Notes: generated by a model from the letters alone, not told the origin. A stretch of 64,000 bases of DNA from Erysipelothrix anatis (GCF_009828745.1 NZ_WTSX01000003.1:62001-126000), one strand, 5' to 3'; counted from the stretch's first letter, positions 1 to 64,000 are shown. Numbers and translations are program-made.

Positions 1-830
1 AATGGATTCACCAGATAACAGAAGTCGATTAATTGTGGATAACGCCAGTATCCACCATAACGTTTCTGCATTAAATCAAGTTTCTGACGGGCAGTTTGTG
101 CAAACATTACCTGAGCGATATCAAGATCTTGAACATCATCAATTTCATACCATGTAATGCCATCGTTAACTACAGCCTTGAACGCAACAGTCGGTAATTC
201 TACAACAAACTTAAGCACATTTTCATAGTATTCATTGACGCCAGAAGCTTTCATGTAAGCTTCCATAAACGGAACATATACATCTTTTGAAAATTCTTTA
301 CTAAACTTATAAATGTTGATTGTTTTGTAGTAAGTATCGGTATGTTGATAATTGAATGCTTGTTTACCAATGAAATCCGTAATTGTTTTTGTACTATCAA
401 GTGTTACAACGGTTCCATCCATCCATGCTTCATACTTCGATACGAGTGCACTATTCGGATTCGGATCATCAAGAATGACGTCAAGAAGTGCTTCATCAAA
501 GATTAAGTCGGATTCTAGAAGAATCGTGTCCGACTCCATCAACAACTCATGGGCTAAGTACAGAGAATAGATATTATTCGTCTGATCATAGATTTCGTTT
601 GTGATAAATTGAATTGGTGTTTTAATCTCAAATTTGTTAATGAATGATTCTAGTACATCGTTTTGGTATCCGTCCACAATAATGATACGTTCTAAGTTCT
701 TAGTATCCAATTGACGAAGTACACGTTCAATCATTGATGTGCCATTGACTTCTACCATACATTTTGGATGAACTTCAGTAAGGTTCCCCAAACGAGACCC
801 CATTCCAGCTGCGAGTATTAATGCTTGCAT
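1..830 (-). CDS. Nucleotidyltransferase, N-terminal domain of a probable NTase-aminotransferase fusion (partial)
   Basis: The gene starts at 830 behind a GGAGG site and runs off the left edge with 276 codons visible and no stop. The N-terminus MQALILAAGMGSRLG followed by a PKCMVEVNG segment is the nucleotide-binding signature of sugar-phosphate and CTP-dependent nucleotidyltransferases (LicC/RmlA-like fold). Later acidic pairs (LLESDLIF, WYEIDD) fit the metal-binding positions. After about residue 250 the frame continues through a YWRYPQLIDFCYLVNP segment. I recognise this kind of junction from proteins where a class I/II PLP aminotransferase follows the NTase domain, as in enzymes that make CMP-activated alcohols or phosphonates for surface decoration. 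The aminotransferase half is outside the window, so the fusion is inferred. Confidence 0.75.
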   Translation of the reverse strand, partial: MQALILAAGMGSRLGNLTEVHPKCMVEVNGTSMIERVLRQLDTKNLERIIIVDGYQNDVLESFINKFEIKTPIQFITNEIYDQTNNIYSLYLAHELLMESDTILLESDLIFDEALLDVILDDPNPNSALVSKYEAWMDGTVVTLDSTKTITDFIGKQAFNYQHTDTYYKTINIYKFSKEFSKDVYVPFMEAYMKASGVNEYYENVLKFVVELPTVAFKAVVNDGITWYEIDDVQDLDIAQVMFAQTARQKLDLMQKRYGGYWRYPQLIDFCYLVNP

Positions 831-876
831 AATTGCCTCCATGCAAAGATTTGTATCTTTGTTCAAATATACTGTA

Positions 877-905
877 ATTCTATCACAAATGAACATTACA
901 TTGAA
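877..905 (-). promoter_or_regulatory. Promoter of the nucleotidyltransferase gene
   Basis: On the minus strand TTCAAT lies 17 bp upstream of TAGAAT. The -10 is preceded by TGA, giving an extended -10. The leader to the start at 830 is about 40 nt. The -35 is a weak match. Confidence 0.4.
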
Positions 906-1103
906 ACCCTTGTTTCTTGACCGTCCATTTTCTTGTGGTCAGCGTGCACATTTTCCGGCTGAATGTGTAACTTTCATGACATCTGTTTTATTGATACTTT
1001 TCTTCACAAAATATGAGCTCCAATGGAATTGGCTACATTCTCACGTCTGGTGTTGCTGTGTTGCTCATCGACGTTCGCATCCCAAAAATTTCCAAGAATC
1101 TAT

Positions 1104-1133
1104 AAAAAAACTGAAACCTTTCGGCTTCAGTTT
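1104..1133 (-). terminator. Terminator of the InlB-repeat surface protein gene
   Basis: Arms AAACTGAA and TTCAGTTT with an inner CC/GG pair form a hairpin. On the minus strand it is followed by a run of seven T. It lies just past the stop codon at 1138. Confidence 0.8.
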
Positions 1134-1137
1134 ATGA

Positions 1138-3432
1138 TTATTGTTTTATTTTCTTATGACGGAATGAAAGCATTGTAAGTCCTAGAACTGCTACAACACC
1201 CCCGACAAAGATTGCCAAGTTGTCTGCATATCCTGTCGCCGGTAAAACAGCTTCTTCTTGGTTCCATTTTGCATACAGAGTCATTGTATTTTGGACGGTA
1301 TCAGTATCAAAGTTCCAAACTGTTTCAAATGTTGGACTTGTGTACCATCCTGCGAATGTGAATCCAGTACGGGTTGGATCACTCGGTTTTACGACTTTTG
1401 CACCGGCTTCTAAATTTTGTTGCGGTGCTACTGCTGTTCCACCATTACTTTCAAACGTTACATCATAGGTGTTTACACCTGGATTTTGATTCCATTTCGC
1501 ATACAGTGTCATTGTATTTTGGACGGTATCAGTATCAAAGTTCCAAACTGTTTCAAATGTTGGGCTTGTATACCATCCTGCGAATGTGAATCCAGTACGG
1601 GTTGGATCACTTGGTTTCACGACTTTTGCACCGGCTTCTAAGTTTTGTTGCGGTGCTACTGCTGTTCCACCATTACTTTCAAAGTTCACATCATAGGTGT
1701 TTACACCTGGATTTTGATTCCATTTCGCATACAGTGTCATTGTATTTTGGACGGTATCAGTATCAAAGTTCCAAACTGTTTCAAATGTTGGGCTTGTATA
1801 CCATTCTGCGAATGTGAATCCAGTACGGGTTGGATCACTTGGTTTCACGACTTTTGCACCTGCTTCTAAATCTTGCTGTGCTGCTACCGCCGTTCCGCCA
1901 TTACTTTCAAAATTCACATCATAAGTATCCACTGCTAGTTCTTCCCATTTTGCGTGCAAGGTTATTGTCTTATCGACATAGTCTTGGTCAAAATCCCATG
2001 ATGTTGTGAATGTTTCATCAGTAAACCATCCTTTGAAAATTGCATTAGCCTTAGTTGGATCAGCGGGCTTTGCAATTTGGGTTCCGATGTACACTTGAAG
2101 CACTGGTGCCACCGTGTCACCGCCATGACTATCAAAATAGACATCATACTTAGCATCAAAGGCAGGAAGATATGTTGGTTTTATGACATTCATATCTTTA
2201 TTAATATCAAATCCATCATAAGCATAGGAATGCAAAACAAGCCCTTGATCCATTCGGTAGAAATCGGTATCCATATAAGATCCAATATCTTCGATTTCTC
2301 CCATATCGTATGCATCATACAGTGCTGAATTCTCAGCAAGTCGTTCTGTGACTAAATCTATTTTCGCTATATACAAATCAATCCGTTGAATACTTCCAAC
2401 GATTGAGGTATCGGTATCAAAATCATAAAAGAAGGTGTAGCGTTCGTCATCGTCTATTTTATCAACATCATCATAATAAATTCGGTCAGCTTCAAATATA
2501 CGACCATCCGCAAGCGTTGCTTTGACTTTGAAGGGAATCGTCGTTACTTCATCATCACCCAATGAACTATCAATAAAATACGCTAAATTATCCAAATCAA
2601 TTCCCACTGTTTTTTGGTTTGCATTCGCTTTTTGGAAGGTATTGCCTTCTGTGCGAATTACATAAGGAATGTTTTCATCTTCAATTGTGATTGCATAAAA
2701 CAAAGTATCATCCAGGCTTTCAAGGCGCACTGGACGTCGTATGAAACGATCTGGTGATTCTGCTTCGATTTCATAATCCATATTTCGATTCAGCCCTGCC
2801 AACCAATTTAAATTGACAATGAGTGGATCTGCTTCATCCAAGTATACGGTGACGCGTGACCCTGTGTATTGTTCGGACACTGAGACTAATTCTGAAATGA
2901 AAATTGTTTGATACGTTTTTAATGTATTGTGGTTGAGCGTTTTCGCTGTTGCTGGATCACTGTCACCCCAATAGGTATCACCCAATTGTTCGTACGTTCC
3001 GGTTTCAGTTGAATACTCGGCTGCAAAAATACGAATTCCACTTCCATAATCATAAAATTCTTGAGGAAGTGTTGTTAGATTTTGTATGGTCTTTGGGGTT
3101 CCTGTTTCGCCCATTGTTCCTAAATCCACGACGATAGTTAATTCGGCTAAATTTTCGAATTTTTCAATTCCCTTATAATCGAATATATAGTAATTCTTTT
3201 GATCTGTTGTTGATTGGTAGCTTGGCCCCACACTGTGAATCATTTTTACGTATTCATCAACTGCTTGATCATCGACAAGTAAATCTTCTTCCTGATTATC
3301 ACGTGCTGTCGCATAGACAACATCTAAAATATCTTTTGAATATGTAGCACTCCCCGGTCGCGTTTCAGCACCGATTGGCAATGCCATAATATACAGTAAA
3401 ACAACTAAACTAATGCTTAGTATTTTCTTCAT
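1138..3432 (-). CDS. LPATG-anchored surface protein with InlB-type (Listeria-Bacteroides) repeats
   Basis: This 764-residue protein starts with a Sec signal peptide (MKKILSISLVVLLYIMALPIGA). It ends with LPATG, a hydrophobic segment and a basic tail (RHKKIKQ), so it should be secreted and linked to the cell wall by a sortase. Residues 25 to about 430 form an acidic domain that I do not recognise. Residues about 430-725 hold four InlB B-type repeats (GWYTSPTFETVWNFD and LYAKW patterns, 76-residue period), a fold common in Gram-positive adhesins. The start is supported by GGGGG 6 nt upstream, and the gene has its own terminator. A role in host or surface attachment is inferred from the architecture; the ligand is unknown. 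Confidence 0.85.
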   Translation of the reverse strand: MKKILSISLVVLLYIMALPIGAETRPGSATYSKDILDVVYATARDNQEEDLLVDDQAVDEYVKMIHSVGPSYQSTTDQKNYYIFDYKGIEKFENLAELTIVVDLGTMGETGTPKTIQNLTTLPQEFYDYGSGIRIFAAEYSTETGTYEQLGDTYWGDSDPATAKTLNHNTLKTYQTIFISELVSVSEQYTGSRVTVYLDEADPLIVNLNWLAGLNRNMDYEIEAESPDRFIRRPVRLESLDDTLFYAITIEDENIPYVIRTEGNTFQKANANQKTVGIDLDNLAYFIDSSLGDDEVTTIPFKVKATLADGRIFEADRIYYDDVDKIDDDERYTFFYDFDTDTSIVGSIQRIDLYIAKIDLVTERLAENSALYDAYDMGEIEDIGSYMDTDFYRMDQGLVLHSYAYDGFDINKDMNVIKPTYLPAFDAKYDVYFDSHGGDTVAPVLQVYIGTQIAKPADPTKANAIFKGWFTDETFTTSWDFDQDYVDKTITLHAKWEELAVDTYDVNFESNGGTAVAAQQDLEAGAKVVKPSDPTRTGFTFAEWYTSPTFETVWNFDTDTVQNTMTLYAKWNQNPGVNTYDVNFESNGGTAVAPQQNLEAGAKVVKPSDPTRTGFTFAGWYTSPTFETVWNFDTDTVQNTMTLYAKWNQNPGVNTYDVTFESNGGTAVAPQQNLEAGAKVVKPSDPTRTGFTFAGWYTSPTFETVWNFDTDTVQNTMTLYAKWNQEEAVLPATGYADNLAIFVGGVVAVLGLTMLSFRHKKIKQ
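1264..2154 (-). repeat. Four tandem InlB-type repeat units, 228-bp period
   Basis: Units lie at about 1264-1467, 1492-1695, 1720-1923 and 1948-2154. The first three share the NQNPGVNT linker type and are nearly identical at DNA level. The fourth, which is N-terminal in the protein, is diverged. The high identity suggests recent duplication or gene conversion. Confidence 0.85.
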
Positions 3433-3581
3433 ATTTACCCCCTTGGTTATTAGACCTATTTTACCAATTTATACCTTAAATTAATGTGAGATTCTCTCGA
3501 AATTCTTAGATGTAAATCCATCCCTCTTGATGATAGATTACCGCCGTCATTTGCGGTATTACCAATGTAAAAAAACATAAG

Positions 3582-3621
3582 AAAAAGGACTAAGTGCAAC
3601 ACGTATTGTGCACTCAATCCT
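3582..3621 (-). terminator. Terminator after the GH112 / small membrane protein pair
   Basis: On the minus strand an AGGA...AGTGCA arm pairs with TGCACT...TCCT and is followed by TTTTT. It lies 20 nt past the stop at 3640. Confidence 0.75.
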
Positions 3622-3639
3622 CATAGCATTAATACAGTT

Positions 3640-3813
3640 TTATGATATTTGATAACGCTTATTGTAGCGGTAGAGAACGCTTAAGAGAAGTACCAAACCA
3701 ATGAGCATGATGCCCAAACTTTGAATCCCAACCGTCTTTTGACCAATTACGACACAGGATCCGCCAACAATAAACATCACAAATTGAAGACTATATGATA
3801 ATACTGTTTTCAT
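3640..3813 (-). CDS. Small two-helix membrane protein
   Basis: This 57-residue protein starts at 3813 (MKTVLSYSLQF), where GGGAGG lies 7 nt upstream. A GTG further upstream at 3840 is in frame but has no comparable site. Two hydrophobic segments are separated by a short Gly-Gln-Lys turn, and the C-terminus is basic (YRYNKRYQ). It overlaps the 3' end of the GH112 gene by 23 bp, so the two are co-transcribed and probably translationally coupled. No family is recognised, and any link to galactoside metabolism rests only on position. Confidence 0.6.
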   Translation of the reverse strand: MKTVLSYSLQFVMFIVGGSCVVIGQKTVGIQSLGIMLIGLVLLLSVLYRYNKRYQIS

Positions 3814-5971
3814 CAAGGACCTCCCAACGGAGTTCTTCACTTCTCAGAATCATACTGTGGGCATTTCCATTACCGTCATAAACTGTTGTGCGTTGCTCAT
3901 CGGCGGTATTATTGATGATTGCAACTTTCCCAATCGCTGGGTACACATTCACTTCGCAATTAAAGTTTGTCGAGAACCAACGGTGTAGTTCTGTTTCTTT
4001 TCCTGCGGCATAGAATAAGCTACGGTAGAGAATGCGCGCATTCTCCGAAGAGTATGGAAGACCTGATAAATAGACACCGCGACCGCGACCGTATTGATTC
4101 GCCGCAATCGTTACATTTTGATCTTGGATATCGATGACTTCAGTCTCTTTATGGGTTGCATAAATATTCGTTACAGGTTCACCACTTTCGAATGGTTGCG
4201 TTTTGTCTTCTGTGATGAAGTGTTTTTCCATGGCAGTATAGAAGTATTTGTTTGATGAAAGTGTTAGACCACGTTCCCGCTCAACCCCTAAGATATCTGC
4301 AAGTTGGAAGAATTTTCCAGATTTATCGTATGCACTGGGTTCACCCACACCGACGAACCCATGACCTTCATGAACCCATTGGCGGATGATACTTACAACT
4401 TCTGGATCATTCCAATTGCTTCCGCCACTCATCGCAGTTCCTGCTTGACCGGCATTGATCACAACATCAATGTCCGCTAAGGCACCTTGCTTCACATCGT
4501 CGAAGTTAATAAATTTCACATCCACACTCATGCCACTAAGAGCATCCATCATGCCGTAGAAAGAGTATGTTTGTTTGTACCACAATTCATGCGCAACCAT
4601 AAAGGCTTGCCAGGTTCGTAAACGACCCCATGAGTTTAAAATTCCAACCGTTAAATTGGCATGTGGTTTTACGTCTTCAATGTTTTCAATAATATCTCTA
4701 AATTGATCGGCAATCCGTTCGACATAATCGACAAATTTCGGAAATTGGTAAGCAAGACTTGGATAACCACCATAGCCAATACGATTCACAGGTTTACGCA
4801 TGATTGCACGACGTGCACGTAACCAATTATCTGATGCTTCAATTACAGGGTCATTTCCTTCACGGAAGGTATCTGGGAAGAAGTAAGGCAGGAAACGACC
4901 CTCAGTGTATTTAACATGTGGAATATCTGCAATAACACGAAGGCTCGCACCGCCTCCGACAGAACCAACAACGGCATCCAAACCAATTGAAGCAAAATAG
5001 TCACCATACGGTTCGGTACCAATCCAGTTGTCACCCAGGAACATCATCGCTTCTTTACCATGGGCATGAACCATATCGACCAGTTCTTTTGCTCGACTTG
5101 CGACAAACCGCTGTTGGAAATCAATGTAATCAAGGTAACGTTGGGTTGGTTCGTTAAAGGTCGAGTTGTACGTTCCTGCTTGGATGAAGTCTTCGGCAAG
5201 CAAACGATAACCATGTTCCGCTTCAAATGCTTTCAAGGCTGCTGGTGACACACTAGCGCCATAGCCAAACCAATCGACAAACTTATCTTTTTTCATATCG
5301 TTAAAGAATAAGGTGAAATGGTAGAAGAAGGTAGTAAACCGGACCACGTCTGTCTTAGGATTGTTTTTTAACCATGTCTGCAATGTTGCTTTCATGAATT
5401 CCCATGATTTGGGACCTCGAGCATCAAACGGTATGTCTTTCGGAACATCACCCCAATTATTCGTTAAGTGATTGTACATTTGTGTTGGATCCCACATTAC
5501 AAAGGCTAAGAAGTTGACTGTGTATTCATGGAAGGGTTGCACATTATTGATTGTGACGGATTGTGTCGTTGCATCATAAGTCCATGCATCCACAGGGAGT
5601 AATTCACCCGTTGTTCGGTTATGTACTTGCCACCATTCTTTCGGATCTTCTAGGGTATTGGGTTGAATTTGTTCGGTGAAGAACCCTTTCAAAATTTCAA
5701 TCGTCATATGGGTCGACGTTGCAATGGTTCGTTCACTCATAACAAAGATTTGTTGGGTTTCATCCAAGTGTTGAAGGGCAAACTCGTTATAGTTTCGTGC
5801 TACAAAATATGTTGTATAGATTTTTGCATCCAAATCTTTAACACGTTCTTCTAACTTCGTCCCATCACTATCACGGATTGCATCAGCTCCCCATCGTCGC
5901 ATCAATTCTTTCGTTTCATCATAAAATTCATGTTCGCCAGGTAATGTAAGTCGGCCTTTTGTTTCGCTCAT
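3791..5971 (-). CDS. GH112 galactosyl-HexNAc (lacto-N-biose / galacto-N-biose type) phosphorylase
   Basis: This 726-residue protein matches the 1,3-beta-galactosyl-N-acetylhexosamine phosphorylases from its N-terminal GRLTLPGEHEFYDET and RRWGADAIRDSDGT motifs onward. These cytoplasmic enzymes cleave Gal-beta-1,3-GlcNAc or GalNAc with phosphate, giving galactose 1-phosphate and the free amino sugar. Asp314 in the FLGDNWIGTEPYG motif aligns with the proposed general acid (Asp313 in the bifidobacterial enzyme). Length is typical and no signal peptide is present. The family also includes galactosyl-rhamnose phosphorylases, so exact substrate is open; host mucin or glycan disaccharides are the likeliest. 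An AraC-type regulator is divergent, and no dedicated sugar transporter is adjacent. Confidence 0.9.
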   Translation of the reverse strand: MSETKGRLTLPGEHEFYDETKELMRRWGADAIRDSDGTKLEERVKDLDAKIYTTYFVARNYNEFALQHLDETQQIFVMSERTIATSTHMTIEILKGFFTEQIQPNTLEDPKEWWQVHNRTTGELLPVDAWTYDATTQSVTINNVQPFHEYTVNFLAFVMWDPTQMYNHLTNNWGDVPKDIPFDARGPKSWEFMKATLQTWLKNNPKTDVVRFTTFFYHFTLFFNDMKKDKFVDWFGYGASVSPAALKAFEAEHGYRLLAEDFIQAGTYNSTFNEPTQRYLDYIDFQQRFVASRAKELVDMVHAHGKEAMMFLGDNWIGTEPYGDYFASIGLDAVVGSVGGGASLRVIADIPHVKYTEGRFLPYFFPDTFREGNDPVIEASDNWLRARRAIMRKPVNRIGYGGYPSLAYQFPKFVDYVERIADQFRDIIENIEDVKPHANLTVGILNSWGRLRTWQAFMVAHELWYKQTYSFYGMMDALSGMSVDVKFINFDDVKQGALADIDVVINAGQAGTAMSGGSNWNDPEVVSIIRQWVHEGHGFVGVGEPSAYDKSGKFFQLADILGVERERGLTLSSNKYFYTAMEKHFITEDKTQPFESGEPVTNIYATHKETEVIDIQDQNVTIAANQYGRGRGVYLSGLPYSSENARILYRSLFYAAGKETELHRWFSTNFNCEVNVYPAIGKVAIINNTADEQRTTVYDGNGNAHSMILRSEELRWEVLDENSIII

Positions 5972-6006
5972 AATAAACTCCTAATCTCTATTTTCGTTCT
6001 ACACCC

Positions 6007-6036
6007 ATCATACCCAATCTTATTGAAGCCCGACAA
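6007..6036 (-). promoter_or_regulatory. Promoter of the GH112 gene
   Basis: On the minus strand TTGTCG (6031-6036) is 18 bp from TATGAT (6007-6012), with a leader of about 30 nt to the start at 5971. The weak -35 and the palindrome immediately upstream fit an activator-dependent promoter. Confidence 0.6.
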
Positions 6037-6038
6037 TG

Positions 6039-6060
6039 CGTAAATTGTGGACAATTTACG
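6039..6060. promoter_or_regulatory. Perfect inverted repeat between GH112 and the AraC-type gene
   Basis: Two perfect 9-bp arms, CGTAAATTG and CAATTTACG, are separated by TGGA. The repeat ends two bases upstream of the GH112 -35 box and about 30 bp upstream of the regulator's own -35. This is where a class II AraC activator would bind. Assignment to the neighbouring regulator is inferred. Confidence 0.65.
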
Positions 6061-6091
6061 GTATCTTGCTATAATTTCATTTTCTTAATAA

Positions 6092-6119
6092 TTGACATTC
6101 GGTTAAAAACATATAGACT
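6092..6119 (+). promoter_or_regulatory. Promoter of the AraC-type regulator gene
   Basis: A consensus TTGACA (6092-6097) is 16 bp from TAGACT (6114-6119), upstream of the start at 6144. Confidence 0.55.
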
Positions 6120-6143
6120 AAGAAGTAAGGAGCCTCTTCATTC

Positions 6144-6968
6144 ATGAACAAAAAAAATCAGACCGTGAAACCTAAGCTTTTAAGCATTGAGCAGTACGCC
6201 TATGAAAAAAACTGGCACTCTATTTTGCATTCCCATTCATTCACCGAACTCTTTTACGTCGTATCGGGAAAAGGAAAGTTTCTCTTCTTTGATGGATACA
6301 CTGTCAATGTTCAAAGTGATGATTTAATTATTATTGACTCGAATATAATGCATACAGAGATGAGTAGTAATGAAGATCCACTAGTTTATATCGTATTGGG
6401 AATCCAAGGGATGACCTTTATTCCCAACGAGGATGAATATCGTGGTTATTCTATGCATAATTACCAAGAATATAAGCATGAAGTGCTTTTCTATTTGCGC
6501 TCACTATTACAAGAATTTAAGTCACCGGATGCTTTTTTAGAATCCGTATCTGATCATCTTCTTAATGTTCTCATTATAAATATTTTGCGACGCACACATT
6601 TAAAAATGTCCATCAAACAATCACAAACTGAGGGCAAAAATGAATGTATCTTCGTGGAAAACTATATTAATACGCATTATAAACAGGATATTACGTTAGA
6701 TGAACTTGCCGACTTAACGTTCTTTAATAAGTTCTACTTATCCCATATCTTTAAAGATCATTCAGGATACTCACCCATCGAATTTTTACTCAACAAACGG
6801 TTGAATGAAGCAAAGAAACTGCTCTTGCGCTCCAACCATTCGATATCCGATATTGCTACCGCAACCGGATTTAACAGTGCCACCCATTTTTCTGCATATT
6901 TCAAAAAGAAATTAGGGATGTCACCATCAGCATTTAAACAACAAGGAGAACACCATGATAACACTTAA
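6144..6968 (+). CDS. AraC-family regulator with N-terminal cupin sensor
   Basis: This 274-residue protein has an N-terminal cupin-like half (HSHSFTELFYVVSGKGKF, then a second HTEM strand) expected to bind a small sugar. The C-terminal 100 residues carry the two AraC helix-turn-helices: DITLDELADLTFFNKFYLSHIFK, then ISDIATATGFNSATHFSAYFKKKLGMSPSAFK with the usual Phe spacing and MSP motif. It is divergent from the GH112 gene with a palindrome between them, so it probably activates galacto-oligosaccharide use. Its 3' end overlaps the start of the methionine aminopeptidase gene by 14 bp, which makes that gene the downstream partner in the same transcript. Confidence 0.85.
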   Translation: MNKKNQTVKPKLLSIEQYAYEKNWHSILHSHSFTELFYVVSGKGKFLFFDGYTVNVQSDDLIIIDSNIMHTEMSSNEDPLVYIVLGIQGMTFIPNEDEYRGYSMHNYQEYKHEVLFYLRSLLQEFKSPDAFLESVSDHLLNVLIINILRRTHLKMSIKQSQTEGKNECIFVENYINTHYKQDITLDELADLTFFNKFYLSHIFKDHSGYSPIEFLLNKRLNEAKKLLLRSNHSISDIATATGFNSATHFSAYFKKKLGMSPSAFKQQGEHHDNT

Positions 6969-7707
6969 ATCTGCCCGTGAAATTGAAGGAATGGAAGCAT
7001 CTGGGCAACTGCTTGCACGCGTTCACGAAGCGCTACGCACCTTTATTAAACCTGGAATTACAACGCACGATATTGATCAATTTGTCCAATCGATGATCGA
7101 AGAGAACGGCGGAACCGCTGCCCAAATTGGCTATCAAGGCTACAAATATGCAACCTGCATTAGCGTCAACGATGAAATGTGCCATGGTTTTCCAACATCA
7201 CAAGTTTTAAAGGCTAATGACCTCGTTAAAGTTGATTTTTGCATTGATTTGCACGGATTCTTATCCGATTCATGTTGGGCTTACTGTGTTGGAGACAATG
7301 CACCAGAACCCATCCAAACACTTATGGATGCAACACTGAAGGCACTTGAATTAGGCATTGAACAAGCTGTTGTAGGAAATCGTACGGGTGACATCGGTTT
7401 TGTCATGGATGAATATATCCAACAATTTGGCTATAAAATGTCTTTAGAATTTACGGGTCATGGTTTGGGACCTACCATTCACGAAGACCCAATGGTTCCA
7501 TTTACTGGTCAAAAAGGGACCGGTACGCTTCTCAAAAAAGGCATGGTCATCACGATTGAACCCATCGTAAATGTTGGCACTCACTATGCAAAACTGGATT
7601 CAAATGGATGGACCGCACGCACTGTAGATGGCTCACTAAGTTGCCAGTACGAGCATACACTCGCCATTACAGATGGTAAACCTCATATTCTCACATTACA
7701 AAAGTAG
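6955..7707 (+). CDS. map: Methionine aminopeptidase, type I
   Basis: This 250-residue enzyme removes the initiator methionine from new proteins. All dinuclear metal ligands are visible: Asp94, Asp105 (DFCIDLHGFLSDS), His169 (FTGHGLG), Glu202 (TIEPIV) and Glu233 (YEHT), with substrate-binding His77 (CHGFP). Length is that of the short bacterial type I form without an N-terminal zinc extension. Unusually, it is not in a ribosomal-protein operon. It overlaps the AraC-type gene, so translation may be coupled. Low-GC Gram-positives often carry two map genes, and this position suggests an accessory copy, though that cannot be decided from this window. Confidence 0.93.
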   Translation: MITLKSAREIEGMEASGQLLARVHEALRTFIKPGITTHDIDQFVQSMIEENGGTAAQIGYQGYKYATCISVNDEMCHGFPTSQVLKANDLVKVDFCIDLHGFLSDSCWAYCVGDNAPEPIQTLMDATLKALELGIEQAVVGNRTGDIGFVMDEYIQQFGYKMSLEFTGHGLGPTIHEDPMVPFTGQKGTGTLLKKGMVITIEPIVNVGTHYAKLDSNGWTARTVDGSLSCQYEHTLAITDGKPHILTLQK

Positions 7708-7731
7708 GATCTCCTACTTTTTCTTTTTTTT
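7700..7731 (+). terminator. Terminator of the araC-map transcript
   Basis: AAAAGTAGGA pairs with TCCTACTTTT and is followed by TTCTTTTTTTT. The stop codon of map lies inside the hairpin. A TATAAT at 7736-7741 directly after it may start the next transcript, with a very short leader. Confidence 0.85.
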
Positions 7732-7757
7732 GCGTTATAATTGATGTGGAGGATTTT

Positions 7758-8387
7758 ATGATACATACCAAAAATTTAACCTTTAAAAACATGTTGATGT
7801 ACCCAGACATCACAATTGAAGCACAGTCTATGAGTTTCATCATCGGACCCAGCGGGGTCGGTAAAAGTACTTTTTTCAAACTTTTAAACAGTACTTTGTC
7901 GGTCGACGACCACCAAATATATTATCATGACCGTGATATTAATACCTTAGACCCTATCGCACTGCGTCAAGATTTACTCTTATGTGGTCAATCAGTTTTT
8001 CTCTTTCCTGGAACCATCCGTACTAATTTTAATCAGTTCCGAGAGCTACGACATTTAGCACCACTAACTGATACTGAAATATCAGCATTTCTTAAAATTG
8101 CCGAAGCACAATTTGATCTCGATAAGAATGTTGATGTTCTCTCTGGTGGTGAACGACAACGCGTTTACATTGCAATCTTTGTGTCACTTGCGACGACGGT
8201 CCTTTTATTAGATGAGCCGACAGCTGCATTAGACAAAACTACAGGTTCAAAAGTTCTCGAAAATATTAAAAAATATATAAAAACCAAGCAAATGACCGCA
8301 CTCGTTATCAGTCACGATCCTGATTTGGCGCGTGAATACGCAGATGCATTGATTGACTTTAGTGCTGTGAAACGAGGTGAAAACTAA
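7758..8387 (+). CDS. fetA: ABC transporter ATP-binding protein, FetA/YbbL type
   Basis: This 209-residue ATPase shows Walker A (GPSGVGKST), signature (LSGGERQR), Walker B (TVLLLDEPTAALD) and the switch His (VISHD). The start at 7758 follows GTGGAGG by 6 nt; an in-frame GTG 12 nt earlier lies within the binding site itself. It overlaps the following UPF0014 permease gene by one base (TAATG). In E. coli the FetA-FetB pair is linked to iron export and oxidative-stress resistance; the same role is plausible here but not shown. Confidence 0.85.
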   Translation: MIHTKNLTFKNMLMYPDITIEAQSMSFIIGPSGVGKSTFFKLLNSTLSVDDHQIYYHDRDINTLDPIALRQDLLLCGQSVFLFPGTIRTNFNQFRELRHLAPLTDTEISAFLKIAEAQFDLDKNVDVLSGGERQRVYIAIFVSLATTVLLLDEPTAALDKTTGSKVLENIKKYIKTKQMTALVISHDPDLAREYADALIDFSAVKRGEN

Positions 8388-9178
8388 TGAACTCTGGAAT
8401 AATTCAACTCGATATTCTACAATTTTCAACTGTCTATGTATTACTCATACTCGTTTTAGCAATTATGAAATATGCAAAAATCGACCAAAGCAAACTGCTT
8501 TTCGTAGCAAGTTTACGGATGTCGATTCAACTCTACCTTGCAGGGCTAGTCTTAACATATGTCTTCGGTAATCCCCACCCTTTATTTGTGGTCGCTTATT
8601 TAGTTGCAATGGTTATCTTTGCAAGCCACCGTATTCTTAAGCAAAATCAACGCTTGAATAGAGCCTTTCGTCGTCGCATTGTCATGGCCATCGCAGGGTG
8701 CGGTACACTAATTCTTGTCTTTTTTGTCACACTGGTCGTTCGTACCGATTTCTTCAACCCACAATATACGATTTCCTTAGGTGGAATGATTTTCGGAAAC
8801 TCGATGACAGCTGTGAACCTAGGTCTTAAAGCCTTCACACAAAACCTTGACCAAGAACGTGCAAAATCCGAAACACTCCTTAATGCCGGTATCGAACCTA
8901 AAGCAATTCTTATGCCACATGTAAAAAATGGTTTAGAAATGGCATTCATCCCAACGTTAAACTCCATGCTTAACATGGGAATTATCGCATTACCAGGGAT
9001 GATGACAGGGCAAATTCTGTCGGGTACATTACCACTTACGGCTATTATGTACCAAATTGCAATCATGATTTCGATTGCAACGAGTGTCACCTTGACTGCC
9101 TTTGTGGCTCTATACTGGGGATACCCTACTTTAATCTCGCAACGCAAACAAATAACTTGGTATCAACATGAGCAGTAA
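8387..9178 (+). CDS. fetB: ABC transporter permease, FetB/YbbM (UPF0014) family
   Basis: This 263-residue membrane protein has six to seven hydrophobic segments. The family's conserved core is clear: LRMSIQLYLAGLVL near the N-terminus, GMIFGNSMTAVNLGLKAF in the middle and IIALPGMMTGQILSGTLPL near residue 200, followed by an AIMYQIAIM helix. It is the membrane partner of the preceding ATPase (one-base overlap) and overlaps the glucosaminidase gene by 11 bp. Putative function is metal (iron) efflux, inferred from the E. coli homologue. Confidence 0.88.
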   Translation: MNSGIIQLDILQFSTVYVLLILVLAIMKYAKIDQSKLLFVASLRMSIQLYLAGLVLTYVFGNPHPLFVVAYLVAMVIFASHRILKQNQRLNRAFRRRIVMAIAGCGTLILVFFVTLVVRTDFFNPQYTISLGGMIFGNSMTAVNLGLKAFTQNLDQERAKSETLLNAGIEPKAILMPHVKNGLEMAFIPTLNSMLNMGIIALPGMMTGQILSGTLPLTAIMYQIAIMISIATSVTLTAFVALYWGYPTLISQRKQITWYQHEQ

Positions 9179-9722
9179 ACGACGCAAACAACAACCAAGT
9201 ATGATTGGATGGGTTCTACTCGTTTTCGTCTTATCCATGGGTTTCATGATGATTCGCAATCATTTTTCAGAGCCCGAGATATCGTTTCAAGAGCAGTTTA
9301 TTGAAACCTTGAATGTCAATATGACCCCGCATCCGACATTTAAAAGTGTTGTCTACGCGCAAGCTATTCTTGAGTCCAATTGGGGCCAAAGCGAACTGTC
9401 TACCGAAGCAAATAATCTCTTTGGGATTAAGGGTGACTATCACGGGGAATCCTATATTGTTACCACAACTGAGTTCGAAGATGGTGCCTTTGCCTCAATG
9501 GATGATACCTTTCGACGATACCCCGATTATCGAACATCCATTGCGGACCATGCTGAATTGATGTATCTTTCCCGCTATGATGGGGTTCGTGAAGCACGAA
9601 CTTATCGCGAAGCCGCTCAAGCTTTACAGGATGGTGGTTATGCGACCGACCCAAATTACGCTGCGAAACTCATCGAGATTATCGAAACCTATCGCTTATT
9701 TGAGTATGATTTGACACAATAA
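9168..9722 (+). CDS. Membrane-anchored GH73 endo-beta-N-acetylglucosaminidase
   Basis: This 184-residue protein has a basic N-terminus (SSKRRKQQ) and one transmembrane anchor at about residues 12-30; the catalytic domain is outside. The glucosaminidase core is clear: SVVYAQAILESNWGQSELS with catalytic Glu69, then NNLFGIKGDY, DTFRRYPDYRTSIADHAELM and a C-terminal GGYATDPNYAAKLIEII. It should cleave the glycan strands of peptidoglycan. No cell-wall-binding repeats are present, which suggests a local remodelling enzyme rather than a secreted autolysin. It overlaps fetB and ends at a strong terminator, so it is the last gene of a three-gene operon. Confidence 0.88.
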   Translation: MSSKRRKQQPSMIGWVLLVFVLSMGFMMIRNHFSEPEISFQEQFIETLNVNMTPHPTFKSVVYAQAILESNWGQSELSTEANNLFGIKGDYHGESYIVTTTEFEDGAFASMDDTFRRYPDYRTSIADHAELMYLSRYDGVREARTYREAAQALQDGGYATDPNYAAKLIEIIETYRLFEYDLTQ

Positions 9723-9750
9723 AACCGCACATAAGGTGCGGTTTCTTTTT
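9722..9750. terminator. Bidirectional terminator between convergent genes
   Basis: AAACCGCAC pairs with GTGCGGTTT. A CTTTTT tail follows on the plus strand and a TTTTATT tail on the minus strand, so it serves both the glucosaminidase and the ABC exporter. Confidence 0.85.
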
Positions 9751-11506
9751 AATCAATCGTAGTTTCAAAGACGAATTGGTTATTGTATAGTTCGGCGTAA
9801 TGATTTCCATCTGCGAGTAAGGACTCATGAGTTCCTTCTTCGATGATACGACCATTCTCTAGAACTACAATCTTATCTGCCTTGAGGATCGTTTTTAAGC
9901 GGTGCGCAATTACAAAACTTGTGCGCCCTTCAATAACAACATCCATTGCTTGTTGAATGTCAGCTTCGGTTACAGTATCAACATTGCTTGTTGCTTCGTC
10001 TAGAATTAATAAATCTGGATCTACCAACATCGTTCGCGCAATACTAATCAATTGTTTTTGACCAACACTCATACGACTGTTGCTTTCGCTTACAATCGTA
10101 TCATAACCATCTTCAAGCGTCATGATAAAGTCATGGACATTAGCCTGTTTCGCAACGCGTTCAATGGCTTCCTGGGATGCCTGAGGATCTCCAAAAGCAA
10201 TATTATCGCGAATTGTACCTGTAAACAACACAGAATCTTGGAGTACGATACCGACATGCTTCCGTAGAGTTGGTAATGAGATATCGCGAATATCGCGACC
10301 ATCAAATTCGATTCGCCCCTGACGGACATCATAGAAGCGATTTAGAAGATTCATAATCGTTGTTTTACCAGAACCTGTATGACCAACAAGTGCGACCATT
10401 TGTCCCTTATCTGCTGATATATTAATACCATGAAGAACCAATGACTCATCATAACCAAACGATACATCCACTAAATTAACATCACCATGAATGCCATCGA
10501 TCGCCGTTACTGTACTGCGATCTTTTTCATCTTCTTCCTGAAGTACTTCCATGATACGTGATGCACCAGCAAACGCCAACTGCATTTGTGTATATTGGGA
10601 TGCAATCTGTGATAAAGGTTGGTAAATCATTCGTACATATTGTGTAAATAAGAAGATGGTACCCGCAGCTTGTGCTATAGGGAGGCGACCAACCGATGTC
10701 ATCCACGCACCATAGAAGATTACAATTCCAGTACTTAGCATCGAAAGACCTTGAAGTGTTGGGAAGAGGACGTTTGAATAAAACTGTCCTTTAAACGTTG
10801 CTTCAAACAATGCTTCATTTTTCTCATGAAACTGTGTACGCGATGCATCATGCAAACCATTCGCTATAACCAGCTTTTGGCCTGAAAACTGTTCGTCAAC
10901 GTAGCCGTTCATTTCCCCGACACGTTTTTGTTGTAAGATTACAAATTTCTGTGCCTGCTTAATAATGAAGATGGCTGCACCGATAATCAAGGGTGACATG
11001 GACAAGACTACAAAAGACAATTCAACATGATTCATGAACATCATTATTATTGTTACAACAAGCATAAATGTATTAACCATTATTTGATGGATGGATTGGT
11101 TTAACGTGTTTGAAATATTATCCAAGTCACTGGTAAATCGTGACAAAATGTCGCCATCATTCGATTTGTCAAAATATTCAATTGGAAGTCCTTCGAGTTT
11201 TTCAAAGAGATCTTTTCGCATATCATTGGTTGCATCTCCTGAGATTTGCGACATTAATACGTTTTGAATCAAATTGAATACCCATGATGCAACCGCAAAG
11301 ATGATCATCAGCATAATAACTCTAAAGAATCCTGATTTGTCTTGGCTACCCATGATATAGGCACCCAATTCATTAATTCCTTCACCAATAAATTCTGGTG
11401 ATTTAACCGTTAAGAATGTACTTACGATTAATGCTGCTATCACAACCCACAGTTTGAGACTGTGGATTTTGATATATTTCCAAAAATACCCTAATGTGCT
11501 TTTCAT
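9749..11506 (-). CDS. Heterodimeric ABC exporter, catalytic half
   Basis: This 585-residue half-transporter has six transmembrane helices (residues 1-310) followed by a nucleotide-binding domain: Walker A GHTGSGKTT at about 375, Walker B LLILDEATSNVD at about 499 with the catalytic Glu, and switch His in IAHRL. The signature is a divergent MSVGQK instead of LSGGQ. It is nine bases downstream of a second half-transporter whose catalytic residues are degenerate, so the two should form one asymmetric exporter of the TM287/288 or LmrCD type. Such pumps export drugs or lipids; the substrate is unknown. Confidence 0.9.
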   Translation of the reverse strand: MKSTLGYFWKYIKIHSLKLWVVIAALIVSTFLTVKSPEFIGEGINELGAYIMGSQDKSGFFRVIMLMIIFAVASWVFNLIQNVLMSQISGDATNDMRKDLFEKLEGLPIEYFDKSNDGDILSRFTSDLDNISNTLNQSIHQIMVNTFMLVVTIIMMFMNHVELSFVVLSMSPLIIGAAIFIIKQAQKFVILQQKRVGEMNGYVDEQFSGQKLVIANGLHDASRTQFHEKNEALFEATFKGQFYSNVLFPTLQGLSMLSTGIVIFYGAWMTSVGRLPIAQAAGTIFLFTQYVRMIYQPLSQIASQYTQMQLAFAGASRIMEVLQEEDEKDRSTVTAIDGIHGDVNLVDVSFGYDESLVLHGINISADKGQMVALVGHTGSGKTTIMNLLNRFYDVRQGRIEFDGRDIRDISLPTLRKHVGIVLQDSVLFTGTIRDNIAFGDPQASQEAIERVAKQANVHDFIMTLEDGYDTIVSESNSRMSVGQKQLISIARTMLVDPDLLILDEATSNVDTVTEADIQQAMDVVIEGRTSFVIAHRLKTILKADKIVVLENGRIIEEGTHESLLADGNHYAELYNNQFVFETTID

Positions 11507-11515
11507 AAGTACCTC

Positions 11516-13249
11516 CTATTCTTCTGACGCAAATAGGTTTTTCCCTTTTTGCGATTCAAAAATACGTTGATAGATTTCCGACGTTTTCATGAGTGATGCA
11601 TGAGTACCTTGAGCCACCAATTCACCATCATCAAGAACGAGAATGTTGTTAGCGTGAATGATTGATGAGATTTTCTGAGAAACAATAATTTTTGTTGTAT
11701 TGGGTAAGTCTGTTTTTAAAGCTTCTTGAACTTTTTTCTCACTCTTCGCATCAAGAGCACTGGTACTATCATCAAGAATCAATACTTTAGGATTACCAAC
11801 TAAACCACGAGCAATAGACAAGCGTTGCTTTTGCCCTCCTGAGAAGTTAGCACCCCGTTGGTATACTTCTGACTCAAACCCTTTGGGCTCTTTCGCAATA
11901 AACTCAGACGCTTGGGCTATATCCGCAGCCCGTTGCATTGCTTCAAGACTTGCATCTTTTTTCCCTTGGCGAATTGTATCCGCAATGGTTCCTGAGAATA
12001 ATGTTGGTCGTTGTAACACAAGTGCAACATCTTGACGCAAGACCGCTTCAGATACAGCTTTTAAGTCTTGATTTCCAATGAGCACACGACCCGATGAGGG
12101 GTCATAAATACGTGCCATCAATTGGACTAAGGAGGTTTTTCCAGCACCCGTAGCACCGACAATCCCCAAAGTCTCACCATGTTTAACACTGAAACTTATA
12201 TGTTTCAAGGTATCAGGTGCATCTTCTGCGTAGGCAAAAGACACATCTTCAAAGACAACATCCCCTGTAGCAATTGGTTCAGATTCACTCACGTAATCCA
12301 TATCACGTACGGTTTCCATTACTTCTTTAATACGTCCTAAAGAAACAAAAGCACGTGATGAGAAGCTTACCATCATTCCACCAATCATTAAGGACATCAT
12401 TACCATAACTAAGTAACTAATAAAGGACACGGAGTTTCCAATAATGCTTGGATCAACCTCCGCACTACGTCCTACCAAAATCATAACAAGTGCAATACCA
12501 GTATCCATAATGAGGAAAAAGGATGGCATCATAATTGAGAAGATATAGCCAATCTGAATTGTTTCTTTAGTGAGGATGTCACTTTCTGCGTTGAATTTAG
12601 TTTTCTCTGAATCTTCTTGGACGAATGATTTTACGACACGCATACCAATGAAGTTCTCTTTTGCAATCGCATTGATTTTCTCAATTAACATTTGGATTTT
12701 TCCAAAGCGTGGTCCCATTTTTCCAAAAGCTGCACCGACAACAAGGCCAACGAGAGCAATCGCTAAAATAACAATCCACCAGAATTGTGGTAAAACCGTC
12801 ATTGCGAGAATGAAACTACCAATAAACATAACTGGGATACGTGTTAAGGACTGCAACATAATCATGATCAAGTTTTGAACTTGTTGCGTGTCATTAACAA
12901 GACGAATCACGAGATTGCTTGCACTAAATTTTTCAATATTACTGTAGGAAAATTCTTGTACCTTTTCAAAAATTTCCCCGCGTAATTCACTCCCAACACG
13001 TTGTGCAATTCGTGCTGCGATGACGGTATTTAGAATCCCTGCTACAAATCCAAGCAATGCTAAACCGATCAGAATTACACCCAATCGTGTAATTGTACTT
13101 GTGTCCTGTTGAACAATTGCTGTAATGATTGTTGCAAGGATGTTTGGTTGGATTAACTGTGCTGCTGCAGAGGTTCCAATTAATACAAATGAGGCAACAA
13201 ACCACCATTTATATTTTTTTATGTATTTCCCTAAAATATCCATACACAT
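11516..13249 (-). CDS. Heterodimeric ABC exporter, degenerate-site half
   Basis: This 577-residue half-transporter has six helices and an ATP-binding domain with Walker A GATGAGKTS and a perfect signature FSGGQKQR. Its Walker B ends in Asp-Asp (VLILDDSTSALD) where the catalytic Glu should be, and the switch His is replaced by Gln (VSQKISS). These two changes mark the non-hydrolysing site of heterodimeric exporters. With the perfect signature here and the divergent one in the partner, one consensus and one degenerate site are expected. ATGs at 13249 and 13243 are both in frame behind GAGGAG; the second has better spacing. Confidence 0.9.
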   Translation of the reverse strand: MCMDILGKYIKKYKWWFVASFVLIGTSAAAQLIQPNILATIITAIVQQDTSTITRLGVILIGLALLGFVAGILNTVIAARIAQRVGSELRGEIFEKVQEFSYSNIEKFSASNLVIRLVNDTQQVQNLIMIMLQSLTRIPVMFIGSFILAMTVLPQFWWIVILAIALVGLVVGAAFGKMGPRFGKIQMLIEKINAIAKENFIGMRVVKSFVQEDSEKTKFNAESDILTKETIQIGYIFSIMMPSFFLIMDTGIALVMILVGRSAEVDPSIIGNSVSFISYLVMVMMSLMIGGMMVSFSSRAFVSLGRIKEVMETVRDMDYVSESEPIATGDVVFEDVSFAYAEDAPDTLKHISFSVKHGETLGIVGATGAGKTSLVQLMARIYDPSSGRVLIGNQDLKAVSEAVLRQDVALVLQRPTLFSGTIADTIRQGKKDASLEAMQRAADIAQASEFIAKEPKGFESEVYQRGANFSGGQKQRLSIARGLVGNPKVLILDDSTSALDAKSEKKVQEALKTDLPNTTKIIVSQKISSIIHANNILVLDDGELVAQGTHASLMKTSEIYQRIFESQKGKNLFASEE

Positions 13250-13290
13250 TTTCTCCTCTTTAATATCATTTCGTTGGGTAAGTCTCGAAC

Positions 13291-13319
13291 ATTATACAAG
13301 ACTTATTTTTTATTGTATA
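13291..13319 (-). promoter_or_regulatory. Promoter of the heterodimeric ABC exporter operon
   Basis: On the minus strand TATACA (13314-13319) is 17 bp from a consensus TATAAT (13291-13296), about 40 nt upstream of the start. No obvious operator palindrome is seen in the rest of the 13250-13460 gap. Confidence 0.55.
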
Positions 13320-13457
13320 CAGAGATGCAACGTGAATTTTTGATTTTTAATTTTCTGAAAATGAACATTAATGAACAACGTTCGTTTACGCTACTATTTG
13401 AGCCTTATATCCACTGAACACGCATTATTAAAGAACTTCCGAAACTTTTTTCACAAA

Positions 13458-13482
13458 TGAAAAAAGTGCTAATGCACTTTTT
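13458..13482 (-). terminator. Terminator of the GDPD-ABC-MgtC operon
   Basis: AAAAGTGC pairs with GCACTTTT around TAAT, with a T-rich tail on the minus strand. It begins one base after the MgtC stop codon. Confidence 0.8.
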
Positions 13483-14190
13483 TTAAAACTGTAACACTGT
13501 TAAAACGCCCAATGTATTTTTAAGTGATGAAACGAGTTCATCGTGATCAATTTCTTTATCCAATTGGATAATAAACTGCGTATTATAAATCCGTTCTTCG
13601 CCATCGCGCAACGTGGGTAGTTTATTGGATTCAATTTCAATAATTCGCGCATGCGCCGCTTCAAGTGAATTCACAAATTGTTGGAGATTAAAGCAACTGG
13701 TATAGGATATATAGATTTCAATAGTAGAAACGCCGTTTTGAAGCACTGACATCCGAGACAATACTTTAAAGATAATGATTTCAAAAATAACGGACCCGAT
13801 TGCCCCTTCATAGAACCCAATACCAACCGCAATCCCCATACAGGCACTAAACCAAATTGTAGCTGCTGATGTTAATCCTTTAATACGATTTCCACCCATA
13901 ACCAAAATTGTTCCCGCACCAAGAAACCCAATACCACTAATTACTTGTGCTGGCATTCTTGATAAATCCGTGCTACCTGTTAACTCACTGATGTACTGGC
14001 TGGTGAGTATTACTAACGCTGATCCTACAGCAACCACACTATGTGTTTTTAATCCAGCGGGGCTGCCTTTTCGCGAACGGTCCGTACCAATCATGGTCCC
14101 AAGAACCATCGCTAACCCCAATCGTAATAAAATTGTAAAGAAGGAAAACTCATGCAACGCCTTCATGATTGCAGTGACACTATCGATCAT
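13483..14190 (-). CDS. MgtC/SapB-family membrane protein
   Basis: This 235-residue protein has the MgtC membrane core: RLGLAMVLGTMIGTDR near residue 30, KTHSVVAVGSALV, then PAQVISGIGFLGAGTIL and IKGLTSAATIWFSACMGIAVG, giving four to five helices. A C-terminal soluble domain of about 85 residues follows, with an ACT-like look. In pathogens MgtC is needed for growth at low magnesium and acts on membrane ATPase and phosphate uptake. Here it overlaps the importer permease gene by 11 bp and is the last gene of a five-gene operon, so it may be linked to phosphate-ester uptake. That link is inference. Confidence 0.9.
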   Translation of the reverse strand: MIDSVTAIMKALHEFSFFTILLRLGLAMVLGTMIGTDRSRKGSPAGLKTHSVVAVGSALVILTSQYISELTGSTDLSRMPAQVISGIGFLGAGTILVMGGNRIKGLTSAATIWFSACMGIAVGIGFYEGAIGSVIFEIIIFKVLSRMSVLQNGVSTIEIYISYTSCFNLQQFVNSLEAAHARIIEIESNKLPTLRDGEERIYNTQFIIQLDKEIDHDELVSSLKNTLGVLTVLQF

Positions 14191-15877
14191 CTTTTTGTGT
14201 TAAGTAGAGCGTAACGGAAGAAATAATCATTAAAACAACAGTATAGACAAAGGACATTGCAATAGCATTGGTTGACGCAATATCATCACTCGCAGCTTTT
14301 ACAATAACACCTAGTGGCGAATAAAGCGGATGATAAAGGAAAACCGTTAGATCATACTCCGCCAGTAAACTGTTAAAGTTTAGTGCGATAACCGAAAGAA
14401 GGACTGGTAAGATGATGGGAATAATAATTCGACGTAATGTGTAGAATTTACTTGCGCCCATCGACTGTGCAGCTTCTTCTAAACTATCTTCAATACTATA
14501 GAATGCTGACCGAATCATTCTAAAGGAGAACGGTAGTTTTACCACAATGTAGCCCAAAAGAAGAATGACAAGTGTACCGATTAAGACTTTATTTCCAACA
14601 ATTAATCGTGACTGATCATAGGTCAACATGAGTCCTAAGGCAATAAGTGTAGATGGTAAAATCCAAGGTATTAGCATACTGTATTCAAAGAATGCATTCG
14701 TCTTTGATTTACCTTTGTGGACAATTCGCGATACGATCACTGCAATTGCAGTTACGATTACAGCTGCACTAATTGCGTAAATCACACTAATGAGATACGG
14801 CTTGAATGCTGATGAATCGACGAAGAGGCGTTGGAAATTTTCGAGTGTAAATGCACTGAACGATAAATTTCCCGTTGTGATTGCTAAAGAATTGGAGAAT
14901 GCAAAGAGAATAACAAGAACAACTGGAAGTGTATAGATAAAGAACAGAGCATAGGCTGTAATGTGTGCTAGGATGTTAAGTCCCTTATTTTCGATTTTTT
15001 GTTTCTGTAATTTCGTCTTAGTTTTAGAAATCGAAATATAGTTTTTACCTTTTTCAAGTTTATTTTGAATCATCAATAATAGAATCGTTGCCACACCCAA
15101 AATAACAGCAAGTAAGGCTGCCAGTTCTTGCGAACTTGGTGTTTTGGCGAATGCCATGATCATCGGGTTAATGGTTTGAAAATTTGGTCCACCCACAATC
15201 AATGGCGCTGACATGGCACCTAAACCTGTTAAAAATGTAAGAATTGTGACTGCAAAGAAGGTTGGTCTAAGCGTTGGCATCACAACTTTCATTAGAATGC
15301 TGGTCCCTGATGCTCCTAAGTTTTTGGCAGCTTCAATTGTATGGTAATCCAAGCCACGAATCGCATTTCTTAAGAAGATCATATGATTCGAAGTGACAGA
15401 GAATGTCATAACAAATACAACCGCAAAATAACCCGTGAACCAGTTGGCATTCATTGCAGGAAACAGTCCAGTCAAAAGATTTGTAACGATTCCCGTAGGA
15501 CCATAAATGAATTTATATCCACTTACTAAAACAACCCCACCATAAATAAGTGTACTCATGTATCCCAGGCGAAGTATTTTTGCCCCTTTGATTTCAAAGT
15601 ATTCTGTAAAGAGAACTATTAGTGTTCCAACGATATTTACAGTGATAACTAAGGTGAAAGCTAGAACAAAACTATTCATCAGTGCTTTCATAGCGCGTTC
15701 CGAAGTTAATATTTTTCCAAAAGCATCTGTGGAAAACTGTCCGTTTTTGAAGAAAATACTTACTAAAAGATTTGCATTAGGGTAAATTACAAACGCGATT
15801 AAGAACCAAGCAATAACAAGTTTAACTGCAAGGCTACCCAACTTTAGATTATGAATTTTTTCTTTTATTGTCTCCAT
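14180..15877 (-). CDS. ABC importer permease, double-domain (iron / phosphonate type)
   Basis: This 565-residue protein contains two fused permease domains of about 270 residues, each with six helices and the EAA loop contacting the ATPase: HTIEAAKNLGASGTSILMKVVMPTLRP in the first and DSLEEAAQSMGASKFYTLRRIIIPIILP in the second. This architecture is typical of ferric-iron (FbpB/SfuB) and 2-aminoethylphosphonate-type importers. It is followed by MgtC and preceded 8 bases upstream by its ATPase gene, completing an importer whose binding protein and a phosphodiesterase are in the same operon. Confidence 0.88.
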   Translation of the reverse strand: METIKEKIHNLKLGSLAVKLVIAWFLIAFVIYPNANLLVSIFFKNGQFSTDAFGKILTSERAMKALMNSFVLAFTLVITVNIVGTLIVLFTEYFEIKGAKILRLGYMSTLIYGGVVLVSGYKFIYGPTGIVTNLLTGLFPAMNANWFTGYFAVVFVMTFSVTSNHMIFLRNAIRGLDYHTIEAAKNLGASGTSILMKVVMPTLRPTFFAVTILTFLTGLGAMSAPLIVGGPNFQTINPMIMAFAKTPSSQELAALLAVILGVATILLLMIQNKLEKGKNYISISKTKTKLQKQKIENKGLNILAHITAYALFFIYTLPVVLVILFAFSNSLAITTGNLSFSAFTLENFQRLFVDSSAFKPYLISVIYAISAAVIVTAIAVIVSRIVHKGKSKTNAFFEYSMLIPWILPSTLIALGLMLTYDQSRLIVGNKVLIGTLVILLLGYIVVKLPFSFRMIRSAFYSIEDSLEEAAQSMGASKFYTLRRIIIPIILPVLLSVIALNFNSLLAEYDLTVFLYHPLYSPLGVIVKAASDDIASTNAIAMSFVYTVVLMIISSVTLYLTQKDDR

Positions 15878-15885
15878 AATTCCCC

Positions 15886-16884
15886 CTAAAACTGCATAAC
15901 ATCATCAGGATTGATAGCGAAAGTAAGCACTTCGTTTATAGCATATTGGCGATCGGTCATATTTTTTTCAATATGTTTAAACTCTTGACCATATGCTGAT
16001 ACAACATATGTACTAACTTGCCCATTAAACATTACTTCTTTAATTTCACCTTCGAATTCAAAGTGTTCATTTTGACTACGATGAATTCGTTCAATACGAA
16101 TATAACCTGGTTTTGTAACATCAAGTTTTGATGTTTTCGCAGAAATTGCCTCAATAAAAGGGAGATCGAGTTTATTGATAGCACCAATAAACTCACAGAC
16201 AAATTCAGTTTGAGAATTATTGTATATTTCGAAGGGGGTTCCAACTTGCTCAATCTTTCCATGATTGAAAACAGCGATTCTATCAGATAACTCTAATGCT
16301 TCATCTTGATCATGTGTTACATACAGGGTTGTGATTCCCAACTCCCGTTGTAATCGTTTGAGTTCCTGACGTAATCCCACGCGAAGTTTTGCATCAAGAT
16401 TTGATAACGGTTCATCCAAACACAGAATCTTTGGCTCCATGACGATTGCACGTGCTAACGCAACACGTTGTTGCTGTCCACCTGATAATTCTGAGACATT
16501 TTTATAGAGCTGTTCCTCTTTTAATTCGATTTTTTGAGCTACATCCATAATTTTTTGATGGATAACACCTTTAGATAGTTTTTTGACACGCAACCCAAAT
16601 GCAATATTCTCGTACACGTTCATCGTTGGAAAGAGTGCGTAACTCTGAAAAACCATTCCGATTTGACGCTGTTCTACTGTTTGCTTTGTAATGCGATCTT
16701 CTGCGACATAGATATCCCCTTGCGATGGTGATAAGAAGCCAACAAGTGCCCGTAAAGTTGTCGTTTTACCACAGCCCGAAGGTCCTAGAAAGGTGAAAAA
16801 TTCACCCTCCTCAACCTCTAGGTTCAGATTTTCAATAGCAACGAAGTCACCGTACTTAATTTCTATATTCTCAAATTTAATCAT
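15886..16884 (-). CDS. ABC importer ATP-binding protein (PotA/FbpC type)
   Basis: This 332-residue ATPase carries Walker A (GPSGCGKTT), signature (LSGGQQQRVALARA), Walker B (ILCLDEPLSNLDAKLR) and switch (VTHDQDEA). The C-terminal 100 residues after about 235 resemble the TOBE domain used for regulation in polyamine, sugar and iron importers. It lies between the binding-protein and permease genes with gaps of 22 and 8 bases, so it is the energising subunit of that importer. The sequence alone does not reveal substrate specificity. Confidence 0.9.
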   Translation of the reverse strand: MIKFENIEIKYGDFVAIENLNLEVEEGEFFTFLGPSGCGKTTTLRALVGFLSPSQGDIYVAEDRITKQTVEQRQIGMVFQSYALFPTMNVYENIAFGLRVKKLSKGVIHQKIMDVAQKIELKEEQLYKNVSELSGGQQQRVALARAIVMEPKILCLDEPLSNLDAKLRVGLRQELKRLQRELGITTLYVTHDQDEALELSDRIAVFNHGKIEQVGTPFEIYNNSQTEFVCEFIGAINKLDLPFIEAISAKTSKLDVTKPGYIRIERIHRSQNEHFEFEGEIKEVMFNGQVSTYVVSAYGQEFKHIEKNMTDRQYAINEVLTFAINPDDVMQF

Positions 16885-16906
16885 AGTCTTCCCTTCCTAA
16901 TTCATA

Positions 16907-17920
16907 CTATTGAACAAATTCTAATTCAGCTTTTTCCACCCATTGATCTATATTTTTTGTTACAAACTCCCAGTCAATGTCTTGTGCATGGACTGAATTC
17001 ATAAATTCTATGACGTCTGCGGAAGCATTTTTCATTGCTTCTGGATGAGCAGGAATTGTTCCAAACTTTTCACTCCATGCTGCTTGTGTTTCTGCTGATC
17101 CGAACCAGTTTGCGAATTCTGTTGCAAGTTCTTTTTTCGAGTCATTTAAGATTGCTACTTGTTCCACAACATAAGGTACTCCAATTTCTGGTGAAATAAC
17201 ACCAAACTTGTAATCACGTTCTCCTTGATGTTGCATTACACCTGATCCCCACATCATTGTGATTGGGCGTTCTCCGGATATTACATTTCCAATATAATCT
17301 TCACCTTTAATTTCAAAATGTGCATTTTGAATATAAGCTTTTGCAACCTTCCAACCTTCTTCAGATACTCCTAGGACTCCACTTGGATCAGCGTAACGAA
17401 CGAGTATGCTTGAGTACAATGTTTTTCCTGTACCCCCGCCTAAACTGAATACATTGTATTGATCTTTGTATTTCGGATCTGCAAATTCAACAATATCCTT
17501 AGGTACATCGTTACCCACAACGCTTTCATTGTAAATAAAGACTAAGGGTTGAACTACGATTGGATAGTAGTGTTTTCCATCACCCAACGATGTATCCACA
17601 TCACTCGCCCATGCTGGTGTATATTCAACAAGCATATCTTGTGCTTTCAACTTTTCAAATTCAATCGTATTCAAACCATAAACCATATCTGCAATCGCGT
17701 TGTTTTTTTCTGCGATAAGACGGTTTGTAAGGTCACCAGCTGGTATTGGAACAATCTCAACCGTGAATCCTGCTTCTTTTGCTTTTTCAGTGAGCCATTC
17801 GCCACGCCCGTCACTCGCCGAGTTCGAATAAATAACGAGTGAATCTTTTTTCTCAGCAGTACTACCACATCCTGTTAATACCAATAATGTTACGAGAATG
17901 CTTACTATTATTTTTTTCAT
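16907..17920 (-). CDS. Solute-binding lipoprotein of the importer
   Basis: The protein starts at 17920 (MKKIIVSILVTLLVLTGCGS), with AAGGAG 6 nt upstream, giving 337 residues. A lipobox (LTGC) places the mature protein on the outer face of the membrane. The fold motifs (SLVIYSNSASDGRGEW, PAGDLTNRLIAEKNNAIADMVYG, VVQPLVFIYNE, TMMWGSGVMQHQ) match the ferric-iron and phosphonate/thiamine binding-protein class. The tyrosine cluster of classical iron-binding members is not obvious. A GDPD-family phosphodiesterase 11 bp upstream suggests a phosphodiester or phosphorylated organic ligand instead. That is inference. Confidence 0.85.
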   Translation of the reverse strand: MKKIIVSILVTLLVLTGCGSTAEKKDSLVIYSNSASDGRGEWLTEKAKEAGFTVEIVPIPAGDLTNRLIAEKNNAIADMVYGLNTIEFEKLKAQDMLVEYTPAWASDVDTSLGDGKHYYPIVVQPLVFIYNESVVGNDVPKDIVEFADPKYKDQYNVFSLGGGTGKTLYSSILVRYADPSGVLGVSEEGWKVAKAYIQNAHFEIKGEDYIGNVISGERPITMMWGSGVMQHQGERDYKFGVISPEIGVPYVVEQVAILNDSKKELATEFANWFGSAETQAAWSEKFGTIPAHPEAMKNASADVIEFMNSVHAQDIDWEFVTKNIDQWVEKAELEFVQ

Positions 17921-17931
17921 CATAATCTCCT

Positions 17932-18765
17932 TTATCTGTTTTTGATGAAATTCTGAATCAATGCAGGCCAATCGGTTTGAATCATATCAAAACCAAGATC
18001 AATAAAGTGTCCCCATACGGATTCATAATCGCCAGTTTCAATTGCACGATTATCGTCGCGCTGTGCCGAAAGAATCGTTTTATCGTCCAACGTAATTGTA
18101 TTAATCCATAAGCTGTATCCTTCAGCTTTTAGGGTATTGAGGTATGCTTTATCTGCTAAAGTATCGGTGTCTTTTGTTACAATCATTTCAAAAGCAATTG
18201 TATTTAATTCCATTGCCTTCACAGTTTCAACATCATCAACACTTTTGGTAATCGGCATGTACATAATCGATGGCCCTTTTTCTTTGAGCGTTGTGAGTAA
18301 GGATGTATCGACTGGTGACTTGATAATAATTTGTGATGCCATTGATGCCTTATTGATATAATCAATAATCTCTTCCCAGTAAAACCATGAACGATCAATG
18401 TTAATTAAGCAATCCGGTGTTTCCTTTACAAACGCAAGAACATCATCAAGACGCTCCAGTTTGTAATGTGTTGGTGTTGCATTTGATCCACTGATGTACA
18501 GAGTTTCGATTTCTGCAGATGATGCTTCACGAATATCTTTATCAAATCCAAGTACTGTTTTCTCAAGACCATTATGGAATGCGTAGAAAACACCATCAGA
18601 ACTTTTGATTACATCAATCTCAAGGATATGAGCACCGTGACGTAATGCATTTTTATACGCAAGAATTGTATTTTGAGCAATATACCCACCATTCAATCCT
18701 CGGTGAGATGCAATTAAGACCCCATGCTTTTGGAGCATTTGTTTTAAGTAATTATTTTCGGACAT
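17932..18765 (-). CDS. Glycerophosphodiester phosphodiesterase-family protein
   Basis: This 277-residue TIM-barrel protein carries the GDPD signature: LIASHRGLNG with the first catalytic His-Arg, EIDVIKSSDGVFYAFHN with metal-binding Glu-Asp and the second catalytic His, and LINIDR in the middle. GDPD enzymes split glycerophosphodiesters into glycerol 3-phosphate and an alcohol. There is no signal peptide, so it would act on imported substrate. It is the first gene of the operon with the importer and MgtC, and its promoter contains a LacI-type operator. A C-terminal WGHFIDLGFDMIQTDWP segment is typical of the family. It may use a related phosphoester rather than classical GPC or GPE. Confidence 0.85.
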   Translation of the reverse strand: MSENNYLKQMLQKHGVLIASHRGLNGGYIAQNTILAYKNALRHGAHILEIDVIKSSDGVFYAFHNGLEKTVLGFDKDIREASSAEIETLYISGSNATPTHYKLERLDDVLAFVKETPDCLINIDRSWFYWEEIIDYINKASMASQIIIKSPVDTSLLTTLKEKGPSIMYMPITKSVDDVETVKAMELNTIAFEMIVTKDTDTLADKAYLNTLKAEGYSLWINTITLDDKTILSAQRDDNRAIETGDYESVWGHFIDLGFDMIQTDWPALIQNFIKNR

Positions 18766-18783
18766 AAGCTTCCTCCTACATCA

Positions 18784-18812
18784 AGATTACCAACGAAATT
18801 GGAACGTGTCAA
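18784..18812 (-). promoter_or_regulatory. Promoter of the GDPD-importer-MgtC operon
   Basis: On the minus strand a consensus TTGACA (18807-18812) is 17 bp from TAATCT (18784-18789), just upstream of the GDPD ribosome binding site TAGGAGG. Confidence 0.75.
18799..18812. promoter_or_regulatory. LacI-type operator in the GDPD operon promoter
   Basis: TTGGAACGTGTCAA is an imperfect palindrome (10 of 14 positions symmetric) centred on ACGT, as in LacI-family operators. It covers the -35 and the start of the spacer, a repressing position. The nearby LacI-SBP fusion is the likely binder. Confidence 0.6.
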
Positions 18813-18897
18813 TTCTAAAATTGTTAAAACGCTGTAATTAATGAAAGGGATTACATTAATATTCAGTTAAATAGCGGTTTATTGATGATTGTGTGAT

Positions 18898-18910
18898 TTG
18901 AACGTTCCAA
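18898..18910. promoter_or_regulatory. Second LacI-type operator-like site
   Basis: TTGAACGTTCCAA contains the palindrome GAACGTTC and shares the 9-mer TTGGAACGT (read on the minus strand) with the promoter site about 100 bp away. It could support looping repression. Confidence 0.5.
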
Positions 18911-18915
18911 TATAA

Positions 18916-18938
18916 AAGAGAAGGCTTTACCTTCTCTT
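18916..18938 (-). terminator. Terminator of the LacI-SBP fusion gene
   Basis: AAGAGAAGG pairs with CCTTCTCTT around a 5-nt loop, with TTTTAT behind it on the minus strand. The stop codon of the regulator gene is inside the hairpin. Confidence 0.7.
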
Positions 18939-21077
18939 GTTTAGTGTTTCGATTGCGCGTTCTAATGCATCATCAAGTGTTGACACACCTAAAATATAGG
19001 ATCGAATCGCTTCCCCCAAAATCATCTCGTAACTGAATTCATCGATGCCAATATCACTTAACGATTCTTCTCGACGTTTTCCTTTGGCAAAATACTCAGG
19101 ATATTTCTCAATCCAAGGATAAATACGGAGCACATCAACATTCTCATGCACTTTGTTCGTTAAGATGCTACCCCCAAGATATGTAATTAACGCTGATATC
19201 TCAGGACTGTATAACCACTCTAGAAACTTAATACCTGCAGCTTCATGGGTGGTGGTCTTTGTAATACCAATAACACCCCCACCAAGCATCGGTTGTCCAC
19301 CTGGGATATCAGCATAACCAATGCGATGAATACCTTCTTCTGATTCAATCAGTGAAGACGCGTGATTAGAATAGACAGTCCCCATTGCAGTGCTCCCGCT
19401 TGTAAGATTATTTAAAACATCGCTCCACCAATGGTTCGTATCTCGGTTAGAGTACTTTTTCGATTGTACATATGCCTCAATGGCCGCTCGCATCACCGGA
19501 TGTTTTAAATCATACATCTTGATATCTACTTGTTTCTTTTGGCTATAGTCCCGAACACGCGGGATAAAATCACTTGCCGTTACGATATTTGATCCATAGA
19601 CCAGAGATGTACCGTAGTGAGTTTTTGATTTATTATTAAATTCCCGTGTGAAGAATTCGCTGATTTCGTCGTATTCTTCGTAGGTCGTAGGAACCGTTAA
19701 ATTGCGTTTATGCATTTCATAAAAACTACGTTTGATGATCGCATCTTCGAACAAATCTTTCCGGTAGTACAAAACTTGAACTGATGCATCGAGCGGAACG
19801 GTATACATGATGCCATCGATGTGAGTATAGTCATCCGGAATATAACGTGGAACACGTGCTTGTAGTGTATCAATTTTCAAGTTTTCAAGTTTCTTAAAAA
19901 TGTGTGCACCAACGCGGGTCATCCACCCCATATCTATTCGGATTAGATCATAGTTTTTTACTGAATCAGGGGTCGATACGGTCTTCAAGAGCTCATCATA
20001 TGTAAGTTCCACAATATTAACACGAATGCTATATTGGGTCGTAAAATCTGCGACAATGGCACGAATGGCGTTAGTCGTCGGTGATTTCAACATCAAAACA
20101 TTAATTTCTTCAAATTCATGGGACGCTGTTAATGTTTCGTATTTGAATCCGTCATCAGCAAGTATTAGATGACTTACTGGTGCTTCGAAATCGAGTTGTG
20201 TTACAATCTCAGCAGCTTTTTTTCCAAGTTGCTGATAATTTACATCCAAACGATAGGCTGCTTGGGGATCTAGAAGTCCTGTAGCTCCAACTGTATATAT
20301 ATTGGGTACCGTTGCATGATTCGTAAATCGTGTGAGCTTTATGGCATTTTCGACAACATCCTCGTCCATCGCAATGATAGCATCATACAAATGGTGTTGT
20401 GACAAAATATCCAAAGTTCCCTTCATTAACAAAAGGTCATCCAGACGTTTATGTGTTATTGCAACGTCTTCATCTTCAAGCACTTCATTTACACCTTCAA
20501 GAAATTCGCGATACATTACTTTCGATTGACCTGTTACAACAACAATATTGCGACGTTGGTCTTGCAATGCTTGGCGGGCAAGGGCACGCCCTAAATCACG
20601 ATAATCAAAACTAATTGAATGAATCAAAGGATGTGTTGATGTTAAATCACGGTTCAAAATCATAACAGGAATATCCAACGCCTCATACTCTTCAAGTCGT
20701 TTTAATATGCTATATGCTATAACGCATGACGCTCCAGAAGACGCGATTTTTTCTATAATACTCAATTCAATGTCGCGATTTCCATTTGAAAAATAAACAT
20801 CAAACTCAAACTCAGTCTTTGCGATTTCGAATTCGATTCCTTTGTAGATTTCATTATATTTATGGAGCATTAAACTTGGAAGAACCAAGCCGACCTTACG
20901 TGCGCTTCCTTTTCGAAGCTGTTTGGCCTGTACGTTCATAACAAAGCCCAGCTCTTTGGCTGCCTGTTCAACGCGACGAATTTTTTCAACACTGACATTA
21001 CCGTTTTTATTTAAGACGTTTGAAACTGTTCCATGCGAAACGCCTGCGCGTTTTGCGATATCTTTGATCGTTGCCAT
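18927..21077 (-). CDS. LacI-type regulator fused to a complete solute-binding-protein domain
   Basis: This 716-residue protein joins two familiar modules. Residues 1-60 are a LacI helix-turn-helix (ATIKDIAKRAGVSHGTVSNVLN) with the hinge helix, and residues 61-315 the usual LacI periplasmic-type sensor. From about residue 325 to the end there is a second, maltose-type binding-protein domain (VLMLKSPTTNAIRAIVADF, GIMYTVPLDASVQVLYYRKDLFED, AGIKFLEWLYSPEISALI). There is no signal peptide, so all of it is cytoplasmic. It lies 33 bases after a membrane-protein gene and next to the GDPD importer operon, whose promoter carries a LacI-type operator. It probably regulates that operon, with one or both ligand pockets sensing the imported compound or a product. 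Which domain binds ligand is unknown. Confidence 0.85.
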   Translation of the reverse strand: MATIKDIAKRAGVSHGTVSNVLNKNGNVSVEKIRRVEQAAKELGFVMNVQAKQLRKGSARKVGLVLPSLMLHKYNEIYKGIEFEIAKTEFEFDVYFSNGNRDIELSIIEKIASSGASCVIAYSILKRLEEYEALDIPVMILNRDLTSTHPLIHSISFDYRDLGRALARQALQDQRRNIVVVTGQSKVMYREFLEGVNEVLEDEDVAITHKRLDDLLLMKGTLDILSQHHLYDAIIAMDEDVVENAIKLTRFTNHATVPNIYTVGATGLLDPQAAYRLDVNYQQLGKKAAEIVTQLDFEAPVSHLILADDGFKYETLTASHEFEEINVLMLKSPTTNAIRAIVADFTTQYSIRVNIVELTYDELLKTVSTPDSVKNYDLIRIDMGWMTRVGAHIFKKLENLKIDTLQARVPRYIPDDYTHIDGIMYTVPLDASVQVLYYRKDLFEDAIIKRSFYEMHKRNLTVPTTYEEYDEISEFFTREFNNKSKTHYGTSLVYGSNIVTASDFIPRVRDYSQKKQVDIKMYDLKHPVMRAAIEAYVQSKKYSNRDTNHWWSDVLNNLTSGSTAMGTVYSNHASSLIESEEGIHRIGYADIPGGQPMLGGGVIGITKTTTHEAAGIKFLEWLYSPEISALITYLGGSILTNKVHENVDVLRIYPWIEKYPEYFAKGKRREESLSDIGIDEFSYEMILGEAIRSYILGVSTLDDALERAIETLNKRR

Positions 21078-21109
21078 CGTTTCACCTCATAGTTTAATAA
21101 TATGCGATT

Positions 21110-21706
21110 TTAGCTTTTTTTAACAGACTTCTGGTGATTTTTAAAAATGTAGACACACGCAGTGAGTGATCCCGCCATATTTACAACAATATCTTTCATT
21201 GTATCCCAAAGCACTTCATGACCACTTCGGTCCATGTACCGTTGTAGGTTCAAATCCATCAAACCATCAGCAGTATACTCATAAAGTTCCCAGAAAATAC
21301 CCAAGGTCATCGCAAAACAGAAGACAAATATCATGATGACGATGATCGGTGCTGGTTTTTCTTTCATAAAATGGCACCATACTTCATAACCAATCAACGT
21401 CAGTAATGCCCCACTTGAGAAATGAAGCATTGAATCGTAATGTTCGAAAGTGGAATAAAAACCAAATCGTTCACCGGCATAAAGCGTTGCAAGGATGAAG
21501 AGAAAATAGAGAATATAGATACTATCATCAAGATTTTTGAACCATGATTTTTTGAGATACCACGGTACGATGATTGCCACAAGTCCGATTGTAAACTTTG
21601 ATAATGGCAGAAGATTGGACATAAAATCAGTACTGTATGTCACGATATTGTAGGCAAAAAGTCCTACTCCCATCATCATTAATAATTTCGCTATTTTTTG
21701 TTTCAT
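21110..21706 (-). CDS. DUF2238 / VanZ-like polytopic membrane protein
   Basis: The protein has 198 residues from the start at 21706 (MKQKIAKLLMMMGVG), chosen because TAGGAG lies just upstream and the ATG overlaps the stop of the chromate transporter gene as ATGA. An earlier in-frame ATG would add 24 unlikely residues. Five hydrophobic segments and three conserved family patches are visible: HYDSMLHFSSGALL, FWELYEYTADGL and DTMKDIVVNMAGS. Function of DUF2238 (YjdF-like) proteins is not known to me. Coupling to the chromate-type transporter suggests a role in the same membrane process. Confidence 0.8.
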   Translation of the reverse strand: MKQKIAKLLMMMGVGLFAYNIVTYSTDFMSNLLPLSKFTIGLVAIIVPWYLKKSWFKNLDDSIYILYFLFILATLYAGERFGFYSTFEHYDSMLHFSSGALLTLIGYEVWCHFMKEKPAPIIVIMIFVFCFAMTLGIFWELYEYTADGLMDLNLQRYMDRSGHEVLWDTMKDIVVNMAGSLTACVYIFKNHQKSVKKS

Positions 21707-22272
21707 ACTAAAACTCCTATCAAAACCAAAAAGATGCCGACTCCGCCAGTTAAAAGCATCACTAACGTGGGATCCCACTTTAGTTTTCGAATAATCATAA
21801 ATGCGCCAATAAAAATAAATGCGTTGGTCAGATCCAGCGTGTCAAATGATACAGGATTCCCATTCCACATCGCATTCATGAAAATAGAGACACCTGCGAC
21901 GGCGATTAACGCGACAACTGTTGGGCGCACAGCATCTAATGTAGCTTGAATTGCACGAACTTTTGAATAATTAAAGTATATATACGCAAGCACGGACACA
22001 ATCACAATGGATGGAAATACATTTCCCAACGTTGCAACAATTGCTCCGGGAATACCCGCAACTTGAAGTCCCACAAAGGTTGCGGAATTCAATGCAATCG
22101 GCCCTGGCGTCATCTGTGAAATTGTAATAAGATCTGTAAACTGTGCAAGCGTTAGCCAACCATGTTTGTCAACCACTTGAGCTTGAATTGGCGCCATAGC
22201 AGCATAACCCCCACCAAAGCTTACCAACCCAATCTGCAAAAAACTGATAAACAATTCCCAATAAATCATCAT
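21703..22272 (-). CDS. Chromate transporter family half-protein 2
   Basis: This 189-residue membrane protein is a single CHR domain: LFISFLQIGLVSFGGGYAAMAPIQ at the N-terminus, LTISQMTPGPIALNSATFVG, then two to three helices. Small CHR proteins act in pairs. This one overlaps its partner by 4 bp (ATGA), as expected for a two-subunit transporter. Family members export chromate or take up sulfate; in a host-associated Gram-positive the natural anion is uncertain. Confidence 0.88.
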   Translation of the reverse strand: MMIYWELFISFLQIGLVSFGGGYAAMAPIQAQVVDKHGWLTLAQFTDLITISQMTPGPIALNSATFVGLQVAGIPGAIVATLGNVFPSIVIVSVLAYIYFNYSKVRAIQATLDAVRPTVVALIAVAGVSIFMNAMWNGNPVSFDTLDLTNAFIFIGAFMIIRKLKWDPTLVMLLTGGVGIFLVLIGVLV

Positions 22273-22823
22273 TTCTGTGTCCTCACTGTCATTTCAAAGA
22301 CACCCATTAAACCCGCTACAACGATCAATATTAACGCATTAATTTGGAAGAGCAATGATAAGACAAACGTTGCAATCATAATCATGAGATACATACTATT
22401 TTTGGATTGAATGATTTGATTCCCTAGCGTTACAACAACATCAAGGATAACCGCAGCGACTCCTGCTTGCATCGTATGTAAGGCAGCCGCAATATAGCGG
22501 TTTGCCTTAAAGGCATCATAGTATTGCGAAATCACAGAAAGTAAGATTAGGGGCGGTAAAACTGTTCCCAATGTACATACTAACGCTCCTGAAATACCAG
22601 CAATTTTATATCCTATCAAAATAGATGCATTCACCGCGAGAGAACCGGGTGCTGATTGTGCGATGGCAGTCATATCCATCATTTCATCATTACTAATCCA
22701 GCCCAAGTTATCCACAAATTTCTTTTGAAGCAATGGGATGATGACATACCCGCCACCAAAGGTAAATGCACTTAAGTAAAATGAAGATGAGAATAGTTGC
22801 CAGTACTTTTCAATTCGTTTCAT
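22269..22823 (-). CDS. Chromate transporter family half-protein 1
   Basis: This 184-residue CHR domain protein carries the family motifs FGGGYVIIPLLQKKF and AIAQSAPGSLAVNASILIGYKIAG plus four to five hydrophobic helices. It is the first gene of the operon chr1-chr2-DUF2238-LacI/SBP, with promoter at 22848-22876 and a GAGG site before the start. Together with the following gene it should form a heteromeric CHR transporter. Confidence 0.88.
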   Translation of the reverse strand: MKRIEKYWQLFSSSFYLSAFTFGGGYVIIPLLQKKFVDNLGWISNDEMMDMTAIAQSAPGSLAVNASILIGYKIAGISGALVCTLGTVLPPLILLSVISQYYDAFKANRYIAAALHTMQAGVAAVILDVVVTLGNQIIQSKNSMYLMIMIATFVLSLLFQINALILIVVAGLMGVFEMTVRTQK

Positions 22824-22847
22824 GATATCGCCTCGATTTCTTTACTA

Positions 22848-22876
22848 ATCATATACTTTTTGTGCGTTACCTTCAA
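22848..22876 (-). promoter_or_regulatory. Promoter of the chromate-transporter operon
   Basis: On the minus strand TTGAAG (22871-22876) is 17 bp from TATGAT (22848-22853), with a short leader to the start at 22823. Confidence 0.6.
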
Positions 22877-22885
22877 ATTGGGTAC

Positions 22886-22912
22886 ATAAAAAAAAAGAGC
22901 AAGATGCTCTTT
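22886..22912 (-). terminator. Terminator of the MATE gene
   Basis: AAAGAGCA pairs with TGCTCTTT around 3 nt and is followed by nine T on the minus strand. Confidence 0.85.
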
Positions 22913-22914
22913 CT

Positions 22915-24261
22915 TTAAACTCGTTGTGGCTCTTCTTGTTTGGCGACATTAAGGTTTACACTGACCTGGCGCCAAATCCATACGGAGGCAACCATCGTAA
23001 GCACTTCCGCGCCAATCACGGCATACCAAATACTCGAGGATCCAAAAATTAGTGGTAACACAACCAGGAAAACCATGAGTGGTACTGTTGAACGCATGAG
23101 TGATAAATTCGTGGACGACTTTTGATAATCCAATGCTTGAAGCACTGTTGCAAGCACGATATTAATAGCTGCAAAGACAAGATTCAAGAAATAGATATTC
23201 GCAATTGCACTTGTGTTGGCAATTAATAGAGCATCATTGGTGAACAGACTAATAACAACAGGTCCGGCTACCCACATAAGGATGGTGAGTGCTAACGCCA
23301 ACCCCACATTAAACCAAACTGTTGAACGCGTTAAAGATACGATTCGTTCATTTTCACCACTACCGGCAAAGAAGCTAATCGCAGGCTGAATTCCCTGAGA
23401 GGAACCCAAGAAGGCCGTTAATGCGATTAATGCTAGATACCCTATAATAACATAGGCCGATAATGTTGCTTCTCCCATGCCTTGATGGGTGATTGAAAGG
23501 TTATAGAAGAGTGTTACCAGACCAATCGAAAAGTTTGTAATGAAGGCTGCCATGCCTTTTATGGTTATATCCCAGACATCTTTGATTGTAAAAGCCATGA
23601 ACGCGAACGATAAGACACCTTTCTTTCGTAAAAAGTGCGGCAGTAAAATCATTACACTGAACACTGGCCCCAGTGCCGTTGCAAGCGCAGCACCTGCCAT
23701 CCCCATATTTAAGGGATACATAAACACCCAATCCAGTAAAATATTTGATAATGATCCCACTATTAGTGCCCACATTGCGAGTCGTGGAGCATTGTCATTT
23801 CGAGCAAACGTACTCAACGTAAAACTAAAGATTAAAAAAGGTGATGCCGTTATAAAATAACGCAAGTAAACCATCGTATCGTAAAGAATCAGATCTGTCG
23901 CACCCATAAAACGCGCCAGCGGCTCTAAAAAGAGGTTACCTAACACAACAACACTAACTGCTAATACAAGTGTTATCATATTGGCCTTATTGAAGATTTT
24001 GTTAGCAGATTCAGTATCATTCTTACCCAAAGATGAGGAGATAACAACACCCGCTCCCACTGAAATCAACATGGATATCGCAATCATAATTTCAACAACC
24101 GGAATCGCTACCCCTGCAGCCGCAAGGGCATCAGGGCCTAAACGACGTCCAATAAAAATTCCATCTATAATAAAATAAATTGAATTGAAAATGAGTCCAA
24201 TCATTTGTGGAATCGCAAATTTCCAAATAATATGCCTATTACTAATTTTCGAATAATTCAT
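22915..24261 (-). CDS. MATE-family multidrug / cation exporter (MepA-like)
   Basis: The protein has 448 residues from the start at 24261 (MNYSKISNRHIIWKFAIPQM), which has AAGGAGG 5 nt upstream. The twelve-helix MATE layout is present in two halves, with FNSIYFIIDGIFIGRRLGPDALAAAGVAIP and a second half beginning near ISIGLVTLFYNLSI. MATE pumps exchange Na+ or H+ for cationic drugs. The leader contains a structured RNA ending in a terminator, so expression is probably switched by a small ligand. I read the aptamer as guanidine-IV, whose known targets include mepA-type MATE genes; guanidinium or related cations would then be substrates. Confidence 0.88.
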   Translation of the reverse strand: MNYSKISNRHIIWKFAIPQMIGLIFNSIYFIIDGIFIGRRLGPDALAAAGVAIPVVEIMIAISMLISVGAGVVISSSLGKNDTESANKIFNKANMITLVLAVSVVVLGNLFLEPLARFMGATDLILYDTMVYLRYFITASPFLIFSFTLSTFARNDNAPRLAMWALIVGSLSNILLDWVFMYPLNMGMAGAALATALGPVFSVMILLPHFLRKKGVLSFAFMAFTIKDVWDITIKGMAAFITNFSIGLVTLFYNLSITHQGMGEATLSAYVIIGYLALIALTAFLGSSQGIQPAISFFAGSGENERIVSLTRSTVWFNVGLALALTILMWVAGPVVISLFTNDALLIANTSAIANIYFLNLVFAAINIVLATVLQALDYQKSSTNLSLMRSTVPLMVFLVVLPLIFGSSSIWYAVIGAEVLTMVASVWIWRQVSVNLNVAKQEEPQRV

Positions 24262-24280
24262 AGTTCCTCCTTGAGCATAT

Positions 24281-24312
24281 AAAAAGGCCAAAGTAGCATT
24301 TACTTTGGCCTT
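24281..24312 (-). terminator. Leader terminator (riboswitch expression platform) of the MATE gene
   Basis: A 12-bp stem, AAGGCCAAAGTA with TACTTTGGCCTT and a 5-nt loop, is followed by TTTTT on the minus strand. It lies only 20 nt before the MATE start codon, so it can only work as a conditional attenuator. Confidence 0.9.
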
Positions 24313-24370
24313 GCATGCGTTTCTTTCTGACACACTGCGACTCGGCAGTCTTCCGGATGTAGTCTCCTCG
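24313..24370 (-). promoter_or_regulatory. Candidate guanidine-IV (mepA-motif) riboswitch aptamer
   Basis: The RNA between the promoter and the leader terminator can form an outer helix (GAC/ACA with UGU/GUC), an inner hairpin GACU-GCCG-AGUC, and a CGG-CCG pairing between the upstream UCCGG segment and that hairpin loop, i.e. a pseudoknot. Short size, pseudoknot, terminator platform and a downstream MATE gene fit the guanidine-IV class as I remember it. Class identity needs a covariance search; that this is a regulated leader is much safer. Confidence 0.6.
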
Positions 24371-24371
24371 T

Positions 24372-24399
24372 ATTTTAGCACACTGACGGTAGTTGTCAA
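24372..24399 (-). promoter_or_regulatory. Promoter of the MATE leader
   Basis: On the minus strand TTGACA (24394-24399) is 16 bp from TAAAAT (24372-24377), with an extended -10 (TGC). The predicted RNA start falls at the 5' edge of the aptamer. Confidence 0.8.
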
Positions 24400-24463
24400 T
24401 CGCAATGAACAGTGTGCATCATTCGAAATTCGTGCTAATTTTCCGTATAACTATCCCCTTTAA

Positions 24464-24500
24464 ACCAAAAGCACCTACCTCGGGGAAAGTAAGTGCCTTT
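24464..24500 (-). terminator. Terminator of the ABC-2 exporter operon
   Basis: A 12-bp stem with two G-U pairs (AAAGGCACTTAC with GTAGGTGCTTTT) lies 50 nt past the permease stop. The T tail is short. Confidence 0.65.
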
Positions 24501-24549
24501 ATGTTTGATTTAGACTGATAAATCGAGAATTAAGAGAGATAAAGTAATG

Positions 24550-25341
24550 TTAGTTTTGTGCTAAACGCATGAAGCGTTTAAAGCCAACATAACCCATTAT
24601 TATTGTGAATACAACCATACCCAACACACTGAATACAAGTGGCATAGACGCTACATCCACATACATCAATGCTCGAAGTGCCTCGTTAATATACACAAGC
24701 GGGTTTACAAGAACAAGCATCTGGAATACTGGTAATGCGGACAATGCATCCCATGTAAAGAAGATTGCACCTGTAAATACCATAGGCATTAAGAATCCTG
24801 GGAACATTGCAGCAATTTGCATCGGCTTCACGATTGTTCCTACTAACAACCCTAATGTTGCGGAAGCAAATGATGCAAGAATCAATACACCGATAAGTCC
24901 AATGATTTGTCCGAATGTGAAGGAGAAGACAAGGTATTCGTTCATGAATATGAGTGAAATTGGTAGTACGATTAACGCACCGATCCATGACTCGATGATA
25001 CCAACAATCATTTTCGCTATCGCAATGTATCGTGTATCAATTGGTGCCTGAAGACGGTCTTCAATTTCTCGGGAATTATTGAAGTCCATTGTTAAGGGAA
25101 CTGCAGTACCATGGATACCTGTAAGGAGTAAACTCATTCCAACCATGCCAGGGAACATATACTGCGGAAAGTCTGCGGATACGACACCTATTTTCGGAAG
25201 CACATATCCATAAATTAAGATAAGAATAAATGGTAACATTCCAACTCTAAATATAAATTCATATTTGTCACGGGCCTGAATCACTAAGTCACGTTTGACC
25301 ATTGTTGTGATAATTTGACGGTTGCTAATTTTTGTTTCCAT
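24550..25341 (-). CDS. ABC-2 type exporter permease (DrrB-like)
   Basis: This 263-residue protein has six hydrophobic segments and the ABC-2 pattern: MVKRDLVIQARDKYEF before the first helix, MFPGMVGMSLLLTGIHGTAVPLTMDFNNSREIEDRLQAPI, and late NPLVYINEALRALMYV. It overlaps the ATPase gene by one base. Such pairs export drugs, lipids or polysaccharide precursors; the substrate cannot be read here. Confidence 0.88.
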   Translation of the reverse strand: METKISNRQIITTMVKRDLVIQARDKYEFIFRVGMLPFILILIYGYVLPKIGVVSADFPQYMFPGMVGMSLLLTGIHGTAVPLTMDFNNSREIEDRLQAPIDTRYIAIAKMIVGIIESWIGALIVLPISLIFMNEYLVFSFTFGQIIGLIGVLILASFASATLGLLVGTIVKPMQIAAMFPGFLMPMVFTGAIFFTWDALSALPVFQMLVLVNPLVYINEALRALMYVDVASMPLVFSVLGMVVFTIIMGYVGFKRFMRLAQN

Positions 25342-26294
25342 TATTTTGCTCCTTTTGTTGTTAAGTGTACGAAGACATCATCCAAAGTAATGTTGCTGAG
25401 GTTGAAGGATCGCATTTTTAAGTGGTTCTTGTTAATCCACTCAAGGACTGCTTCTGATGCTGCAGGTTTGTCTTCAAGATAGAGTGTTAAGCTTGTTGGC
25501 GATGTTTCAGATGCTGAACTGACTTCGGGTAGGTCGGCTAGGGCATCTTTCAGTTGTTGTTCAATCGCTTCAAACTCAACATTGATAATCTGGTTACCAG
25601 GTGTTAATTGCTTCAATTCTGCCGAGGTACCAATCGCTTGGATGACACCATTACTGAATATCGCAATACGATCAGAGAATCGTTCGGGTTCTTCCATATA
25701 GTGTGTTGTCAAGAACACTGTTGTTCCCTCACGATTGAGTTCCAACATTTCTTCCCATAAAACTTCACGGTATGCAGGATCAAGACCTGTTGTTGGTTCA
25801 TCTAAGAATAATATTTCTGGCTTATGAACCATAGCTCTTGAAATCTTCAAGCGTTGTGCCATCCCACCTGAGAAGCTCTTCACGTATTCGTGTTGCCAAT
25901 CTTTAAGTCCGAATTTTTCCAATAAGAAATCCGCACGAGATTCAGCCTCTTTGCGACTCATTCCGAAGTACAGCGCATGGTAGATAAGATTTTCACGTGC
26001 AGTGAGACCTCGATCTAAATTGTTGTGTTGTGCCACGATACCAATTTTGCTTCGTGCTTCGATTGCGTTGAGACGCAATGGTTTACCGTCAATGAAGACG
26101 TGTCCATCTGTAATTTCTTTTTGTGTCGTCAGCATTCCAATTGTTGTCGATTTTCCTGCTCCGTTTGGTCCTAAGAAACTAAAGATTTCTCCACGTTTTA
26201 CTTCAAAGCTAATCCCTTTAACAGCTTCAAAGATTTCTCCATTCTTTTTGCGGTAGTGCTTCACGAGATCGCGTACTTCAATAATGTTGTCCAT
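25341..26294 (-). CDS. ABC exporter ATP-binding protein (DrrA-like)
   Basis: This 317-residue ATPase carries Walker A (GPNGAGKST), signature (FSGGMAQRLKISRA), Walker B (ILFLDEPTTGLD) and switch (LTTHYMEE). The C-terminal 80 residues resemble the DrrA assembly domain, ending in ITLDDVFVHLTTKGAK, typical of daunorubicin-resistance ATPases. It is the first gene of a two-gene operon. The promoter contains two palindromes that look like repressor sites, so induction by a drug-like ligand is likely. Confidence 0.9.
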   Translation of the reverse strand: MDNIIEVRDLVKHYRKKNGEIFEAVKGISFEVKRGEIFSFLGPNGAGKSTTIGMLTTQKEITDGHVFIDGKPLRLNAIEARSKIGIVAQHNNLDRGLTARENLIYHALYFGMSRKEAESRADFLLEKFGLKDWQHEYVKSFSGGMAQRLKISRAMVHKPEILFLDEPTTGLDPAYREVLWEEMLELNREGTTVFLTTHYMEEPERFSDRIAIFSNGVIQAIGTSAELKQLTPGNQIINVEFEAIEQQLKDALADLPEVSSASETSPTSLTLYLEDKPAASEAVLEWINKNHLKMRSFNLSNITLDDVFVHLTTKGAK

Positions 26295-26308
26295 AACTTC
26301 CTCCTGTC

Positions 26309-26324
26309 GTTTACGTTTGTAAAC
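26309..26324. promoter_or_regulatory. Operator-like palindrome 1 of the ABC-2 exporter
   Basis: GTTTACGTTTGTAAAC has perfect GTTTAC/GTAAAC arms with a 4-bp centre. It lies just downstream of the -10. Confidence 0.65.
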
Positions 26325-26332
26325 ACATCTAT

Positions 26333-26361
26333 AGATTACAACTGTAAACGATATTTGTCAA
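26333..26361 (-). promoter_or_regulatory. Promoter of the ABC-2 exporter operon
   Basis: On the minus strand a consensus TTGACA (26356-26361) is 17 bp from TAATCT (26333-26338). Confidence 0.75.
26335..26349. promoter_or_regulatory. Operator-like palindrome 2 of the ABC-2 exporter
   Basis: ATTACAACTGTAAAC is a near-perfect copy of palindrome 1. It fills the spacer next to the -10, a standard repression position for TetR-type proteins. Confidence 0.6.
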
Positions 26362-26398
26362 GCCTTTCGGTATAATTTTTTTTAATAAATTTTCGCAT

Positions 26399-26426
26399 GA
26401 AAAACACGAACCGAAAAGTCCGTGTT
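26399..26426 (-). terminator. Terminator of the MBL-fold gene
   Basis: AACACGGAC pairs with GTTCGTGTT (one G-U) around 6 nt, followed by a short T run on the minus strand. Confidence 0.65.
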
Positions 26427-26438
26427 GATTGTAAGAAT

Positions 26439-27098
26439 TTATGTATTGGTTGTGCTCGCGATTTGTTCTTTAATGGCTTCTATGATTTGTGGTTGCGCTA
26501 AACCCATGTGTCCTGAAACCATTGTCGTAATTTCCAATGACGCATACTGGTCTAAAGTCGCAATGTATGTTGAGACATCCAAATCTAGTTCCGGAACGAT
26601 GTGTGACACATCATCACCAAGATTATCGCCAACGTTAAGAACTTTTTCAATACGATCATAAACACTGATTCCATCAACAGTATGGCCTGGCGTATGAAAT
26701 AGATAAATACCATCATCTTCGAACCAACAATCTTTAAAGAATGTCTCAGTAGGCAGACACTTCGGTGGTTGTGTCTGTAAATAATCGGCACCTTCGGCAA
26801 TTAATGCATCCCAAGAATCGCTGAGGATTGTGGCCGTTTTATGGTGCGCAACAATACGATCTGCTGGAATGGCATAATTACCCAAAACATGATCCCAATG
26901 ATAATGACTGTTAATGAGTACCAACGGTTTTGATAATGATGAAAGTATATCCAACAATGGTTCAAGTGCAATGTGGTCTATACCACTATCAATCAAATAA
27001 TTACGATGCTCCCCTTTAATCAAATGAAGATACAAGTCCCATTCTGGATACTGGAATTTGAATAAGTGGTGGCGATTACTGAGTTCAATATGCTCCAT
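26439..27098 (-). CDS. MBL-fold metallo-hydrolase
   Basis: The protein has 219 residues from the start at 27098 (MEHIELSNRHH); earlier in-frame codons overlap the preceding gene and give an implausible tail. The zinc motif HYHWDH (His65, His67, Asp69, His70) and later ligands in TPGHTVDGI, NVGDNLGDD and VSGHMG make a complete dinuclear site. Length and HTPGHT spacing resemble glyoxalase II-like and hydroxyacyl-hydrolase enzymes rather than true beta-lactamases. It starts 10 bases after a small secreted-type gene and ends in its own terminator. Substrate unknown. Confidence 0.85.
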   Translation of the reverse strand: MEHIELSNRHHLFKFQYPEWDLYLHLIKGEHRNYLIDSGIDHIALEPLLDILSSLSKPLVLINSHYHWDHVLGNYAIPADRIVAHHKTATILSDSWDALIAEGADYLQTQPPKCLPTETFFKDCWFEDDGIYLFHTPGHTVDGISVYDRIEKVLNVGDNLGDDVSHIVPELDLDVSTYIATLDQYASLEITTMVSGHMGLAQPQIIEAIKEQIASTTNT

Positions 27099-27108
27099 GC
27101 CTCCCTCA

Positions 27109-27516
27109 CTATGCCTCAACACGATAATTGAACGTATAGGTTTTGCAGACATTATCTTTGGCTGCATACACCGTTCCTTCATATGAACCTTCTTCAGCTG
27201 TATCTATAAAACGGAACATCATATCTTGGGGTTGATCACCACATGGTACTTTATTAAATGATGCGACATCGTAATCTGAAACATTCGGCTTTAGAATTGA
27301 CTCCACCGTAATTGTTGGGCGCTCAAGATCATTTGGCATATCCTCTTCCTCAAACGACAACTGACCAATCTTGAAGGTAATGTCATCTTTAAAAACAAGG
27401 ATCGGCTCGTGCTTTGTTTTGGGTTCATTTATAGCATGTAAGGTGAACCAAGAACCTGCTCCAACTAGAACAAGCAAGACGATTAGTGCAATGGGTTGAT
27501 ATTTGTGTTTTTTCAT
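27109..27516 (-). CDS. Hypothetical membrane-anchored extracellular protein
   Basis: This 135-residue protein has a basic start (MKKHKYQ), one hydrophobic segment at about residues 8-28 and an outside domain of about 105 residues rich in beta-type sequence with two cysteines (KVPCGDQ and DNVCKTY). These could form a disulfide. No family is recognised. The start follows GGAGG by 9 nt. It is cotranscribed with the MBL-fold gene. Confidence 0.65.
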   Translation of the reverse strand: MKKHKYQPIALIVLLVLVGAGSWFTLHAINEPKTKHEPILVFKDDITFKIGQLSFEEEDMPNDLERPTITVESILKPNVSDYDVASFNKVPCGDQPQDMMFRFIDTAEEGSYEGTVYAAKDNVCKTYTFNYRVEA

Positions 27517-27612
27517 TATGTACCCTCCGTTTTTTACAGTCTATCAAAAAAATAGGCTAGGAGCGAATTGAAATTTGCATCTTTTATGGAATGTATGATT
27601 TTATGTGATGCC

Positions 27613-28152
27613 TTACATCTTAGGACCATGTTTTTGAATAATCGCATCATAGGCCGTCACGACCGCGCGACCCGCATCCGTTATTACATATTTCCGTAAT
27701 GGAAAGGAAGTTTCTAACGTATTCTCACTGACATGATCACGTACACGTTCTAAAACATCCTGCTTCTTTCCTTTTTTATCCAGATTATTTTCCTCTAGAA
27801 TCCGTTTTAAAACTGGAATACTTAACATATCTAACGATTCTTTAGCACTGGCTTTATAGGCATATCCCTTTTCAACTAAGAGTTCCAGACTTTCATCACT
27901 ATTGATACCATATTTGTATTCAAAATAGTTGGGAATCATGCTGAGATTATTAAAAGTTCCAAGACCAATTCGCCACAACATAATAATATCGCCAGGTAGC
28001 AATCCTTCTGGAAGGCGCTCCATGTTCTTCTTTTCAACCTTCGAATATGGAAATTCTTCCGGGTATTTTTCCCATCGCGCAAGATCGCGTTCTGGAGAAA
28101 TATACGGATACTCTGGGTAATTGTCGTAAATTGGATGTTTGATTTTTGTCAT
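27613..28152 (-). CDS. SAP-domain protein of unknown function
   Basis: This 179-residue soluble protein contains a SAP-like helix pair at about residues 110-145 (LSIPVLKRILEENNLDKKG KKQDVLERV, with the usual Leu-Lys pattern), a motif that binds DNA in many nuclear and phage-type proteins. The N-terminus is rich in Tyr, Pro and Glu (YPEYPYISPERD). The C-terminal YVITDAGRAVVTAYDAI looks like a winged-helix edge. Its role is unknown. It appears to be a single-gene unit with weak surrounding signals. Confidence 0.65.
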   Translation of the reverse strand: MTKIKHPIYDNYPEYPYISPERDLARWEKYPEEFPYSKVEKKNMERLPEGLLPGDIIMLWRIGLGTFNNLSMIPNYFEYKYGINSDESLELLVEKGYAYKASAKESLDMLSIPVLKRILEENNLDKKGKKQDVLERVRDHVSENTLETSFPLRKYVITDAGRAVVTAYDAIIQKHGPKM

Positions 28153-28214
28153 TGTTTTTACCTCACTTTAATCCTATTTTATCACAGCCCCAAACCAAGC
28201 GAATCTCGAATGCA

Positions 28215-28248
28215 TAAAAAAACACACTAACTGAAGTGTTAGTGTGTT
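28215..28248. terminator. Terminator of the polytopic membrane protein gene
   Basis: AACACACTAAC pairs with GTTAGTGTGTT (11 bp) with T-rich minus-strand tail. The stop codon of the gene is within the hairpin. Confidence 0.8.
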
Positions 28249-29429
28249 CGTAGTGATTTAAGTTTTAATGCCATCCGTTCGAGCATGCCTGATTCTTTCA
28301 TATACGTAATCAAGTGAATGCTGACGCCAATCAGTGCGATTCCTGCGAGCACCATCGTAATGACACCAAATTGATAAGCAATTCCAAAGAATAATCCTGC
28401 AAGCAAGATGGTCTCAATTAAGTAAAGTGGTGGTGCCAACATTTGGTTGCGTCGGGAGACAAATTCCAATACTGCTACCGATACCACAATGATTAGAGAT
28501 ACGACAGCATTAAACATCGGAACACTGATGAATTGTGCCACACCTTTGTTGATTGTATCATCCGTAAATCCATTGATGATTGCACCAACATCTAAAGATT
28601 CAACACCAAATTGTTTTAATACCGTGTTTTCATCAACATACTCAGGTAGGGTGACACCAACATATTTCAATGGATCTTTGATTTTACTTGGCACTTTTAG
28701 CAAAATATGACCATCTTGATTCGGCGTAAAATCTAAGACATAGGAAACGTTGAAGTTTTGTTTCATATCGTTGACTACGACGCGAGTGGTAATCAACCCT
28801 ACACTCATGACCGCCATCACAGCGAATGTTGCAATCAAGCCATTTCGTGTATATTTACGAGCTCGTTCATGAGTCCATAGTTGGCGCAAATCGAAACGAC
28901 CTTCACGATGTAAGGCATAGAGTAAGGCAATAAATCCTACAATTTCCAGCGCTAAGACCCAACGAATAATAGTATCTTTTTGCATGACTGTCGGTGTTGA
29001 AAACATGCGGGTTAAGAACATACTATTCGGTGTTGTCATCCACATTGATACAAGAATAATTAAGGTTGTGACAGCAGCTAATAGAGCATGATCGTGTTTC
29101 ACAATATAACGTTTCATCAACATCACAACAATTTGGAAAACAATAAATGGAACAACAAAATATAAAGCATCCACTATAATCAGCGGGTTAAAAATCGATG
29201 TTACAAACCCTCTTAAATCAATCATTTGCGTTGCTTTTGCATATGAATATGCTAAATTCCCCACATAGGGGATGCGATCAAAAACGGCCGTCAACGCCCG
29301 ATAAAAAAGCGCTGAGCTTGAGCCAATTAATGTCACGGCTAATCCAATTCCGGCCACCATTGCCAATATCCAAAAACTATTAAATAAGACATTTATCCGT
29401 TTAAACAGATAGTTTTTTGAATCACTCAT
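28239..29429 (-). CDS. Hypothetical polytopic membrane protein
   Basis: This 396-residue protein has about nine hydrophobic segments: one near residue 25, a cluster at 75-160, one at 205, and four at 305-385. Between about residues 225 and 300 lies a hydrophilic loop (DFTPNQDGHILLKVPSKI) likely outside the cell. I do not recognise the family. It may be cotranscribed with the next upstream small gene, whose product is also membrane-anchored (39 bp gap). Confidence 0.6.
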   Translation of the reverse strand: MSDSKNYLFKRINVLFNSFWILAMVAGIGLAVTLIGSSSALFYRALTAVFDRIPYVGNLAYSYAKATQMIDLRGFVTSIFNPLIIVDALYFVVPFIVFQIVVMLMKRYIVKHDHALLAAVTTLIILVSMWMTTPNSMFLTRMFSTPTVMQKDTIIRWVLALEIVGFIALLYALHREGRFDLRQLWTHERARKYTRNGLIATFAVMAVMSVGLITTRVVVNDMKQNFNVSYVLDFTPNQDGHILLKVPSKIKDPLKYVGVTLPEYVDENTVLKQFGVESLDVGAIINGFTDDTINKGVAQFISVPMFNAVVSLIIVVSVAVLEFVSRRNQMLAPPLYLIETILLAGLFFGIAYQFGVITMVLAGIALIGVSIHLITYMKESGMLERMALKLKSLRTH

Positions 29430-29468
29430 AACATCCCCCTGTCATGCACATTCGTGCAATTTGAATGA

Positions 29469-29885
29469 TTAATGCAGATCGCGACTTATTGTATCGACAG
29501 TTGCTTTTGCATCGCGTAAGCCGACACCATATTTGTCGATAATGTACTTAATTGCACGAACCTTTTGCATTTCTTTGATTAACCCTGTGACGTAGACTTT
29601 ATCGTCAGCATCCAATTCAAATGCACCTGTAAATTGTTGGTTTGCACGCTGTTGATTGCGTTTCATTGCATTGAATTGACTTTGATTAAAATCAGATTTC
29701 TTTTCTTCATGTGAGTGCAAGTGTCCATCACGAGTCGTTGTATAACTCGTATGGCTTGAAATGCCATCTGGCTTTATATTTTTCGAGCGATCGTATTCTA
29801 CAAAGGCATCATGAGATTCTCGTTTCCGTGATACAAGCAACAATATAATAATCACGACTAAGACCACTATTAATATCCATTCCAT
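29469..29885 (-). CDS. Membrane-anchored protein with ribosomal L7/L12 C-domain-like tail
   Basis: This 138-residue protein begins with one transmembrane helix (MEWILIVVLVVIIILLLVS). A charged linker follows, and then a C-terminal module of about 45 residues (VRAIKYIIDKYGVGLRDAKATVD). The spacing of Ala-Ile-Lys, Gly-Leu and Asp-Ala-Lys matches the L7/L12 C-terminal domain signature (the AIK...GLGLKEAK pattern). Such domains also occur outside ribosomes in Gram-positive membrane proteins of unknown role. The start follows a GGGGG site. Confidence 0.65.
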   Translation of the reverse strand: MEWILIVVLVVIIILLLVSRKRESHDAFVEYDRSKNIKPDGISSHTSYTTTRDGHLHSHEEKKSDFNQSQFNAMKRNQQRANQQFTGAFELDADDKVYVTGLIKEMQKVRAIKYIIDKYGVGLRDAKATVDTISRDLH

Positions 29886-30034
29886 GTCAAATCCCCCTTA
29901 TAGATACAGTTTACATGATTCTATACCGTAACGCACCTGCTTCCCTTTAAAAAGTTACAAAATTGATGCTAGGCATCCGAGTATGTTGGAATGACATGGC
30001 ATGCTACAATGGGCATACACATGGGGGTATTATC

Positions 30035-30676
30035 ATGAAATTTGTAGTAATTGGCATCAATGGTGCAATTGGACAACGATTTGCGCAAAAAGCTTTAGCG
30101 ACAGGACATCACGTCATTGGATATGCTCGTGGTGAAAAATCTGACCACATTTCTCATCCTAATCTTACTTACGTCTACGGTGACCTTCGTGACCTTCAGA
30201 TGCTGGAGCGATTGGTTGTTGAGGCTGATATCATCGTCAGCACCTTAGGACCTAAACTAAAATCGAAGCGTTCCGATAAAACAACACCAATTGCGAATGC
30301 GCATCACGCAATCTTAAAACTCATGCACGTACACGGTAAAAAACGACTCATCACCATCGGGACACCATCCGCTTCGAGTCCCAGCGATCCGAATACATGG
30401 TTCTTTAAAATGGACCACTGGATTGCGAAACATTTTATGCCGCAAGCATTTTTAGAAATGAAGCAACTCAGTCATGTCTTGCATCATTCCAATTTGGATT
30501 GGACGCTCATTCGTTTTGGTCGCTTAACAGATCAGGAAACATCCGACTATACACTTGCCTCTGGTTCAGAAGCAATGAAAGATCGCGTAAGTCGTGACGG
30601 TGTAGCCCAAGCATTGCTTGATGTATCCCTTCAAGACACCCATCTCAAAAATTCTCCCGTCGTCTTCACACCCTAG
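30035..30676 (+). CDS. NAD(P)-binding NmrA/SDR-like oxidoreductase
   Basis: The protein has 213 residues from the start at 30035 (MKFVVIGINGAIGQRFAQKAL), with GGGGG 8 nt upstream. The Rossmann glycine motif (GINGAIGQ), YVYGDLRDL, VSTLGP and the middle LITIGTPSASS strand fit atypical short-chain reductases of the NmrA/BVR-B type. The Tyr-x-x-x-Lys catalytic pair of classical SDRs is not obvious. Physiological substrate unknown; related proteins act as flavin or quinone reductases or redox sensors. An extended -10 (TGCTACAAT) sits at 30002-30010. Confidence 0.75.
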   Translation: MKFVVIGINGAIGQRFAQKALATGHHVIGYARGEKSDHISHPNLTYVYGDLRDLQMLERLVVEADIIVSTLGPKLKSKRSDKTTPIANAHHAILKLMHVHGKKRLITIGTPSASSPSDPNTWFFKMDHWIAKHFMPQAFLEMKQLSHVLHHSNLDWTLIRFGRLTDQETSDYTLASGSEAMKDRVSRDGVAQALLDVSLQDTHLKNSPVVFTP

Positions 30677-30720
30677 CACAAATAAAAGCCATCTATCCGA
30701 TGGCTTTTATTTGTGCTAGG
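30672..30720. terminator. Perfect bidirectional terminator
   Basis: Two perfectly complementary 22-base arms (beginning CCTAGCACAAATAAAAGCC) surround a 5-nt loop. The stop codons of both convergent genes are inside the arms. The A/T-rich lower stem can supply the tail in either direction. Confidence 0.8.
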
Positions 30721-31628
30721 TGGTCAAGAAGCGCAGATACAATTGCTTCCATTTCAACTTCATCCGTCTTGGTGAAGCGATTCAATTCTGGGGAATCAAT
30801 ATCCAAGACACCAAATGGTTTCCCATCAAGATACATTGGGATCACAAGTTCACTCTTCGATGCAGCATCGCATGCTACATGTCCTGGAAATGCATGTACG
30901 TCCGCTACGTTCATCGTCTCATTGGCCTCTAATGCCGCTGCACATACCCCTTTACCCGGATAAAGATGAACGCATGCTGGTTTCCCTTGGAATGGTCCTA
31001 AAATAAGATGGTCTTCTTTGAATAGATAAAACCCCACCCAGTTGATACGATCCATATTCATATTTATCAACGCAGAAATATTTGCGAGGTTCGCAATTAA
31101 GTCAGTCTCTCCTTCGAGTAATGCTTCAGCTTGTTTTGTAAGTAGTGACATATAAACTCCTTCTACAACATGTGTTTTTCTCATTTTATAATTAATCAGT
31201 GTTACTTTACCGCGAATATGCTCCTGTTTCGCATAAATTTCATACCCCTGTTGTTCGAAAAATAAGCGTGCGCTCATTGATGCGTCAACTTCGAAGTAAG
31301 TTTCAGATTTTGACACCCCTTCAAGTTTTGTCAGTAATGTTTGTGCAATTCCTTGACGGTGGTATTTTGGATCCACATACAACATATCTATATAATTATC
31401 CACAAGATTCGCAAAGCCGACCAAGCGGTTGTGATCAAAGGCAACAATCGTATGGGAGGTCGCGAAGCGGTGATGCCACGTATCACGATCAATTGTATCT
31501 ATACTGCCAGTCCACGCATCCTGTTGCGCTTTGTTATAGTCTTTTCCTGTTGATTCATGGACCGCATCAAAGAAAACACGAATCATCGACTCAAGCATAT
31601 TTCGTTCATATTTTCTTAAATTTATCAT
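30693..31628 (-). CDS. GNAT acetyltransferase fused to free methionine-(R)-sulfoxide reductase
   Basis: This 311-residue protein has two domains. Residues 1-150 are a GNAT acetyltransferase (MLYVDPKYHRQGIAQTLL, the acetyl-CoA-binding motif, then YFEVDASMSARLFFEQQGY). Residues 157-311 are a GAF domain of the fRMsr/YebR type, which reduces free methionine-(R)-sulfoxide. All three redox cysteines of that family are present (Cys219, Cys229, Cys253), with the hallmark DVHAFPGHVACDAASKSE and GVLDIDSP. The fusion suggests antioxidant function linked to acetylation of an amino acid or peptide, perhaps methionine sulfoxide itself. That link is inference. Confidence 0.88.
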   Translation of the reverse strand: MINLRKYERNMLESMIRVFFDAVHESTGKDYNKAQQDAWTGSIDTIDRDTWHHRFATSHTIVAFDHNRLVGFANLVDNYIDMLYVDPKYHRQGIAQTLLTKLEGVSKSETYFEVDASMSARLFFEQQGYEIYAKQEHIRGKVTLINYKMRKTHVVEGVYMSLLTKQAEALLEGETDLIANLANISALINMNMDRINWVGFYLFKEDHLILGPFQGKPACVHLYPGKGVCAAALEANETMNVADVHAFPGHVACDAASKSELVIPMYLDGKPFGVLDIDSPELNRFTKTDEVEMEAIVSALLDHLAQIKAIG

Positions 31629-31747
31629 AGTTTATGCCCACCTTGTAAAAACGTAATTTAAGTGTACCACAATTAGAATGTACCTGCTTTCTTTCATATT
31701 TTTTTAAGATGCGAATGGTATAATTATAATTAACGGGAGGCACACTT

Positions 31748-32305
31748 ATGGCCCAACAATACACCAAATGTTTAATTCGCGATGCCTTCATCGCTATGCT
31801 CAATGAAAAACCATTAAAGAAAATCACTGTCAAAGATATCGCGATTGCTTGTCAAATCAATCGCAATGCATTCTACTACCACTATAACGATGTATACCAA
31901 CTTTTAGAAGAAATTTTTGACGATGAACTGAATGCCGTAATCCAAACTTACAACGATACCTTATCATGGGAAGAAAGTTTTATTTTGGCTGCAACCTTTG
32001 CGCTTGAAAACAAAACGGCAATTTACCACGTCTATGACTCGATGCAGCGCGATTCTTTACTCAACTATATTTATCGCGTCTCTGGTAACGTCATGCAGCA
32101 GTATGTTCATGATGCGAATGCAGATATTGGTGCAGATGAATCTGATGTTAATCTGATAGCGTCCTTTTATAAATCCGCACTCACCACGCTCGTCATTCGT
32201 TGGATTGAAACCGGAATGAAAGAAGACCCGCATGAAGTTGTTGGACGGATTGGGTATCTGTTTGACGGTAACATTCAGAACTCATTAGAACGAAGCATCA
32301 ACTAG
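31748..32305 (+). CDS. TetR-family regulator
   Basis: This 185-residue protein carries a TetR helix-turn-helix at residues 10-55 (AFIAMLNEKPLKKITVKDIA, then NRNAFYYHYNDVYQLLEEI) and an all-helical ligand domain. The HTH (FYYHY) resembles fatty-acid-responsive or dihydroxyacetone-type members. It is followed on the same strand by an oleate hydratase gene behind a terminator and a palindrome, so it probably represses that gene in response to unsaturated fatty acid. The start follows GGGAGG, and TATAAT lies at 31719-31724. Confidence 0.82.
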   Translation: MAQQYTKCLIRDAFIAMLNEKPLKKITVKDIAIACQINRNAFYYHYNDVYQLLEEIFDDELNAVIQTYNDTLSWEESFILAATFALENKTAIYHVYDSMQRDSLLNYIYRVSGNVMQQYVHDANADIGADESDVNLIASFYKSALTTLVIRWIETGMKEDPHEVVGRIGYLFDGNIQNSLERSIN

Positions 32306-32333
32306 ACACCACAACCGATATGCCTAGTATTTA

Positions 32334-32382
32334 TACAAAAAAGATGGACTGTCCGAAACTTAGACACCCATCTTTTTTTGTA
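32334..32382 (+). terminator. Terminator after the TetR gene
   Basis: TACAAAAAAGATGG pairs with CCATCTTTTTTTGTA, with an inner TGTC/GACA stem. A seven-T run falls inside the 3' arm. Confidence 0.75.
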
Positions 32383-32391
32383 TAATGCATC

Positions 32392-32408
32392 ACGTTTCTA
32401 AAACACGT
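32392..32408. promoter_or_regulatory. Candidate TetR operator before oleate hydratase
   Basis: ACGTTTCTAAAACACGT is an interrupted 17-bp palindrome with ACGT ends. It lies just after a TATAAT at 32381-32386 in the only regulatory gap before the hydratase gene. Confidence 0.45.
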
Positions 32409-32479
32409 AAACTATCAGTGTAGGCAAAATAAGACGCCACATGGTCAAGGCGTATTTTGCTAAGAAAGAAGGAATAACA

Positions 32480-34276
32480 ATGGAATTAAAAACACATGAC
32501 CCACGATTAACGTTAACAAACGGATCGTATCATTCACTCGTGAATGCACGCAAACCAATCGGAATCGAAGATAAAAGTGCTTATCTTATCGGTACTGGAA
32601 TTGGTTCATTAGCAGCTGGATGTTTCCTCATCCGAGATGCACACATGAACGGAAGTAAAATTACTTTCCTCGAACAACTCGATTTACCGGGTGGTTCATT
32701 GGATGGAATTGTTCGTCAAAACGCAGGATATGTTTCCCGTGGTGGTCGCGAAATGGGACACCATTTCGAAGTCCTATGGAGTCTCTTTAGTTCACTCCCT
32801 TCAACCGAAGATCCAAGTGTTAGTGTCCTCGATCATTTTTTCTACACGAATTATGACGACCCTAACTACAGCAATTGCCGTGTCACAAAAAACCAAGGAA
32901 AACGCTATGACAACGGTAAATTTAACCTTGGACAAAAACTAGCAAAAGAACTTGCAGATTTTGTCATGATGAGTGATGCATCACTCGAAAACAAAACAAT
33001 TGATGATGTCTTTTCGAAAGAATTGCTTGATAGTGATTTCTGGGTATACTGGCGTACAATGTTTGCCTTCGAAAACTGGCACAGTGCGCTCGAAATGAAA
33101 CTCTACATGAACCGTTTTATCCACCATGTTGACGGACTTCCAGATCTTTCAGCGTTACAATTCTCAGAACATGATCAATATACATCGTTTGTTTTACCAA
33201 TGGTTAACTATTTGAAAGATCACGGTGCTCAATTCCGTTATGGCGTCAATGTTGAAAACGTTGAGTTTGATCTTAGTGATGCACGAAAAGTTGCTAAAAA
33301 AATTGTTGCATACGATAAATCTGGTAACGATATCTCAATCGACTTAACTGAAGATGACTTCTTATTTATTACCAACGGTTCGATGACCGAAGGTTCCGGA
33401 TATGGTGACGATGATACACCTGCTCCATTCGAAACTGAAGCTAAAGGTGTTTGGACCTTATGGAAAAATATCGCAGCACAATCACCAGAATTCGGCCGTC
33501 CAGAAAAATTCTGCAGCGATCCCGAAAAATCAAACTGGGAATCATGTACAGTAACATGTCATGATGACCGTGTTCCTAAATATATCGAGGCTATCACAAA
33601 ACGTTCGCCTTACGGTGGAAAAGTCGTTACCGGTGGTATCGTATCAGCAGTGGATTCGTCATGGCTTATGAGCTGGACGATTAACCGACAAGGTCAATAC
33701 ATCGGTCAACCAGAGAATGATGTCGTTGTATGGGTCTATGGCCTCTTCTCAGACGTTCCTGGCGATTTCATCAAGAAACCGATGCGTGAATGTACAGGTA
33801 AAGAAATCACAAAAGAATGGTTGTACCACATCGGAGTTCCAGTTTACGACATTGATGAACTCGCAGAATCATGTACCGCTGTTCCAGTCATGATGCCATT
33901 TATAACATCACAATTTATGCCACGCGCTACCGGTGATCGTCCTTATGTTGTACCAAAAAATTCGATTAACTTCGCCTTTTTAGGTCAATTTGCTGAAACA
34001 TTGGATGACCCAGGACGAGACACAGTCTTTACCATCGAGTATTCAGGACGTACTGCAATGGAAGCCGTTTATGTTCTTGCAGGCGTTGAAAAAGGTGTTC
34101 CAGAAGTTTATAATTCACGTTATGACTTACGTTATCTTATGTATGGGGCTGTAAGTTTACTGGACGGGGAACAACCTGAACTCCCACTTCCAAAACTTGT
34201 TAAACACCAAGCATTGAAGAAAATCAAAGATACAGATATTGAGCTAATGCTTAAAGAATACGGAATCATTGATTAA
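32480..34276 (+). CDS. ohyA: Oleate hydratase
   Basis: The protein has 598 residues from the start at 32480 (MELKTHDPRLTLTNG). This FAD enzyme adds water to the cis-9 double bond of oleate and related fatty acids to give 10-hydroxy fatty acids, detoxifying host antimicrobial fatty acids. The family (formerly myosin-cross-reactive antigen) is clear from the FAD motif GTGIGSLAAG (residues 38-47), LDLPGGSLDG, RGGREMGHHFEVLW and the long hallmark core through FLGQFAETLDDPGRDTVFTIEYSGRTA. The start is behind GAAGGA; an upstream in-frame ATG lacks a good site. Regulation by the preceding TetR is likely. Membrane-peripheral location is known for the family. Confidence 0.95.
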   Translation: MELKTHDPRLTLTNGSYHSLVNARKPIGIEDKSAYLIGTGIGSLAAGCFLIRDAHMNGSKITFLEQLDLPGGSLDGIVRQNAGYVSRGGREMGHHFEVLWSLFSSLPSTEDPSVSVLDHFFYTNYDDPNYSNCRVTKNQGKRYDNGKFNLGQKLAKELADFVMMSDASLENKTIDDVFSKELLDSDFWVYWRTMFAFENWHSALEMKLYMNRFIHHVDGLPDLSALQFSEHDQYTSFVLPMVNYLKDHGAQFRYGVNVENVEFDLSDARKVAKKIVAYDKSGNDISIDLTEDDFLFITNGSMTEGSGYGDDDTPAPFETEAKGVWTLWKNIAAQSPEFGRPEKFCSDPEKSNWESCTVTCHDDRVPKYIEAITKRSPYGGKVVTGGIVSAVDSSWLMSWTINRQGQYIGQPENDVVVWVYGLFSDVPGDFIKKPMRECTGKEITKEWLYHIGVPVYDIDELAESCTAVPVMMPFITSQFMPRATGDRPYVVPKNSINFAFLGQFAETLDDPGRDTVFTIEYSGRTAMEAVYVLAGVEKGVPEVYNSRYDLRYLMYGAVSLLDGEQPELPLPKLVKHQALKKIKDTDIELMLKEYGIID

Positions 34277-34292
34277 CCAAATACATAAAATG

Positions 34293-34337
34293 AAAGCTCT
34301 CAAGTTTATCCACTCGGATAGTCTCAAGAGCTTTTTT
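34293..34337. terminator. Bidirectional terminator between ohyA and the LPATG gene
   Basis: AAAGCTCT...AGAGCTTT with an inner TATCC/GGATA stem. TTTTTT follows on the plus strand and TTTCATTTT on the minus strand. Confidence 0.8.
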
Positions 34338-34338
34338 G

Positions 34339-36726
34339 TTATGCTTTTTTACGTTTTGAATAGATAATCACTAAGAACCCACTAATTACTATAAGAGCAC
34401 CCACACCATAAACATAATGTGTATTTACTTGGCCTGTTGCCGGCAATGTCGCGAGTTGCGAATCATCTTGTGTCTCAGTAGGAGAGACAGGTCTGATAGG
34501 TTCTACCGGATCAATTGGGTCAATTGGATCAATTGGATCGATTGGGTCGATGGGATCGATTGGATCAATTGGATCGATGGGATCAATTGGATCGATTGGG
34601 TCGATGGGATCGATTGGGTCAATTGGATCAATTGGGTCGATTGGGTCGATTGGGTCGATTGGGTCGATTGGGTCGATTGGGTCGATTGGGTCGATTGGGT
34701 CGATTGGGTCGATTGGATCAATTGGATCGATTGGATCGATGGGATTTTCGGTATAGATTGCGTAAACTGTCATACTATCTGTTATAACCGCAGTCTCCGG
34801 GTTAAATCCGTTCCCTGTTCCGTCAGGATTCGTATTCCACTCTTTAAAATGATGGCCCACTTTATCTGTAGCAGGAACGCGTGAAGCGTCAAGTGTCGTG
34901 TTATAATCTGTCGAGACTAAGGTCGTGTCACCGTCAACATCGAAAGTAACCGTGACTAATGAAGGACCATATTGAGCCTTATATTCGGTAAAATCGTCGA
35001 GTAAATTGGTAGTTTCAGTTTTATTTCCATTGTCCGGATTCCATCTTCTAAACGTCTGATTACTGTCACTTGCAGTTGGAACACCATCTAAAAACTGGTT
35101 ATAATCCTTTGCTGAAACTAACAATTCATTCATTTCTGTAATCGTAAATTGATTGAACATTTTAATAATTTTCGCACTATCTTCAAATGCACCACCTGCC
35201 ATTGCATTTTTCGAAGGACCAACGGTATAGCGTTTGTCTCTTGCATAATCATAAGATGTTAATTTTGGATCCTCAGTTTTAATAACCAATGGACTATCAA
35301 ACCCTTGATTCATTACAAAGACGCGATCCATCGAGATTCCATGTTGCAGTTGCCAGTTTGTCATATCAATGAAATGCAGGTTTAAGTCATAAGCAAACAT
35401 AAAACTAATGTCTTCCATTGCCGCAGTATTCCATTGGGAAGGATTAATCCCCGAAAGATTTTGCATACCAGAAAATGCAGATCGCGCATAAACAACATTG
35501 CTGACATCCCATGCTTCAACATCGAGGGTTGTAAAGTTTGAATCTTTGAACATATTGTTTATTATCGTTACATTGCTCATATCAAAGTGCCCAACATCTA
35601 CAGTTCCAGGAACATTCCACTCACCCGGAATTTGTTGTGTAACCTTGGTTCCTTCGAACATCGAATCCATTTGAACTGCACTTTGGGTATCGAAATTAGA
35701 GACATCGAGAGACCATAACGATGTCGCATTCTTAAACATACCTGAGAAATTTGTTACCTGAGCGGTATTAAAAGACGTTAAATCTACAGTTTTTAAAGCG
35801 TTTGTATTCGCAAACATCCCTTGCATTGTAGTGGCTGAACTTGTATCAAATGATGACAAGTCAAGATTCGGGATTGCAGAATATGTAAACATTCCAGAAA
35901 AGTCTTCAACATTTGACGTATTCCAATTATCAACATTAAGGGACGTAATTCTCGTTGTATTGTGGAACATCGATTGAACAGATACTAAATTTCCTGTATC
36001 CCATGTACTTAAATCAAGTTCCCAAAAACCAGAACCACTAAACATAAATTCCATCGTTCTTACTTGTGATACATCCCATTGTGATAGATCAATCGTTTTA
36101 ATACTTTGGATTCCAAAGAACATGCTATTCATGCTTGTAACCTGTGATACATCCCAATTGGAAACATCCAGATATTCAATGGCAGATGCGTTTGAAAAGA
36201 CGCCATCCATGGTAGTAACACCCCCGACATCAAGCCCACTCAAATCAACATAGGTAAGTCGTGAATGACCGGCAAAGGCACTTGATATGTTTTGAGTATC
36301 AAGCCCCACTTTATGAATTGTTGATGGATCATTTTCTGCTGGTACTGATTCAATGATGATTGATTCATAGGGACGTGTATCAGTTGAAGATTTCATTTTG
36401 AACATATTTAGGTTCAATAAACGCACTTCAATATCGTCCCCCTCAACATTTACAGTTGATGGAATGTATATATTTTTTAAGTCCTTGTTAGTAAGATCTG
36501 TTAATGTCCAAACACCTTCTACTGACTTGTCGATACTCCAATCATTTTCATCAAACTGTCGCATCGCATCGGTTCGATATATTTCCAAATCTTTGGTCTC
36601 ATGGCTCACATGCTGCAATTGTTGCGCTCTATCATGTTTCTCATTTGACGCTTCTAAAGCATGAACATTTGTAAACCCGAACGCAATAATTAATGATGTA
36701 ATTCCGAATGTTTTTATCAGTTTCAT
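34339..36726 (-). CDS. LPATG-anchored surface protein with BspA-like repeats and (Ile-Asp-Pro)n stalk
   Basis: This 795-residue protein has a signal peptide (MKLIKTFGITSLIIAFGF). Residues about 115-480 form about a dozen DUF285/BspA-like leucine-rich units (LDLSSFDTS and MQGMFANT patterns). A single InlB-type segment follows (FKEWNTNPDGTG, VYAIY), then 26 perfect Ile-Asp-Pro repeats and the sorting signal LPATG with hydrophobic tail and RKKA end. The repeat stretch probably projects the adhesive domain through the wall. BspA-like repeats bind host matrix proteins in other bacteria. It is a single-gene unit with a palindrome upstream and terminators on both sides. Confidence 0.88.
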   Translation of the reverse strand: MKLIKTFGITSLIIAFGFTNVHALEASNEKHDRAQQLQHVSHETKDLEIYRTDAMRQFDENDWSIDKSVEGVWTLTDLTNKDLKNIYIPSTVNVEGDDIEVRLLNLNMFKMKSSTDTRPYESIIIESVPAENDPSTIHKVGLDTQNISSAFAGHSRLTYVDLSGLDVGGVTTMDGVFSNASAIEYLDVSNWDVSQVTSMNSMFFGIQSIKTIDLSQWDVSQVRTMEFMFSGSGFWELDLSTWDTGNLVSVQSMFHNTTRITSLNVDNWNTSNVEDFSGMFTYSAIPNLDLSSFDTSSATTMQGMFANTNALKTVDLTSFNTAQVTNFSGMFKNATSLWSLDVSNFDTQSAVQMDSMFEGTKVTQQIPGEWNVPGTVDVGHFDMSNVTIINNMFKDSNFTTLDVEAWDVSNVVYARSAFSGMQNLSGINPSQWNTAAMEDISFMFAYDLNLHFIDMTNWQLQHGISMDRVFVMNQGFDSPLVIKTEDPKLTSYDYARDKRYTVGPSKNAMAGGAFEDSAKIIKMFNQFTITEMNELLVSAKDYNQFLDGVPTASDSNQTFRRWNPDNGNKTETTNLLDDFTEYKAQYGPSLVTVTFDVDGDTTLVSTDYNTTLDASRVPATDKVGHHFKEWNTNPDGTGNGFNPETAVITDSMTVYAIYTENPIDPIDPIDPIDPIDPIDPIDPIDPIDPIDPIDPIDPIDPIDPIDPIDPIDPIDPIDPIDPIDPIDPIDPIDPIDPIDPVEPIRPVSPTETQDDSQLATLPATGQVNTHYVYGVGALIVISGFLVIIYSKRKKA
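34507..34740 (-). repeat. Tandem 9-bp repeat, 26 units encoding Ile-Asp-Pro
   Basis: 234 bp of contiguous in-frame units with synonymous variants (third-position changes) but no amino-acid change. Unit number is likely to vary by slippage without breaking the frame, altering stalk length. Confidence 0.95.
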
Positions 36727-36769
36727 CGTGATACCCCGTCTTTTCTTTTTATAGTCTTAACACTATCAC

Positions 36770-36783
36770 GAATGTTAACATTC
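36770..36783. promoter_or_regulatory. 14-bp perfect palindrome upstream of the BspA-like gene
   Basis: GAATGTTAACATTC lies about 45 bp upstream of the start at 36726, in the expected promoter region. The -35/-10 pair there is not clear to me. Confidence 0.45.
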
Positions 36784-36836
36784 AATTAAAACATGTCATA
36801 AAACATTGCTCTCAAGTTATCAACACCATAAGTAAA

Positions 36837-36881
36837 CAAAAAATGCTCACCTATCCAAGAGTCTACGGATATGTGAACATT
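36837..36881 (-). terminator. Terminator of the TetR-antiporter operon
   Basis: A 15-bp stem with one mismatch (AATGTTCAC...GGATAGGTGAGCATT) is followed by TTTTTT on the minus strand. Confidence 0.85.
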
Positions 36882-36917
36882 TATAGATTATTACCTTAAC
36901 ATTCAGAACTAAGCTGC

Positions 36918-38135
36918 TTAAATTTCACCTGACATTTCAAACGCCTTTTTAGCAACAATGACTGCAATAACTTCATTAATTACAGCTGCGGCTGCAATTG
37001 TTCCTTGAATAATCATTGCTGAATTGGGATCAAATGGCATGATTGTTGTAACGGCAATCCCAGTGAAAACAAGAGAGACTCCTGAATGGGGTAGTAATGT
37101 AAATCCAAGATATTTTTGAACGGTCTTTGGCATGTGCATAAGTTTAGCACCTGCTGTAGCACCAAAGTATTTACCAATTGCACGTGACACGATGTACACT
37201 AATGTAAATATTCCTGCACTAAAGATTAAATGATAATCTAGAGGCATTCCTAAATCGAGAATTACAATGATTAAAGCAACCCCAATAACTGGTGAAAGTG
37301 ATGTAAAGAGTGCTTCTTGTTTTGATGATTCTAACATATTTGCAAACCCTGCCGCGAATGCCATTCCCAATAACATAAAGTTTACAAGAGAGTCTTTAAA
37401 GATGACTCCATTCATAAACAGCCCAACAGCGGTAACAATCGCAACGGCAACCATTACCGTATAAAATGAGTGTTGATTACTCTTAATTTTTCTGAGAACA
37501 AATCCAGTTCCAATACCCAATATTAATCCGATAGCGATTGGAACAACAATCATAATAAAGAGAGTCGTTCCTAATGACATCGTACTGCCACCACTTGATG
37601 CACCAATCAAGGATACTGTTGTGAAAAAAATAATGATTCCGATGATATCATCAATAGCTGCAAGTGGTAGTAATGTGTCTGTTATTGGCCCTTTAGTATT
37701 AAATTCTTTAACAATAGACAACGCGGGAGCAGGTGCTGTTGCTAAGGCAATCGAGCCCATAACAATTGCGACATACAATGGAATACCCATCACTTTAAAC
37801 ACGATTCCAAATGCTGCTGACACAACTACAAATGTTACGATTGATTGGATAACTGTTGTCACAATGACCGCTTTACCTGATTCTTTTAACTTACTGATGA
37901 TCAGTTCACTCCCAATCATCACCCCAACAAATGCTTCTAGAAACGCAATCATAACGTGATAACTATTTACGTCCATCACTGATGCATTTACAATGCCAAG
38001 GGCATGCGGACCAACAGCCATGCCGGCAATGAGCCAACCAAGAATTTCTGGCAATCCCAGTTTTGCAACAAGTTTCCCTGTCGCAACTGCAATCGCAATA
38101 GCTATAATCAATCTTAATATTTCAATAATTCCCAT
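36918..38135 (-). CDS. CPA2-type Na+(K+)/H+ antiporter
   Basis: This 405-residue membrane protein has about twelve helices. Family signatures are GLPEILGWLIAGMAVGPHALG in helix 2, LEAFVGVMIGSELI, and the discontinuous-helix region ATAPAPALSIVKEFNTKGPITDTLLPLAAIDDIIGIIIFFTTV, with the conserved acidic pair. It lacks the C-terminal regulatory TrkA domain of KefB/C, so resembles GerN-type antiporters. It starts two bases after the TetR stop and should be repressed by it. Confidence 0.88.
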   Translation of the reverse strand: MGIIEILRLIIAIAIAVATGKLVAKLGLPEILGWLIAGMAVGPHALGIVNASVMDVNSYHVMIAFLEAFVGVMIGSELIISKLKESGKAVIVTTVIQSIVTFVVVSAAFGIVFKVMGIPLYVAIVMGSIALATAPAPALSIVKEFNTKGPITDTLLPLAAIDDIIGIIIFFTTVSLIGASSGGSTMSLGTTLFIMIVVPIAIGLILGIGTGFVLRKIKSNQHSFYTVMVAVAIVTAVGLFMNGVIFKDSLVNFMLLGMAFAAGFANMLESSKQEALFTSLSPVIGVALIIVILDLGMPLDYHLIFSAGIFTLVYIVSRAIGKYFGATAGAKLMHMPKTVQKYLGFTLLPHSGVSLVFTGIAVTTIMPFDPNSAMIIQGTIAAAAVINEVIAVIVAKKAFEMSGEI

Positions 38136-38137
38136 AT

Positions 38138-38743
38138 CTATTGTCCTCTCTTAACGGTTCCAAACATCATCATGTTAATGACCAATTCGATATCTTTGAA
38201 ATGTTGATCAACATCTACCGAATCGACTTCATGGAATTTTGCATCGAATGCATCGTTCACTACCAAATAATATTGCAAGACATCTTCAATCGATAAACCA
38301 TCTTCTAATGTTGCGTGTTCTAATACAGCACGGAAATAATTCAAGTTAAAGTCGAGCAAATTTTGTTTCACACTACGAATTGGCTCCCTTAATTGTTCGG
38401 GAACGTTGTAGCGTGTATGAATGAACAATCGCGAATGATCTGGATATTCTTTTCCAAAAGCATACCGAGCGTCTAGATATTGACTCAAACCGTGCTCATA
38501 ATTAGAAATTTTTGAAGTGTGATCAACAATATATTGCATGAGTAAATTGTACGTTTCTTGAACACTGTCGAGATAGAGTGCTTCTTTACTTTCGAAGTAG
38601 TGATAGAGATGTCCTTTACTAATTCCATTGTTCTTGCAGAATTGATTCAATGAGATTTCAGTATAGCTGCCTTGTGAAAATTCAAGAATTGCAGCATCGA
38701 TGATTTCTTTTTTACTTATCTTTCCTTTTGGTGTTAGTGACAT
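38138..38743 (-). CDS. TetR-family regulator of the antiporter
   Basis: The protein has 201 residues from the start at 38743 (MSLTPKGKISKKEI), with GGAGG 4 nt upstream. The helix-turn-helix is SQGSYTEISLNQFCKNNGISKGHLYHYFESKEALYL, followed by a helical ligand domain. A perfect palindrome overlapping the start region and the antiporter gene two bases downstream point to an autoregulated repressor-transporter operon. The inducer is unknown. Confidence 0.85.
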   Translation of the reverse strand: MSLTPKGKISKKEIIDAAILEFSQGSYTEISLNQFCKNNGISKGHLYHYFESKEALYLDSVQETYNLLMQYIVDHTSKISNYEHGLSQYLDARYAFGKEYPDHSRLFIHTRYNVPEQLREPIRSVKQNLLDFNLNYFRAVLEHATLEDGLSIEDVLQYYLVVNDAFDAKFHEVDSVDVDQHFKDIELVINMMMFGTVKRGQ

Positions 38744-38753
38744 GTGACCTCCG

Positions 38754-38775
38754 TAACAGACCAACCGGTCTGTTA
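38754..38775. promoter_or_regulatory. TetR operator of the regulator-antiporter operon
   Basis: Perfect arms AACAGACC and GGTCTGTT are separated by 4 bp, with TA flanks on both sides. It lies between the -10 and the start codon. The AGACC/GGTCT arms resemble TetR-family operators known elsewhere. Confidence 0.75.
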
Positions 38776-38777
38776 TC

Positions 38778-38806
38778 ACTTTATCATGCCGCCCATTGAA
38801 TTGCAA
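38778..38806 (-). promoter_or_regulatory. Promoter of the TetR-antiporter operon
   Basis: On the minus strand TTGCAA (38801-38806) is 17 bp from TAAAGT (38778-38783), preceded by an extended TGA. Confidence 0.65.
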
Positions 38807-39246
38807 GTGACACATCTGTGAAAAGATAAATTGCAGTGTTTACCTCAGGTTTATGACATTGGCGGTACCTTTGGGCAACATAATTACTTCCCAGTTTGGA
38901 CAGAATTCACCGTGCAAATGAGAACATAAAAACAAGAAAAAAAACTCGTTTCTTTACTTAAAACGAGTTTTTTGACATCGAATGGATACAATATCGCGGC
39001 GTCCTACACCTATAAGTCATCAATATATTTAACTGCTTTTCCATTGTTACATTGTTTCGTTATTAACATTTTGCACGTCACCATCGTTTTAAAAAAAATG
39101 TTCAAAAAAAATATTTTTCCTCAAGTCCACTTCATAGTTACAATATTTAACGTCAAAAATAAATATCGGATTTTTAGCTTTGAAAGTGCCTTGACACTTC
39201 GTATTTCCTTTGAGAAACTAGGTTTACTTTGAGCGGAGGAACAACC
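38807..39246. other. Gene-free stretch between tetR promoter and pentapeptide gene
   Basis: About 440 bp without a convincing gene on either strand. It holds an isolated hairpin terminator (next entry), an A/T-rich middle and a TTGACA at 39191 that may drive the pentapeptide gene; I cannot find a good -10 for it. Confidence 0.5.
38937..38973. terminator. Orphan bidirectional hairpin terminator
   Basis: AAACTCGTTT pairs with AAACGAGTTT, flanked by A-rich and T-rich runs so it could act either way. No annotated gene ends here, so it could end a small RNA or a lost gene. Confidence 0.65.
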
Positions 39247-39825
39247 ATGAATTACATAGAAGAACAACATTTTACAGATATCGAGATGTGTGATGAATCA
39301 CTCGATGATCAGCGTTACATTGACTGTACGTTTGAGAACTGCAAATTTGAAAATATCGAATTGCATAATACAGTGCTCTTGAACTGCACCTTTAAGAAAT
39401 GTACAATCATTAATCCGACATCTAATTTTGGTGAGGTAAACAATGCCTCATTTGAAAACTGCAATCTTATCGGTGTCTCGTGGGGGATGTTCACCGGACC
39501 AAGCAAACATCGACGTGTTCTAAATACAATCACGAATACCTTTATGAAGTATAATTCGTTCATTAATCTATCTTTGAAAAAACAGAGTTTTGTAAGCAAT
39601 AGTTTTCAAGGAAGCAGCTTTGAACTTTGCGAACTTTCTGAGGCATCGTTTAAAGCATGTTCATTAGACGCAACAACATTCACGAATTGTGATCTGAAGA
39701 AAGCTGACTTTAGAGATGCGCGATACTATGTCATCGATATTACAAGCAATCAACTCAAAGGGTCCAAATTCAGTTTTCCTGAAGCCCTCACATTACTCGA
39801 ACAAACAGGAATCATCATTGATTAA
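39247..39825 (+). CDS. Pentapeptide-repeat protein
   Basis: The protein has 192 residues from the start at 39247 (MNYIEEQHFTDIEM), behind GCGGAGG. Two blocks of right-handed quadrilateral helix repeats of the A(D/N)LXX type are visible: CTFENCKFENIELHNTVLLN at about residues 25-65 and SFQGSSFELCELSEASFKAC plus later turns at about 120-165. Proteins of this shape can mimic DNA; Qnr members protect gyrase from quinolones. The length is somewhat short for Qnr and no conserved Qnr loop is evident, so only the general fold is claimed. It converges on and overlaps the MerR gene by 4 bp. Confidence 0.75.
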   Translation: MNYIEEQHFTDIEMCDESLDDQRYIDCTFENCKFENIELHNTVLLNCTFKKCTIINPTSNFGEVNNASFENCNLIGVSWGMFTGPSKHRRVLNTITNTFMKYNSFINLSLKKQSFVSNSFQGSSFELCELSEASFKACSLDATTFTNCDLKKADFRDARYYVIDITSNQLKGSKFSFPEALTLLEQTGIIID

Positions 39826-40571
39826 TACGATGCAAAGATAAGGATTGTGGATTCAAATTCTGGTCCCATTGTGAGTTCATCTCTAACTTGTAACACATAT
39901 ACATCAGATGTAATCGTCACATTGTGAGCATTGCATTGTTTCAAAAACAAACGAATTGGTTTCTCAAGATTATCTAAATCTTCGGCGATTGTAAGCGCAA
40001 CAATCGGATGTGGTTCACCTTTTTGGTTTGTTGGTGTGAAGATTTGTGCCGTCTCAGTTTGAAGCTTAACACGGATCCCTATCATCCAGCTGAGTAAGAG
40101 TGTCTTTGTCTCGGGTGCTTCCTGCATCTTCGAGAGCACCGTATAGAAATTTTCATCTGTCACAGGTGTATGATGTGTATAAATTTGATTCATATTCCAA
40201 GTATCATAAAACAACTTATTCATCGGATTGGTTTCAAGAAATTTCTGAAATTGATCGCGATACTCTAACATAAAACGTGTTTGTTCTAAGTCATGAATGG
40301 CTTGATCAATACGTTTTTTTAATGTTATCTTATGATTCTCATAGGAGGCATGATCGCGCAGCATCATTTTAATTTCTGCAAGTGAATACCCCATCTCACG
40401 ATATGCTTGAATCATGATAAAAGTATTTGCTTGAGCGGGTGTATAGATGCGATACCCATTCTCTTGTCGTGATTTAGGGCGAAAGAGATCGATGGCATCG
40501 TAATGGATTAATGTATCTTTTGTCGTTTTCATGAGCGTTGCGAATTCTGAAATTGTAAGTTCTTGCTTCAT
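39822..40571 (-). CDS. MerR-family regulator with C-terminal sensor domain
   Basis: This 249-residue protein has a MerR winged HTH (LTISEFATLMKTTKDTLIHYD, then NGYRIYTPAQANTFIMIQAYREMGYSLAEIKMML) and a long helix. A C-terminal ligand domain of about 130 residues resembles the GyrI-like or multidrug-binding type. It is divergent from a GNAT gene, and the gap contains a palindrome inside a 19-bp spacer. That is the classical architecture by which MerR proteins untwist and activate promoters. Confidence 0.85.
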   Translation of the reverse strand: MKQELTISEFATLMKTTKDTLIHYDAIDLFRPKSRQENGYRIYTPAQANTFIMIQAYREMGYSLAEIKMMLRDHASYENHKITLKKRIDQAIHDLEQTRFMLEYRDQFQKFLETNPMNKLFYDTWNMNQIYTHHTPVTDENFYTVLSKMQEAPETKTLLLSWMIGIRVKLQTETAQIFTPTNQKGEPHPIVALTIAEDLDNLEKPIRLFLKQCNAHNVTITSDVYVLQVRDELTMGPEFESTILIFASY

Positions 40572-40581
40572 AACTTCTCCT

Positions 40582-40612
40582 TGACTAAGGGGTTACCCCA
40601 TACTTTATTATA
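40582..40612 (+). promoter_or_regulatory. MerR-type promoter (19-bp spacer) for the GNAT gene
   Basis: TTGACT (40582-40587) and TATTAT (40607-40612) are separated by 19 bp. The spacer contains the palindrome GGGGTTACCCC (40590-40600). The 5' leader would be very short, which is the weak point of this reading. Confidence 0.55.
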
Positions 40613-40636
40613 CATGGGAGGTGATATTATGTTAAA
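40608..40636 (-). promoter_or_regulatory. Promoter of the MerR gene
   Basis: On the minus strand TTAACA (40631-40636) is 17 bp from a consensus TATAAT (40608-40613). The MerR palindrome falls just downstream of the start site. Confidence 0.6.
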
Positions 40637-41216
40637 GAAAATGAATCTAACTACAGACTCTGTTTTTGAGGTTGCACACTATATTTACACCGCTGACCCC
40701 AGCATTTTTGATTTTATTTTTGGTAACACGTTGCGTGCATTAACCGCAATATCTAAACTTGTTCGATTGGATGATAATGCGTTTTCTCATAAACACATTT
40801 ATCTATATTTTGATAAAGGAATACTTCTCGGATGTATTTCTATGTTCCATACCACCGATATTGATTCTCAACGCGAATGGCACGATTTGTCTTCAGTACT
40901 GAATTCTTTTGGAAAAATTCGGGTTATTGGCGCTTACATGATCTTACATCGTATTGTTGATATCAAATATCTTGATGGCATCTACATTCAGACTGTTGCT
41001 ATTAATGCAACTCATCGCGGAGACGGACACGGTTCAAGAATGGTTCAACTTGCGCTTGATACCATCCGTTCTCACTCTAATGACGCAGTTTATTTGGATG
41101 CATCGCTCGAGAAGCCACATGTTAAACATTTTTATGAAAAATTGGGCTTTCAAGGAATCGGAACACGAATGGCCCTATTGGGTCCCGATGGTGTTACGCG
41201 TATGAAATTTCAGTAA
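40629..41216 (+). CDS. GNAT-family acetyltransferase
   Basis: The protein has 195 residues from the start at 40629 (MLKKMNLTTDSVFEVAHYIY), with GGGAGG upstream. The acetyl-CoA motif is in IQTVAINATHRGDGHGSRMVQLAL and the late strand in VYLDASLEKPHVKHFYEKLGFQ. It is placed under the divergent MerR promoter, so it may acetylate a toxic compound sensed by MerR. Substrate unknown. Confidence 0.78.
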   Translation: MLKKMNLTTDSVFEVAHYIYTADPSIFDFIFGNTLRALTAISKLVRLDDNAFSHKHIYLYFDKGILLGCISMFHTTDIDSQREWHDLSSVLNSFGKIRVIGAYMILHRIVDIKYLDGIYIQTVAINATHRGDGHGSRMVQLALDTIRSHSNDAVYLDASLEKPHVKHFYEKLGFQGIGTRMALLGPDGVTRMKFQ

Positions 41217-41284
41217 GCGTGCTAGTTGAACCAATAACGAAGCAACCTAAACACCATGGGTGACCGATCCTATACTTCCTACTG

Positions 41285-41290
41285 TATAAT
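41285..41290 (+). promoter_or_regulatory. -10 element of the small membrane protein gene
   Basis: A consensus TATAAT about 28 nt before the start at 41318. A matching -35 is not clear. Confidence 0.4.
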
Positions 41291-41317
41291 ATATTCAAAA
41301 GAGAGGGAGTATCTTGC

Positions 41318-41488
41318 ATGAAACATAAATATTTAGGTGCCGTTCTTGCTGTTATTCTTGGCGATATCATTCTGTTTTTTCTGGATGTATTTGATCCTAC
41401 AGACGCGATGTCGTACATTCTATATTTTGTTGTTCCAGTTATAGTAGTCCTTTTATCAAATTACAAAACAAATAAGAGCCCGCGGTGA
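41318..41488 (+). CDS. Small two-helix membrane protein
   Basis: This 56-residue protein starts at 41318 behind a GAGAGGGAG stretch. Two hydrophobic helices (GAVLAVILGDIILFFL and YILYFVVPVIVVLL) are joined by an acidic loop (DVFDPTDAMS), with a basic C-terminus (NYKTNKSPR). A TATAAT lies upstream and a hairpin terminator spans its stop, so it looks like an independent gene. Function unknown. Confidence 0.6.
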   Translation: MKHKYLGAVLAVILGDIILFFLDVFDPTDAMSYILYFVVPVIVVLLSNYKTNKSPR

Positions 41489-41504
41489 TGCGCAGGCTCT
41501 TTTA
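41474..41504. terminator. Bidirectional terminator
   Basis: AAGAGCC pairs with GGCTCTT with an inner CGC/GCG. It ends the small membrane gene and, in the other direction, the six-gene hydantoinase operon. The stop codon of the small gene is inside. Confidence 0.75.
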
Positions 41505-41526
41505 TATAGAGATGAATTTTGGCGAA

Positions 41527-42876
41527 TTATTGATCGCGGTCAACAATTCCACCCATTGCAACAATGTGTTGCTTAATTAGCGCATAGTCTAATTCATGAG
41601 GGTTCAGCGCTTGAGATGCTGCTAGTGCAGCAATGATTCCTGCTGATTGTCCTAGTGCCATACACGTTACACTGACACGACTTGCAGCATGTGCCGCATG
41701 GGTAGCACTGATTGGGCGACCCACAACAATTAAGTTATCCACATTTTGTGGTAAGCACATGTCCAAATCAATTTCAAAATTTCGAACAATATTTTCCTCA
41801 AGAAATTCCATGATTGAAGAATCGGGCGAATGAATATCAATTGGATAACAACCGACAGCAATTGATTTATCCTGTTTTGCGCCACTTAGAACATCGTATT
41901 CATTTAACTGTTTTCGACCTACGATATGGGTTGATTCGCGAACACCGATATCCCCCACGTCCTTAATGTATGCATCTTTGAACGCAGGAATTTCTGCCTT
42001 TAACCATTTAAACAATGCGAGTACTTGTTGGTGTCCTTCAATTGTTGCTTGTTGTAATTCTTCAGGATTTAAACTTGAAAGATTCATGATTCGGGTTGTA
42101 TTCATTCCGACTTCACCTTCTTGAACGCCTTCAAAGAATAAGAGGCGATCACGTTGAATTGGGAACGTCTTGCTTGAGCGAACTTCATCAAAGTAACCTG
42201 AGATGGCAACATAATTCATTCGTTCTCCATTACGAATCGCATCACTTACCGCAAAGTTATCTGGATTCTTTGCAACGTCATCACGAACACGTTCAAGATC
42301 TACATTACCGACATTAAAGCACATTGTCATTGGCTGACTTTTGTGATCAGATTCTCGACCGATGTTGACTGCTTCACCACTCAACCGAGTTACATCGGCA
42401 TCTCCGCTAGCATCGATAATAACGGAAGCACGATAACGCGTTGCCGTTCCAAACTCATTTAATGTTTGGATTGCTTGGATGCGAGCACCCTCGCGCTCAA
42501 CTGCAGTAACACTAGTTCCTGTCACTATTTCAAGATTTGATTCAGCGTACAACTTATTGGCTTGAATAATTTGCATTGCCTTAAAATCAACCGGTGTTAA
42601 AGAGTAGGCAAAATCGATGGGATCATCGACATGACCTTTACTACCACCAATAGCAATGAGATCATCAATGATCTCTTGAGGAATTCCACCTACGATTGGT
42701 GTTTTTGATTCACCAAGAAAAGGTACAAGTGGTCCCACCAATGCATTAGTATTAGTCCCACCAAACGTTGTTTTGGACTCTACTAACAACGTTTTGGCAC
42801 CACTACGCGCGCTGGAGAGGGCAGCAATAACACCCGCACTTCCACCCCCAACAACAATTACATCATATGTTTTCAT
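41527..42876 (-). CDS. FAD-dependent oxidoreductase (FAD_oxidored family)
   Basis: This 449-residue flavoprotein has an N-terminal dinucleotide fold (YDVIVVGGGSAGVIAALSSARSGAKTLLVE), an ASGDADVTRL motif near residue 165 and a C-terminal FAD motif (NVDNLIVVGRPISATHAAHAASR). The family includes enzymes that oxidise amino acids or cyclic compounds. It is the last gene of a six-gene operon, 3 bases from the DUF4127 gene. It may oxidise or reduce an intermediate in that pathway. Confidence 0.82.
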   Translation of the reverse strand: MKTYDVIVVGGGSAGVIAALSSARSGAKTLLVESKTTFGGTNTNALVGPLVPFLGESKTPIVGGIPQEIIDDLIAIGGSKGHVDDPIDFAYSLTPVDFKAMQIIQANKLYAESNLEIVTGTSVTAVEREGARIQAIQTLNEFGTATRYRASVIIDASGDADVTRLSGEAVNIGRESDHKSQPMTMCFNVGNVDLERVRDDVAKNPDNFAVSDAIRNGERMNYVAISGYFDEVRSSKTFPIQRDRLLFFEGVQEGEVGMNTTRIMNLSSLNPEELQQATIEGHQQVLALFKWLKAEIPAFKDAYIKDVGDIGVRESTHIVGRKQLNEYDVLSGAKQDKSIAVGCYPIDIHSPDSSIMEFLEENIVRNFEIDLDMCLPQNVDNLIVVGRPISATHAAHAASRVSVTCMALGQSAGIIAALAASQALNPHELDYALIKQHIVAMGGIVDRDQ

Positions 42877-42879
42877 AAA

Positions 42880-44313
42880 CTAAATCTCCTTCATTGCCAC
42901 TTCAAAACTTCGGCCCCACGGTAGATACGCTTGAAACTCAGGTGTATCCAAAAATGAATACTTTCGGGCCTCTGCATTTAATAGCGTCGTTAGATAGTCA
43001 TTAATGGTGTCGCTATAGTTCTCAGCCCACACATCAAATCCCAAGTCACGCATTTTAGCATTCACCAGTAATCTAATGTCACCCTGGTAGAGTGCATCAT
43101 CGATAACTCGGTGTTTAATATAAGTAGGGTTCGTATCATAATACATCGCGACCACTAAATCCAGCACTAACGTACCAATCGAATTACTGCCCGTATTCCA
43201 TGCACTGTATCCTTGCAATGTTGCATTGTTGAGTTTATTCAACAAACGCTCAAGGCTACGGATATCACCACCATTACCATATTGAACATCTAAAACAAAC
43301 AGATTTTTATCATTATACCGTTCATAATATTCTAGTTGCCCGGTTGTGAGCGATGGTGTTGTTTGCTTCGGTTCGAATGCCAAATCAATTGTCTGACCTG
43401 TTGCTGGAAGTGTGAGGAACACATACGGTGTTTCTTTTTCTGTTGGTGTCATATTTGCAACTTTAAAAGCTCCTGCAATATTCTCGATGATTGTACGATC
43501 TTCAAATTTAGCAATATATTGCGGATCGACGAATTTGACATCAACGTTAAAGCCCTTTGTATTCTGATTAAGATCTCGAGCAACTAAGAGTGCTACCATC
43601 TCATCCGTTCCATTTTTAATAGAAACGCAATCTTGTAATGCGTGTGTTTCAATCATATTAAGCAACACTTCTTGTTCTCGGACATGAAGTCCGAACTCGT
43701 GGGTATCTTCTTGAACAAGTGAAACATAGTCAAGAATTCCCTCATTCGCTAAGTCAACACATGCTTTATTAAAGTGATGATTGCGTTGTCGTGCTGCCAA
43801 ATAATCAGCGAGAACGGTTTCCGGAATACGTTGTGTTACTAATTGAAGTTGCGCTTTAAACTGCGGCTCACGAGTGACTCGATGTACTAACTGGGAGTAT
43901 TCAAAGAGATCTTCCCAGATTTGAAGTTGACTGGAATCGGTGACAGTTGTGGTAAGACGTACGATGACTGAGTAGGCCAGAATTTTAATGTTTGGATTGA
44001 GGTCTTTAACATCACGAAGAGTTTGCAACAGTGCGTCATAATCTTGCTGAGTCTTTGTGGCATCCATTGTCCGGGATTGCACAAGCCCCCCAAAAAGTAA
44101 CGCATCAATCGAAATAACGAGTGTATCCGCTTCTGCACAATGATCCAATAAATACTTACGAATTGCTATCGTATCCCCTGCATGAGTAAAGTGTCCCAAA
44201 TACGATTTGGGAACCATATCTACCTTAACATCATGAATATTTCGTGTTGCTTCAAGAATAAAGTCAGTATGACATGGTCGATCATCAATTGGTAAAATTA
44301 GAATTTGTTTCAT
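42880..44313 (-). CDS. DUF4127 family protein
   Basis: This 477-residue protein begins with MKQILILPIDDRPCHTDFIL, a strand plus Asp-Asp-Arg-Pro-Cys motif characteristic of DUF4127. Further conserved spots are VISIDALLFGGLVQSR, LAYSVIVRLTTT, KNGTDEMVALLVARDLN and DVQYGNGGDIRS; the Asp-rich and Asn-Gly positions suggest a metal- or phosphate-binding hydrolase-like fold, but no function is known to me. No signal peptide. It overlaps the TIM-barrel gene by ATGA and is 3 bases from the FAD oxidoreductase gene. Confidence 0.78.
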   Translation of the reverse strand: MKQILILPIDDRPCHTDFILEATRNIHDVKVDMVPKSYLGHFTHAGDTIAIRKYLLDHCAEADTLVISIDALLFGGLVQSRTMDATKTQQDYDALLQTLRDVKDLNPNIKILAYSVIVRLTTTVTDSSQLQIWEDLFEYSQLVHRVTREPQFKAQLQLVTQRIPETVLADYLAARQRNHHFNKACVDLANEGILDYVSLVQEDTHEFGLHVREQEVLLNMIETHALQDCVSIKNGTDEMVALLVARDLNQNTKGFNVDVKFVDPQYIAKFEDRTIIENIAGAFKVANMTPTEKETPYVFLTLPATGQTIDLAFEPKQTTPSLTTGQLEYYERYNDKNLFVLDVQYGNGGDIRSLERLLNKLNNATLQGYSAWNTGSNSIGTLVLDLVVAMYYDTNPTYIKHRVIDDALYQGDIRLLVNAKMRDLGFDVWAENYSDTINDYLTTLLNAEARKYSFLDTPEFQAYLPWGRSFEVAMKEI

Positions 44314-44993
44314 AGTGCATCTATAGCTGCTCTAAACGATTTAATGGTTTCAACAAACCCTTCGTACTCATTACCTGTAACAACTGCTCCAATCATGATT
44401 GCTTTGAAACCAAGATCCTTAATGTTGGCAAGTTCTTCAATACGAACTTTCTTTTGAGTTGGCAATGCAGCTGGAATATCAATGGCGTCGATAATTTGCT
44501 TATAATGAAGTAAATCACGCATATTTAGTGGCTTTCCATAATCGTCCGGATGAACGATGCTCAATTCGGCAACTTCAGCACCAATTTGTGACCACATTTT
44601 GATTTCATCCAACGTGTATGCATAACTACATGCAAACATCCGGGTAAGTTTGTCTTGATTCACTACTTGAGGTGTTGCATCATGAAGGTAAAGTGACAAG
44701 AATTCGAAATCGTGTGCTAACACGTTTTTCAAATCGTCATTAACAACTTCTGGGTTACCACCAACTACAACGCCAACTGGTACTGGTGAATTCGTAATTA
44801 CTTTTTCAATAAATTCACGTTCTTGAGCAGCACTTCCAAAATCTGTTCCGCTCGCATGGTGATGCACATTAAGATGAATTTTCACTGCATCCGCACCATT
44901 TTCCCATGCAGCTTTTACATACTCATAGTCATTTTTAGGACAACTGACCACCAATTTTAAACCTTCTTCATTTAGCAAATCGATAAATTTCAT
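44310..44993 (-). CDS. TIM-barrel protein of unknown function
   Basis: This 227-residue protein has an alternating beta/alpha pattern: LKLVVSCPKNDYEYVKAAWENGADAVKIHLN at the N-terminus, PVGVVVGGNPEVV, AEVAELSIVHPDDYG, and a late phosphate-binding-like KAIMIGAVVTG loop. The layout recalls small ribulose-phosphate-binding barrels such as NanE-type epimerases or KDPG-type aldolases. A HHH cluster (NVHHHASGTDFG) near residue 43 is unusual and could bind metal. It overlaps the preceding HExxH gene by 26 bp and the DUF4127 gene by 4 bp. Reaction unknown. Confidence 0.65.
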   Translation of the reverse strand: MKFIDLLNEEGLKLVVSCPKNDYEYVKAAWENGADAVKIHLNVHHHASGTDFGSAAQEREFIEKVITNSPVPVGVVVGGNPEVVNDDLKNVLAHDFEFLSLYLHDATPQVVNQDKLTRMFACSYAYTLDEIKMWSQIGAEVAELSIVHPDDYGKPLNMRDLLHYKQIIDAIDIPAALPTQKKVRIEELANIKDLGFKAIMIGAVVTGNEYEGFVETIKSFRAAIDAL

Positions 44994-45537
44994 AATCTTG
45001 AACCCTCTCTTTTAAATACGTAGCTAGTGTTTCTTTTGTATACGAACCTTCACGAATGGCAATAACATACTCGGCAATGCGTGGATGTATCGGACAGCCA
45101 CTTTGCAGTTGCGAATAATAAATAGCAGATACTTCGGAAATGCGATGACGTTGGCGATACTTTAAAGTATCATACCAAACCCCTTGCATTTCGATTACGT
45201 GATACACTTCATGCATAAAATGCAGATTGTACGCTTGCGTTGTATCCATGATTTGTTCGTACTTTTGTATCCATTCGTTGTTAATTGTGATTGTTTGAGT
45301 ATTTGGATTGTATTGTGCATGAATCGATGCTGGATCTGTATCAACCATTTCAGTTCTAATGTTTTGTGCTTCAAGAAGTGCTGTGGGATCAATTTGCGTT
45401 TGCATTTTAACCGCCTCAGCAATTTGATCCATCACACGTTGACTGTTTTGAGTCATGTTCAATTCAAACCAATAAATATAGTCCGTTAAATCCTGAACTT
45501 TAACCTCTTCTTGTAACCAAGAATACAATGCGTTCAT
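44968..45537 (-). CDS. HExxH-motif protein, putative metal-dependent peptidase or amidohydrolase
   Basis: This 189-residue soluble protein is taken from the ATG at 45537 (MNALYSWLQEEV); upstream GGAAG supports either of two adjacent ATGs. HEVYH (His109, Glu110, His113) fits the zinc-binding HExxH pattern, and Glu137 (RISEVSAIYY), 24 residues on, could be the third ligand as in gluzincin-type sites. The rest is mainly helical and matches nothing I know. It overlaps the HyuA gene by 38 bp and the TIM-barrel gene by 26 bp. Position within a ring-opening operon suggests hydrolysis of a small amide or peptide; that is inference. Confidence 0.6.
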   Translation of the reverse strand: MNALYSWLQEEVKVQDLTDYIYWFELNMTQNSQRVMDQIAEAVKMQTQIDPTALLEAQNIRTEMVDTDPASIHAQYNPNTQTITINNEWIQKYEQIMDTTQAYNLHFMHEVYHVIEMQGVWYDTLKYRQRHRISEVSAIYYSQLQSGCPIHPRIAEYVIAIREGSYTKETLATYLKERVQDYEIYRFAK

Positions 45538-47638
45538 CATCTTCCAGTCCTTCCAAATCCATCCATGAAATGTCCTCAATTTGTTCTTTATTCATAAGTC
45601 CTGAATAGTTAAATGTTCGGAATTTGGCGAACATGTGTAACTCAGGTACTGTTTGACCAGCATCACTAAAGGTAGAATATTCATCCATGATAAACGTCAT
45701 TACGTCTTTAAATTGTCCTTTAGTACCGTAGACAATTTTTCCATTTGGACGTCGGAACTTAACGACACCATCTTTGGTGAGAATAACTGCAGATGTTGCT
45801 TTTCTCTTGAAGAGCCCTAATGCACGTTTCTCACTATGGTTAACTTCAACCCCAACGATTCGTTCATTTTCAACGACGATGTTTGCCTCAGCTGTTTCGT
45901 AGCCAAGCGATTGAATCGCTATTTTTTTAAGTTCTTCATGCGATTGTACAACGACAGCCGCATCGTTATTTTTTATTTCATTGGTACCTGATGCGTTCGC
46001 AATCAAGACATTATTCAAGGTATCCACTTCAATCGAAACTTCAATGGTTTCGCGAAGGGCTCCCATTTCTAACATTTTATCGATGATATCTGCGCGAATT
46101 CGCTTAATATCATCTTCATTTGGATTAACCACACTGCGTTCAATCTGTTCCGTAATCATTGCTAGTGCTACACCTATTGTAGAAATATAAGGCGCGTTAT
46201 TCACAACCTTGCTCTTTAGGTCATATTTCTTACCTAAGTAGTGCGTAATAACGCCTGCACTTCCGCCACCACCGTATAGGGTAATGAACGAACGCTCAAG
46301 TTCATAATCTGCAATGAGCTGTTCAATGATTGCCCAAATTTGCTCAGATGCACGGTCCATGCATTGTGTCGCAAGTGTTACTGGATCCATCTTCAAATAC
46401 TTTGCAAATGCTTCCCATGCCTGGGTATATCCCTTGCTCGTAGCACAGGAGTAATCCTCAGCATGAACACATTGAAGGTAGTTTGCGGCACCTGCAACCG
46501 TGAATGCATACGTTTTCCCACTACTATCTTCACAAACAACATAGTCATCAGGATCTTTCGCACGTGGTTGAATCATTTTAATAGTAAAGGTTTCCCCTTC
46601 AGGAATATCAAAACACTCATACGGTAAGTGCGCCAAGTGCGCAGACCGTGGTCCAACTACAATGCCTTGATTTGTATGGCGAATCATCGTACCACCGGCA
46701 ATTGCGGTCGTTTGGACATCTACTGATTTTAAGTATGTCTTATGACCTCCGACACTAGCATTTTTTATCATAACTTGGCCATCTTTAATGACAGAAATAT
46801 CCGTTGAGGTTCCGCCAATTTCCAAGAAGACGCCATCAGATATTTTCTCATGCATAATGGCTCCTGCAACACCTGCAGCAAGTCCCGACAACATTGTTAA
46901 GATTGGACGTTTGCGAACTTCATCAATGGACATAACGCCACCGTCAGCACGCATAATCATCAAATCACGTTTGATTCCTAGGTCTTTAATGACCTTTTCT
47001 GTCATGTCTGATGTTTCCATCATTTTTGGAATTAATGATCCATTAACAACTGCTGTTCGTGTGCGCAATTTAAGTCCATAAAGTTGAGAGATTTGGAAAC
47101 CTCCTGTAGCATAAAAACCTCGTTTTTGTGCAAGTTCGATAACACGAATTTCATGTTCCGGGTGTTCAATTGAGAATGCTTCACTCGCAACAATAACTTC
47201 TGCACCTTTCGCAATCAACGTATCAATTGCTTGACCTATCGTCGAATCAGAAACGTCTGAAGACGGGATAAACTCATGAAAGACTTCCAAAAACTTATTG
47301 GGTGCAAGTTCAAGTTTTTCTACATTAGTCTCATTGCGAGCAGACGTACCATCACCCATCCCCACGATACCAATCCGCGCAACATCACCTTCTAGTAATG
47401 CATTCGTAGCTTGAGTTGTACCGTGTGAGATAAAAACGACATTTTCTGCATCGATGTGATACTCGTCCAAAAGTTCACGCACAATGTTTATAATTCCTTT
47501 TGCAACACCTTCTTCACTGTCATGAGTTGTAGGGGTCTTTTTCAATGCGATGACGTCCATTGTTTCGTTATCAATTACGACTGCATCGGTAAAAGTACCA
47601 CCAACATCAATTCCTATTCTTACTTGTTTCTGATTCAT
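45500..47638 (-). CDS. Hydantoinase / oxoprolinase HyuA-family ATP-dependent hydrolase subunit
   Basis: This 712-residue protein matches the HyuA/OplaH A family: ATPase fold start RIGIDVGGTFTDAVVID, ISHGTTQATNALLEGD, MIMRADGGVMSIDEVRKRP, SGLAAGVAGAIMHE and FLEIGGTSTDISVIKDG, then a C-terminal regulatory part. HyuA proteins use ATP to open cyclic amides such as hydantoins, 5-oxoproline or pyrrole-2-carboxylate-like compounds, usually with a HyuB partner. No HyuB gene is visible here. It lies between the transporter (24 bp gap) and the HExxH gene. A -10 and cre-like site lie upstream of the transporter gene. Confidence 0.88.
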   Translation of the reverse strand: MNQKQVRIGIDVGGTFTDAVVIDNETMDVIALKKTPTTHDSEEGVAKGIINIVRELLDEYHIDAENVVFISHGTTQATNALLEGDVARIGIVGMGDGTSARNETNVEKLELAPNKFLEVFHEFIPSSDVSDSTIGQAIDTLIAKGAEVIVASEAFSIEHPEHEIRVIELAQKRGFYATGGFQISQLYGLKLRTRTAVVNGSLIPKMMETSDMTEKVIKDLGIKRDLMIMRADGGVMSIDEVRKRPILTMLSGLAAGVAGAIMHEKISDGVFLEIGGTSTDISVIKDGQVMIKNASVGGHKTYLKSVDVQTTAIAGGTMIRHTNQGIVVGPRSAHLAHLPYECFDIPEGETFTIKMIQPRAKDPDDYVVCEDSSGKTYAFTVAGAANYLQCVHAEDYSCATSKGYTQAWEAFAKYLKMDPVTLATQCMDRASEQIWAIIEQLIADYELERSFITLYGGGGSAGVITHYLGKKYDLKSKVVNNAPYISTIGVALAMITEQIERSVVNPNEDDIKRIRADIIDKMLEMGALRETIEVSIEVDTLNNVLIANASGTNEIKNNDAAVVVQSHEELKKIAIQSLGYETAEANIVVENERIVGVEVNHSEKRALGLFKRKATSAVILTKDGVVKFRRPNGKIVYGTKGQFKDVMTFIMDEYSTFSDAGQTVPELHMFAKFRTFNYSGLMNKEQIEDISWMDLEGLEDDERIVFLVTRRG

Positions 47639-47662
47639 ATAAGCCTCTTTTCTAAAAATTTA

Positions 47663-49042
47663 TTAGATTACCAATGGAATTTTTGCAACAAACACTGCAT
47701 AACTTAAGATAAGCAATGACATGAGCATTCCGTAAAGTAATACTTCTTTTAAGATATCGTTAACATCTACGTTGACAAAGTCTGCAACCCAGATATTTTG
47801 TGAATTCGTTGGATCTCCAAACCCTTGCATATTTCCATTTGCTCGTAATGCCCAAATGATTGCCATTGGACTGAATCCTGCAGCACCAAATAATGCCGGT
47901 AAAGCTCCACCAATACCATATGTATTTAAAGGTCCACGGTACAATGCAAGCAATGATCCTAATGTAAATCCAATGACATATGTTACCGGATTTTGTAGGT
48001 ATTGAACTAAGAATTTAATAGAAGGTCCCACGACTGTTTGAACTGTTTGGTATTGTACCCCTTTAATTAAGATACCCAAACCAATCATCAACAAGATAAC
48101 ACCAGCAACATCTTGAGTTCCCTCAACAAAACTTTGTGTTACTAATTGGAATACGTTCTTAGCTTTTGTAGTAAGGAGTAAGTAAACGATCCCTATAACA
48201 ATTGCAATTTCTGCAGGAACTGCATATTTCATCAATTGTGCGCCAATTAAAATTACAACTGGAACGACAGGGGCAAACATTGCGAGTGTTGAAACATTGT
48301 TGCCTTTACCACCGATGTTTGAGTCGGTTGTCCATGATTTAACGGATTTTGTTCCTTTGATATTTTTAAAGATGTAGATAAGCGGTACACAGAACGCAAC
48401 AATATAAATTGGTAATGACATTGAAATCAAGGCTTGTTGTGCTTGAGCTGCATTGTCTCCAAATGATGGCGCAAGTAATGGAATAAATGCTGAGTAGTTC
48501 ATTGGATTAAAGACACCACCGGAACTAAATGAGAATAGGAAAATAGTCGCAGCATGTAATGGTTTAATACCTGCTGAAAGCATAATTGGTAGGATAATTG
48601 ATCCAACTAAGATAATGCTTCCCAATCCCCCAATAGCCATAAAAATGACCGAAACAACAACGTAGAATACTAATGCGAGTACGAGTGGGCGGTCCCCAGC
48701 ATATTCTGCTGCAGTTTTAATAATTTTTTCAACAACGTTTTGTTTCATTAACATTTTTGAAAATGCGGATGCAAAGATAACGGTTGCGATAGCCCCAGCC
48801 ATCATTTTTACACCATCAGTAATAACAAAACTGAAAATACCTGGTGTCATTTTTTCGACGCCGTCGACCATAACGGGATAATCAAATAACCCTGCCATTG
48901 GTACCACACCAATTGATGCAACCAACGCAACAAGGAATCCCATCATTGGCAATGCAATAATTGTAGGGATTTTCTTTTTCATCATCATTGCGATGAAGAA
49001 CACAATAATTCCGAAAATTAATAAAAGTCTAACTGTATCCAT
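47663..49042 (-). CDS. Ion-transporter superfamily carboxylate/amino-acid transporter (GntP/CitM-like)
   Basis: This 459-residue protein has about twelve helices with the ion-transporter (IT) superfamily layout: MMMKKKIPTIIALPMMGFLVALVA, then a re-entrant-like IGGLGSIILVGSIILPIMLSAG and SSGGVFNPMNYSAFIP, and a second half with RGPLNTYGIGGALPALFGA. Family members carry gluconate, citrate and other organic acids. It is the first gene of the six-gene operon, so it likely imports the substrate acted on by the downstream HyuA-type enzyme. Behind an AAGGAGGAG site. Confidence 0.82.
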   Translation of the reverse strand: MDTVRLLLIFGIIVFFIAMMMKKKIPTIIALPMMGFLVALVASIGVVPMAGLFDYPVMVDGVEKMTPGIFSFVITDGVKMMAGAIATVIFASAFSKMLMKQNVVEKIIKTAAEYAGDRPLVLALVFYVVVSVIFMAIGGLGSIILVGSIILPIMLSAGIKPLHAATIFLFSFSSGGVFNPMNYSAFIPLLAPSFGDNAAQAQQALISMSLPIYIVAFCVPLIYIFKNIKGTKSVKSWTTDSNIGGKGNNVSTLAMFAPVVPVVILIGAQLMKYAVPAEIAIVIGIVYLLLTTKAKNVFQLVTQSFVEGTQDVAGVILLMIGLGILIKGVQYQTVQTVVGPSIKFLVQYLQNPVTYVIGFTLGSLLALYRGPLNTYGIGGALPALFGAAGFSPMAIIWALRANGNMQGFGDPTNSQNIWVADFVNVDVNDILKEVLLYGMLMSLLILSYAVFVAKIPLVI

Positions 49043-49066
49043 TTTTTCTCCTCCTTAATGGATTAG

Positions 49067-49081
49067 TGGTAGCGCTTACCA
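49067..49081 (-). promoter_or_regulatory. Candidate CcpA (cre) site of the hydantoinase operon
   Basis: Read on the minus strand the 14-mer GGTAAGCGCTACCA matches 12 of 14 positions of the Bacillus cre consensus. It starts a few bases downstream of the predicted RNA start, a roadblock position for catabolite repression. Confidence 0.55.
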
Positions 49082-49090
49082 TCTACGACA

Positions 49091-49096
49091 AATATA
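49091..49096 (-). promoter_or_regulatory. Extended -10 of the hydantoinase operon
   Basis: On the minus strand TGATATATT gives a TG-extended -10, upstream of the cre-like site and about 50 nt from the transporter start. No clear -35. Confidence 0.45.
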
Positions 49097-49207
49097 TCAA
49101 ATATTAATCTTAATAAAACACAGGCCCATACACTTGATAAAATTTACATCTCTTTTCACCTATTTAGTGCACATTGCATAGGTTGATTTACACATATTTT
49201 TATATTC

Positions 49208-49236
49208 TTGTAAATATTTACACAATTGTATATGAT
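49208..49236 (+). promoter_or_regulatory. Promoter of the RpiR regulator, with embedded palindrome
   Basis: TTGTAA (49208-49213) is 17 bp from TATGAT (49231-49236). The perfect palindrome TGTAAATATTTACA (49209-49222) overlaps the -35, which fits autoregulation by the RpiR protein. Confidence 0.6.
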
Positions 49237-49261
49237 AATACTAACGAAAAGAGGACCCATT

Positions 49262-50050
49262 ATGGACAATCTCATCTCATATTTGGAGTATAACTTATCC
49301 GAATTTACACAATCCGAGCAAATTATTGCACGCTTTTTCTTATCAAAAAAAGATTTAGACCACACAGGAATTGTGGATGTATCCGAACGCCTTTTTGTTT
49401 CAACAGCAACTATTAGTCGTTTCGTAAATAAAATCGGGTTCGAAAACTATAAATCATTCTTATATGAATTCCAAAAGTCACTCGAATCCAACAAAAGTGA
49501 TGGAATCGCAATCAATAGTGAAGCACGTGACTTATGGAACGTCCACAACACTTACTATAAGTCGTTATACGAAAGTGTGGCAACAATTGATTTGAATTAT
49601 CTTGCGAATCGATTTATCAATAGCAAAATGATTTATACCTTTGGTTTTGGTAAAACACAAGAAACGACGAACATGATGATTTATCGGATTGAGAATCTAA
49701 TCCAAAACATTCGTAGTATTCCCCATTTTGAGCATCTTATGTACACACTTACGAATGTCATGAGTTATGAACACGTATTAGTCATCTTCTATCAACACGA
49801 ATATTTTCGAGATGATTTAGAGAAAATCATCATGATTGCGAAACAGCGTTTTGTTCCAATTATTGTTGTGACATTGTCGGCTCAAGTCGACAATCAAAAT
49901 TATGCCGAAGTCATCAAGCTTTATCCTCATGAAGATGATACCGTTGTTAAGTATTCCACAACAATGTATACTCCGTACCTACTCTTTATAGATATGATGT
50001 ACCTCGCAATCCAACGGAAGAAAAACCAACAACAGTTTAATTACGTATAA
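49262..50050 (+). CDS. RpiR-family regulator (HTH plus SIS domain)
   Basis: The protein has 262 residues from the start at 49262 (MDNLISYLEYNLSEFTQSEQ), with AAGAGGA upstream. The N-terminal HTH includes VSERLFVSTATISRFVNKIGFENYKSF, the family signature. From about residue 105 an SIS fold follows (MIYTFGFGKTQETTNMMIYR) where sugar-phosphate effectors bind; its usual Ser/Thr-rich loop is atypical, so the ligand may differ. It is divergent from the hydantoinase operon and probably controls it. Confidence 0.82.
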   Translation: MDNLISYLEYNLSEFTQSEQIIARFFLSKKDLDHTGIVDVSERLFVSTATISRFVNKIGFENYKSFLYEFQKSLESNKSDGIAINSEARDLWNVHNTYYKSLYESVATIDLNYLANRFINSKMIYTFGFGKTQETTNMMIYRIENLIQNIRSIPHFEHLMYTLTNVMSYEHVLVIFYQHEYFRDDLEKIIMIAKQRFVPIIVVTLSAQVDNQNYAEVIKLYPHEDDTVVKYSTTMYTPYLLFIDMMYLAIQRKKNQQQFNYV

Positions 50051-50077
50051 AAAAATAGCACCTAGCGTGCTATTTTT
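50051..50077. terminator. Bidirectional terminator between rpiR and yhfZ
   Basis: AAAAATAGCAC pairs with GTGCTATTTTT around 5 nt, serving the two convergent genes. Confidence 0.85.
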
Positions 50078-50999
50078 AGTAACTGGGAATCAGCGTACCA
50101 TTAATAATATCTTGTTGAATCTGAGTTACTGCATCTACACTAATTAGAGCGTTCATCACTGCGCCTAACTCTTTCCGATTACGATTTATAACGACTACCG
50201 CAATACGGTTATCATTATTCTTAAGATTCAATGGAATTGTATTCAGTGCATTCAATTCAATAGCACGGTCTTCTTCATTCCACACGGTAGCGTCAATGAC
50301 GCCATTTTGAATGGATTCTATCAATTGATTATACTTAATCTCTACAAATTCAACGCGCTTGCCTGCACATATTTCACGTACAAATGACGATTGATCAATC
50401 GAATCATGATCAATTCCAATACGCATTCCGTCCTCAATATCACGATACGAATCTTTCGAAAAAAGAATAATATGACCGGATAGATAACTACGGTCCGAGA
50501 ATTCTTTAATTATTTCAATACTCGTATCGTGTTTTAGAAAGGCAAGGGCAGCATATTTTGACATAATTGCGAAATCATAACGCCCATTAAGCATCATTTC
50601 AATCCGCTGTTGTGCCCCACGCATATAAGCCATGTTGACTGGAATATTAAGCGTGTTTTCCATCGTTGTTAATAAAGCGGTACTCAGCCCTTCATAGGTT
50701 CGAGAATAGGGCAGCGGCATTACCCCAACCAAAAATGAAATTCCAGCAAATTCAAGTAATAACTTCAAATCTTTCTGAGATAAGAATGTTCCTAATTGAC
50801 CACGAGATTCCACCGCAATTGCACCACTATCGACCAACTGCTTAATTGCATTTTGAATTGTACCTCGGGCAACCTCAATCATTTTTTCGTACTCAGAAAT
50901 TGTGAGAATTTTAGAACCGATATCTCTACTTATAAAGTCCTTTGCTAGATATTCAATCGCTAAGGCGTTTTTTGTCATCAATTTTCTTCTTGGTGTCAT
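50076..50999 (-). CDS. yhfZ: YhfZ-type transcription factor
   Basis: This 307-residue protein has an N-terminal winged-helix of GntR/YhfZ type (KILTISEYEKMIEVARGTIQNAIKQLVDSGAIAVESRGQLGTFL) and, from about residue 85, a bilobal binding-protein-like ligand domain (FLVGVMPLPYSRTYEGLSTAL, RYDFAIMSKYAAL). This matches E. coli YhfZ in length (301) and architecture. A terminator after yhfW and its own extended -10 (TGTTATAAT at 51021-51029) show that it is transcribed separately. It is the likely regulator of the yhf operon. Confidence 0.82.
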   Translation of the reverse strand: MTPRRKLMTKNALAIEYLAKDFISRDIGSKILTISEYEKMIEVARGTIQNAIKQLVDSGAIAVESRGQLGTFLSQKDLKLLLEFAGISFLVGVMPLPYSRTYEGLSTALLTTMENTLNIPVNMAYMRGAQQRIEMMLNGRYDFAIMSKYAALAFLKHDTSIEIIKEFSDRSYLSGHIILFSKDSYRDIEDGMRIGIDHDSIDQSSFVREICAGKRVEFVEIKYNQLIESIQNGVIDATVWNEEDRAIELNALNTIPLNLKNNDNRIAVVVINRNRKELGAVMNALISVDAVTQIQQDIINGTLIPSY

Positions 51000-51020
51000 A
51001 AAACTTCCTTTCTTTAATAT

Positions 51021-51029
51021 ATTATAACA
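51021..51029 (-). promoter_or_regulatory. Extended -10 of yhfZ
   Basis: On the minus strand TGT-TATAAT. The adjoining ATACATATTTGTTAT stretch is A/T-rich and partly symmetric. Confidence 0.5.
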
Positions 51030-51051
51030 AATATGTATGACGCTTCCTATG

Positions 51052-51079
51052 TAAAAAAAAGCACTTTCTCAGTGCTTTT
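51052..51079 (-). terminator. Terminator of the yhf operon after yhfW
   Basis: AAAAGCACT pairs with AGTGCTTTT around TTCTC and runs into eight T on the minus strand. The yhfW stop codon is in the loop region. Confidence 0.85.
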
Positions 51080-52286
51080 CAATCTCAGATAAGAAGGATG
51101 TTCCAAACTCAATCTCTGTCCCAAAATAATCAGCAACAGTTTGACCAACATCCGCCATTGTCCGCCGCGTTCCGATATCTATTAGACCTTCATGACCGAT
51201 TCGTTTGATGAGTAATGGGACACGTTCCCGTGTATGCTTACTGTGTCCTATGGTTGGGTCATTACCATGATCCGCCATTACAACCAGAATATCTTCAGGT
51301 GTTAATTTGGACATTAAAACCCCCAGTTGTTCGTCCGCTATGTTTAAGACATCGATATAACGTTCCGGATTTTCACCATGACCCGCCAAATCTGTTTCCT
51401 GAATGTTTAAGAAAAAGAAGCCTTCATCATATGTATCCAAATCGTTAATTAAAGCATTAAGTGTATCCGCAGTATCGACACATGGATAGTTTGTACCCAA
51501 CGGATTGTGAACAATATTTTCGACTTTACCGTAGAAATGGTTCTCAATTCCAATACGTGCCAGAGCAAGCGGTACCTGTTTCGTATGGTCCACTCCATAC
51601 CCAATATGAACCACATGATAGTTAGCGTCATAGACACCAGATGCTGGTGCATCGACGCCAATAAATCCATCTTTCGTAATGATATTAGCTTTAATGCGCT
51701 CAATCGTCACATCAGACCCACCAAAGGCAATAACACGCGGAACTTTAACATGTTTTCGGACAATATGTCCCACTTCCTGGATCATTTCGAATCCACAGGT
51801 GTCCATCGCTCCCACAACATTAATCGCTTGTCCTAAATCAGTTTCCATATTATCACCAATAATAATCATATTGTTAACGTTGAGGACTTGTAATCCATCT
51901 TGTTCAATGCGACTGACATTAAAACCAGAAGCAATGAGATCTTTTTCAATGTCATCCAAATGAATTTGGATATGTGTAAACAATGGTTTTTTAGGGTTAG
52001 TACCAGATATTTCTTGGTGCCCAAAGTAGGAGTCAGCACCAAAGTGTTTCAACTCACTGCTTCCGAAAATAGCATTCGAACTCTTTACAAAGTCAACTAC
52101 ATCTTTATCTAATGCATTCATGAGTCCCAAACTTTGTAAATGAGGCCATGTCTTGGTGTGCGGATACTCGAGCAAATGAAGGCATGTATTGGAGCCAATA
52201 TCATTCGGGCGCACCTTAACAACATCATCCATTGCTCCAATCCCAAAGCTATCCAAGACTACTACGATGAATCGTTTCTTACTCAT
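51069..52286 (-). CDS. yhfW: YhfW, phosphopentomutase-like alkaline-phosphatase superfamily enzyme
   Basis: The protein has 405 residues from the start at 52286 (MSKKRFIVVVLDSFGIGAMDD); E. coli YhfW is 408. N-terminal Asp in VVVLDSFGIG and C-terminal VMADHGNDPTIGHSKHTRERVPLL provide the dinuclear metal ligands of the phosphopentomutase/alkaline-phosphatase fold, and SNTCLHLL the candidate nucleophile Thr. The start overlaps the yhfX stop by 8 bp. It probably moves or removes a phosphate on a sugar-like intermediate; the exact substrate is unknown. Confidence 0.88.
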   Translation of the reverse strand: MSKKRFIVVVLDSFGIGAMDDVVKVRPNDIGSNTCLHLLEYPHTKTWPHLQSLGLMNALDKDVVDFVKSSNAIFGSSELKHFGADSYFGHQEISGTNPKKPLFTHIQIHLDDIEKDLIASGFNVSRIEQDGLQVLNVNNMIIIGDNMETDLGQAINVVGAMDTCGFEMIQEVGHIVRKHVKVPRVIAFGGSDVTIERIKANIITKDGFIGVDAPASGVYDANYHVVHIGYGVDHTKQVPLALARIGIENHFYGKVENIVHNPLGTNYPCVDTADTLNALINDLDTYDEGFFFLNIQETDLAGHGENPERYIDVLNIADEQLGVLMSKLTPEDILVVMADHGNDPTIGHSKHTRERVPLLIKRIGHEGLIDIGTRRTMADVGQTVADYFGTEIEFGTSFLSEIEKH

Positions 52287-53433
52287 AAAGTTTCCCCAAT
52301 CCATCATAAACTGCCATAATGCGGGGAGAATTTGAATGAATGCCTTCGACAAGTGCAACTTTACTACGTGTCACGAACATTTGAAAACGAAAGGCCATGA
52401 TAACCGTCGCACTCACTTCGTGTTCATGTTCTAGTTCAAAATAATAATCAATACTATCATCATCCACCGGAATCACTGTATCCATAACTTCAAGATCATG
52501 ATGATAAACAAGCGCATTTTTGACATGTGAACGACGATAATGCCCACCACCATAAGCATAGGCTTTCTGTCTAAAATTATGCGAAACTTCACTTAGATAG
52601 AGAACTGCTGGCAACTCCTCCAAATCACGATATGCGTGGGCTGGAGTGGTACCGGTCAAACCATGTCCTGGTTCGCCCATTGTGCCTTTACCTTCAGCCA
52701 TAATTTTTAATGTTGATACCGAGGTTGTAGAAGGAACATTAATTTGCTTAATTTCAAGCCCTTGGGATTCCATCATCTCAGTGGCGGTAATCACGGTTTG
52801 ATAGTTTGGTGTTGCTTGTGTCTTGTGGGTTTGGGTGTCGTAAAGATAACAGGGAAAAGCAGTAGCACCAACAATACGAATATGCGGCAATTGTCGCGTT
52901 GCTGCAATGAATGCATCAAGTTCAGTTAAGTCTACCCCTGACATTTGACCACTGTAATACAAATCATTTTCTGATGCCACTTTTACGATTACATCTTGAA
53001 TCATTTCTAGTTTTTGGGCCGTGTCATTTATTTCTTTAACTTTATCTAAAGAAAAGACGGTAAAAACCTCAGTTCCGTACGCCATTACACGCTCAAGCAT
53101 ATGTTTGGGTGTTTGCACGAGATGACCAACATTTCCAAGTGGAATATTGTGGCGCATCATAATTTCTGCTTCACGAAAATCTACAACTACCGCCCCGCGA
53201 TAACCCATCGCGACAAGCTCTTGTCCAATGACGGGATTACGTCCTAGTTGTTTGAGCATGAAGTACAAGTCAATATTTGCAGCAGAGGCCTCGGTTAGTA
53301 TTTTTTGCGCATTTTGGCGTAAGATGTCCATATCAACAACATAGGTATCCGGTTCTAACTGTCCTGCTTGGTGCATCTTTCGTACGGTATCTAAAAATTC
53401 TGGATTCCGGCGTTTTAAAACATCTATAAACAT
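52279..53433 (-). CDS. yhfX: YhfX, alanine-racemase-like PLP enzyme
   Basis: This 384-residue protein (E. coli 387) has a fold-type III barrel: DTYVVDMDILRQNAQKIL followed by YFMLKQLGRNP, where Lys61 should bind PLP. AVVVDFREAEIMMRH and VRIVGATAFPCYLYD continue the barrel, and a C-terminal beta domain follows (VSHNFRQKAYAYGGGHYRRS). It overlaps yhfS by 10 bp. Racemisation or decarboxylation of an amino acid is plausible. Confidence 0.88.
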   Translation of the reverse strand: MFIDVLKRRNPEFLDTVRKMHQAGQLEPDTYVVDMDILRQNAQKILTEASAANIDLYFMLKQLGRNPVIGQELVAMGYRGAVVVDFREAEIMMRHNIPLGNVGHLVQTPKHMLERVMAYGTEVFTVFSLDKVKEINDTAQKLEMIQDVIVKVASENDLYYSGQMSGVDLTELDAFIAATRQLPHIRIVGATAFPCYLYDTQTHKTQATPNYQTVITATEMMESQGLEIKQINVPSTTSVSTLKIMAEGKGTMGEPGHGLTGTTPAHAYRDLEELPAVLYLSEVSHNFRQKAYAYGGGHYRRSHVKNALVYHHDLEVMDTVIPVDDDSIDYYFELEHEHEVSATVIMAFRFQMFVTRSKVALVEGIHSNSPRIMAVYDGLGKLYE

Positions 53434-54530
53434 GATAACACCTGCTCAACTGCACTTTCTAAAATACGTAATACAGTTTCATGACCGCTACGCATTGGAT
53501 TAATTCGAATCCAATATGCTTCAAATTGATTATCGGATTGAAGCATCGTTTTGGAAACACGATAAAACATTGGAACCACTTCAAACTTACTTTCAGCACC
53601 TACTGGATATGCTGCAGCACCTTGTTTTGCCGCTTCTTCTAAAACTGCCTTAGCGATCGGTTGATCAAAGCGCACACACACTACTTTGGATTGCGCATTC
53701 ACGATGACCGCTTCCGCAACGCCTTTAACTCCGATTGTGTTGATGTGATTTGCAAGAGCTTCTATTTGTGTTGCCTGTATAGCAAGAGATACAGGGGCGT
53801 AAACTAACGAACGCATTGCATCCAAGGCTTCAAATCCTTGAATTTGACTTCCCCCTGAATAGTGAAATTTGCGAATCGTTTCGATGTATGCTTGTTTTCC
53901 AATCACACATCCAATACCTTGAGGACCTAATAGTTTGAACATTGAAAAACATGATAAGTCAGCACCTAATTGTGCACCTGTAAAGGGAACTTTCATGACT
54001 GCATAATTGTCATCGGTGATAACGACGCAATCTGGGCTCACATTCTTGATAGTAGCGATAACTTGCTCCATGTCATAACTATCTGCCAATTGTTGGCGTG
54101 TATACTGAACTAAGGCTGCATGAATCGTTGGGTTCTTTTGCAATGTCGATGCGAGATCCTCTAAATCGTTAAAATTACACGATAGGGTTTGAATTCCAAG
54201 CATCTCAAAACTTGTTATTGTTGTTGAATAGATTGGAGCCTCATGTACTAAAACTGTATCGTTAGCTTTCACAGCACTTGCAAAAGCTTCTCGGATGGCT
54301 GCCGTTCCAGCACCACGAACGAAGCACGCATCTTCAACCCCAAAGAAATCTGCGAGAACACGCTCTACTTTTCGGGTTGTTTCCGGCTGGTTCCCAGATG
54401 GATGAACACCCAAATCCCCTTGCTGTAAGATATCGTAGCCGTTGAAATATTTTGTCATACTATCAACAAGTTTAAATTGCATTTTAGTTGCTGCTTCAAG
54501 ATTCATACTTTGTAGCGGAAAAGCTTTCAT
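53424..54530 (-). CDS. yhfS: YhfS, aminotransferase-fold PLP enzyme
   Basis: The protein has 368 residues from the start at 54530 (MKAFPLQSMNLEAATKMQFK), with GGAGG 8 nt upstream; E. coli YhfS is 361. Fold-type I features: GNQPETTRKVERVLADFFGVEDACFVRGAGTAAIREAF, VITDDNYAVMKVP, and Lys199 in FSMFKLLGPQGIG as PLP lysine. The family is related to Cys/Met-metabolism and aminotransferase enzymes. One base after php, 10 bp overlap with yhfX. Confidence 0.86.
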   Translation of the reverse strand: MKAFPLQSMNLEAATKMQFKLVDSMTKYFNGYDILQQGDLGVHPSGNQPETTRKVERVLADFFGVEDACFVRGAGTAAIREAFASAVKANDTVLVHEAPIYSTTITSFEMLGIQTLSCNFNDLEDLASTLQKNPTIHAALVQYTRQQLADSYDMEQVIATIKNVSPDCVVITDDNYAVMKVPFTGAQLGADLSCFSMFKLLGPQGIGCVIGKQAYIETIRKFHYSGGSQIQGFEALDAMRSLVYAPVSLAIQATQIEALANHINTIGVKGVAEAVIVNAQSKVVCVRFDQPIAKAVLEEAAKQGAAAYPVGAESKFEVVPMFYRVSKTMLQSDNQFEAYWIRINPMRSGHETVLRILESAVEQVLSCL

Positions 54531-54531
54531 A

Positions 54532-55416
54532 TTATTTACCTCCAAATATTCGTTGCGGATTCTCCACTAACATTTTGTGGATTGATGCCTCGGTAATGCC
54601 CCTTTGTCGTAATAAAGGTAAGAAGTCTGTAAAGAGATAGGTATAACCAATACCTCCTTGATACTTGAAATTTGATTTACGAGTAATATCTAAAGAGAGC
54701 GTAATTGCATCTAACTTTCCGAGCTCTTGGAGTTCAAACAAATAATCTGCCCGTGTTGTATCTGGGAAATAATTATTTTTCCCAATCGTATCGAATGCTA
54801 CATTGAAACCTTGGTTAATTAACGCTTTGATTTGATCAAGATTTCCGGAAAGCTCTTGATGTCCAATGATGACACGTGATGGATCAATGCCCTTCTCAAC
54901 AAAGAATGATGCTTGTTCAAGAGCAAGCGTTCCGAGCGATGTATGTGTCGAAATGACTGTGTTGGTACGTTTGGCTGCAATCACTGAAGCTTCAAAAACT
55001 TTACGTTCCATCGGTTCAAATACGTCTTTACTTGTTCCAATTTCCCCAATTAAAGCTGCGCGTGTTGTTCCCCCATCGATTCCCGATTCGATTTCAGAAA
55101 CCATAAAATCAGCCAATTCCTCAATACTCATTGAGTAGACAAAGTCCGGAAGAAATGGTTCTTTGTAAAAACCTGTAGCCTGCAAAATATTAATACCAGT
55201 TGCTACTGCAACTTTATTAACATATTCAACATTGCGACCCATTCCATTTGCGGTTACATCAACGATATTACGAACACCCAAATCGTACAGTTCCTTGTAC
55301 TCTTGAATTGTTTCGTCAAAACAATCGAGGAAGCAATCCGGATTGTTCTTTACCTTCGATAAATCAATTGTTGTGTGTTCATGAATTAGTGTGATGCCAT
55401 CTTTAAGTAATGTCAT
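54532..55416 (-). CDS. php: Phosphotriesterase homology protein (Php)
   Basis: The protein has 294 residues from the start at 55416 (MTLLKDGITLIHEHTTIDLS), with AAGGAG 6 nt upstream; the E. coli protein has 292. Zinc ligands are His12 and His14 (LIHEHTTID), Glu125 (ALIGEIGTS) where phosphotriesterase has a carbamylated Lys, His158 (ISTHTSLG), His186 (IIGHQEL) and Asp243 (SLDITRK). The numbering matches E. coli Php. Family members hydrolyse lactones, esters or phospho-compounds; the E. coli substrate is unresolved as far as I know. Confidence 0.9.
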   Translation of the reverse strand: MTLLKDGITLIHEHTTIDLSKVKNNPDCFLDCFDETIQEYKELYDLGVRNIVDVTANGMGRNVEYVNKVAVATGINILQATGFYKEPFLPDFVYSMSIEELADFMVSEIESGIDGGTTRAALIGEIGTSKDVFEPMERKVFEASVIAAKRTNTVISTHTSLGTLALEQASFFVEKGIDPSRVIIGHQELSGNLDQIKALINQGFNVAFDTIGKNNYFPDTTRADYLFELQELGKLDAITLSLDITRKSNFKYQGGIGYTYLFTDFLPLLRQRGITEASIHKMLVENPQRIFGGK

Positions 55417-55426
55417 ATAAATCTCC

Positions 55427-56440
55427 TTACTCTTGTAGTGTAAAATAGCGGCTTTCAAGCGCCGATCGCTCGAAAGGAATTTGTTGTGCAAAACCCATCA
55501 TCGCCTGAATATAAGTAGGGTCACTTTTGCAAATCATCAAAATGCTGGTGCTGAGTTGCGATGTTGGAATGCTGATTGCACTAAGTCCTAACATGTTAAT
55601 CACTTTCAGATAATTTTTATGTGACTGTGACTGTTTAGCTGTGGTTAGTGCGTCATAGTGTCCTGATAAAGAATCACCATATTCAATAAAATCAATCGGA
55701 CCTTCAAAGGTAATTAACACCGAGGTATCAAAGTCAAAATGACGAAGCTCATCGATCATCATTGATCGATCTGTATTGATATAGCGTAGGTTCGTATAAT
55801 CCGAAACATCCAAATGATGTTGAACAATTCGTAAACACTGTTGATACGGTTCAAAATTTGGTGTACTTACGACAACGTTAATCGATGCTTGGTTATCTTC
55901 TGGTAACGTTAGCGCAACCACATCCCGTAATACCTCAAATTCCCGAGCCATAAACCCAATCGATGGTTGAAACGTGATGTTGTCGGTTGATTTTTTTGAA
56001 TATTTTGACAATGCATCATTACAAATTAAGGGACTGATAAATCCATATAAGTTAAGCGCCGCTGCCGGTGCCAAAACAGAGCCACCGCCATCAGTTCCAA
56101 TTCCTAAGTCATTAATCCCTTTAAAAACATTAATCGCAGTACCACTTGATGATCCAGTCATATAGCGACCTGTTATAGGATTAACCAGTTCTAAATCTAT
56201 GGCACGCCCATTCAGGGCCATAGCATCGCGAGTATGCATTAAATAGCCATGTGACTCAAGCATTTCTAAGAATTCAATGGGAATTACGTTGGTGTTTTTC
56301 ACACCAACGTAATAACATGTTTCTTCACGATTGAGTCGTTGTTCGCAATCTACGATTTTTTGTACATTGACTTCGACAACAGCTTTTTCACCGAGCGCTT
56401 GATAGGTACGTAATGCAAATGAAGAAACGTTTCTTGTCAT
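55427..56440 (-). CDS. Compact amidase-signature enzyme
   Basis: This 337-residue protein has the complete amidase Ser-cisSer-Lys triad: Lys48 (YYVGVKNTN), Ser98 (TGSSSGTA) and Ser121 (GIGTDGGGSVLAP). It is more than 100 residues shorter than normal amidases (450-500), missing most of the region after residue 200. No SD precedes the ATG, but it follows the yhfT stop by one base, so translation is probably coupled. No amidase is found in the E. coli yhf operon, making this an addition that fits amide hydrolysis in the pathway. Confidence 0.8.
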   Translation of the reverse strand: MTRNVSSFALRTYQALGEKAVVEVNVQKIVDCEQRLNREETCYYVGVKNTNVIPIEFLEMLESHGYLMHTRDAMALNGRAIDLELVNPITGRYMTGSSSGTAINVFKGINDLGIGTDGGGSVLAPAAALNLYGFISPLICNDALSKYSKKSTDNITFQPSIGFMAREFEVLRDVVALTLPEDNQASINVVVSTPNFEPYQQCLRIVQHHLDVSDYTNLRYINTDRSMMIDELRHFDFDTSVLITFEGPIDFIEYGDSLSGHYDALTTAKQSQSHKNYLKVINMLGLSAISIPTSQLSTSILMICKSDPTYIQAMMGFAQQIPFERSALESRYFTLQE

Positions 56441-56441
56441 A

Positions 56442-57737
56442 TTACGCTACGACCGGTAATGCCCAAAGTCCGATAAGCAATAAGATATTCAAGAGAATAC
56501 CAAAGATAATTGCTGCAACCGGTCCAACTGCAAGATCCACAATTGGTTTCTTGGATTGTTTATTTAACAAGTAGAATCCGATAACGAATAAACTACCAAT
56601 ACCTGCAGCCATTTTATCGGCAGCAATAACCCCACCAACAAGTAATGCAACTTCGAGAACACGACTCATTGCTGTACGGATATGCTCTCCCATTTCACGA
56701 ACACCAGGGAATTTATCCATAGCTTTCGCAAAGATATTAATTAGGAATACTTCAAGAACCATAACAGCTGCACCAACAACAAACGCGAGCAGTGGATTAC
56801 CATGTAATGCAATACCCACTACGAAGACGAATGTTGCTCCAGCAGGACCATAAACACCAGTAACAATTCCTGTTGTAAAGACGAGTGGAACAAATCCAAT
56901 CGCACGCGCAAAGGCTGCCATAGCTGCACTGGTCATTTGACCTTCAGACATTAATGCTAAAGAAGTTGGGTCACCAGCAATGATGAGAAGACTTGTTCCA
57001 GCGGCAATAAGTCCACCCATGATTCCAAGAATCCACCAGTTTTTTTGAATACGTGCAACTTGACCTGAGAATACGTTGGTTAAGTCTTGATTAGATGTAC
57101 TGGTATCTTGTTTATTTTGTGTTGCGAAAACAACCATAAGAATTGTTCCGACAAGCATTGAGATTCCTTCAGCATTTAAAGCAACTTTAGCTTCACCAAG
57201 TGTGAAGATACCGAATTTTTTAACAACGAACCAAACAAGAACTGTAATAATTCCTGTAATCATTCCTTTTTTGAATCCATGTTGCATCGCAATCGCTACA
57301 GCTGGGAACACTGCAAATGCGACTGTGACAGGTGCACTAACACTTCCAAGTGCTGTTAAGAAGTTAAATGGCATTGCTGCAAAGAGATCAACAACAAACT
57401 GTAATCCACCAAGGATTGCTGCACCATAAATAGCACCAACAACACCAGACAGAATTAATCCCGTTAAATCATCTTTAAAAATTGTACCGATAATATCAGT
57501 CGCTAATAAAATGGAGTGAATTAAAATAATTGAAGCAGCAATTGATGTTGGAATTCCGAATCCAACAACAAGTCCAAAGCTAATTGCAAAACTGGTTGCC
57601 GCTAACTCTTTACGGCTAATTTTACCTTCAAAATATTGTGGCACGACAGGTCTAAATCCGTCGTTAAAGACTGCAATACCCTTATTGGCAAGGATGGATG
57701 CCAAAGCACCAATTGCCATGATAATAATATATTCCAT
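56442..57737 (-). CDS. yhfT: YhfT membrane protein, probable transporter
   Basis: This 431-residue protein (E. coli 434) has about eleven hydrophobic helices. Recognisable YhfT features are ASILANKGIAVFNDGFRPVVPQYFEGKISRKELAATSFAIS near the N-terminus and GVYGPAGATFVFVVGIALHGNP in the middle. No ATP-binding partner is present, so it would be a secondary transporter. It is presumably the uptake protein of the yhf pathway. Transport has not been shown for this family to my knowledge. Confidence 0.86.
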   Translation of the reverse strand: MEYIIIMAIGALASILANKGIAVFNDGFRPVVPQYFEGKISRKELAATSFAISFGLVVGFGIPTSIAASIILIHSILLATDIIGTIFKDDLTGLILSGVVGAIYGAAILGGLQFVVDLFAAMPFNFLTALGSVSAPVTVAFAVFPAVAIAMQHGFKKGMITGIITVLVWFVVKKFGIFTLGEAKVALNAEGISMLVGTILMVVFATQNKQDTSTSNQDLTNVFSGQVARIQKNWWILGIMGGLIAAGTSLLIIAGDPTSLALMSEGQMTSAAMAAFARAIGFVPLVFTTGIVTGVYGPAGATFVFVVGIALHGNPLLAFVVGAAVMVLEVFLINIFAKAMDKFPGVREMGEHIRTAMSRVLEVALLVGGVIAADKMAAGIGSLFVIGFYLLNKQSKKPIVDLAVGPVAAIIFGILLNILLLIGLWALPVVA

Positions 57738-57754
57738 AGTTCTTCTCCTTTAGG

Positions 57755-58114
57755 TTATTTGATGAATTCTCGAATGAGAATTGGCACAACGACTTCCGCG
57801 TGTTGTGCAGTAAAACCAAATGCTTTTTTCCCTTTTTCTATTTCTTCAATCATGAATGATTCATCCTTGATTGATCCTGGCATCGAAACTGTTGAACACA
57901 GATCGGAACCAAGTAATGCCATTGCCATCGCAAGTGCGCCACCGCCACCGGTGTTGCATGCGCCAATATAATAGTCATATTGTCCACTCTTCATTGCCAT
58001 CGCAGCATCAAGATCACTTTTTATATCAATCGATACACTGTCTCCTCCTATCTTTTTCGCTAATTCCGCAATTGCCTGTTTGTCTATTTGTCCACCGACG
58101 ACGATTTTAACCAT
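57755..58114 (-). CDS. yhfU: YhfU (DUF2620) small protein
   Basis: This 119-residue protein (E. coli 117) matches YhfU/DUF2620: MVKIVVGGQIDKQAIAELAKKIG, then KSGQYDYYIGACNTGGGGALAMAMALLG and SMPGSI. The glycine-rich stretch suggests nucleotide or phosphate binding. It is 12 bases after yhfY and 17 before yhfT. Function unknown; its small size and position suggest an accessory or regulatory subunit. Confidence 0.84.
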   Translation of the reverse strand: MVKIVVGGQIDKQAIAELAKKIGGDSVSIDIKSDLDAAMAMKSGQYDYYIGACNTGGGGALAMAMALLGSDLCSTVSMPGSIKDESFMIEEIEKGKKAFGFTAQHAEVVVPILIREFIK

Positions 58115-58126
58115 CTTTAAGTCCTC

Positions 58127-58471
58127 CTATTGGGTGTTCAACACATTCGTGAGATGTAACCAAATGTATTGCTTTTCTGATTCTGGAAACGGGATTGTTG
58201 AGTGATCAAGAATTTTTTCCGTTACTTCAAGTACCGCTTCATAATGTTCACTTGCTTTAATCTCATCAAGGATAAATGCATCCATGGGTGCAACAACATC
58301 ATCATTTCGAATTCGTTGTGACGCCATTGCGAGATGGGTTAAGAAAACCTCAGTAGCAGTCTCATTCCAGTTATGTTCAAGTGCATACTCTTGAAATATC
58401 TTCATTGCGTAAGCATATACTTCAGCGTCAATGACATTATTTTCAAGCAAAATGTTCAATCTCGTTTCCAC
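58127..58471 (-). CDS. yhfY: YhfY, PRD-domain protein
   Basis: The protein has 114 residues if translation begins at the GTG at 58471 (read as Met: METRLNILLENNVID), which has AGGAGG 4 nt upstream; an ATG 18 nt earlier is in frame but lacks a binding site. The helical pattern NVIDAEVYAYAMKIFQEYALEHNWNETATEVFLTHLAMASQRI with its conserved His is a PTS-regulation domain (PRD), as in E. coli YhfY. No HTH is attached. It is the first gene of the operon. Confidence 0.78.
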   Translation of the reverse strand: METRLNILLENNVIDAEVYAYAMKIFQEYALEHNWNETATEVFLTHLAMASQRIRNDDVVAPMDAFILDEIKASEHYEAVLEVTEKILDHSTIPFPESEKQYIWLHLTNVLNTQ

Positions 58472-58484
58472 AAAACCTCCTATG

Positions 58485-58498
58485 TACAAAATATTGTA
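58485..58498. promoter_or_regulatory. Palindrome in the yhf operon leader
   Basis: TACAAAATATTGTA has perfect TACAA/TTGTA arms and lies about 15-30 nt downstream of the predicted RNA start, a repressor position. YhfZ is the candidate. Confidence 0.5.
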
Positions 58499-58515
58499 TA
58501 TTCATCTGTAATTTC

Positions 58516-58544
58516 ATTATATTCAGTCAAAAAAGCTTTGTCAA
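58516..58544 (-). promoter_or_regulatory. Consensus promoter of the yhf operon
   Basis: On the minus strand perfect TTGACA (58539-58544) is 17 bp from perfect TATAAT (58516-58521). Confidence 0.9.
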
Positions 58545-58571
58545 TTAAAATGTAATCGTTTACTTTGCCAA

Positions 58572-58585
58572 TTGAAGCGCTATCA
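58572..58585 (+). promoter_or_regulatory. Candidate cre site upstream of the yhf promoter
   Basis: TTGAAGCGCTATCA matches 12 of 14 positions of the cre consensus. It is centred about 70 bp upstream of the predicted RNA start, a position more typical of CcpA activation than repression. Confidence 0.5.
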
Positions 58586-58621
58586 TCACTAAAATCACGC
58601 TTTTAGCGAGTTTTCTATCAT

Positions 58622-58653
58622 AAAAAAAAGAAACAGTGATGAACACTGTTTCT
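58622..58653 (-). terminator. Terminator of the ABC-PASTA operon
   Basis: AGAAACAGTG pairs with CACTGTTTCT around 5 nt, followed by eight T on the minus strand. Confidence 0.9.
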
Positions 58654-58671
58654 CATAGATTTGATACTTAA

Positions 58672-60129
58672 CTAATTACAATTCCCATTACTTACTGTCA
58701 GTGAGACATGATCTTCCATCGCAACGTACTGACTATACTTACTTGCTCCGACCACAGTTCCTTTCGGTTCACACCCACCAGGTTTAACATAGGAAACAGA
58801 ATAGCTAATGTTTGCGCCTCGGTCTCTAAATGCGTAAAAATAAGCAGCTAATTCATTTTCTTTCATACCAATCAATTCACCTACATATGGTTTACCAATC
58901 GAATAATACACTTTTACTGAAGTGTCTTGAGTTCCAGCAATATTTGTTCCAGGAGCGATGCTTTGCTCCAAGAAGGTTCCATAGGCATAGCCACTGTACC
59001 ATTCTTTCAATGTTGCATTCACGCCGGTAGGTGGATTGTCTTTAAATTCTCCCATGGAAATCTGTGAGAAATCTGGAACATAGATTGCCTTCCCTTTTGA
59101 AACTACAAATGTTAGGGATTCATCTTTCGATACCTGTGTATCAACAGCAGTTCCCTGGGAAATAATCATACCAACTTCGAGTTTGTCATCGTATCCTTCT
59201 TCATAGACGAAATCCGATACGAATTTTTTCTCTTTATGCCACGCTTCAACATCGGCTTTCGTTTTACCTTTGAAATCCGGAACTTTGATATCTTTTGAAA
59301 AGACTTCCGCACCTTTGGATACAAAGATTGTCACAGTATCTTTACGTTTCAAGGTTTCAGGCGTTACATCTTTATCCCGAATCTCATGGCGAATGAATTT
59401 TCCTTTTTCAACATCAGTGCTGTATTCTTGGACAACCTTGATATTTTCCATTTTATTATCCTTCACCCATTTATTAATTTCGGTTTCATTCATCGATGCA
59501 ACATCTGGCAATGGTACAACTTGTTGTGGATCAGCGCCTTTGCTGACAACAAGTCCTTGAGTACTTCCCTTCTTAACACGTTTCCCTTCGGAAGTCGCTT
59601 GTTTCATAATTACGCCAGTATCATCGACAAGAGAGTACTCTTCAGTTACTTCTGCTTTGATACTATTTCCTTTTGCCCATTGTTGAAATTCTGTCACAGG
59701 TTTCCCAACAAAATTGGGATATTTCACGGTCGTCATGAAATGGAAAAGAATAAAACCGATGATTAAGGCGACAGTCACACCCGCTCCAATAAACAGATAC
59801 TGCTTACGTTTACGGGCTTTATATCCATCATCAATTTCAACTTCCTCATCTTTGGACTCATTTGCATCTTCACGTTTGTACTCATCTAAAGATTTCGTTG
59901 GAGCTTCATCTGCTCCCTCTAAATCCACTAAAACATCGGCTTCATTCATAGGCGCATCTGTATCGTTTATTAATGATTTCGTTTCTTGTGATTGTTGTAA
60001 AGTATCGTCAACGAGTTGTTCAGGTTCGGGTTGCACAGTTTTCGTTTGGGAAGCATGTGCATCCAATTTCTCTTTTTGCGTCGTTTGTTCATAGTTCTCT
60101 TGACTGAACTTTTTTAGAAAATCACTCAT
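58672..60129 (-). CDS. Membrane protein with extracellular PASTA repeats, no kinase domain
   Basis: This 485-residue protein has a cytoplasmic N-terminal stretch of about 110 acidic, disordered residues rich in Glu, Asp, Gln and Lys, one transmembrane helix (YLFIGAGVTVALIIGFILFHF, about 111-131) and about 350 extracellular residues. At least four PASTA-like units are visible (VKYPNFVGKPVTEFQQWAKG, PLPDVASMNETEINKWVKDN, IKVPDFKGKTKADVEAWHKE, and VGELIGMKENELAAYFYAF); PASTA domains bind peptidoglycan. Unlike PknB/StkP there is no kinase. It overlaps the ABC ATPase gene by 8 bp, so it may couple the transporter to the cell wall. Confidence 0.85.
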   Translation of the reverse strand: MSDFLKKFSQENYEQTTQKEKLDAHASQTKTVQPEPEQLVDDTLQQSQETKSLINDTDAPMNEADVLVDLEGADEAPTKSLDEYKREDANESKDEEVEIDDGYKARKRKQYLFIGAGVTVALIIGFILFHFMTTVKYPNFVGKPVTEFQQWAKGNSIKAEVTEEYSLVDDTGVIMKQATSEGKRVKKGSTQGLVVSKGADPQQVVPLPDVASMNETEINKWVKDNKMENIKVVQEYSTDVEKGKFIRHEIRDKDVTPETLKRKDTVTIFVSKGAEVFSKDIKVPDFKGKTKADVEAWHKEKKFVSDFVYEEGYDDKLEVGMIISQGTAVDTQVSKDESLTFVVSKGKAIYVPDFSQISMGEFKDNPPTGVNATLKEWYSGYAYGTFLEQSIAPGTNIAGTQDTSVKVYYSIGKPYVGELIGMKENELAAYFYAFRDRGANISYSVSYVKPGGCEPKGTVVGASKYSQYVAMEDHVSLTVSNGNCN

Positions 60130-60811
60130 CGTTACCTACTTGAATGGGACGCATCGAACCCTTACGAAGGTAATAACCCTCATCCGCTTGAGACGCAACT
60201 TCATTCGAGTGTGTAACGACAACCACACACTTATTATGTTCATGAGCTAAAGATTTAAATATATTAATGATTTCAGTCTCCATATCTTCGTCCAAATTAC
60301 CGGTTGGCTCATCGGCAAGAATCAGATCCACATTCGTCGCTAGTGAGCGGGCAATCGCGACCCGTTGTTGCTCTCCACCAGAAAGTTTCGTGACAAGTCG
60401 GTCAGCCTTAGTTTTAGTAATGCCAATATAATCTAAAAGGTTGTAGGCAACCGTACTCTCACCTTCTGGCAATTCATTATCCGTGATCCCCATCGCCAAT
60501 AAAATATTTTCATGTGCAGTGAGGTGCGGGATTAAATTATAGCTTTGGAAAATTATACCCACTTTATTTCTTCGGTATGATTCATAACCAATTGTTTTTA
60601 AATCTTCACCTTCATATAAAATACGTCCGCCTGCCGGTTCTTCCATAGCACTAATGAGTGATAGGAGTGTTGTTTTGCCCGAACCAGATTGACCCAGGAT
60701 TGCATAAAACTTTCCTTTTTCAAAGCGAACATCAACATCACGTAAAATGTAACGTCGTTGATCCCCGTCTTGGTAGTAAAATTCGACTTTATCGACTTCG
60801 ATTAATGACAT
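60122..60811 (-). CDS. ABC transporter ATP-binding protein, MacB/LolD type
   Basis: This 229-residue ATPase has Walker A (GQSGSGKTT), Q-loop ([15 protein letters not shown]), signature ([14 protein letters not shown]), Walker B ([12 protein letters not shown]) and switch (VVTHSNEVA). The sequence type is that of lipoprotein or antimicrobial-peptide transporters with FtsX-like permeases, matching the 489-residue permease gene 12 bases upstream. GGGAGGG precedes the start. Confidence 0.92.
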
Positions 60812-60823
60812 ACATGTCCCTCC

Positions 60824-62293
60824 CTACATCATGATTTTCTTTGGATTAAGGCGTGTAATATAAACAGTTGGTACGATTGTACTTGCTGCTGTGACCGATA
60901 ATCCAATCAAATAGAATAAGCCAACATATTCTGGTGTTAGTTCAACTTTATAAGCTTCAATAACATCTTGTTCATTTAGACCCGATCCATAGTCGTTAAA
61001 CATTGGCATTCCAAACATTGGGTCTTCCGATGGTTTCATCAGATTACTGGATAAACCCTTCGCTAAGAAATTACCTGTGACTAACGATAAGGTAAGCCCA
61101 ACAAATGCAACCAACATGACTTCCATGACAATTTGGCCAACAACACGACCACGTCGATCACCAAGCGATAGGTAGACCCCAAGTTCGTGTTTTCGATCTC
61201 GAAGGAATAAAACAATTACCAAGCTCAAAATCAGAATCGTTGCACTGACCGCAACAATAAGGGTAATTTGAGCCATTGAATCCATAGCTTTTACAGGTCC
61301 CGCAATGGAGTCATATGCATCACTTGATGTACTTACTTTATAGAATTTTGGTAACGTCGGGTCTACCGCAGCACGGAATGATTCTACATCCTTAGGATCA
61401 TTAAGCGCATATACCGGTGTTACATTTTGCATAATACGTTCTTCAATCGTTAATTTATCATCTTCAAATATTTCTGGATATTGTTTCTTGAGTCCTTCCA
61501 TACTGAAGGTAGCTTCTTCAAGTGCAACTTTGTTTGATGTGATGAGTAAATTATCATATTGACCTTGGAAACCTTGTGCATTGTTATTATTTTCTTTGTC
61601 TTTAATTGCTTCCGAATTAAAGGTTCCAATAATTTCAAACGTTACATCACGTTTGTCAATATCCTGTACTTCGCCACTATCACTGCTACCATTAATAATA
61701 TTACTCAAGGTTACGGAATCACCAACTGACAGATTGTTTTCTTTCATAAATGGTTCTGAAGCCATGATTACCAATTTCCCCGACTTAATCTCATCTTCAC
61801 TGAAGACACGTCCATTTGCAAGATTTATTTTCCCTTCGGTAATTAAACTGACTTTAGGATTGTGAACACCACGTACCTCAAACATTGATCGTGTAGTCGA
61901 TCCATCTGATGAACTTTGACGCCAAATTCCTGGACCCTCTGATTCAACACTTTTTAAGGTATCAGACTGAAGCATTGCTGATATTGAATAGTCATAATAT
62001 TTCACACTATCTGTAGCACCAATTGTCTCTATTTCTTTAACACTGAGACCTTTGATTGAGAAATCAAAATCAGGATTTTCTTCAATTTCTTTCATGATTG
62101 CATCATTATCAATTGATATTGTAGCAATTGAACCCAACTGATATTTGATTGTTTTCTCAACATTTTTTGACGCTTGTTGTATCGAGAAGGCACCTGCAAT
62201 TACGTTCCCCAATACAAAAACGAGAACCAAAAGAATCAGTGATTTACCTTTCCGACGAACGACACTGAGCCATGCTCTTTTAAAATGATTCAT
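60824..62293 (-). CDS. FtsX/MacB-like ABC permease
   Basis: This 489-residue protein has one N-terminal helix (about 18-38), a large extracellular domain of about 300 residues and three C-terminal helices with the FtsX pattern (LIVAVSATILILSLVIVLFLRDRKHELGVYLSLGDRRGRVVGQIVMEVMLVAFVGL). MacB-type transporters move substrate mechanically across the envelope, for example antimicrobial peptides or hydrolase-activating signals. The promoter is a TGC-extended TATAAT at 62416-62421, with a leader of about 120 nt. Confidence 0.88.
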   Translation of the reverse strand: MNHFKRAWLSVVRRKGKSLILLVLVFVLGNVIAGAFSIQQASKNVEKTIKYQLGSIATISIDNDAIMKEIEENPDFDFSIKGLSVKEIETIGATDSVKYYDYSISAMLQSDTLKSVESEGPGIWRQSSSDGSTTRSMFEVRGVHNPKVSLITEGKINLANGRVFSEDEIKSGKLVIMASEPFMKENNLSVGDSVTLSNIINGSSDSGEVQDIDKRDVTFEIIGTFNSEAIKDKENNNNAQGFQGQYDNLLITSNKVALEEATFSMEGLKKQYPEIFEDDKLTIEERIMQNVTPVYALNDPKDVESFRAAVDPTLPKFYKVSTSSDAYDSIAGPVKAMDSMAQITLIVAVSATILILSLVIVLFLRDRKHELGVYLSLGDRRGRVVGQIVMEVMLVAFVGLTLSLVTGNFLAKGLSSNLMKPSEDPMFGMPMFNDYGSGLNEQDVIEAYKVELTPEYVGLFYLIGLSVTAASTIVPTVYITRLNPKKIMM

Positions 62294-62348
62294 TGTATCT
62301 CTCCTTTATCGTAATTATCTACAGGAAAGTCATCATCCAATATAATAT

Positions 62349-62368
62349 GTCAGCGTTACATTGCTGAC
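62349..62368. promoter_or_regulatory. Inverted repeat in the ABC-PASTA leader
   Basis: Perfect GTCAGC/GCTGAC arms are separated by 8 nt in the long leader. It could be an operator or an RNA hairpin. Confidence 0.4.
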
Positions 62369-62415
62369 CCCGTTATGAATTATGCCCACCCATACATTCA
62401 TACATATGTACCGTT

Positions 62416-62424
62416 ATTATAGCA
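62416..62424 (-). promoter_or_regulatory. Extended -10 of the ABC-PASTA operon
   Basis: On the minus strand TGC-TATAAT. The -35 is weak. Confidence 0.6.
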
Positions 62425-62506
62425 TTGAACGTCTGATGCAGAAAACATATTTCACATCTTGAGGCGAGAATTGTATGAAGTTATTGTGTATAAAACGATG
62501 AAATAT

Positions 62507-62530
62507 TAAAAAAAGCACCTTATGTGCTTT
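62507..62530 (-). terminator. Terminator of the TrmB-like gene
   Basis: AAAGCAC pairs with GTGCTTT around 5 nt and is followed by seven T on the minus strand. Confidence 0.8.
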
Positions 62531-63305
62531 AACGATTTTTTTGAAGATATTGGGTTACAAGTTCCTGAAGTCCATCAGGATAATCGGATTCTAAAACATC
62601 ACGATGTTTATGCATCAATTGTGTCATGATAACATCATGATCAAAGGCAGATTGAACCAATTGGACAATGGCCGGATGATGCGTTTCGATTGCACTCGCT
62701 TGAAGCCGATGATCCAAACTTCCCACAACAACTTTTTGACCATCACAAAGAATTGAAAAATTACTATGCTCTCCTTCTTTACGGGTGTCTTCATCCACAA
62801 TTAGATTCTTAAGTGTGGTCGAAACGGATTCAAATGTAGATAAATAAACGGTGACTCCTCGATCTTGGGCTTCTTCAAGAAGTGGCAAAATCATTGCAAG
62901 ATCTTCCGGCCACAAATCCGCAATAATTTGAGATTGTGCTTTTGATATATTCGTTTTGATTATTGCCATTACAGCGTCAGTCCCTTGCGAGCTGTAAAAT
63001 CCAAAATTTACCTTTTGTTTCTTTTGAAGTTCGCGTTTTAAAATACTTGCGGAATGCTTAAATTCTTGTTTCAAGCGATCTAAGACATCTTCGATTGGAA
63101 CGGCACTATAGGTGGTACTTTTGCCTTCTTGGACACGGCAAATTCCTTTATGAGTCAGTGCACTCAATGATGCATAAACATTCGATCGAGAGACACCAAT
63201 GTGCTTTGAAACTTCATATCCTGTTTGGTTAGGATTATCATTTAAGAAAAGATAACATTTCGATTCAATCTCTGTCAGTCCCAGAGCCATAAGTTCTTTT
63301 ATCAT
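62529..63305 (-). CDS. TrmB-type transcription regulator
   Basis: This 258-residue protein has an N-terminal winged helix (ALGLTEIESKCYLFLNDNPNQTGYEVSKHIGVSRSNVYASLSALTHKG), then a helix and a PLD-like C-terminal domain (IADLWPEDLAMILPLLEEAQDRGVTVYLSTFES) as in TrmB and related sugar-responsive regulators. It is 3 bases from the next ABC gene and probably cotranscribed with it. Confidence 0.82.
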   Translation of the reverse strand: MIKELMALGLTEIESKCYLFLNDNPNQTGYEVSKHIGVSRSNVYASLSALTHKGICRVQEGKSTTYSAVPIEDVLDRLKQEFKHSASILKRELQKKQKVNFGFYSSQGTDAVMAIIKTNISKAQSQIIADLWPEDLAMILPLLEEAQDRGVTVYLSTFESVSTTLKNLIVDEDTRKEGEHSNFSILCDGQKVVVGSLDHRLQASAIETHHPAIVQLVQSAFDHDVIMTQLMHKHRDVLESDYPDGLQELVTQYLQKNR

Positions 63306-63308
63306 TAC

Positions 63309-64000
63309 TTACTCCTTATCCCTAAATTGAGATTCATAAATTTGTGCATAACGTGCCGATTTGTTGATAAGTTCATCATGCGTTCCTTCTTCGATAATTA
63401 TACCACCTTCAAGCACAAGAATCTTATCCGCGTTGCGGATTGTGCTCAATCGATGTGCTATGACTAAACTTGTTTTGTTCACAAGAAGTTCGTCTAGGGA
63501 TGCTTGAATATACCGTTCTGACTCGTTATCAAGGGATGCTGTTGCTTCATCTAAAATCAGAATGGGAGCTTGTTTCAAGAAAGCCCGAGCAAGCGCAATC
63601 CGTTGCTTCTGTCCACCCGATAATTTAAGACCACGTTCACCAACTTGTGTATCGAATCCATCCGGAAGCGATTTAATAAATGACAGAATATTGGCCGAAC
63701 GCGCTGCACTCACAACATTACGCATGGATGCACTGTAAGCCCCATAGGTAATATTTTCATAAATGCTTCCATCCATGATATCCACATCCTGAGTAACAAT
63801 TGCGATATTTTGGCGTAATGAGGCAATTTCGTAATTTCGAATATCCTCATCATTAATCAGAATTTCTCCAGATACGACGTCATAATGACGCATTAAAAGT
63901 TTCGTAAGTGTCGACTTGCCGTTTCCCGACGCACCCACAAGGGCGGTCATCTTACCATGTGGTATCGTCACATTTAAGCCATTGAGAACCGGCTCACCAT
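63309..64000 (-). CDS. ABC exporter ATP-binding region (partial, 5' end outside window)
   Basis: About 230 residues of the C-terminal ATP-binding domain are in the window: Walker A (GASGNGKST), signature (LSGGQKQRIALARA), Walker B (ILILDEATASLDN) and switch (VIAHRLS). The frame continues upstream without a stop to the window edge (EPVLNGLNVTIPHGK), so GTG at 63971 is not the start. The type is a full ABC exporter half (MsbA-like); transmembrane helices lie outside. Confidence 0.88.
   Translation of the reverse strand, partial: GEPVLNGLNVTIPHGKMTALVGASGNGKSTLTKLLMRHYDVVSGEILINDEDIRNYEIASLRQNIAIVTQDVDIMDGSIYENITYGAYSASMRNVVSAARSANILSFIKSLPDGFDTQVGERGLKLSGGQKQRIALARAFLKQAPILILDEATASLDNESERYIQASLDELLVNKTSLVIAHRLSTIRNADKILVLEGGIIIEEGTHDELINKSARYAQIYESQFRDKE

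What the first reader, a model, noticed from the sequence alone, without database searches (positions are those of the whole stretch)
50076..58544. A nearly complete yhf operon in a Gram-positive chromosome, with an amidase inserted
Seen: eight tightly packed genes behind one consensus promoter, with yhfZ under its own. Their lengths match E. coli YhfY, U, T, Php, S, X, W and Z, and an amidase-signature gene lies between yhfT and php. Known: the E. coli yhf operon has no settled function that I know of. Inference: the set is an inherited or transferred metabolic unit (transporter, PLP enzymes, metal hydrolase, phosphomutase), and the amidase hints that the substrate or an intermediate carries an amide.
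Basis: partly seen in the sequence, partly recalled or inferred. Interest (0 to 1): 0.8.

Follow-up and report, generated by a model that had tools for sequence, protein, structure and literature searches.

The report
Complete yhf operon with dedicated amidase
This Erysipelothrix chromosome carries all eight genes of the functionally unsolved E. coli yhf operon plus an amidase, and the amidase proves to be a regular ninth member of this gene set across many bacteria that E. coli lacks, which gives new clues to what the operon breaks down.

Summary
Window 50076-58544 encodes YhfY-U-T-amidase-Php-S-X-W behind one perfect sigma-A-type promoter, then YhfZ as its own unit. All eight yhf families are confirmed (29-50% identity to E. 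coli). The amidase is neither a random nor a one-off insertion. It is a compact amidase-signature family with an intact Lys-Ser-Ser triad. In 392 genomes of the phylum it occurs in 11 of the 13 that have YhfT and in none of the 379 that lack it. Among 86 classifiable yhf loci, 62 carry it, at six different places in the gene order, once fused to YhfT. On the YhfT tree its presence needs 8 changes (21 when shuffled).

New clues: a palindrome (ATACAAAATATTGTAT type) before the operon or yhfZ in many lineages; GlcN-6-P deaminase (NagB) just downstream in four lineages; a secreted PBP4B/AmiE-like hydrolase in or beside nine operons; weak but significant similarity of YhfU to the SFCGS protein of the DUF4310-4312 cassette.

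Best reading: a repressor-controlled uptake and catabolic unit for an amide-linked amino-sugar or amino-acid compound. The substrate is inferred, not shown. A known kind of unknown function; the dedicated amidase and operator are new as far as I could check.

The parts
58516..58544 (-). promoter, TTGACA-17-TATAAT, 12/12
   Evidence: sequence
58484..58499 (.). palindromic operator candidate ATACAATATTTTGTAC, between the -10 box and the first ribosome site; proposed YhfZ site
58551..58564 (.). cre-like palindrome AGTAAACGATTACA just upstream of the -35; kept in E. aquatica L041 although the flanks differ; not above chance in the window as a whole
58127..58471 (-). yhfY, stand-alone PRD-domain protein (GTG start; an alternative TTG lies at 58489); His52 and Arg59 invariant in 88 sequences (numbered from the TTG)
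57755..58114 (-). yhfU, DUF2620, invariant Cys53 in a GACNTGGGG motif; similar to Gly_rich_SFCGS
56442..57737 (-). yhfT, polytopic membrane protein, proposed transporter; no solved relative found
55427..56440 (-). compact amidase-signature enzyme, 337 aa; Lys48, Ser97, Ser121 invariant in 51 homologues
54532..55416 (-). php, phosphotriesterase-family metallohydrolase; H37, H39, E150, H183, H211, D268 invariant (numbered from the long ORF, TTG 55491)
53424..54530 (-). yhfS, fold-type I PLP enzyme, Lys204 invariant (numbered from the long ORF, TTG 54545)
52279..53433 (-). yhfX, alanine-racemase-fold PLP enzyme, Lys61 invariant
51069..52286 (-). yhfW, phosphopentomutase-like; Ser/Thr at the place of the B. 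cereus enzyme's Thr85 (numbering and role from memory)
51055..51080 (-). terminator hairpin after yhfW
50076..50999 (-). yhfZ, GntR-type repressor candidate with a binding-protein-like effector domain

Best explanation
The locus is a complete, presumably working yhf system in its amidase-bearing form. It is an inducible uptake and catabolic unit for a small compound that holds an amide and probably an amino sugar or amino acid. Proposed working: YhfZ sits on the palindrome between the -10 box and the first gene and leaves it when a ligand binds its C-terminal domain. YhfY, a lone PRD domain with conserved histidines, adds PTS-type control. YhfT with YhfU brings the compound in. The amidase hydrolyses an amide bond; Php hydrolyses an ester, lactone or phosphoester; YhfX racemises or epimerises an amino-acid part that YhfS then deaminates or cleaves; YhfW moves the phosphate on the sugar part. 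The product joins central metabolism, in some lineages as GlcN-6-P through NagB. Shown by computation: family membership, intact active-site residues, the amidase's exclusive and long-standing link with yhf, the conserved palindrome, and the NagB and PBP4B-like neighbours. Inferred: the order of steps, the substrate class, and the roles of YhfZ, YhfY, YhfU and YhfT.
For: Families and conserved catalytic residues. Amidase in 11 of 13 YhfT-positive and 0 of 379 YhfT-negative genomes, Fisher p about 1e-19 uncorrected for relatedness. Amidase in 62 of 86 classifiable loci, 8 changes on the YhfT tree against 21 shuffled, in six gene-order contexts plus cut-off contigs, once fused to YhfT (L052, 768 aa). 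Also in Fusobacteriota (Cetobacterium somerae) and Spirochaetota. Amidase-less loci mostly lack the family genome-wide. Palindrome: 46 of 76 strong sites in 1.67 Mb lie within 300 nt upstream of yhf genes; in L086 one lies between the divergent amidase and yhfU, in L077 one lies about 200 nt before a PBP4B-like gene. NagB just downstream in L033, L045, L048, L051, L058, L101, L103, L111, L113, L118, L119. PBP4B-like hydrolase between yhf genes in L062 and L078 and beside the operon in seven more, all with a signal-like start, six with a lipobox.
Against: No substrate, activity or transport was tested. NagB and the PBP4B-like gene are present in a minority of loci and absent from the window's own operon. 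Amidase-less forms persist in whole clades, so the amide step is not essential to the core. YhfT resembles no solved transporter. The operator score was designed after seeing sites in the same loci, and the shuffles kept base composition only.
Confidence: 0.45

Rival explanations
1. The operon is a dedicated cell-wall salvage route: a PBP4B/AmiE-like enzyme outside frees a muropeptide part, YhfT imports it, and the amidase and PLP enzymes take apart its amino-acid part while the sugar goes to NagB.
For: PBP4B-like hydrolases (NCBIfam best model PRK03642) in or beside nine yhf loci, with signal-like starts; E. coli yfeW (PBP4B) and B. subtilis amiE sit in MurNAc recycling operons (PMC5061867); NagB downstream.
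Against: No MurNAc etherase or NagZ was noticed among the flanking genes that were identified; the PBP4B-like scores are below the equivalog cut-off (221-309 bits against 385); most loci lack both genes.
Confidence: 0.2
2. The operon is biosynthetic or protective: it builds or detoxifies an amide-bearing compound, and YhfT exports it.
For: PLP enzymes, a phosphomutase-like enzyme and a membrane protein would also fit a synthesis; amidase-signature enzymes also occur in natural-product clusters (ClbL among the structural matches).
Against: NagB downstream is a catabolic enzyme; a repressor with a binding-protein-like domain, a PRD protein and a cre-like site at the promoter are typical of catabolic control; no ligase, carrier protein or kinase is in the set.
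Confidence: 0.2
3. The substrate is a phosphonate or phosphoester-amino acid and the amino-sugar link is incidental.
For: YhfZ's effector domain weakly matches phosphonate-binding proteins (PF12974, 8e-6, under the cut-off), YhfS weakly matches an AEP aminotransferase model, and YhfW matches metalloenzyme-superfamily phosphomutases.
Against: These are weak superfamily matches; no C-P bond enzyme was seen.
Confidence: 0.1
4. The amidase is a chance neighbour of the yhf genes.
For: E. coli and about a quarter of the loci lack it.
Against: Never found away from yhf in 392 genomes, and kept through many rearrangements.
Confidence: 0.01

Closest known systems
E. coli K-12 yhf operon (yhfZYXW-php-yhfUTS)
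   Same: all eight protein families; tight packing
   Different: E. coli has no amidase in the operon; gene order and the place of yhfZ differ; 29-50% identity
Cetobacterium somerae yhf cluster (NZ_CP092520)
   Same: Z, Y, U, T, amidase, Php, S, X, W: the same set as the window, annotated gene by gene
   Different: other phylum; yhfZ comes first
Amidase-signature family (GatA, malonamidase E2, hydrazidase)
   Same: fold (VIA Z 24-28), Lys-cisSer-Ser triad
   Different: 337 aa against about 410-480 in most matches, shortened, 13-20% identity, found only with yhf in the genomes searched
SFCGS / DUF4312 / DUF4311 / DUF4310 cassette with amidohydrolase, SelA-like PLP enzyme and KDGP aldolase
   Same: small PRD protein, small Cys-Gly protein, membrane proteins, metallohydrolase and PLP enzyme in the same order; YhfU matches PF14272 in 22 of 35 members, best 1.4e-5
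   Different: membrane part split in two and not shown to be homologous to YhfT; no YhfX, YhfW or amidase seen

Membership tests
yhf operon | YhfT (PF10797) and YhfU (PF10941) present above cut-off | tested here: met
yhf operon | YhfX, YhfS, YhfW, Php, YhfY, YhfZ homologues present in the same cluster | tested here: met
   Php scores 314 bits, below the 486-bit NCBIfam equivalog cut-off of that model
yhf operon | same gene order as E. coli (not treated as defining, since order varies across the family) | tested here: not met
Amidase-signature enzymes | PF01425 above cut-off | tested here: met
   41.7 bits against 27, but only profile positions 124-220 align
Amidase-signature enzymes | Lys-cisSer-Ser triad | tested here: met
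   K48, S97, S121 invariant in 51 sequences; S97-S121 spacing of 24 as in malonamidase E2 S131-S155 (E2 roles from memory)
Amidase-signature enzymes | fold | tested here: met
   AlphaFold pLDDT 86.9; Z 24-28, about 290-316 residues aligned
Amidase-signature enzymes | hydrolysis of an amide | not testable with these tools
   needs an assay
Phosphopentomutase (YhfW) | phosphorylated Thr and metal ligands | tested here: inconclusive
   Ser/Thr110 (39 Ser, 38 Thr in 77) aligns with the B. cereus enzyme's Thr85; D36 and the DHG motif are invariant; Ser in place of Thr in the window and half the family may matter
PTS enzyme II (YhfT/YhfU) | EIIC fold or PTS domain | tested here: inconclusive
   no PTS domain among the Pfam hits; no usable fold match either way
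SFCGS/DUF4310-4312 cassette | SFCGS-type small protein | tested here: inconclusive
   22 of 35 YhfU match PF14272, best 1.4e-5; the window's own copy E 0.009, below cut-off; hhalign E 0.001
SFCGS/DUF4310-4312 cassette | DUF4311 and DUF4310 membrane proteins | tested here: inconclusive
   hhalign of YhfT E 0.34 and 0.14, only two sequences on one side

The most novel reading that the evidence does not exclude
YhfY-YhfU-YhfT and the SFCGS/DUF4310-4312 cassette are two branches of one unrecognised class of uptake system, in which a small RpiB-like Cys-Gly protein and a lone PRD protein serve a membrane carrier of a fold without solved relatives; the yhf branch feeds a pathway for amide-linked amino sugars in which a dedicated amidase makes an early cut.
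Probability: 0.25. Interest if true: 0.8.

Novelty: new variant of a known kind. Interest (0 to 1): 0.55.

Why it matters
The yhf operon has been sequenced and partly crystallised in E. coli (YhfX, YhfS and YhfZ have PDB entries), yet the papers held here give it no function. Three results narrow the substrate from 'unknown' to a testable class: a whole amidase family occurs only with yhf in the genomes searched, the gene set shares a palindromic operator across several Bacillota families, and GlcN-6-P deaminase is a recurrent neighbour. The set spans Bacillota, Spirochaetota, Fusobacteriota and Pseudomonadota, which names better organisms than E. coli in which to test it.

Tried and rejected
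YhfT fold comparison with solved transporters: no usable match (best Z 5.7 to VcINDY over 138 residues). YhfT against DUF4310 and DUF4311: not significant. Amidase in viral contigs: none. Literature for yhf function: only gene lists, structures and unrelated B. subtilis yhf names. Loss of the phosphomutase nucleophile in YhfW was suspected and not borne out, since Ser or Thr stands there. Random amidase insertion rejected. The extra 123-143 aa genes in L037-L039 and most other recurrent flank clusters (DNA ligase, PcrA, cytidylate kinase, ABC transporters) were taken as lineage context. HAD phosphatases beside some Bacillaceae operons (L100, L101, L103) were noted but not pursued.

Full report
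What was claimed and what is there. The window carries, on the minus strand from 58544 to 50076, yhfY, yhfU, yhfT, an amidase gene, php, yhfS, yhfX, yhfW and yhfZ. Every yhf family is confirmed by profile and by comparison with the E. coli MG1655 operon. The eight genes Y to W are packed at -10 to +17 nt behind a 12/12 promoter and end in a terminator hairpin; yhfZ is its own unit with its own terminator. The host is an Erysipelothrix close to E. aquatica. Some starts move: YhfY 58471, Php 55416, YhfS 54530, YhfW 52286 (read).

The amidase is part of the system. A protein search of 17 genomes put a homologue next to yhfT or within the operon in 11 of 13 YhfT genomes. A profile search of 392 genomes of the phylum found the family in 11, all among the 13 with YhfT (Fisher p about 1e-19, not corrected for common descent). 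From 80 named loci of the species-level genome collection, plus whole-genome loci and E. coli, gene orders were read with profiles built here. Of 86 loci that could be classed, 62 hold the amidase, counting the YhfT-amidase fusion of [Clostridium] citroniae (L052, one reading frame of 768 aa in a draft genome). It stands after T, after Php, after W, between X and S, between T and Z, or divergently before U. On the YhfT tree its presence needs 8 changes against 21 in shuffled labels (quick tree, root not inferred, so gain and loss cannot be told apart). One clade of Bacillaceae and Lactobacillaceae lacks it (a Listeria contig in the same clade is cut off), as do E. coli and a Vibrio plasmid locus that also lacks YhfS. 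Genomes whose operon lacks it mostly lack it altogether. It also occurs in Cetobacterium (Fusobacteriota) and Spirochaetales.

What the amidase is. Pfam's Amidase model covers only its middle, but K48, S97 and S121 are invariant in 51 homologues, with the 24-residue spacing of the two serines known from malonamidase E2 (from memory). The AlphaFold model (pLDDT 86.9) aligns with GatA, hydrazidase, plant fatty acid amide hydrolase and malonamidase E2 at Z 24-28. It is a shortened amidase-signature enzyme with the catalytic core intact. Activity was not tested.

Other parts. Catalytic residues of Php (metal ligands), YhfX and YhfS (PLP lysine) and YhfW (metal ligands, Ser/Thr at the nucleophile position) are conserved across 77-85 sequences. 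YhfT gives a confident model (pLDDT 88.3) without a convincing solved match. YhfU has an invariant Cys in a Gly-rich loop; 22 of 35 members match the SFCGS family, best 1.4e-5, and a short stretch resembles RpiB-type isomerases in a single profile comparison (E 1.6e-4 over 27 columns). The SFCGS cassettes found here run PRD, SFCGS, DUF4312, DUF4311, DUF4310, amidohydrolase, SelA-like PLP enzyme, KDGP aldolase, the same layout as YhfY-U-T-Php-S. Homology of the membrane parts is not shown.

Regulation. A palindrome of the type ATACAAAATATTGTAT lies at 58484-58499, between the -10 box and the first gene. It was first seen between Erysipelothrix species, then as perfect palindromes upstream of yhf genes in other families. 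A score fitted to it finds 76 strong sites in 1.67 Mb of loci, 46 of them within 300 nt upstream of yhf genes; several of the rest lie just after yhfT. The score was built on these loci, so the count is descriptive. YhfZ is the natural candidate to bind it; that is inference.

Substrate clues. NagB, glucosamine-6-phosphate deaminase, lies just downstream of the operon in eleven loci of four lineages (Lachnospiraceae, the B. licheniformis group, other Bacillaceae, Izimaplasma) and not among the upstream neighbours scanned. A serine hydrolase best matched by PBP4B lies between yhf genes in two loci and beside the operon in seven; all have signal-like starts, six a lipobox, and six the motif ASVTKV. 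PBP4B and AmiE genes sit in MurNAc recycling operons in E. coli and B. subtilis (PMC5061867). These point to amino-sugar or cell-wall material, but the window's own operon has neither neighbour.

Verdict. Interest 0.55.

Noticed in passing
window 57755-58114 and YhfU of L100-L105, L108-L110, L112, L114-L120: The residue after the invariant Cys of YhfU is Asn in most loci but Glu in the whole Bacillaceae/Listeria/Lactobacillaceae clade, which is the clade without the amidase; it is Met in L037-L039.
   Followed up: partly
window 41527-49042, minus strand: A neighbouring operon (antiporter-like membrane protein, hydantoinase A, two unassigned genes, DUF4127, FAD oxidoreductase) starts beside an RpiR-type regulator at 49226-50050 that runs the other way; it looks like a separate catabolic unit.
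   Followed up: no
L142 (Vibrio halioticoli plasmid) 9438-15848: A yhf cluster Z-Y-Php-U-T-X-W without YhfS and without the amidase.
   Followed up: partly
L052 10001-12307: YhfT and the amidase in one 768-aa reading frame; a fusion or a lost stop in a draft genome.
   Followed up: partly
L080 genome (G397:C25:11304-11522): Amidase remnant with three stops in a genome whose operon lacks the gene, apparently a decaying copy.
   Followed up: no
L037 13405-13794, L038 9070-9501, L039 11694-12065: Small unassigned gene (zinc-ribbon-like start) between yhfZ and yhfY in the divergent Erysipelotrichaceae branch.
   Followed up: no
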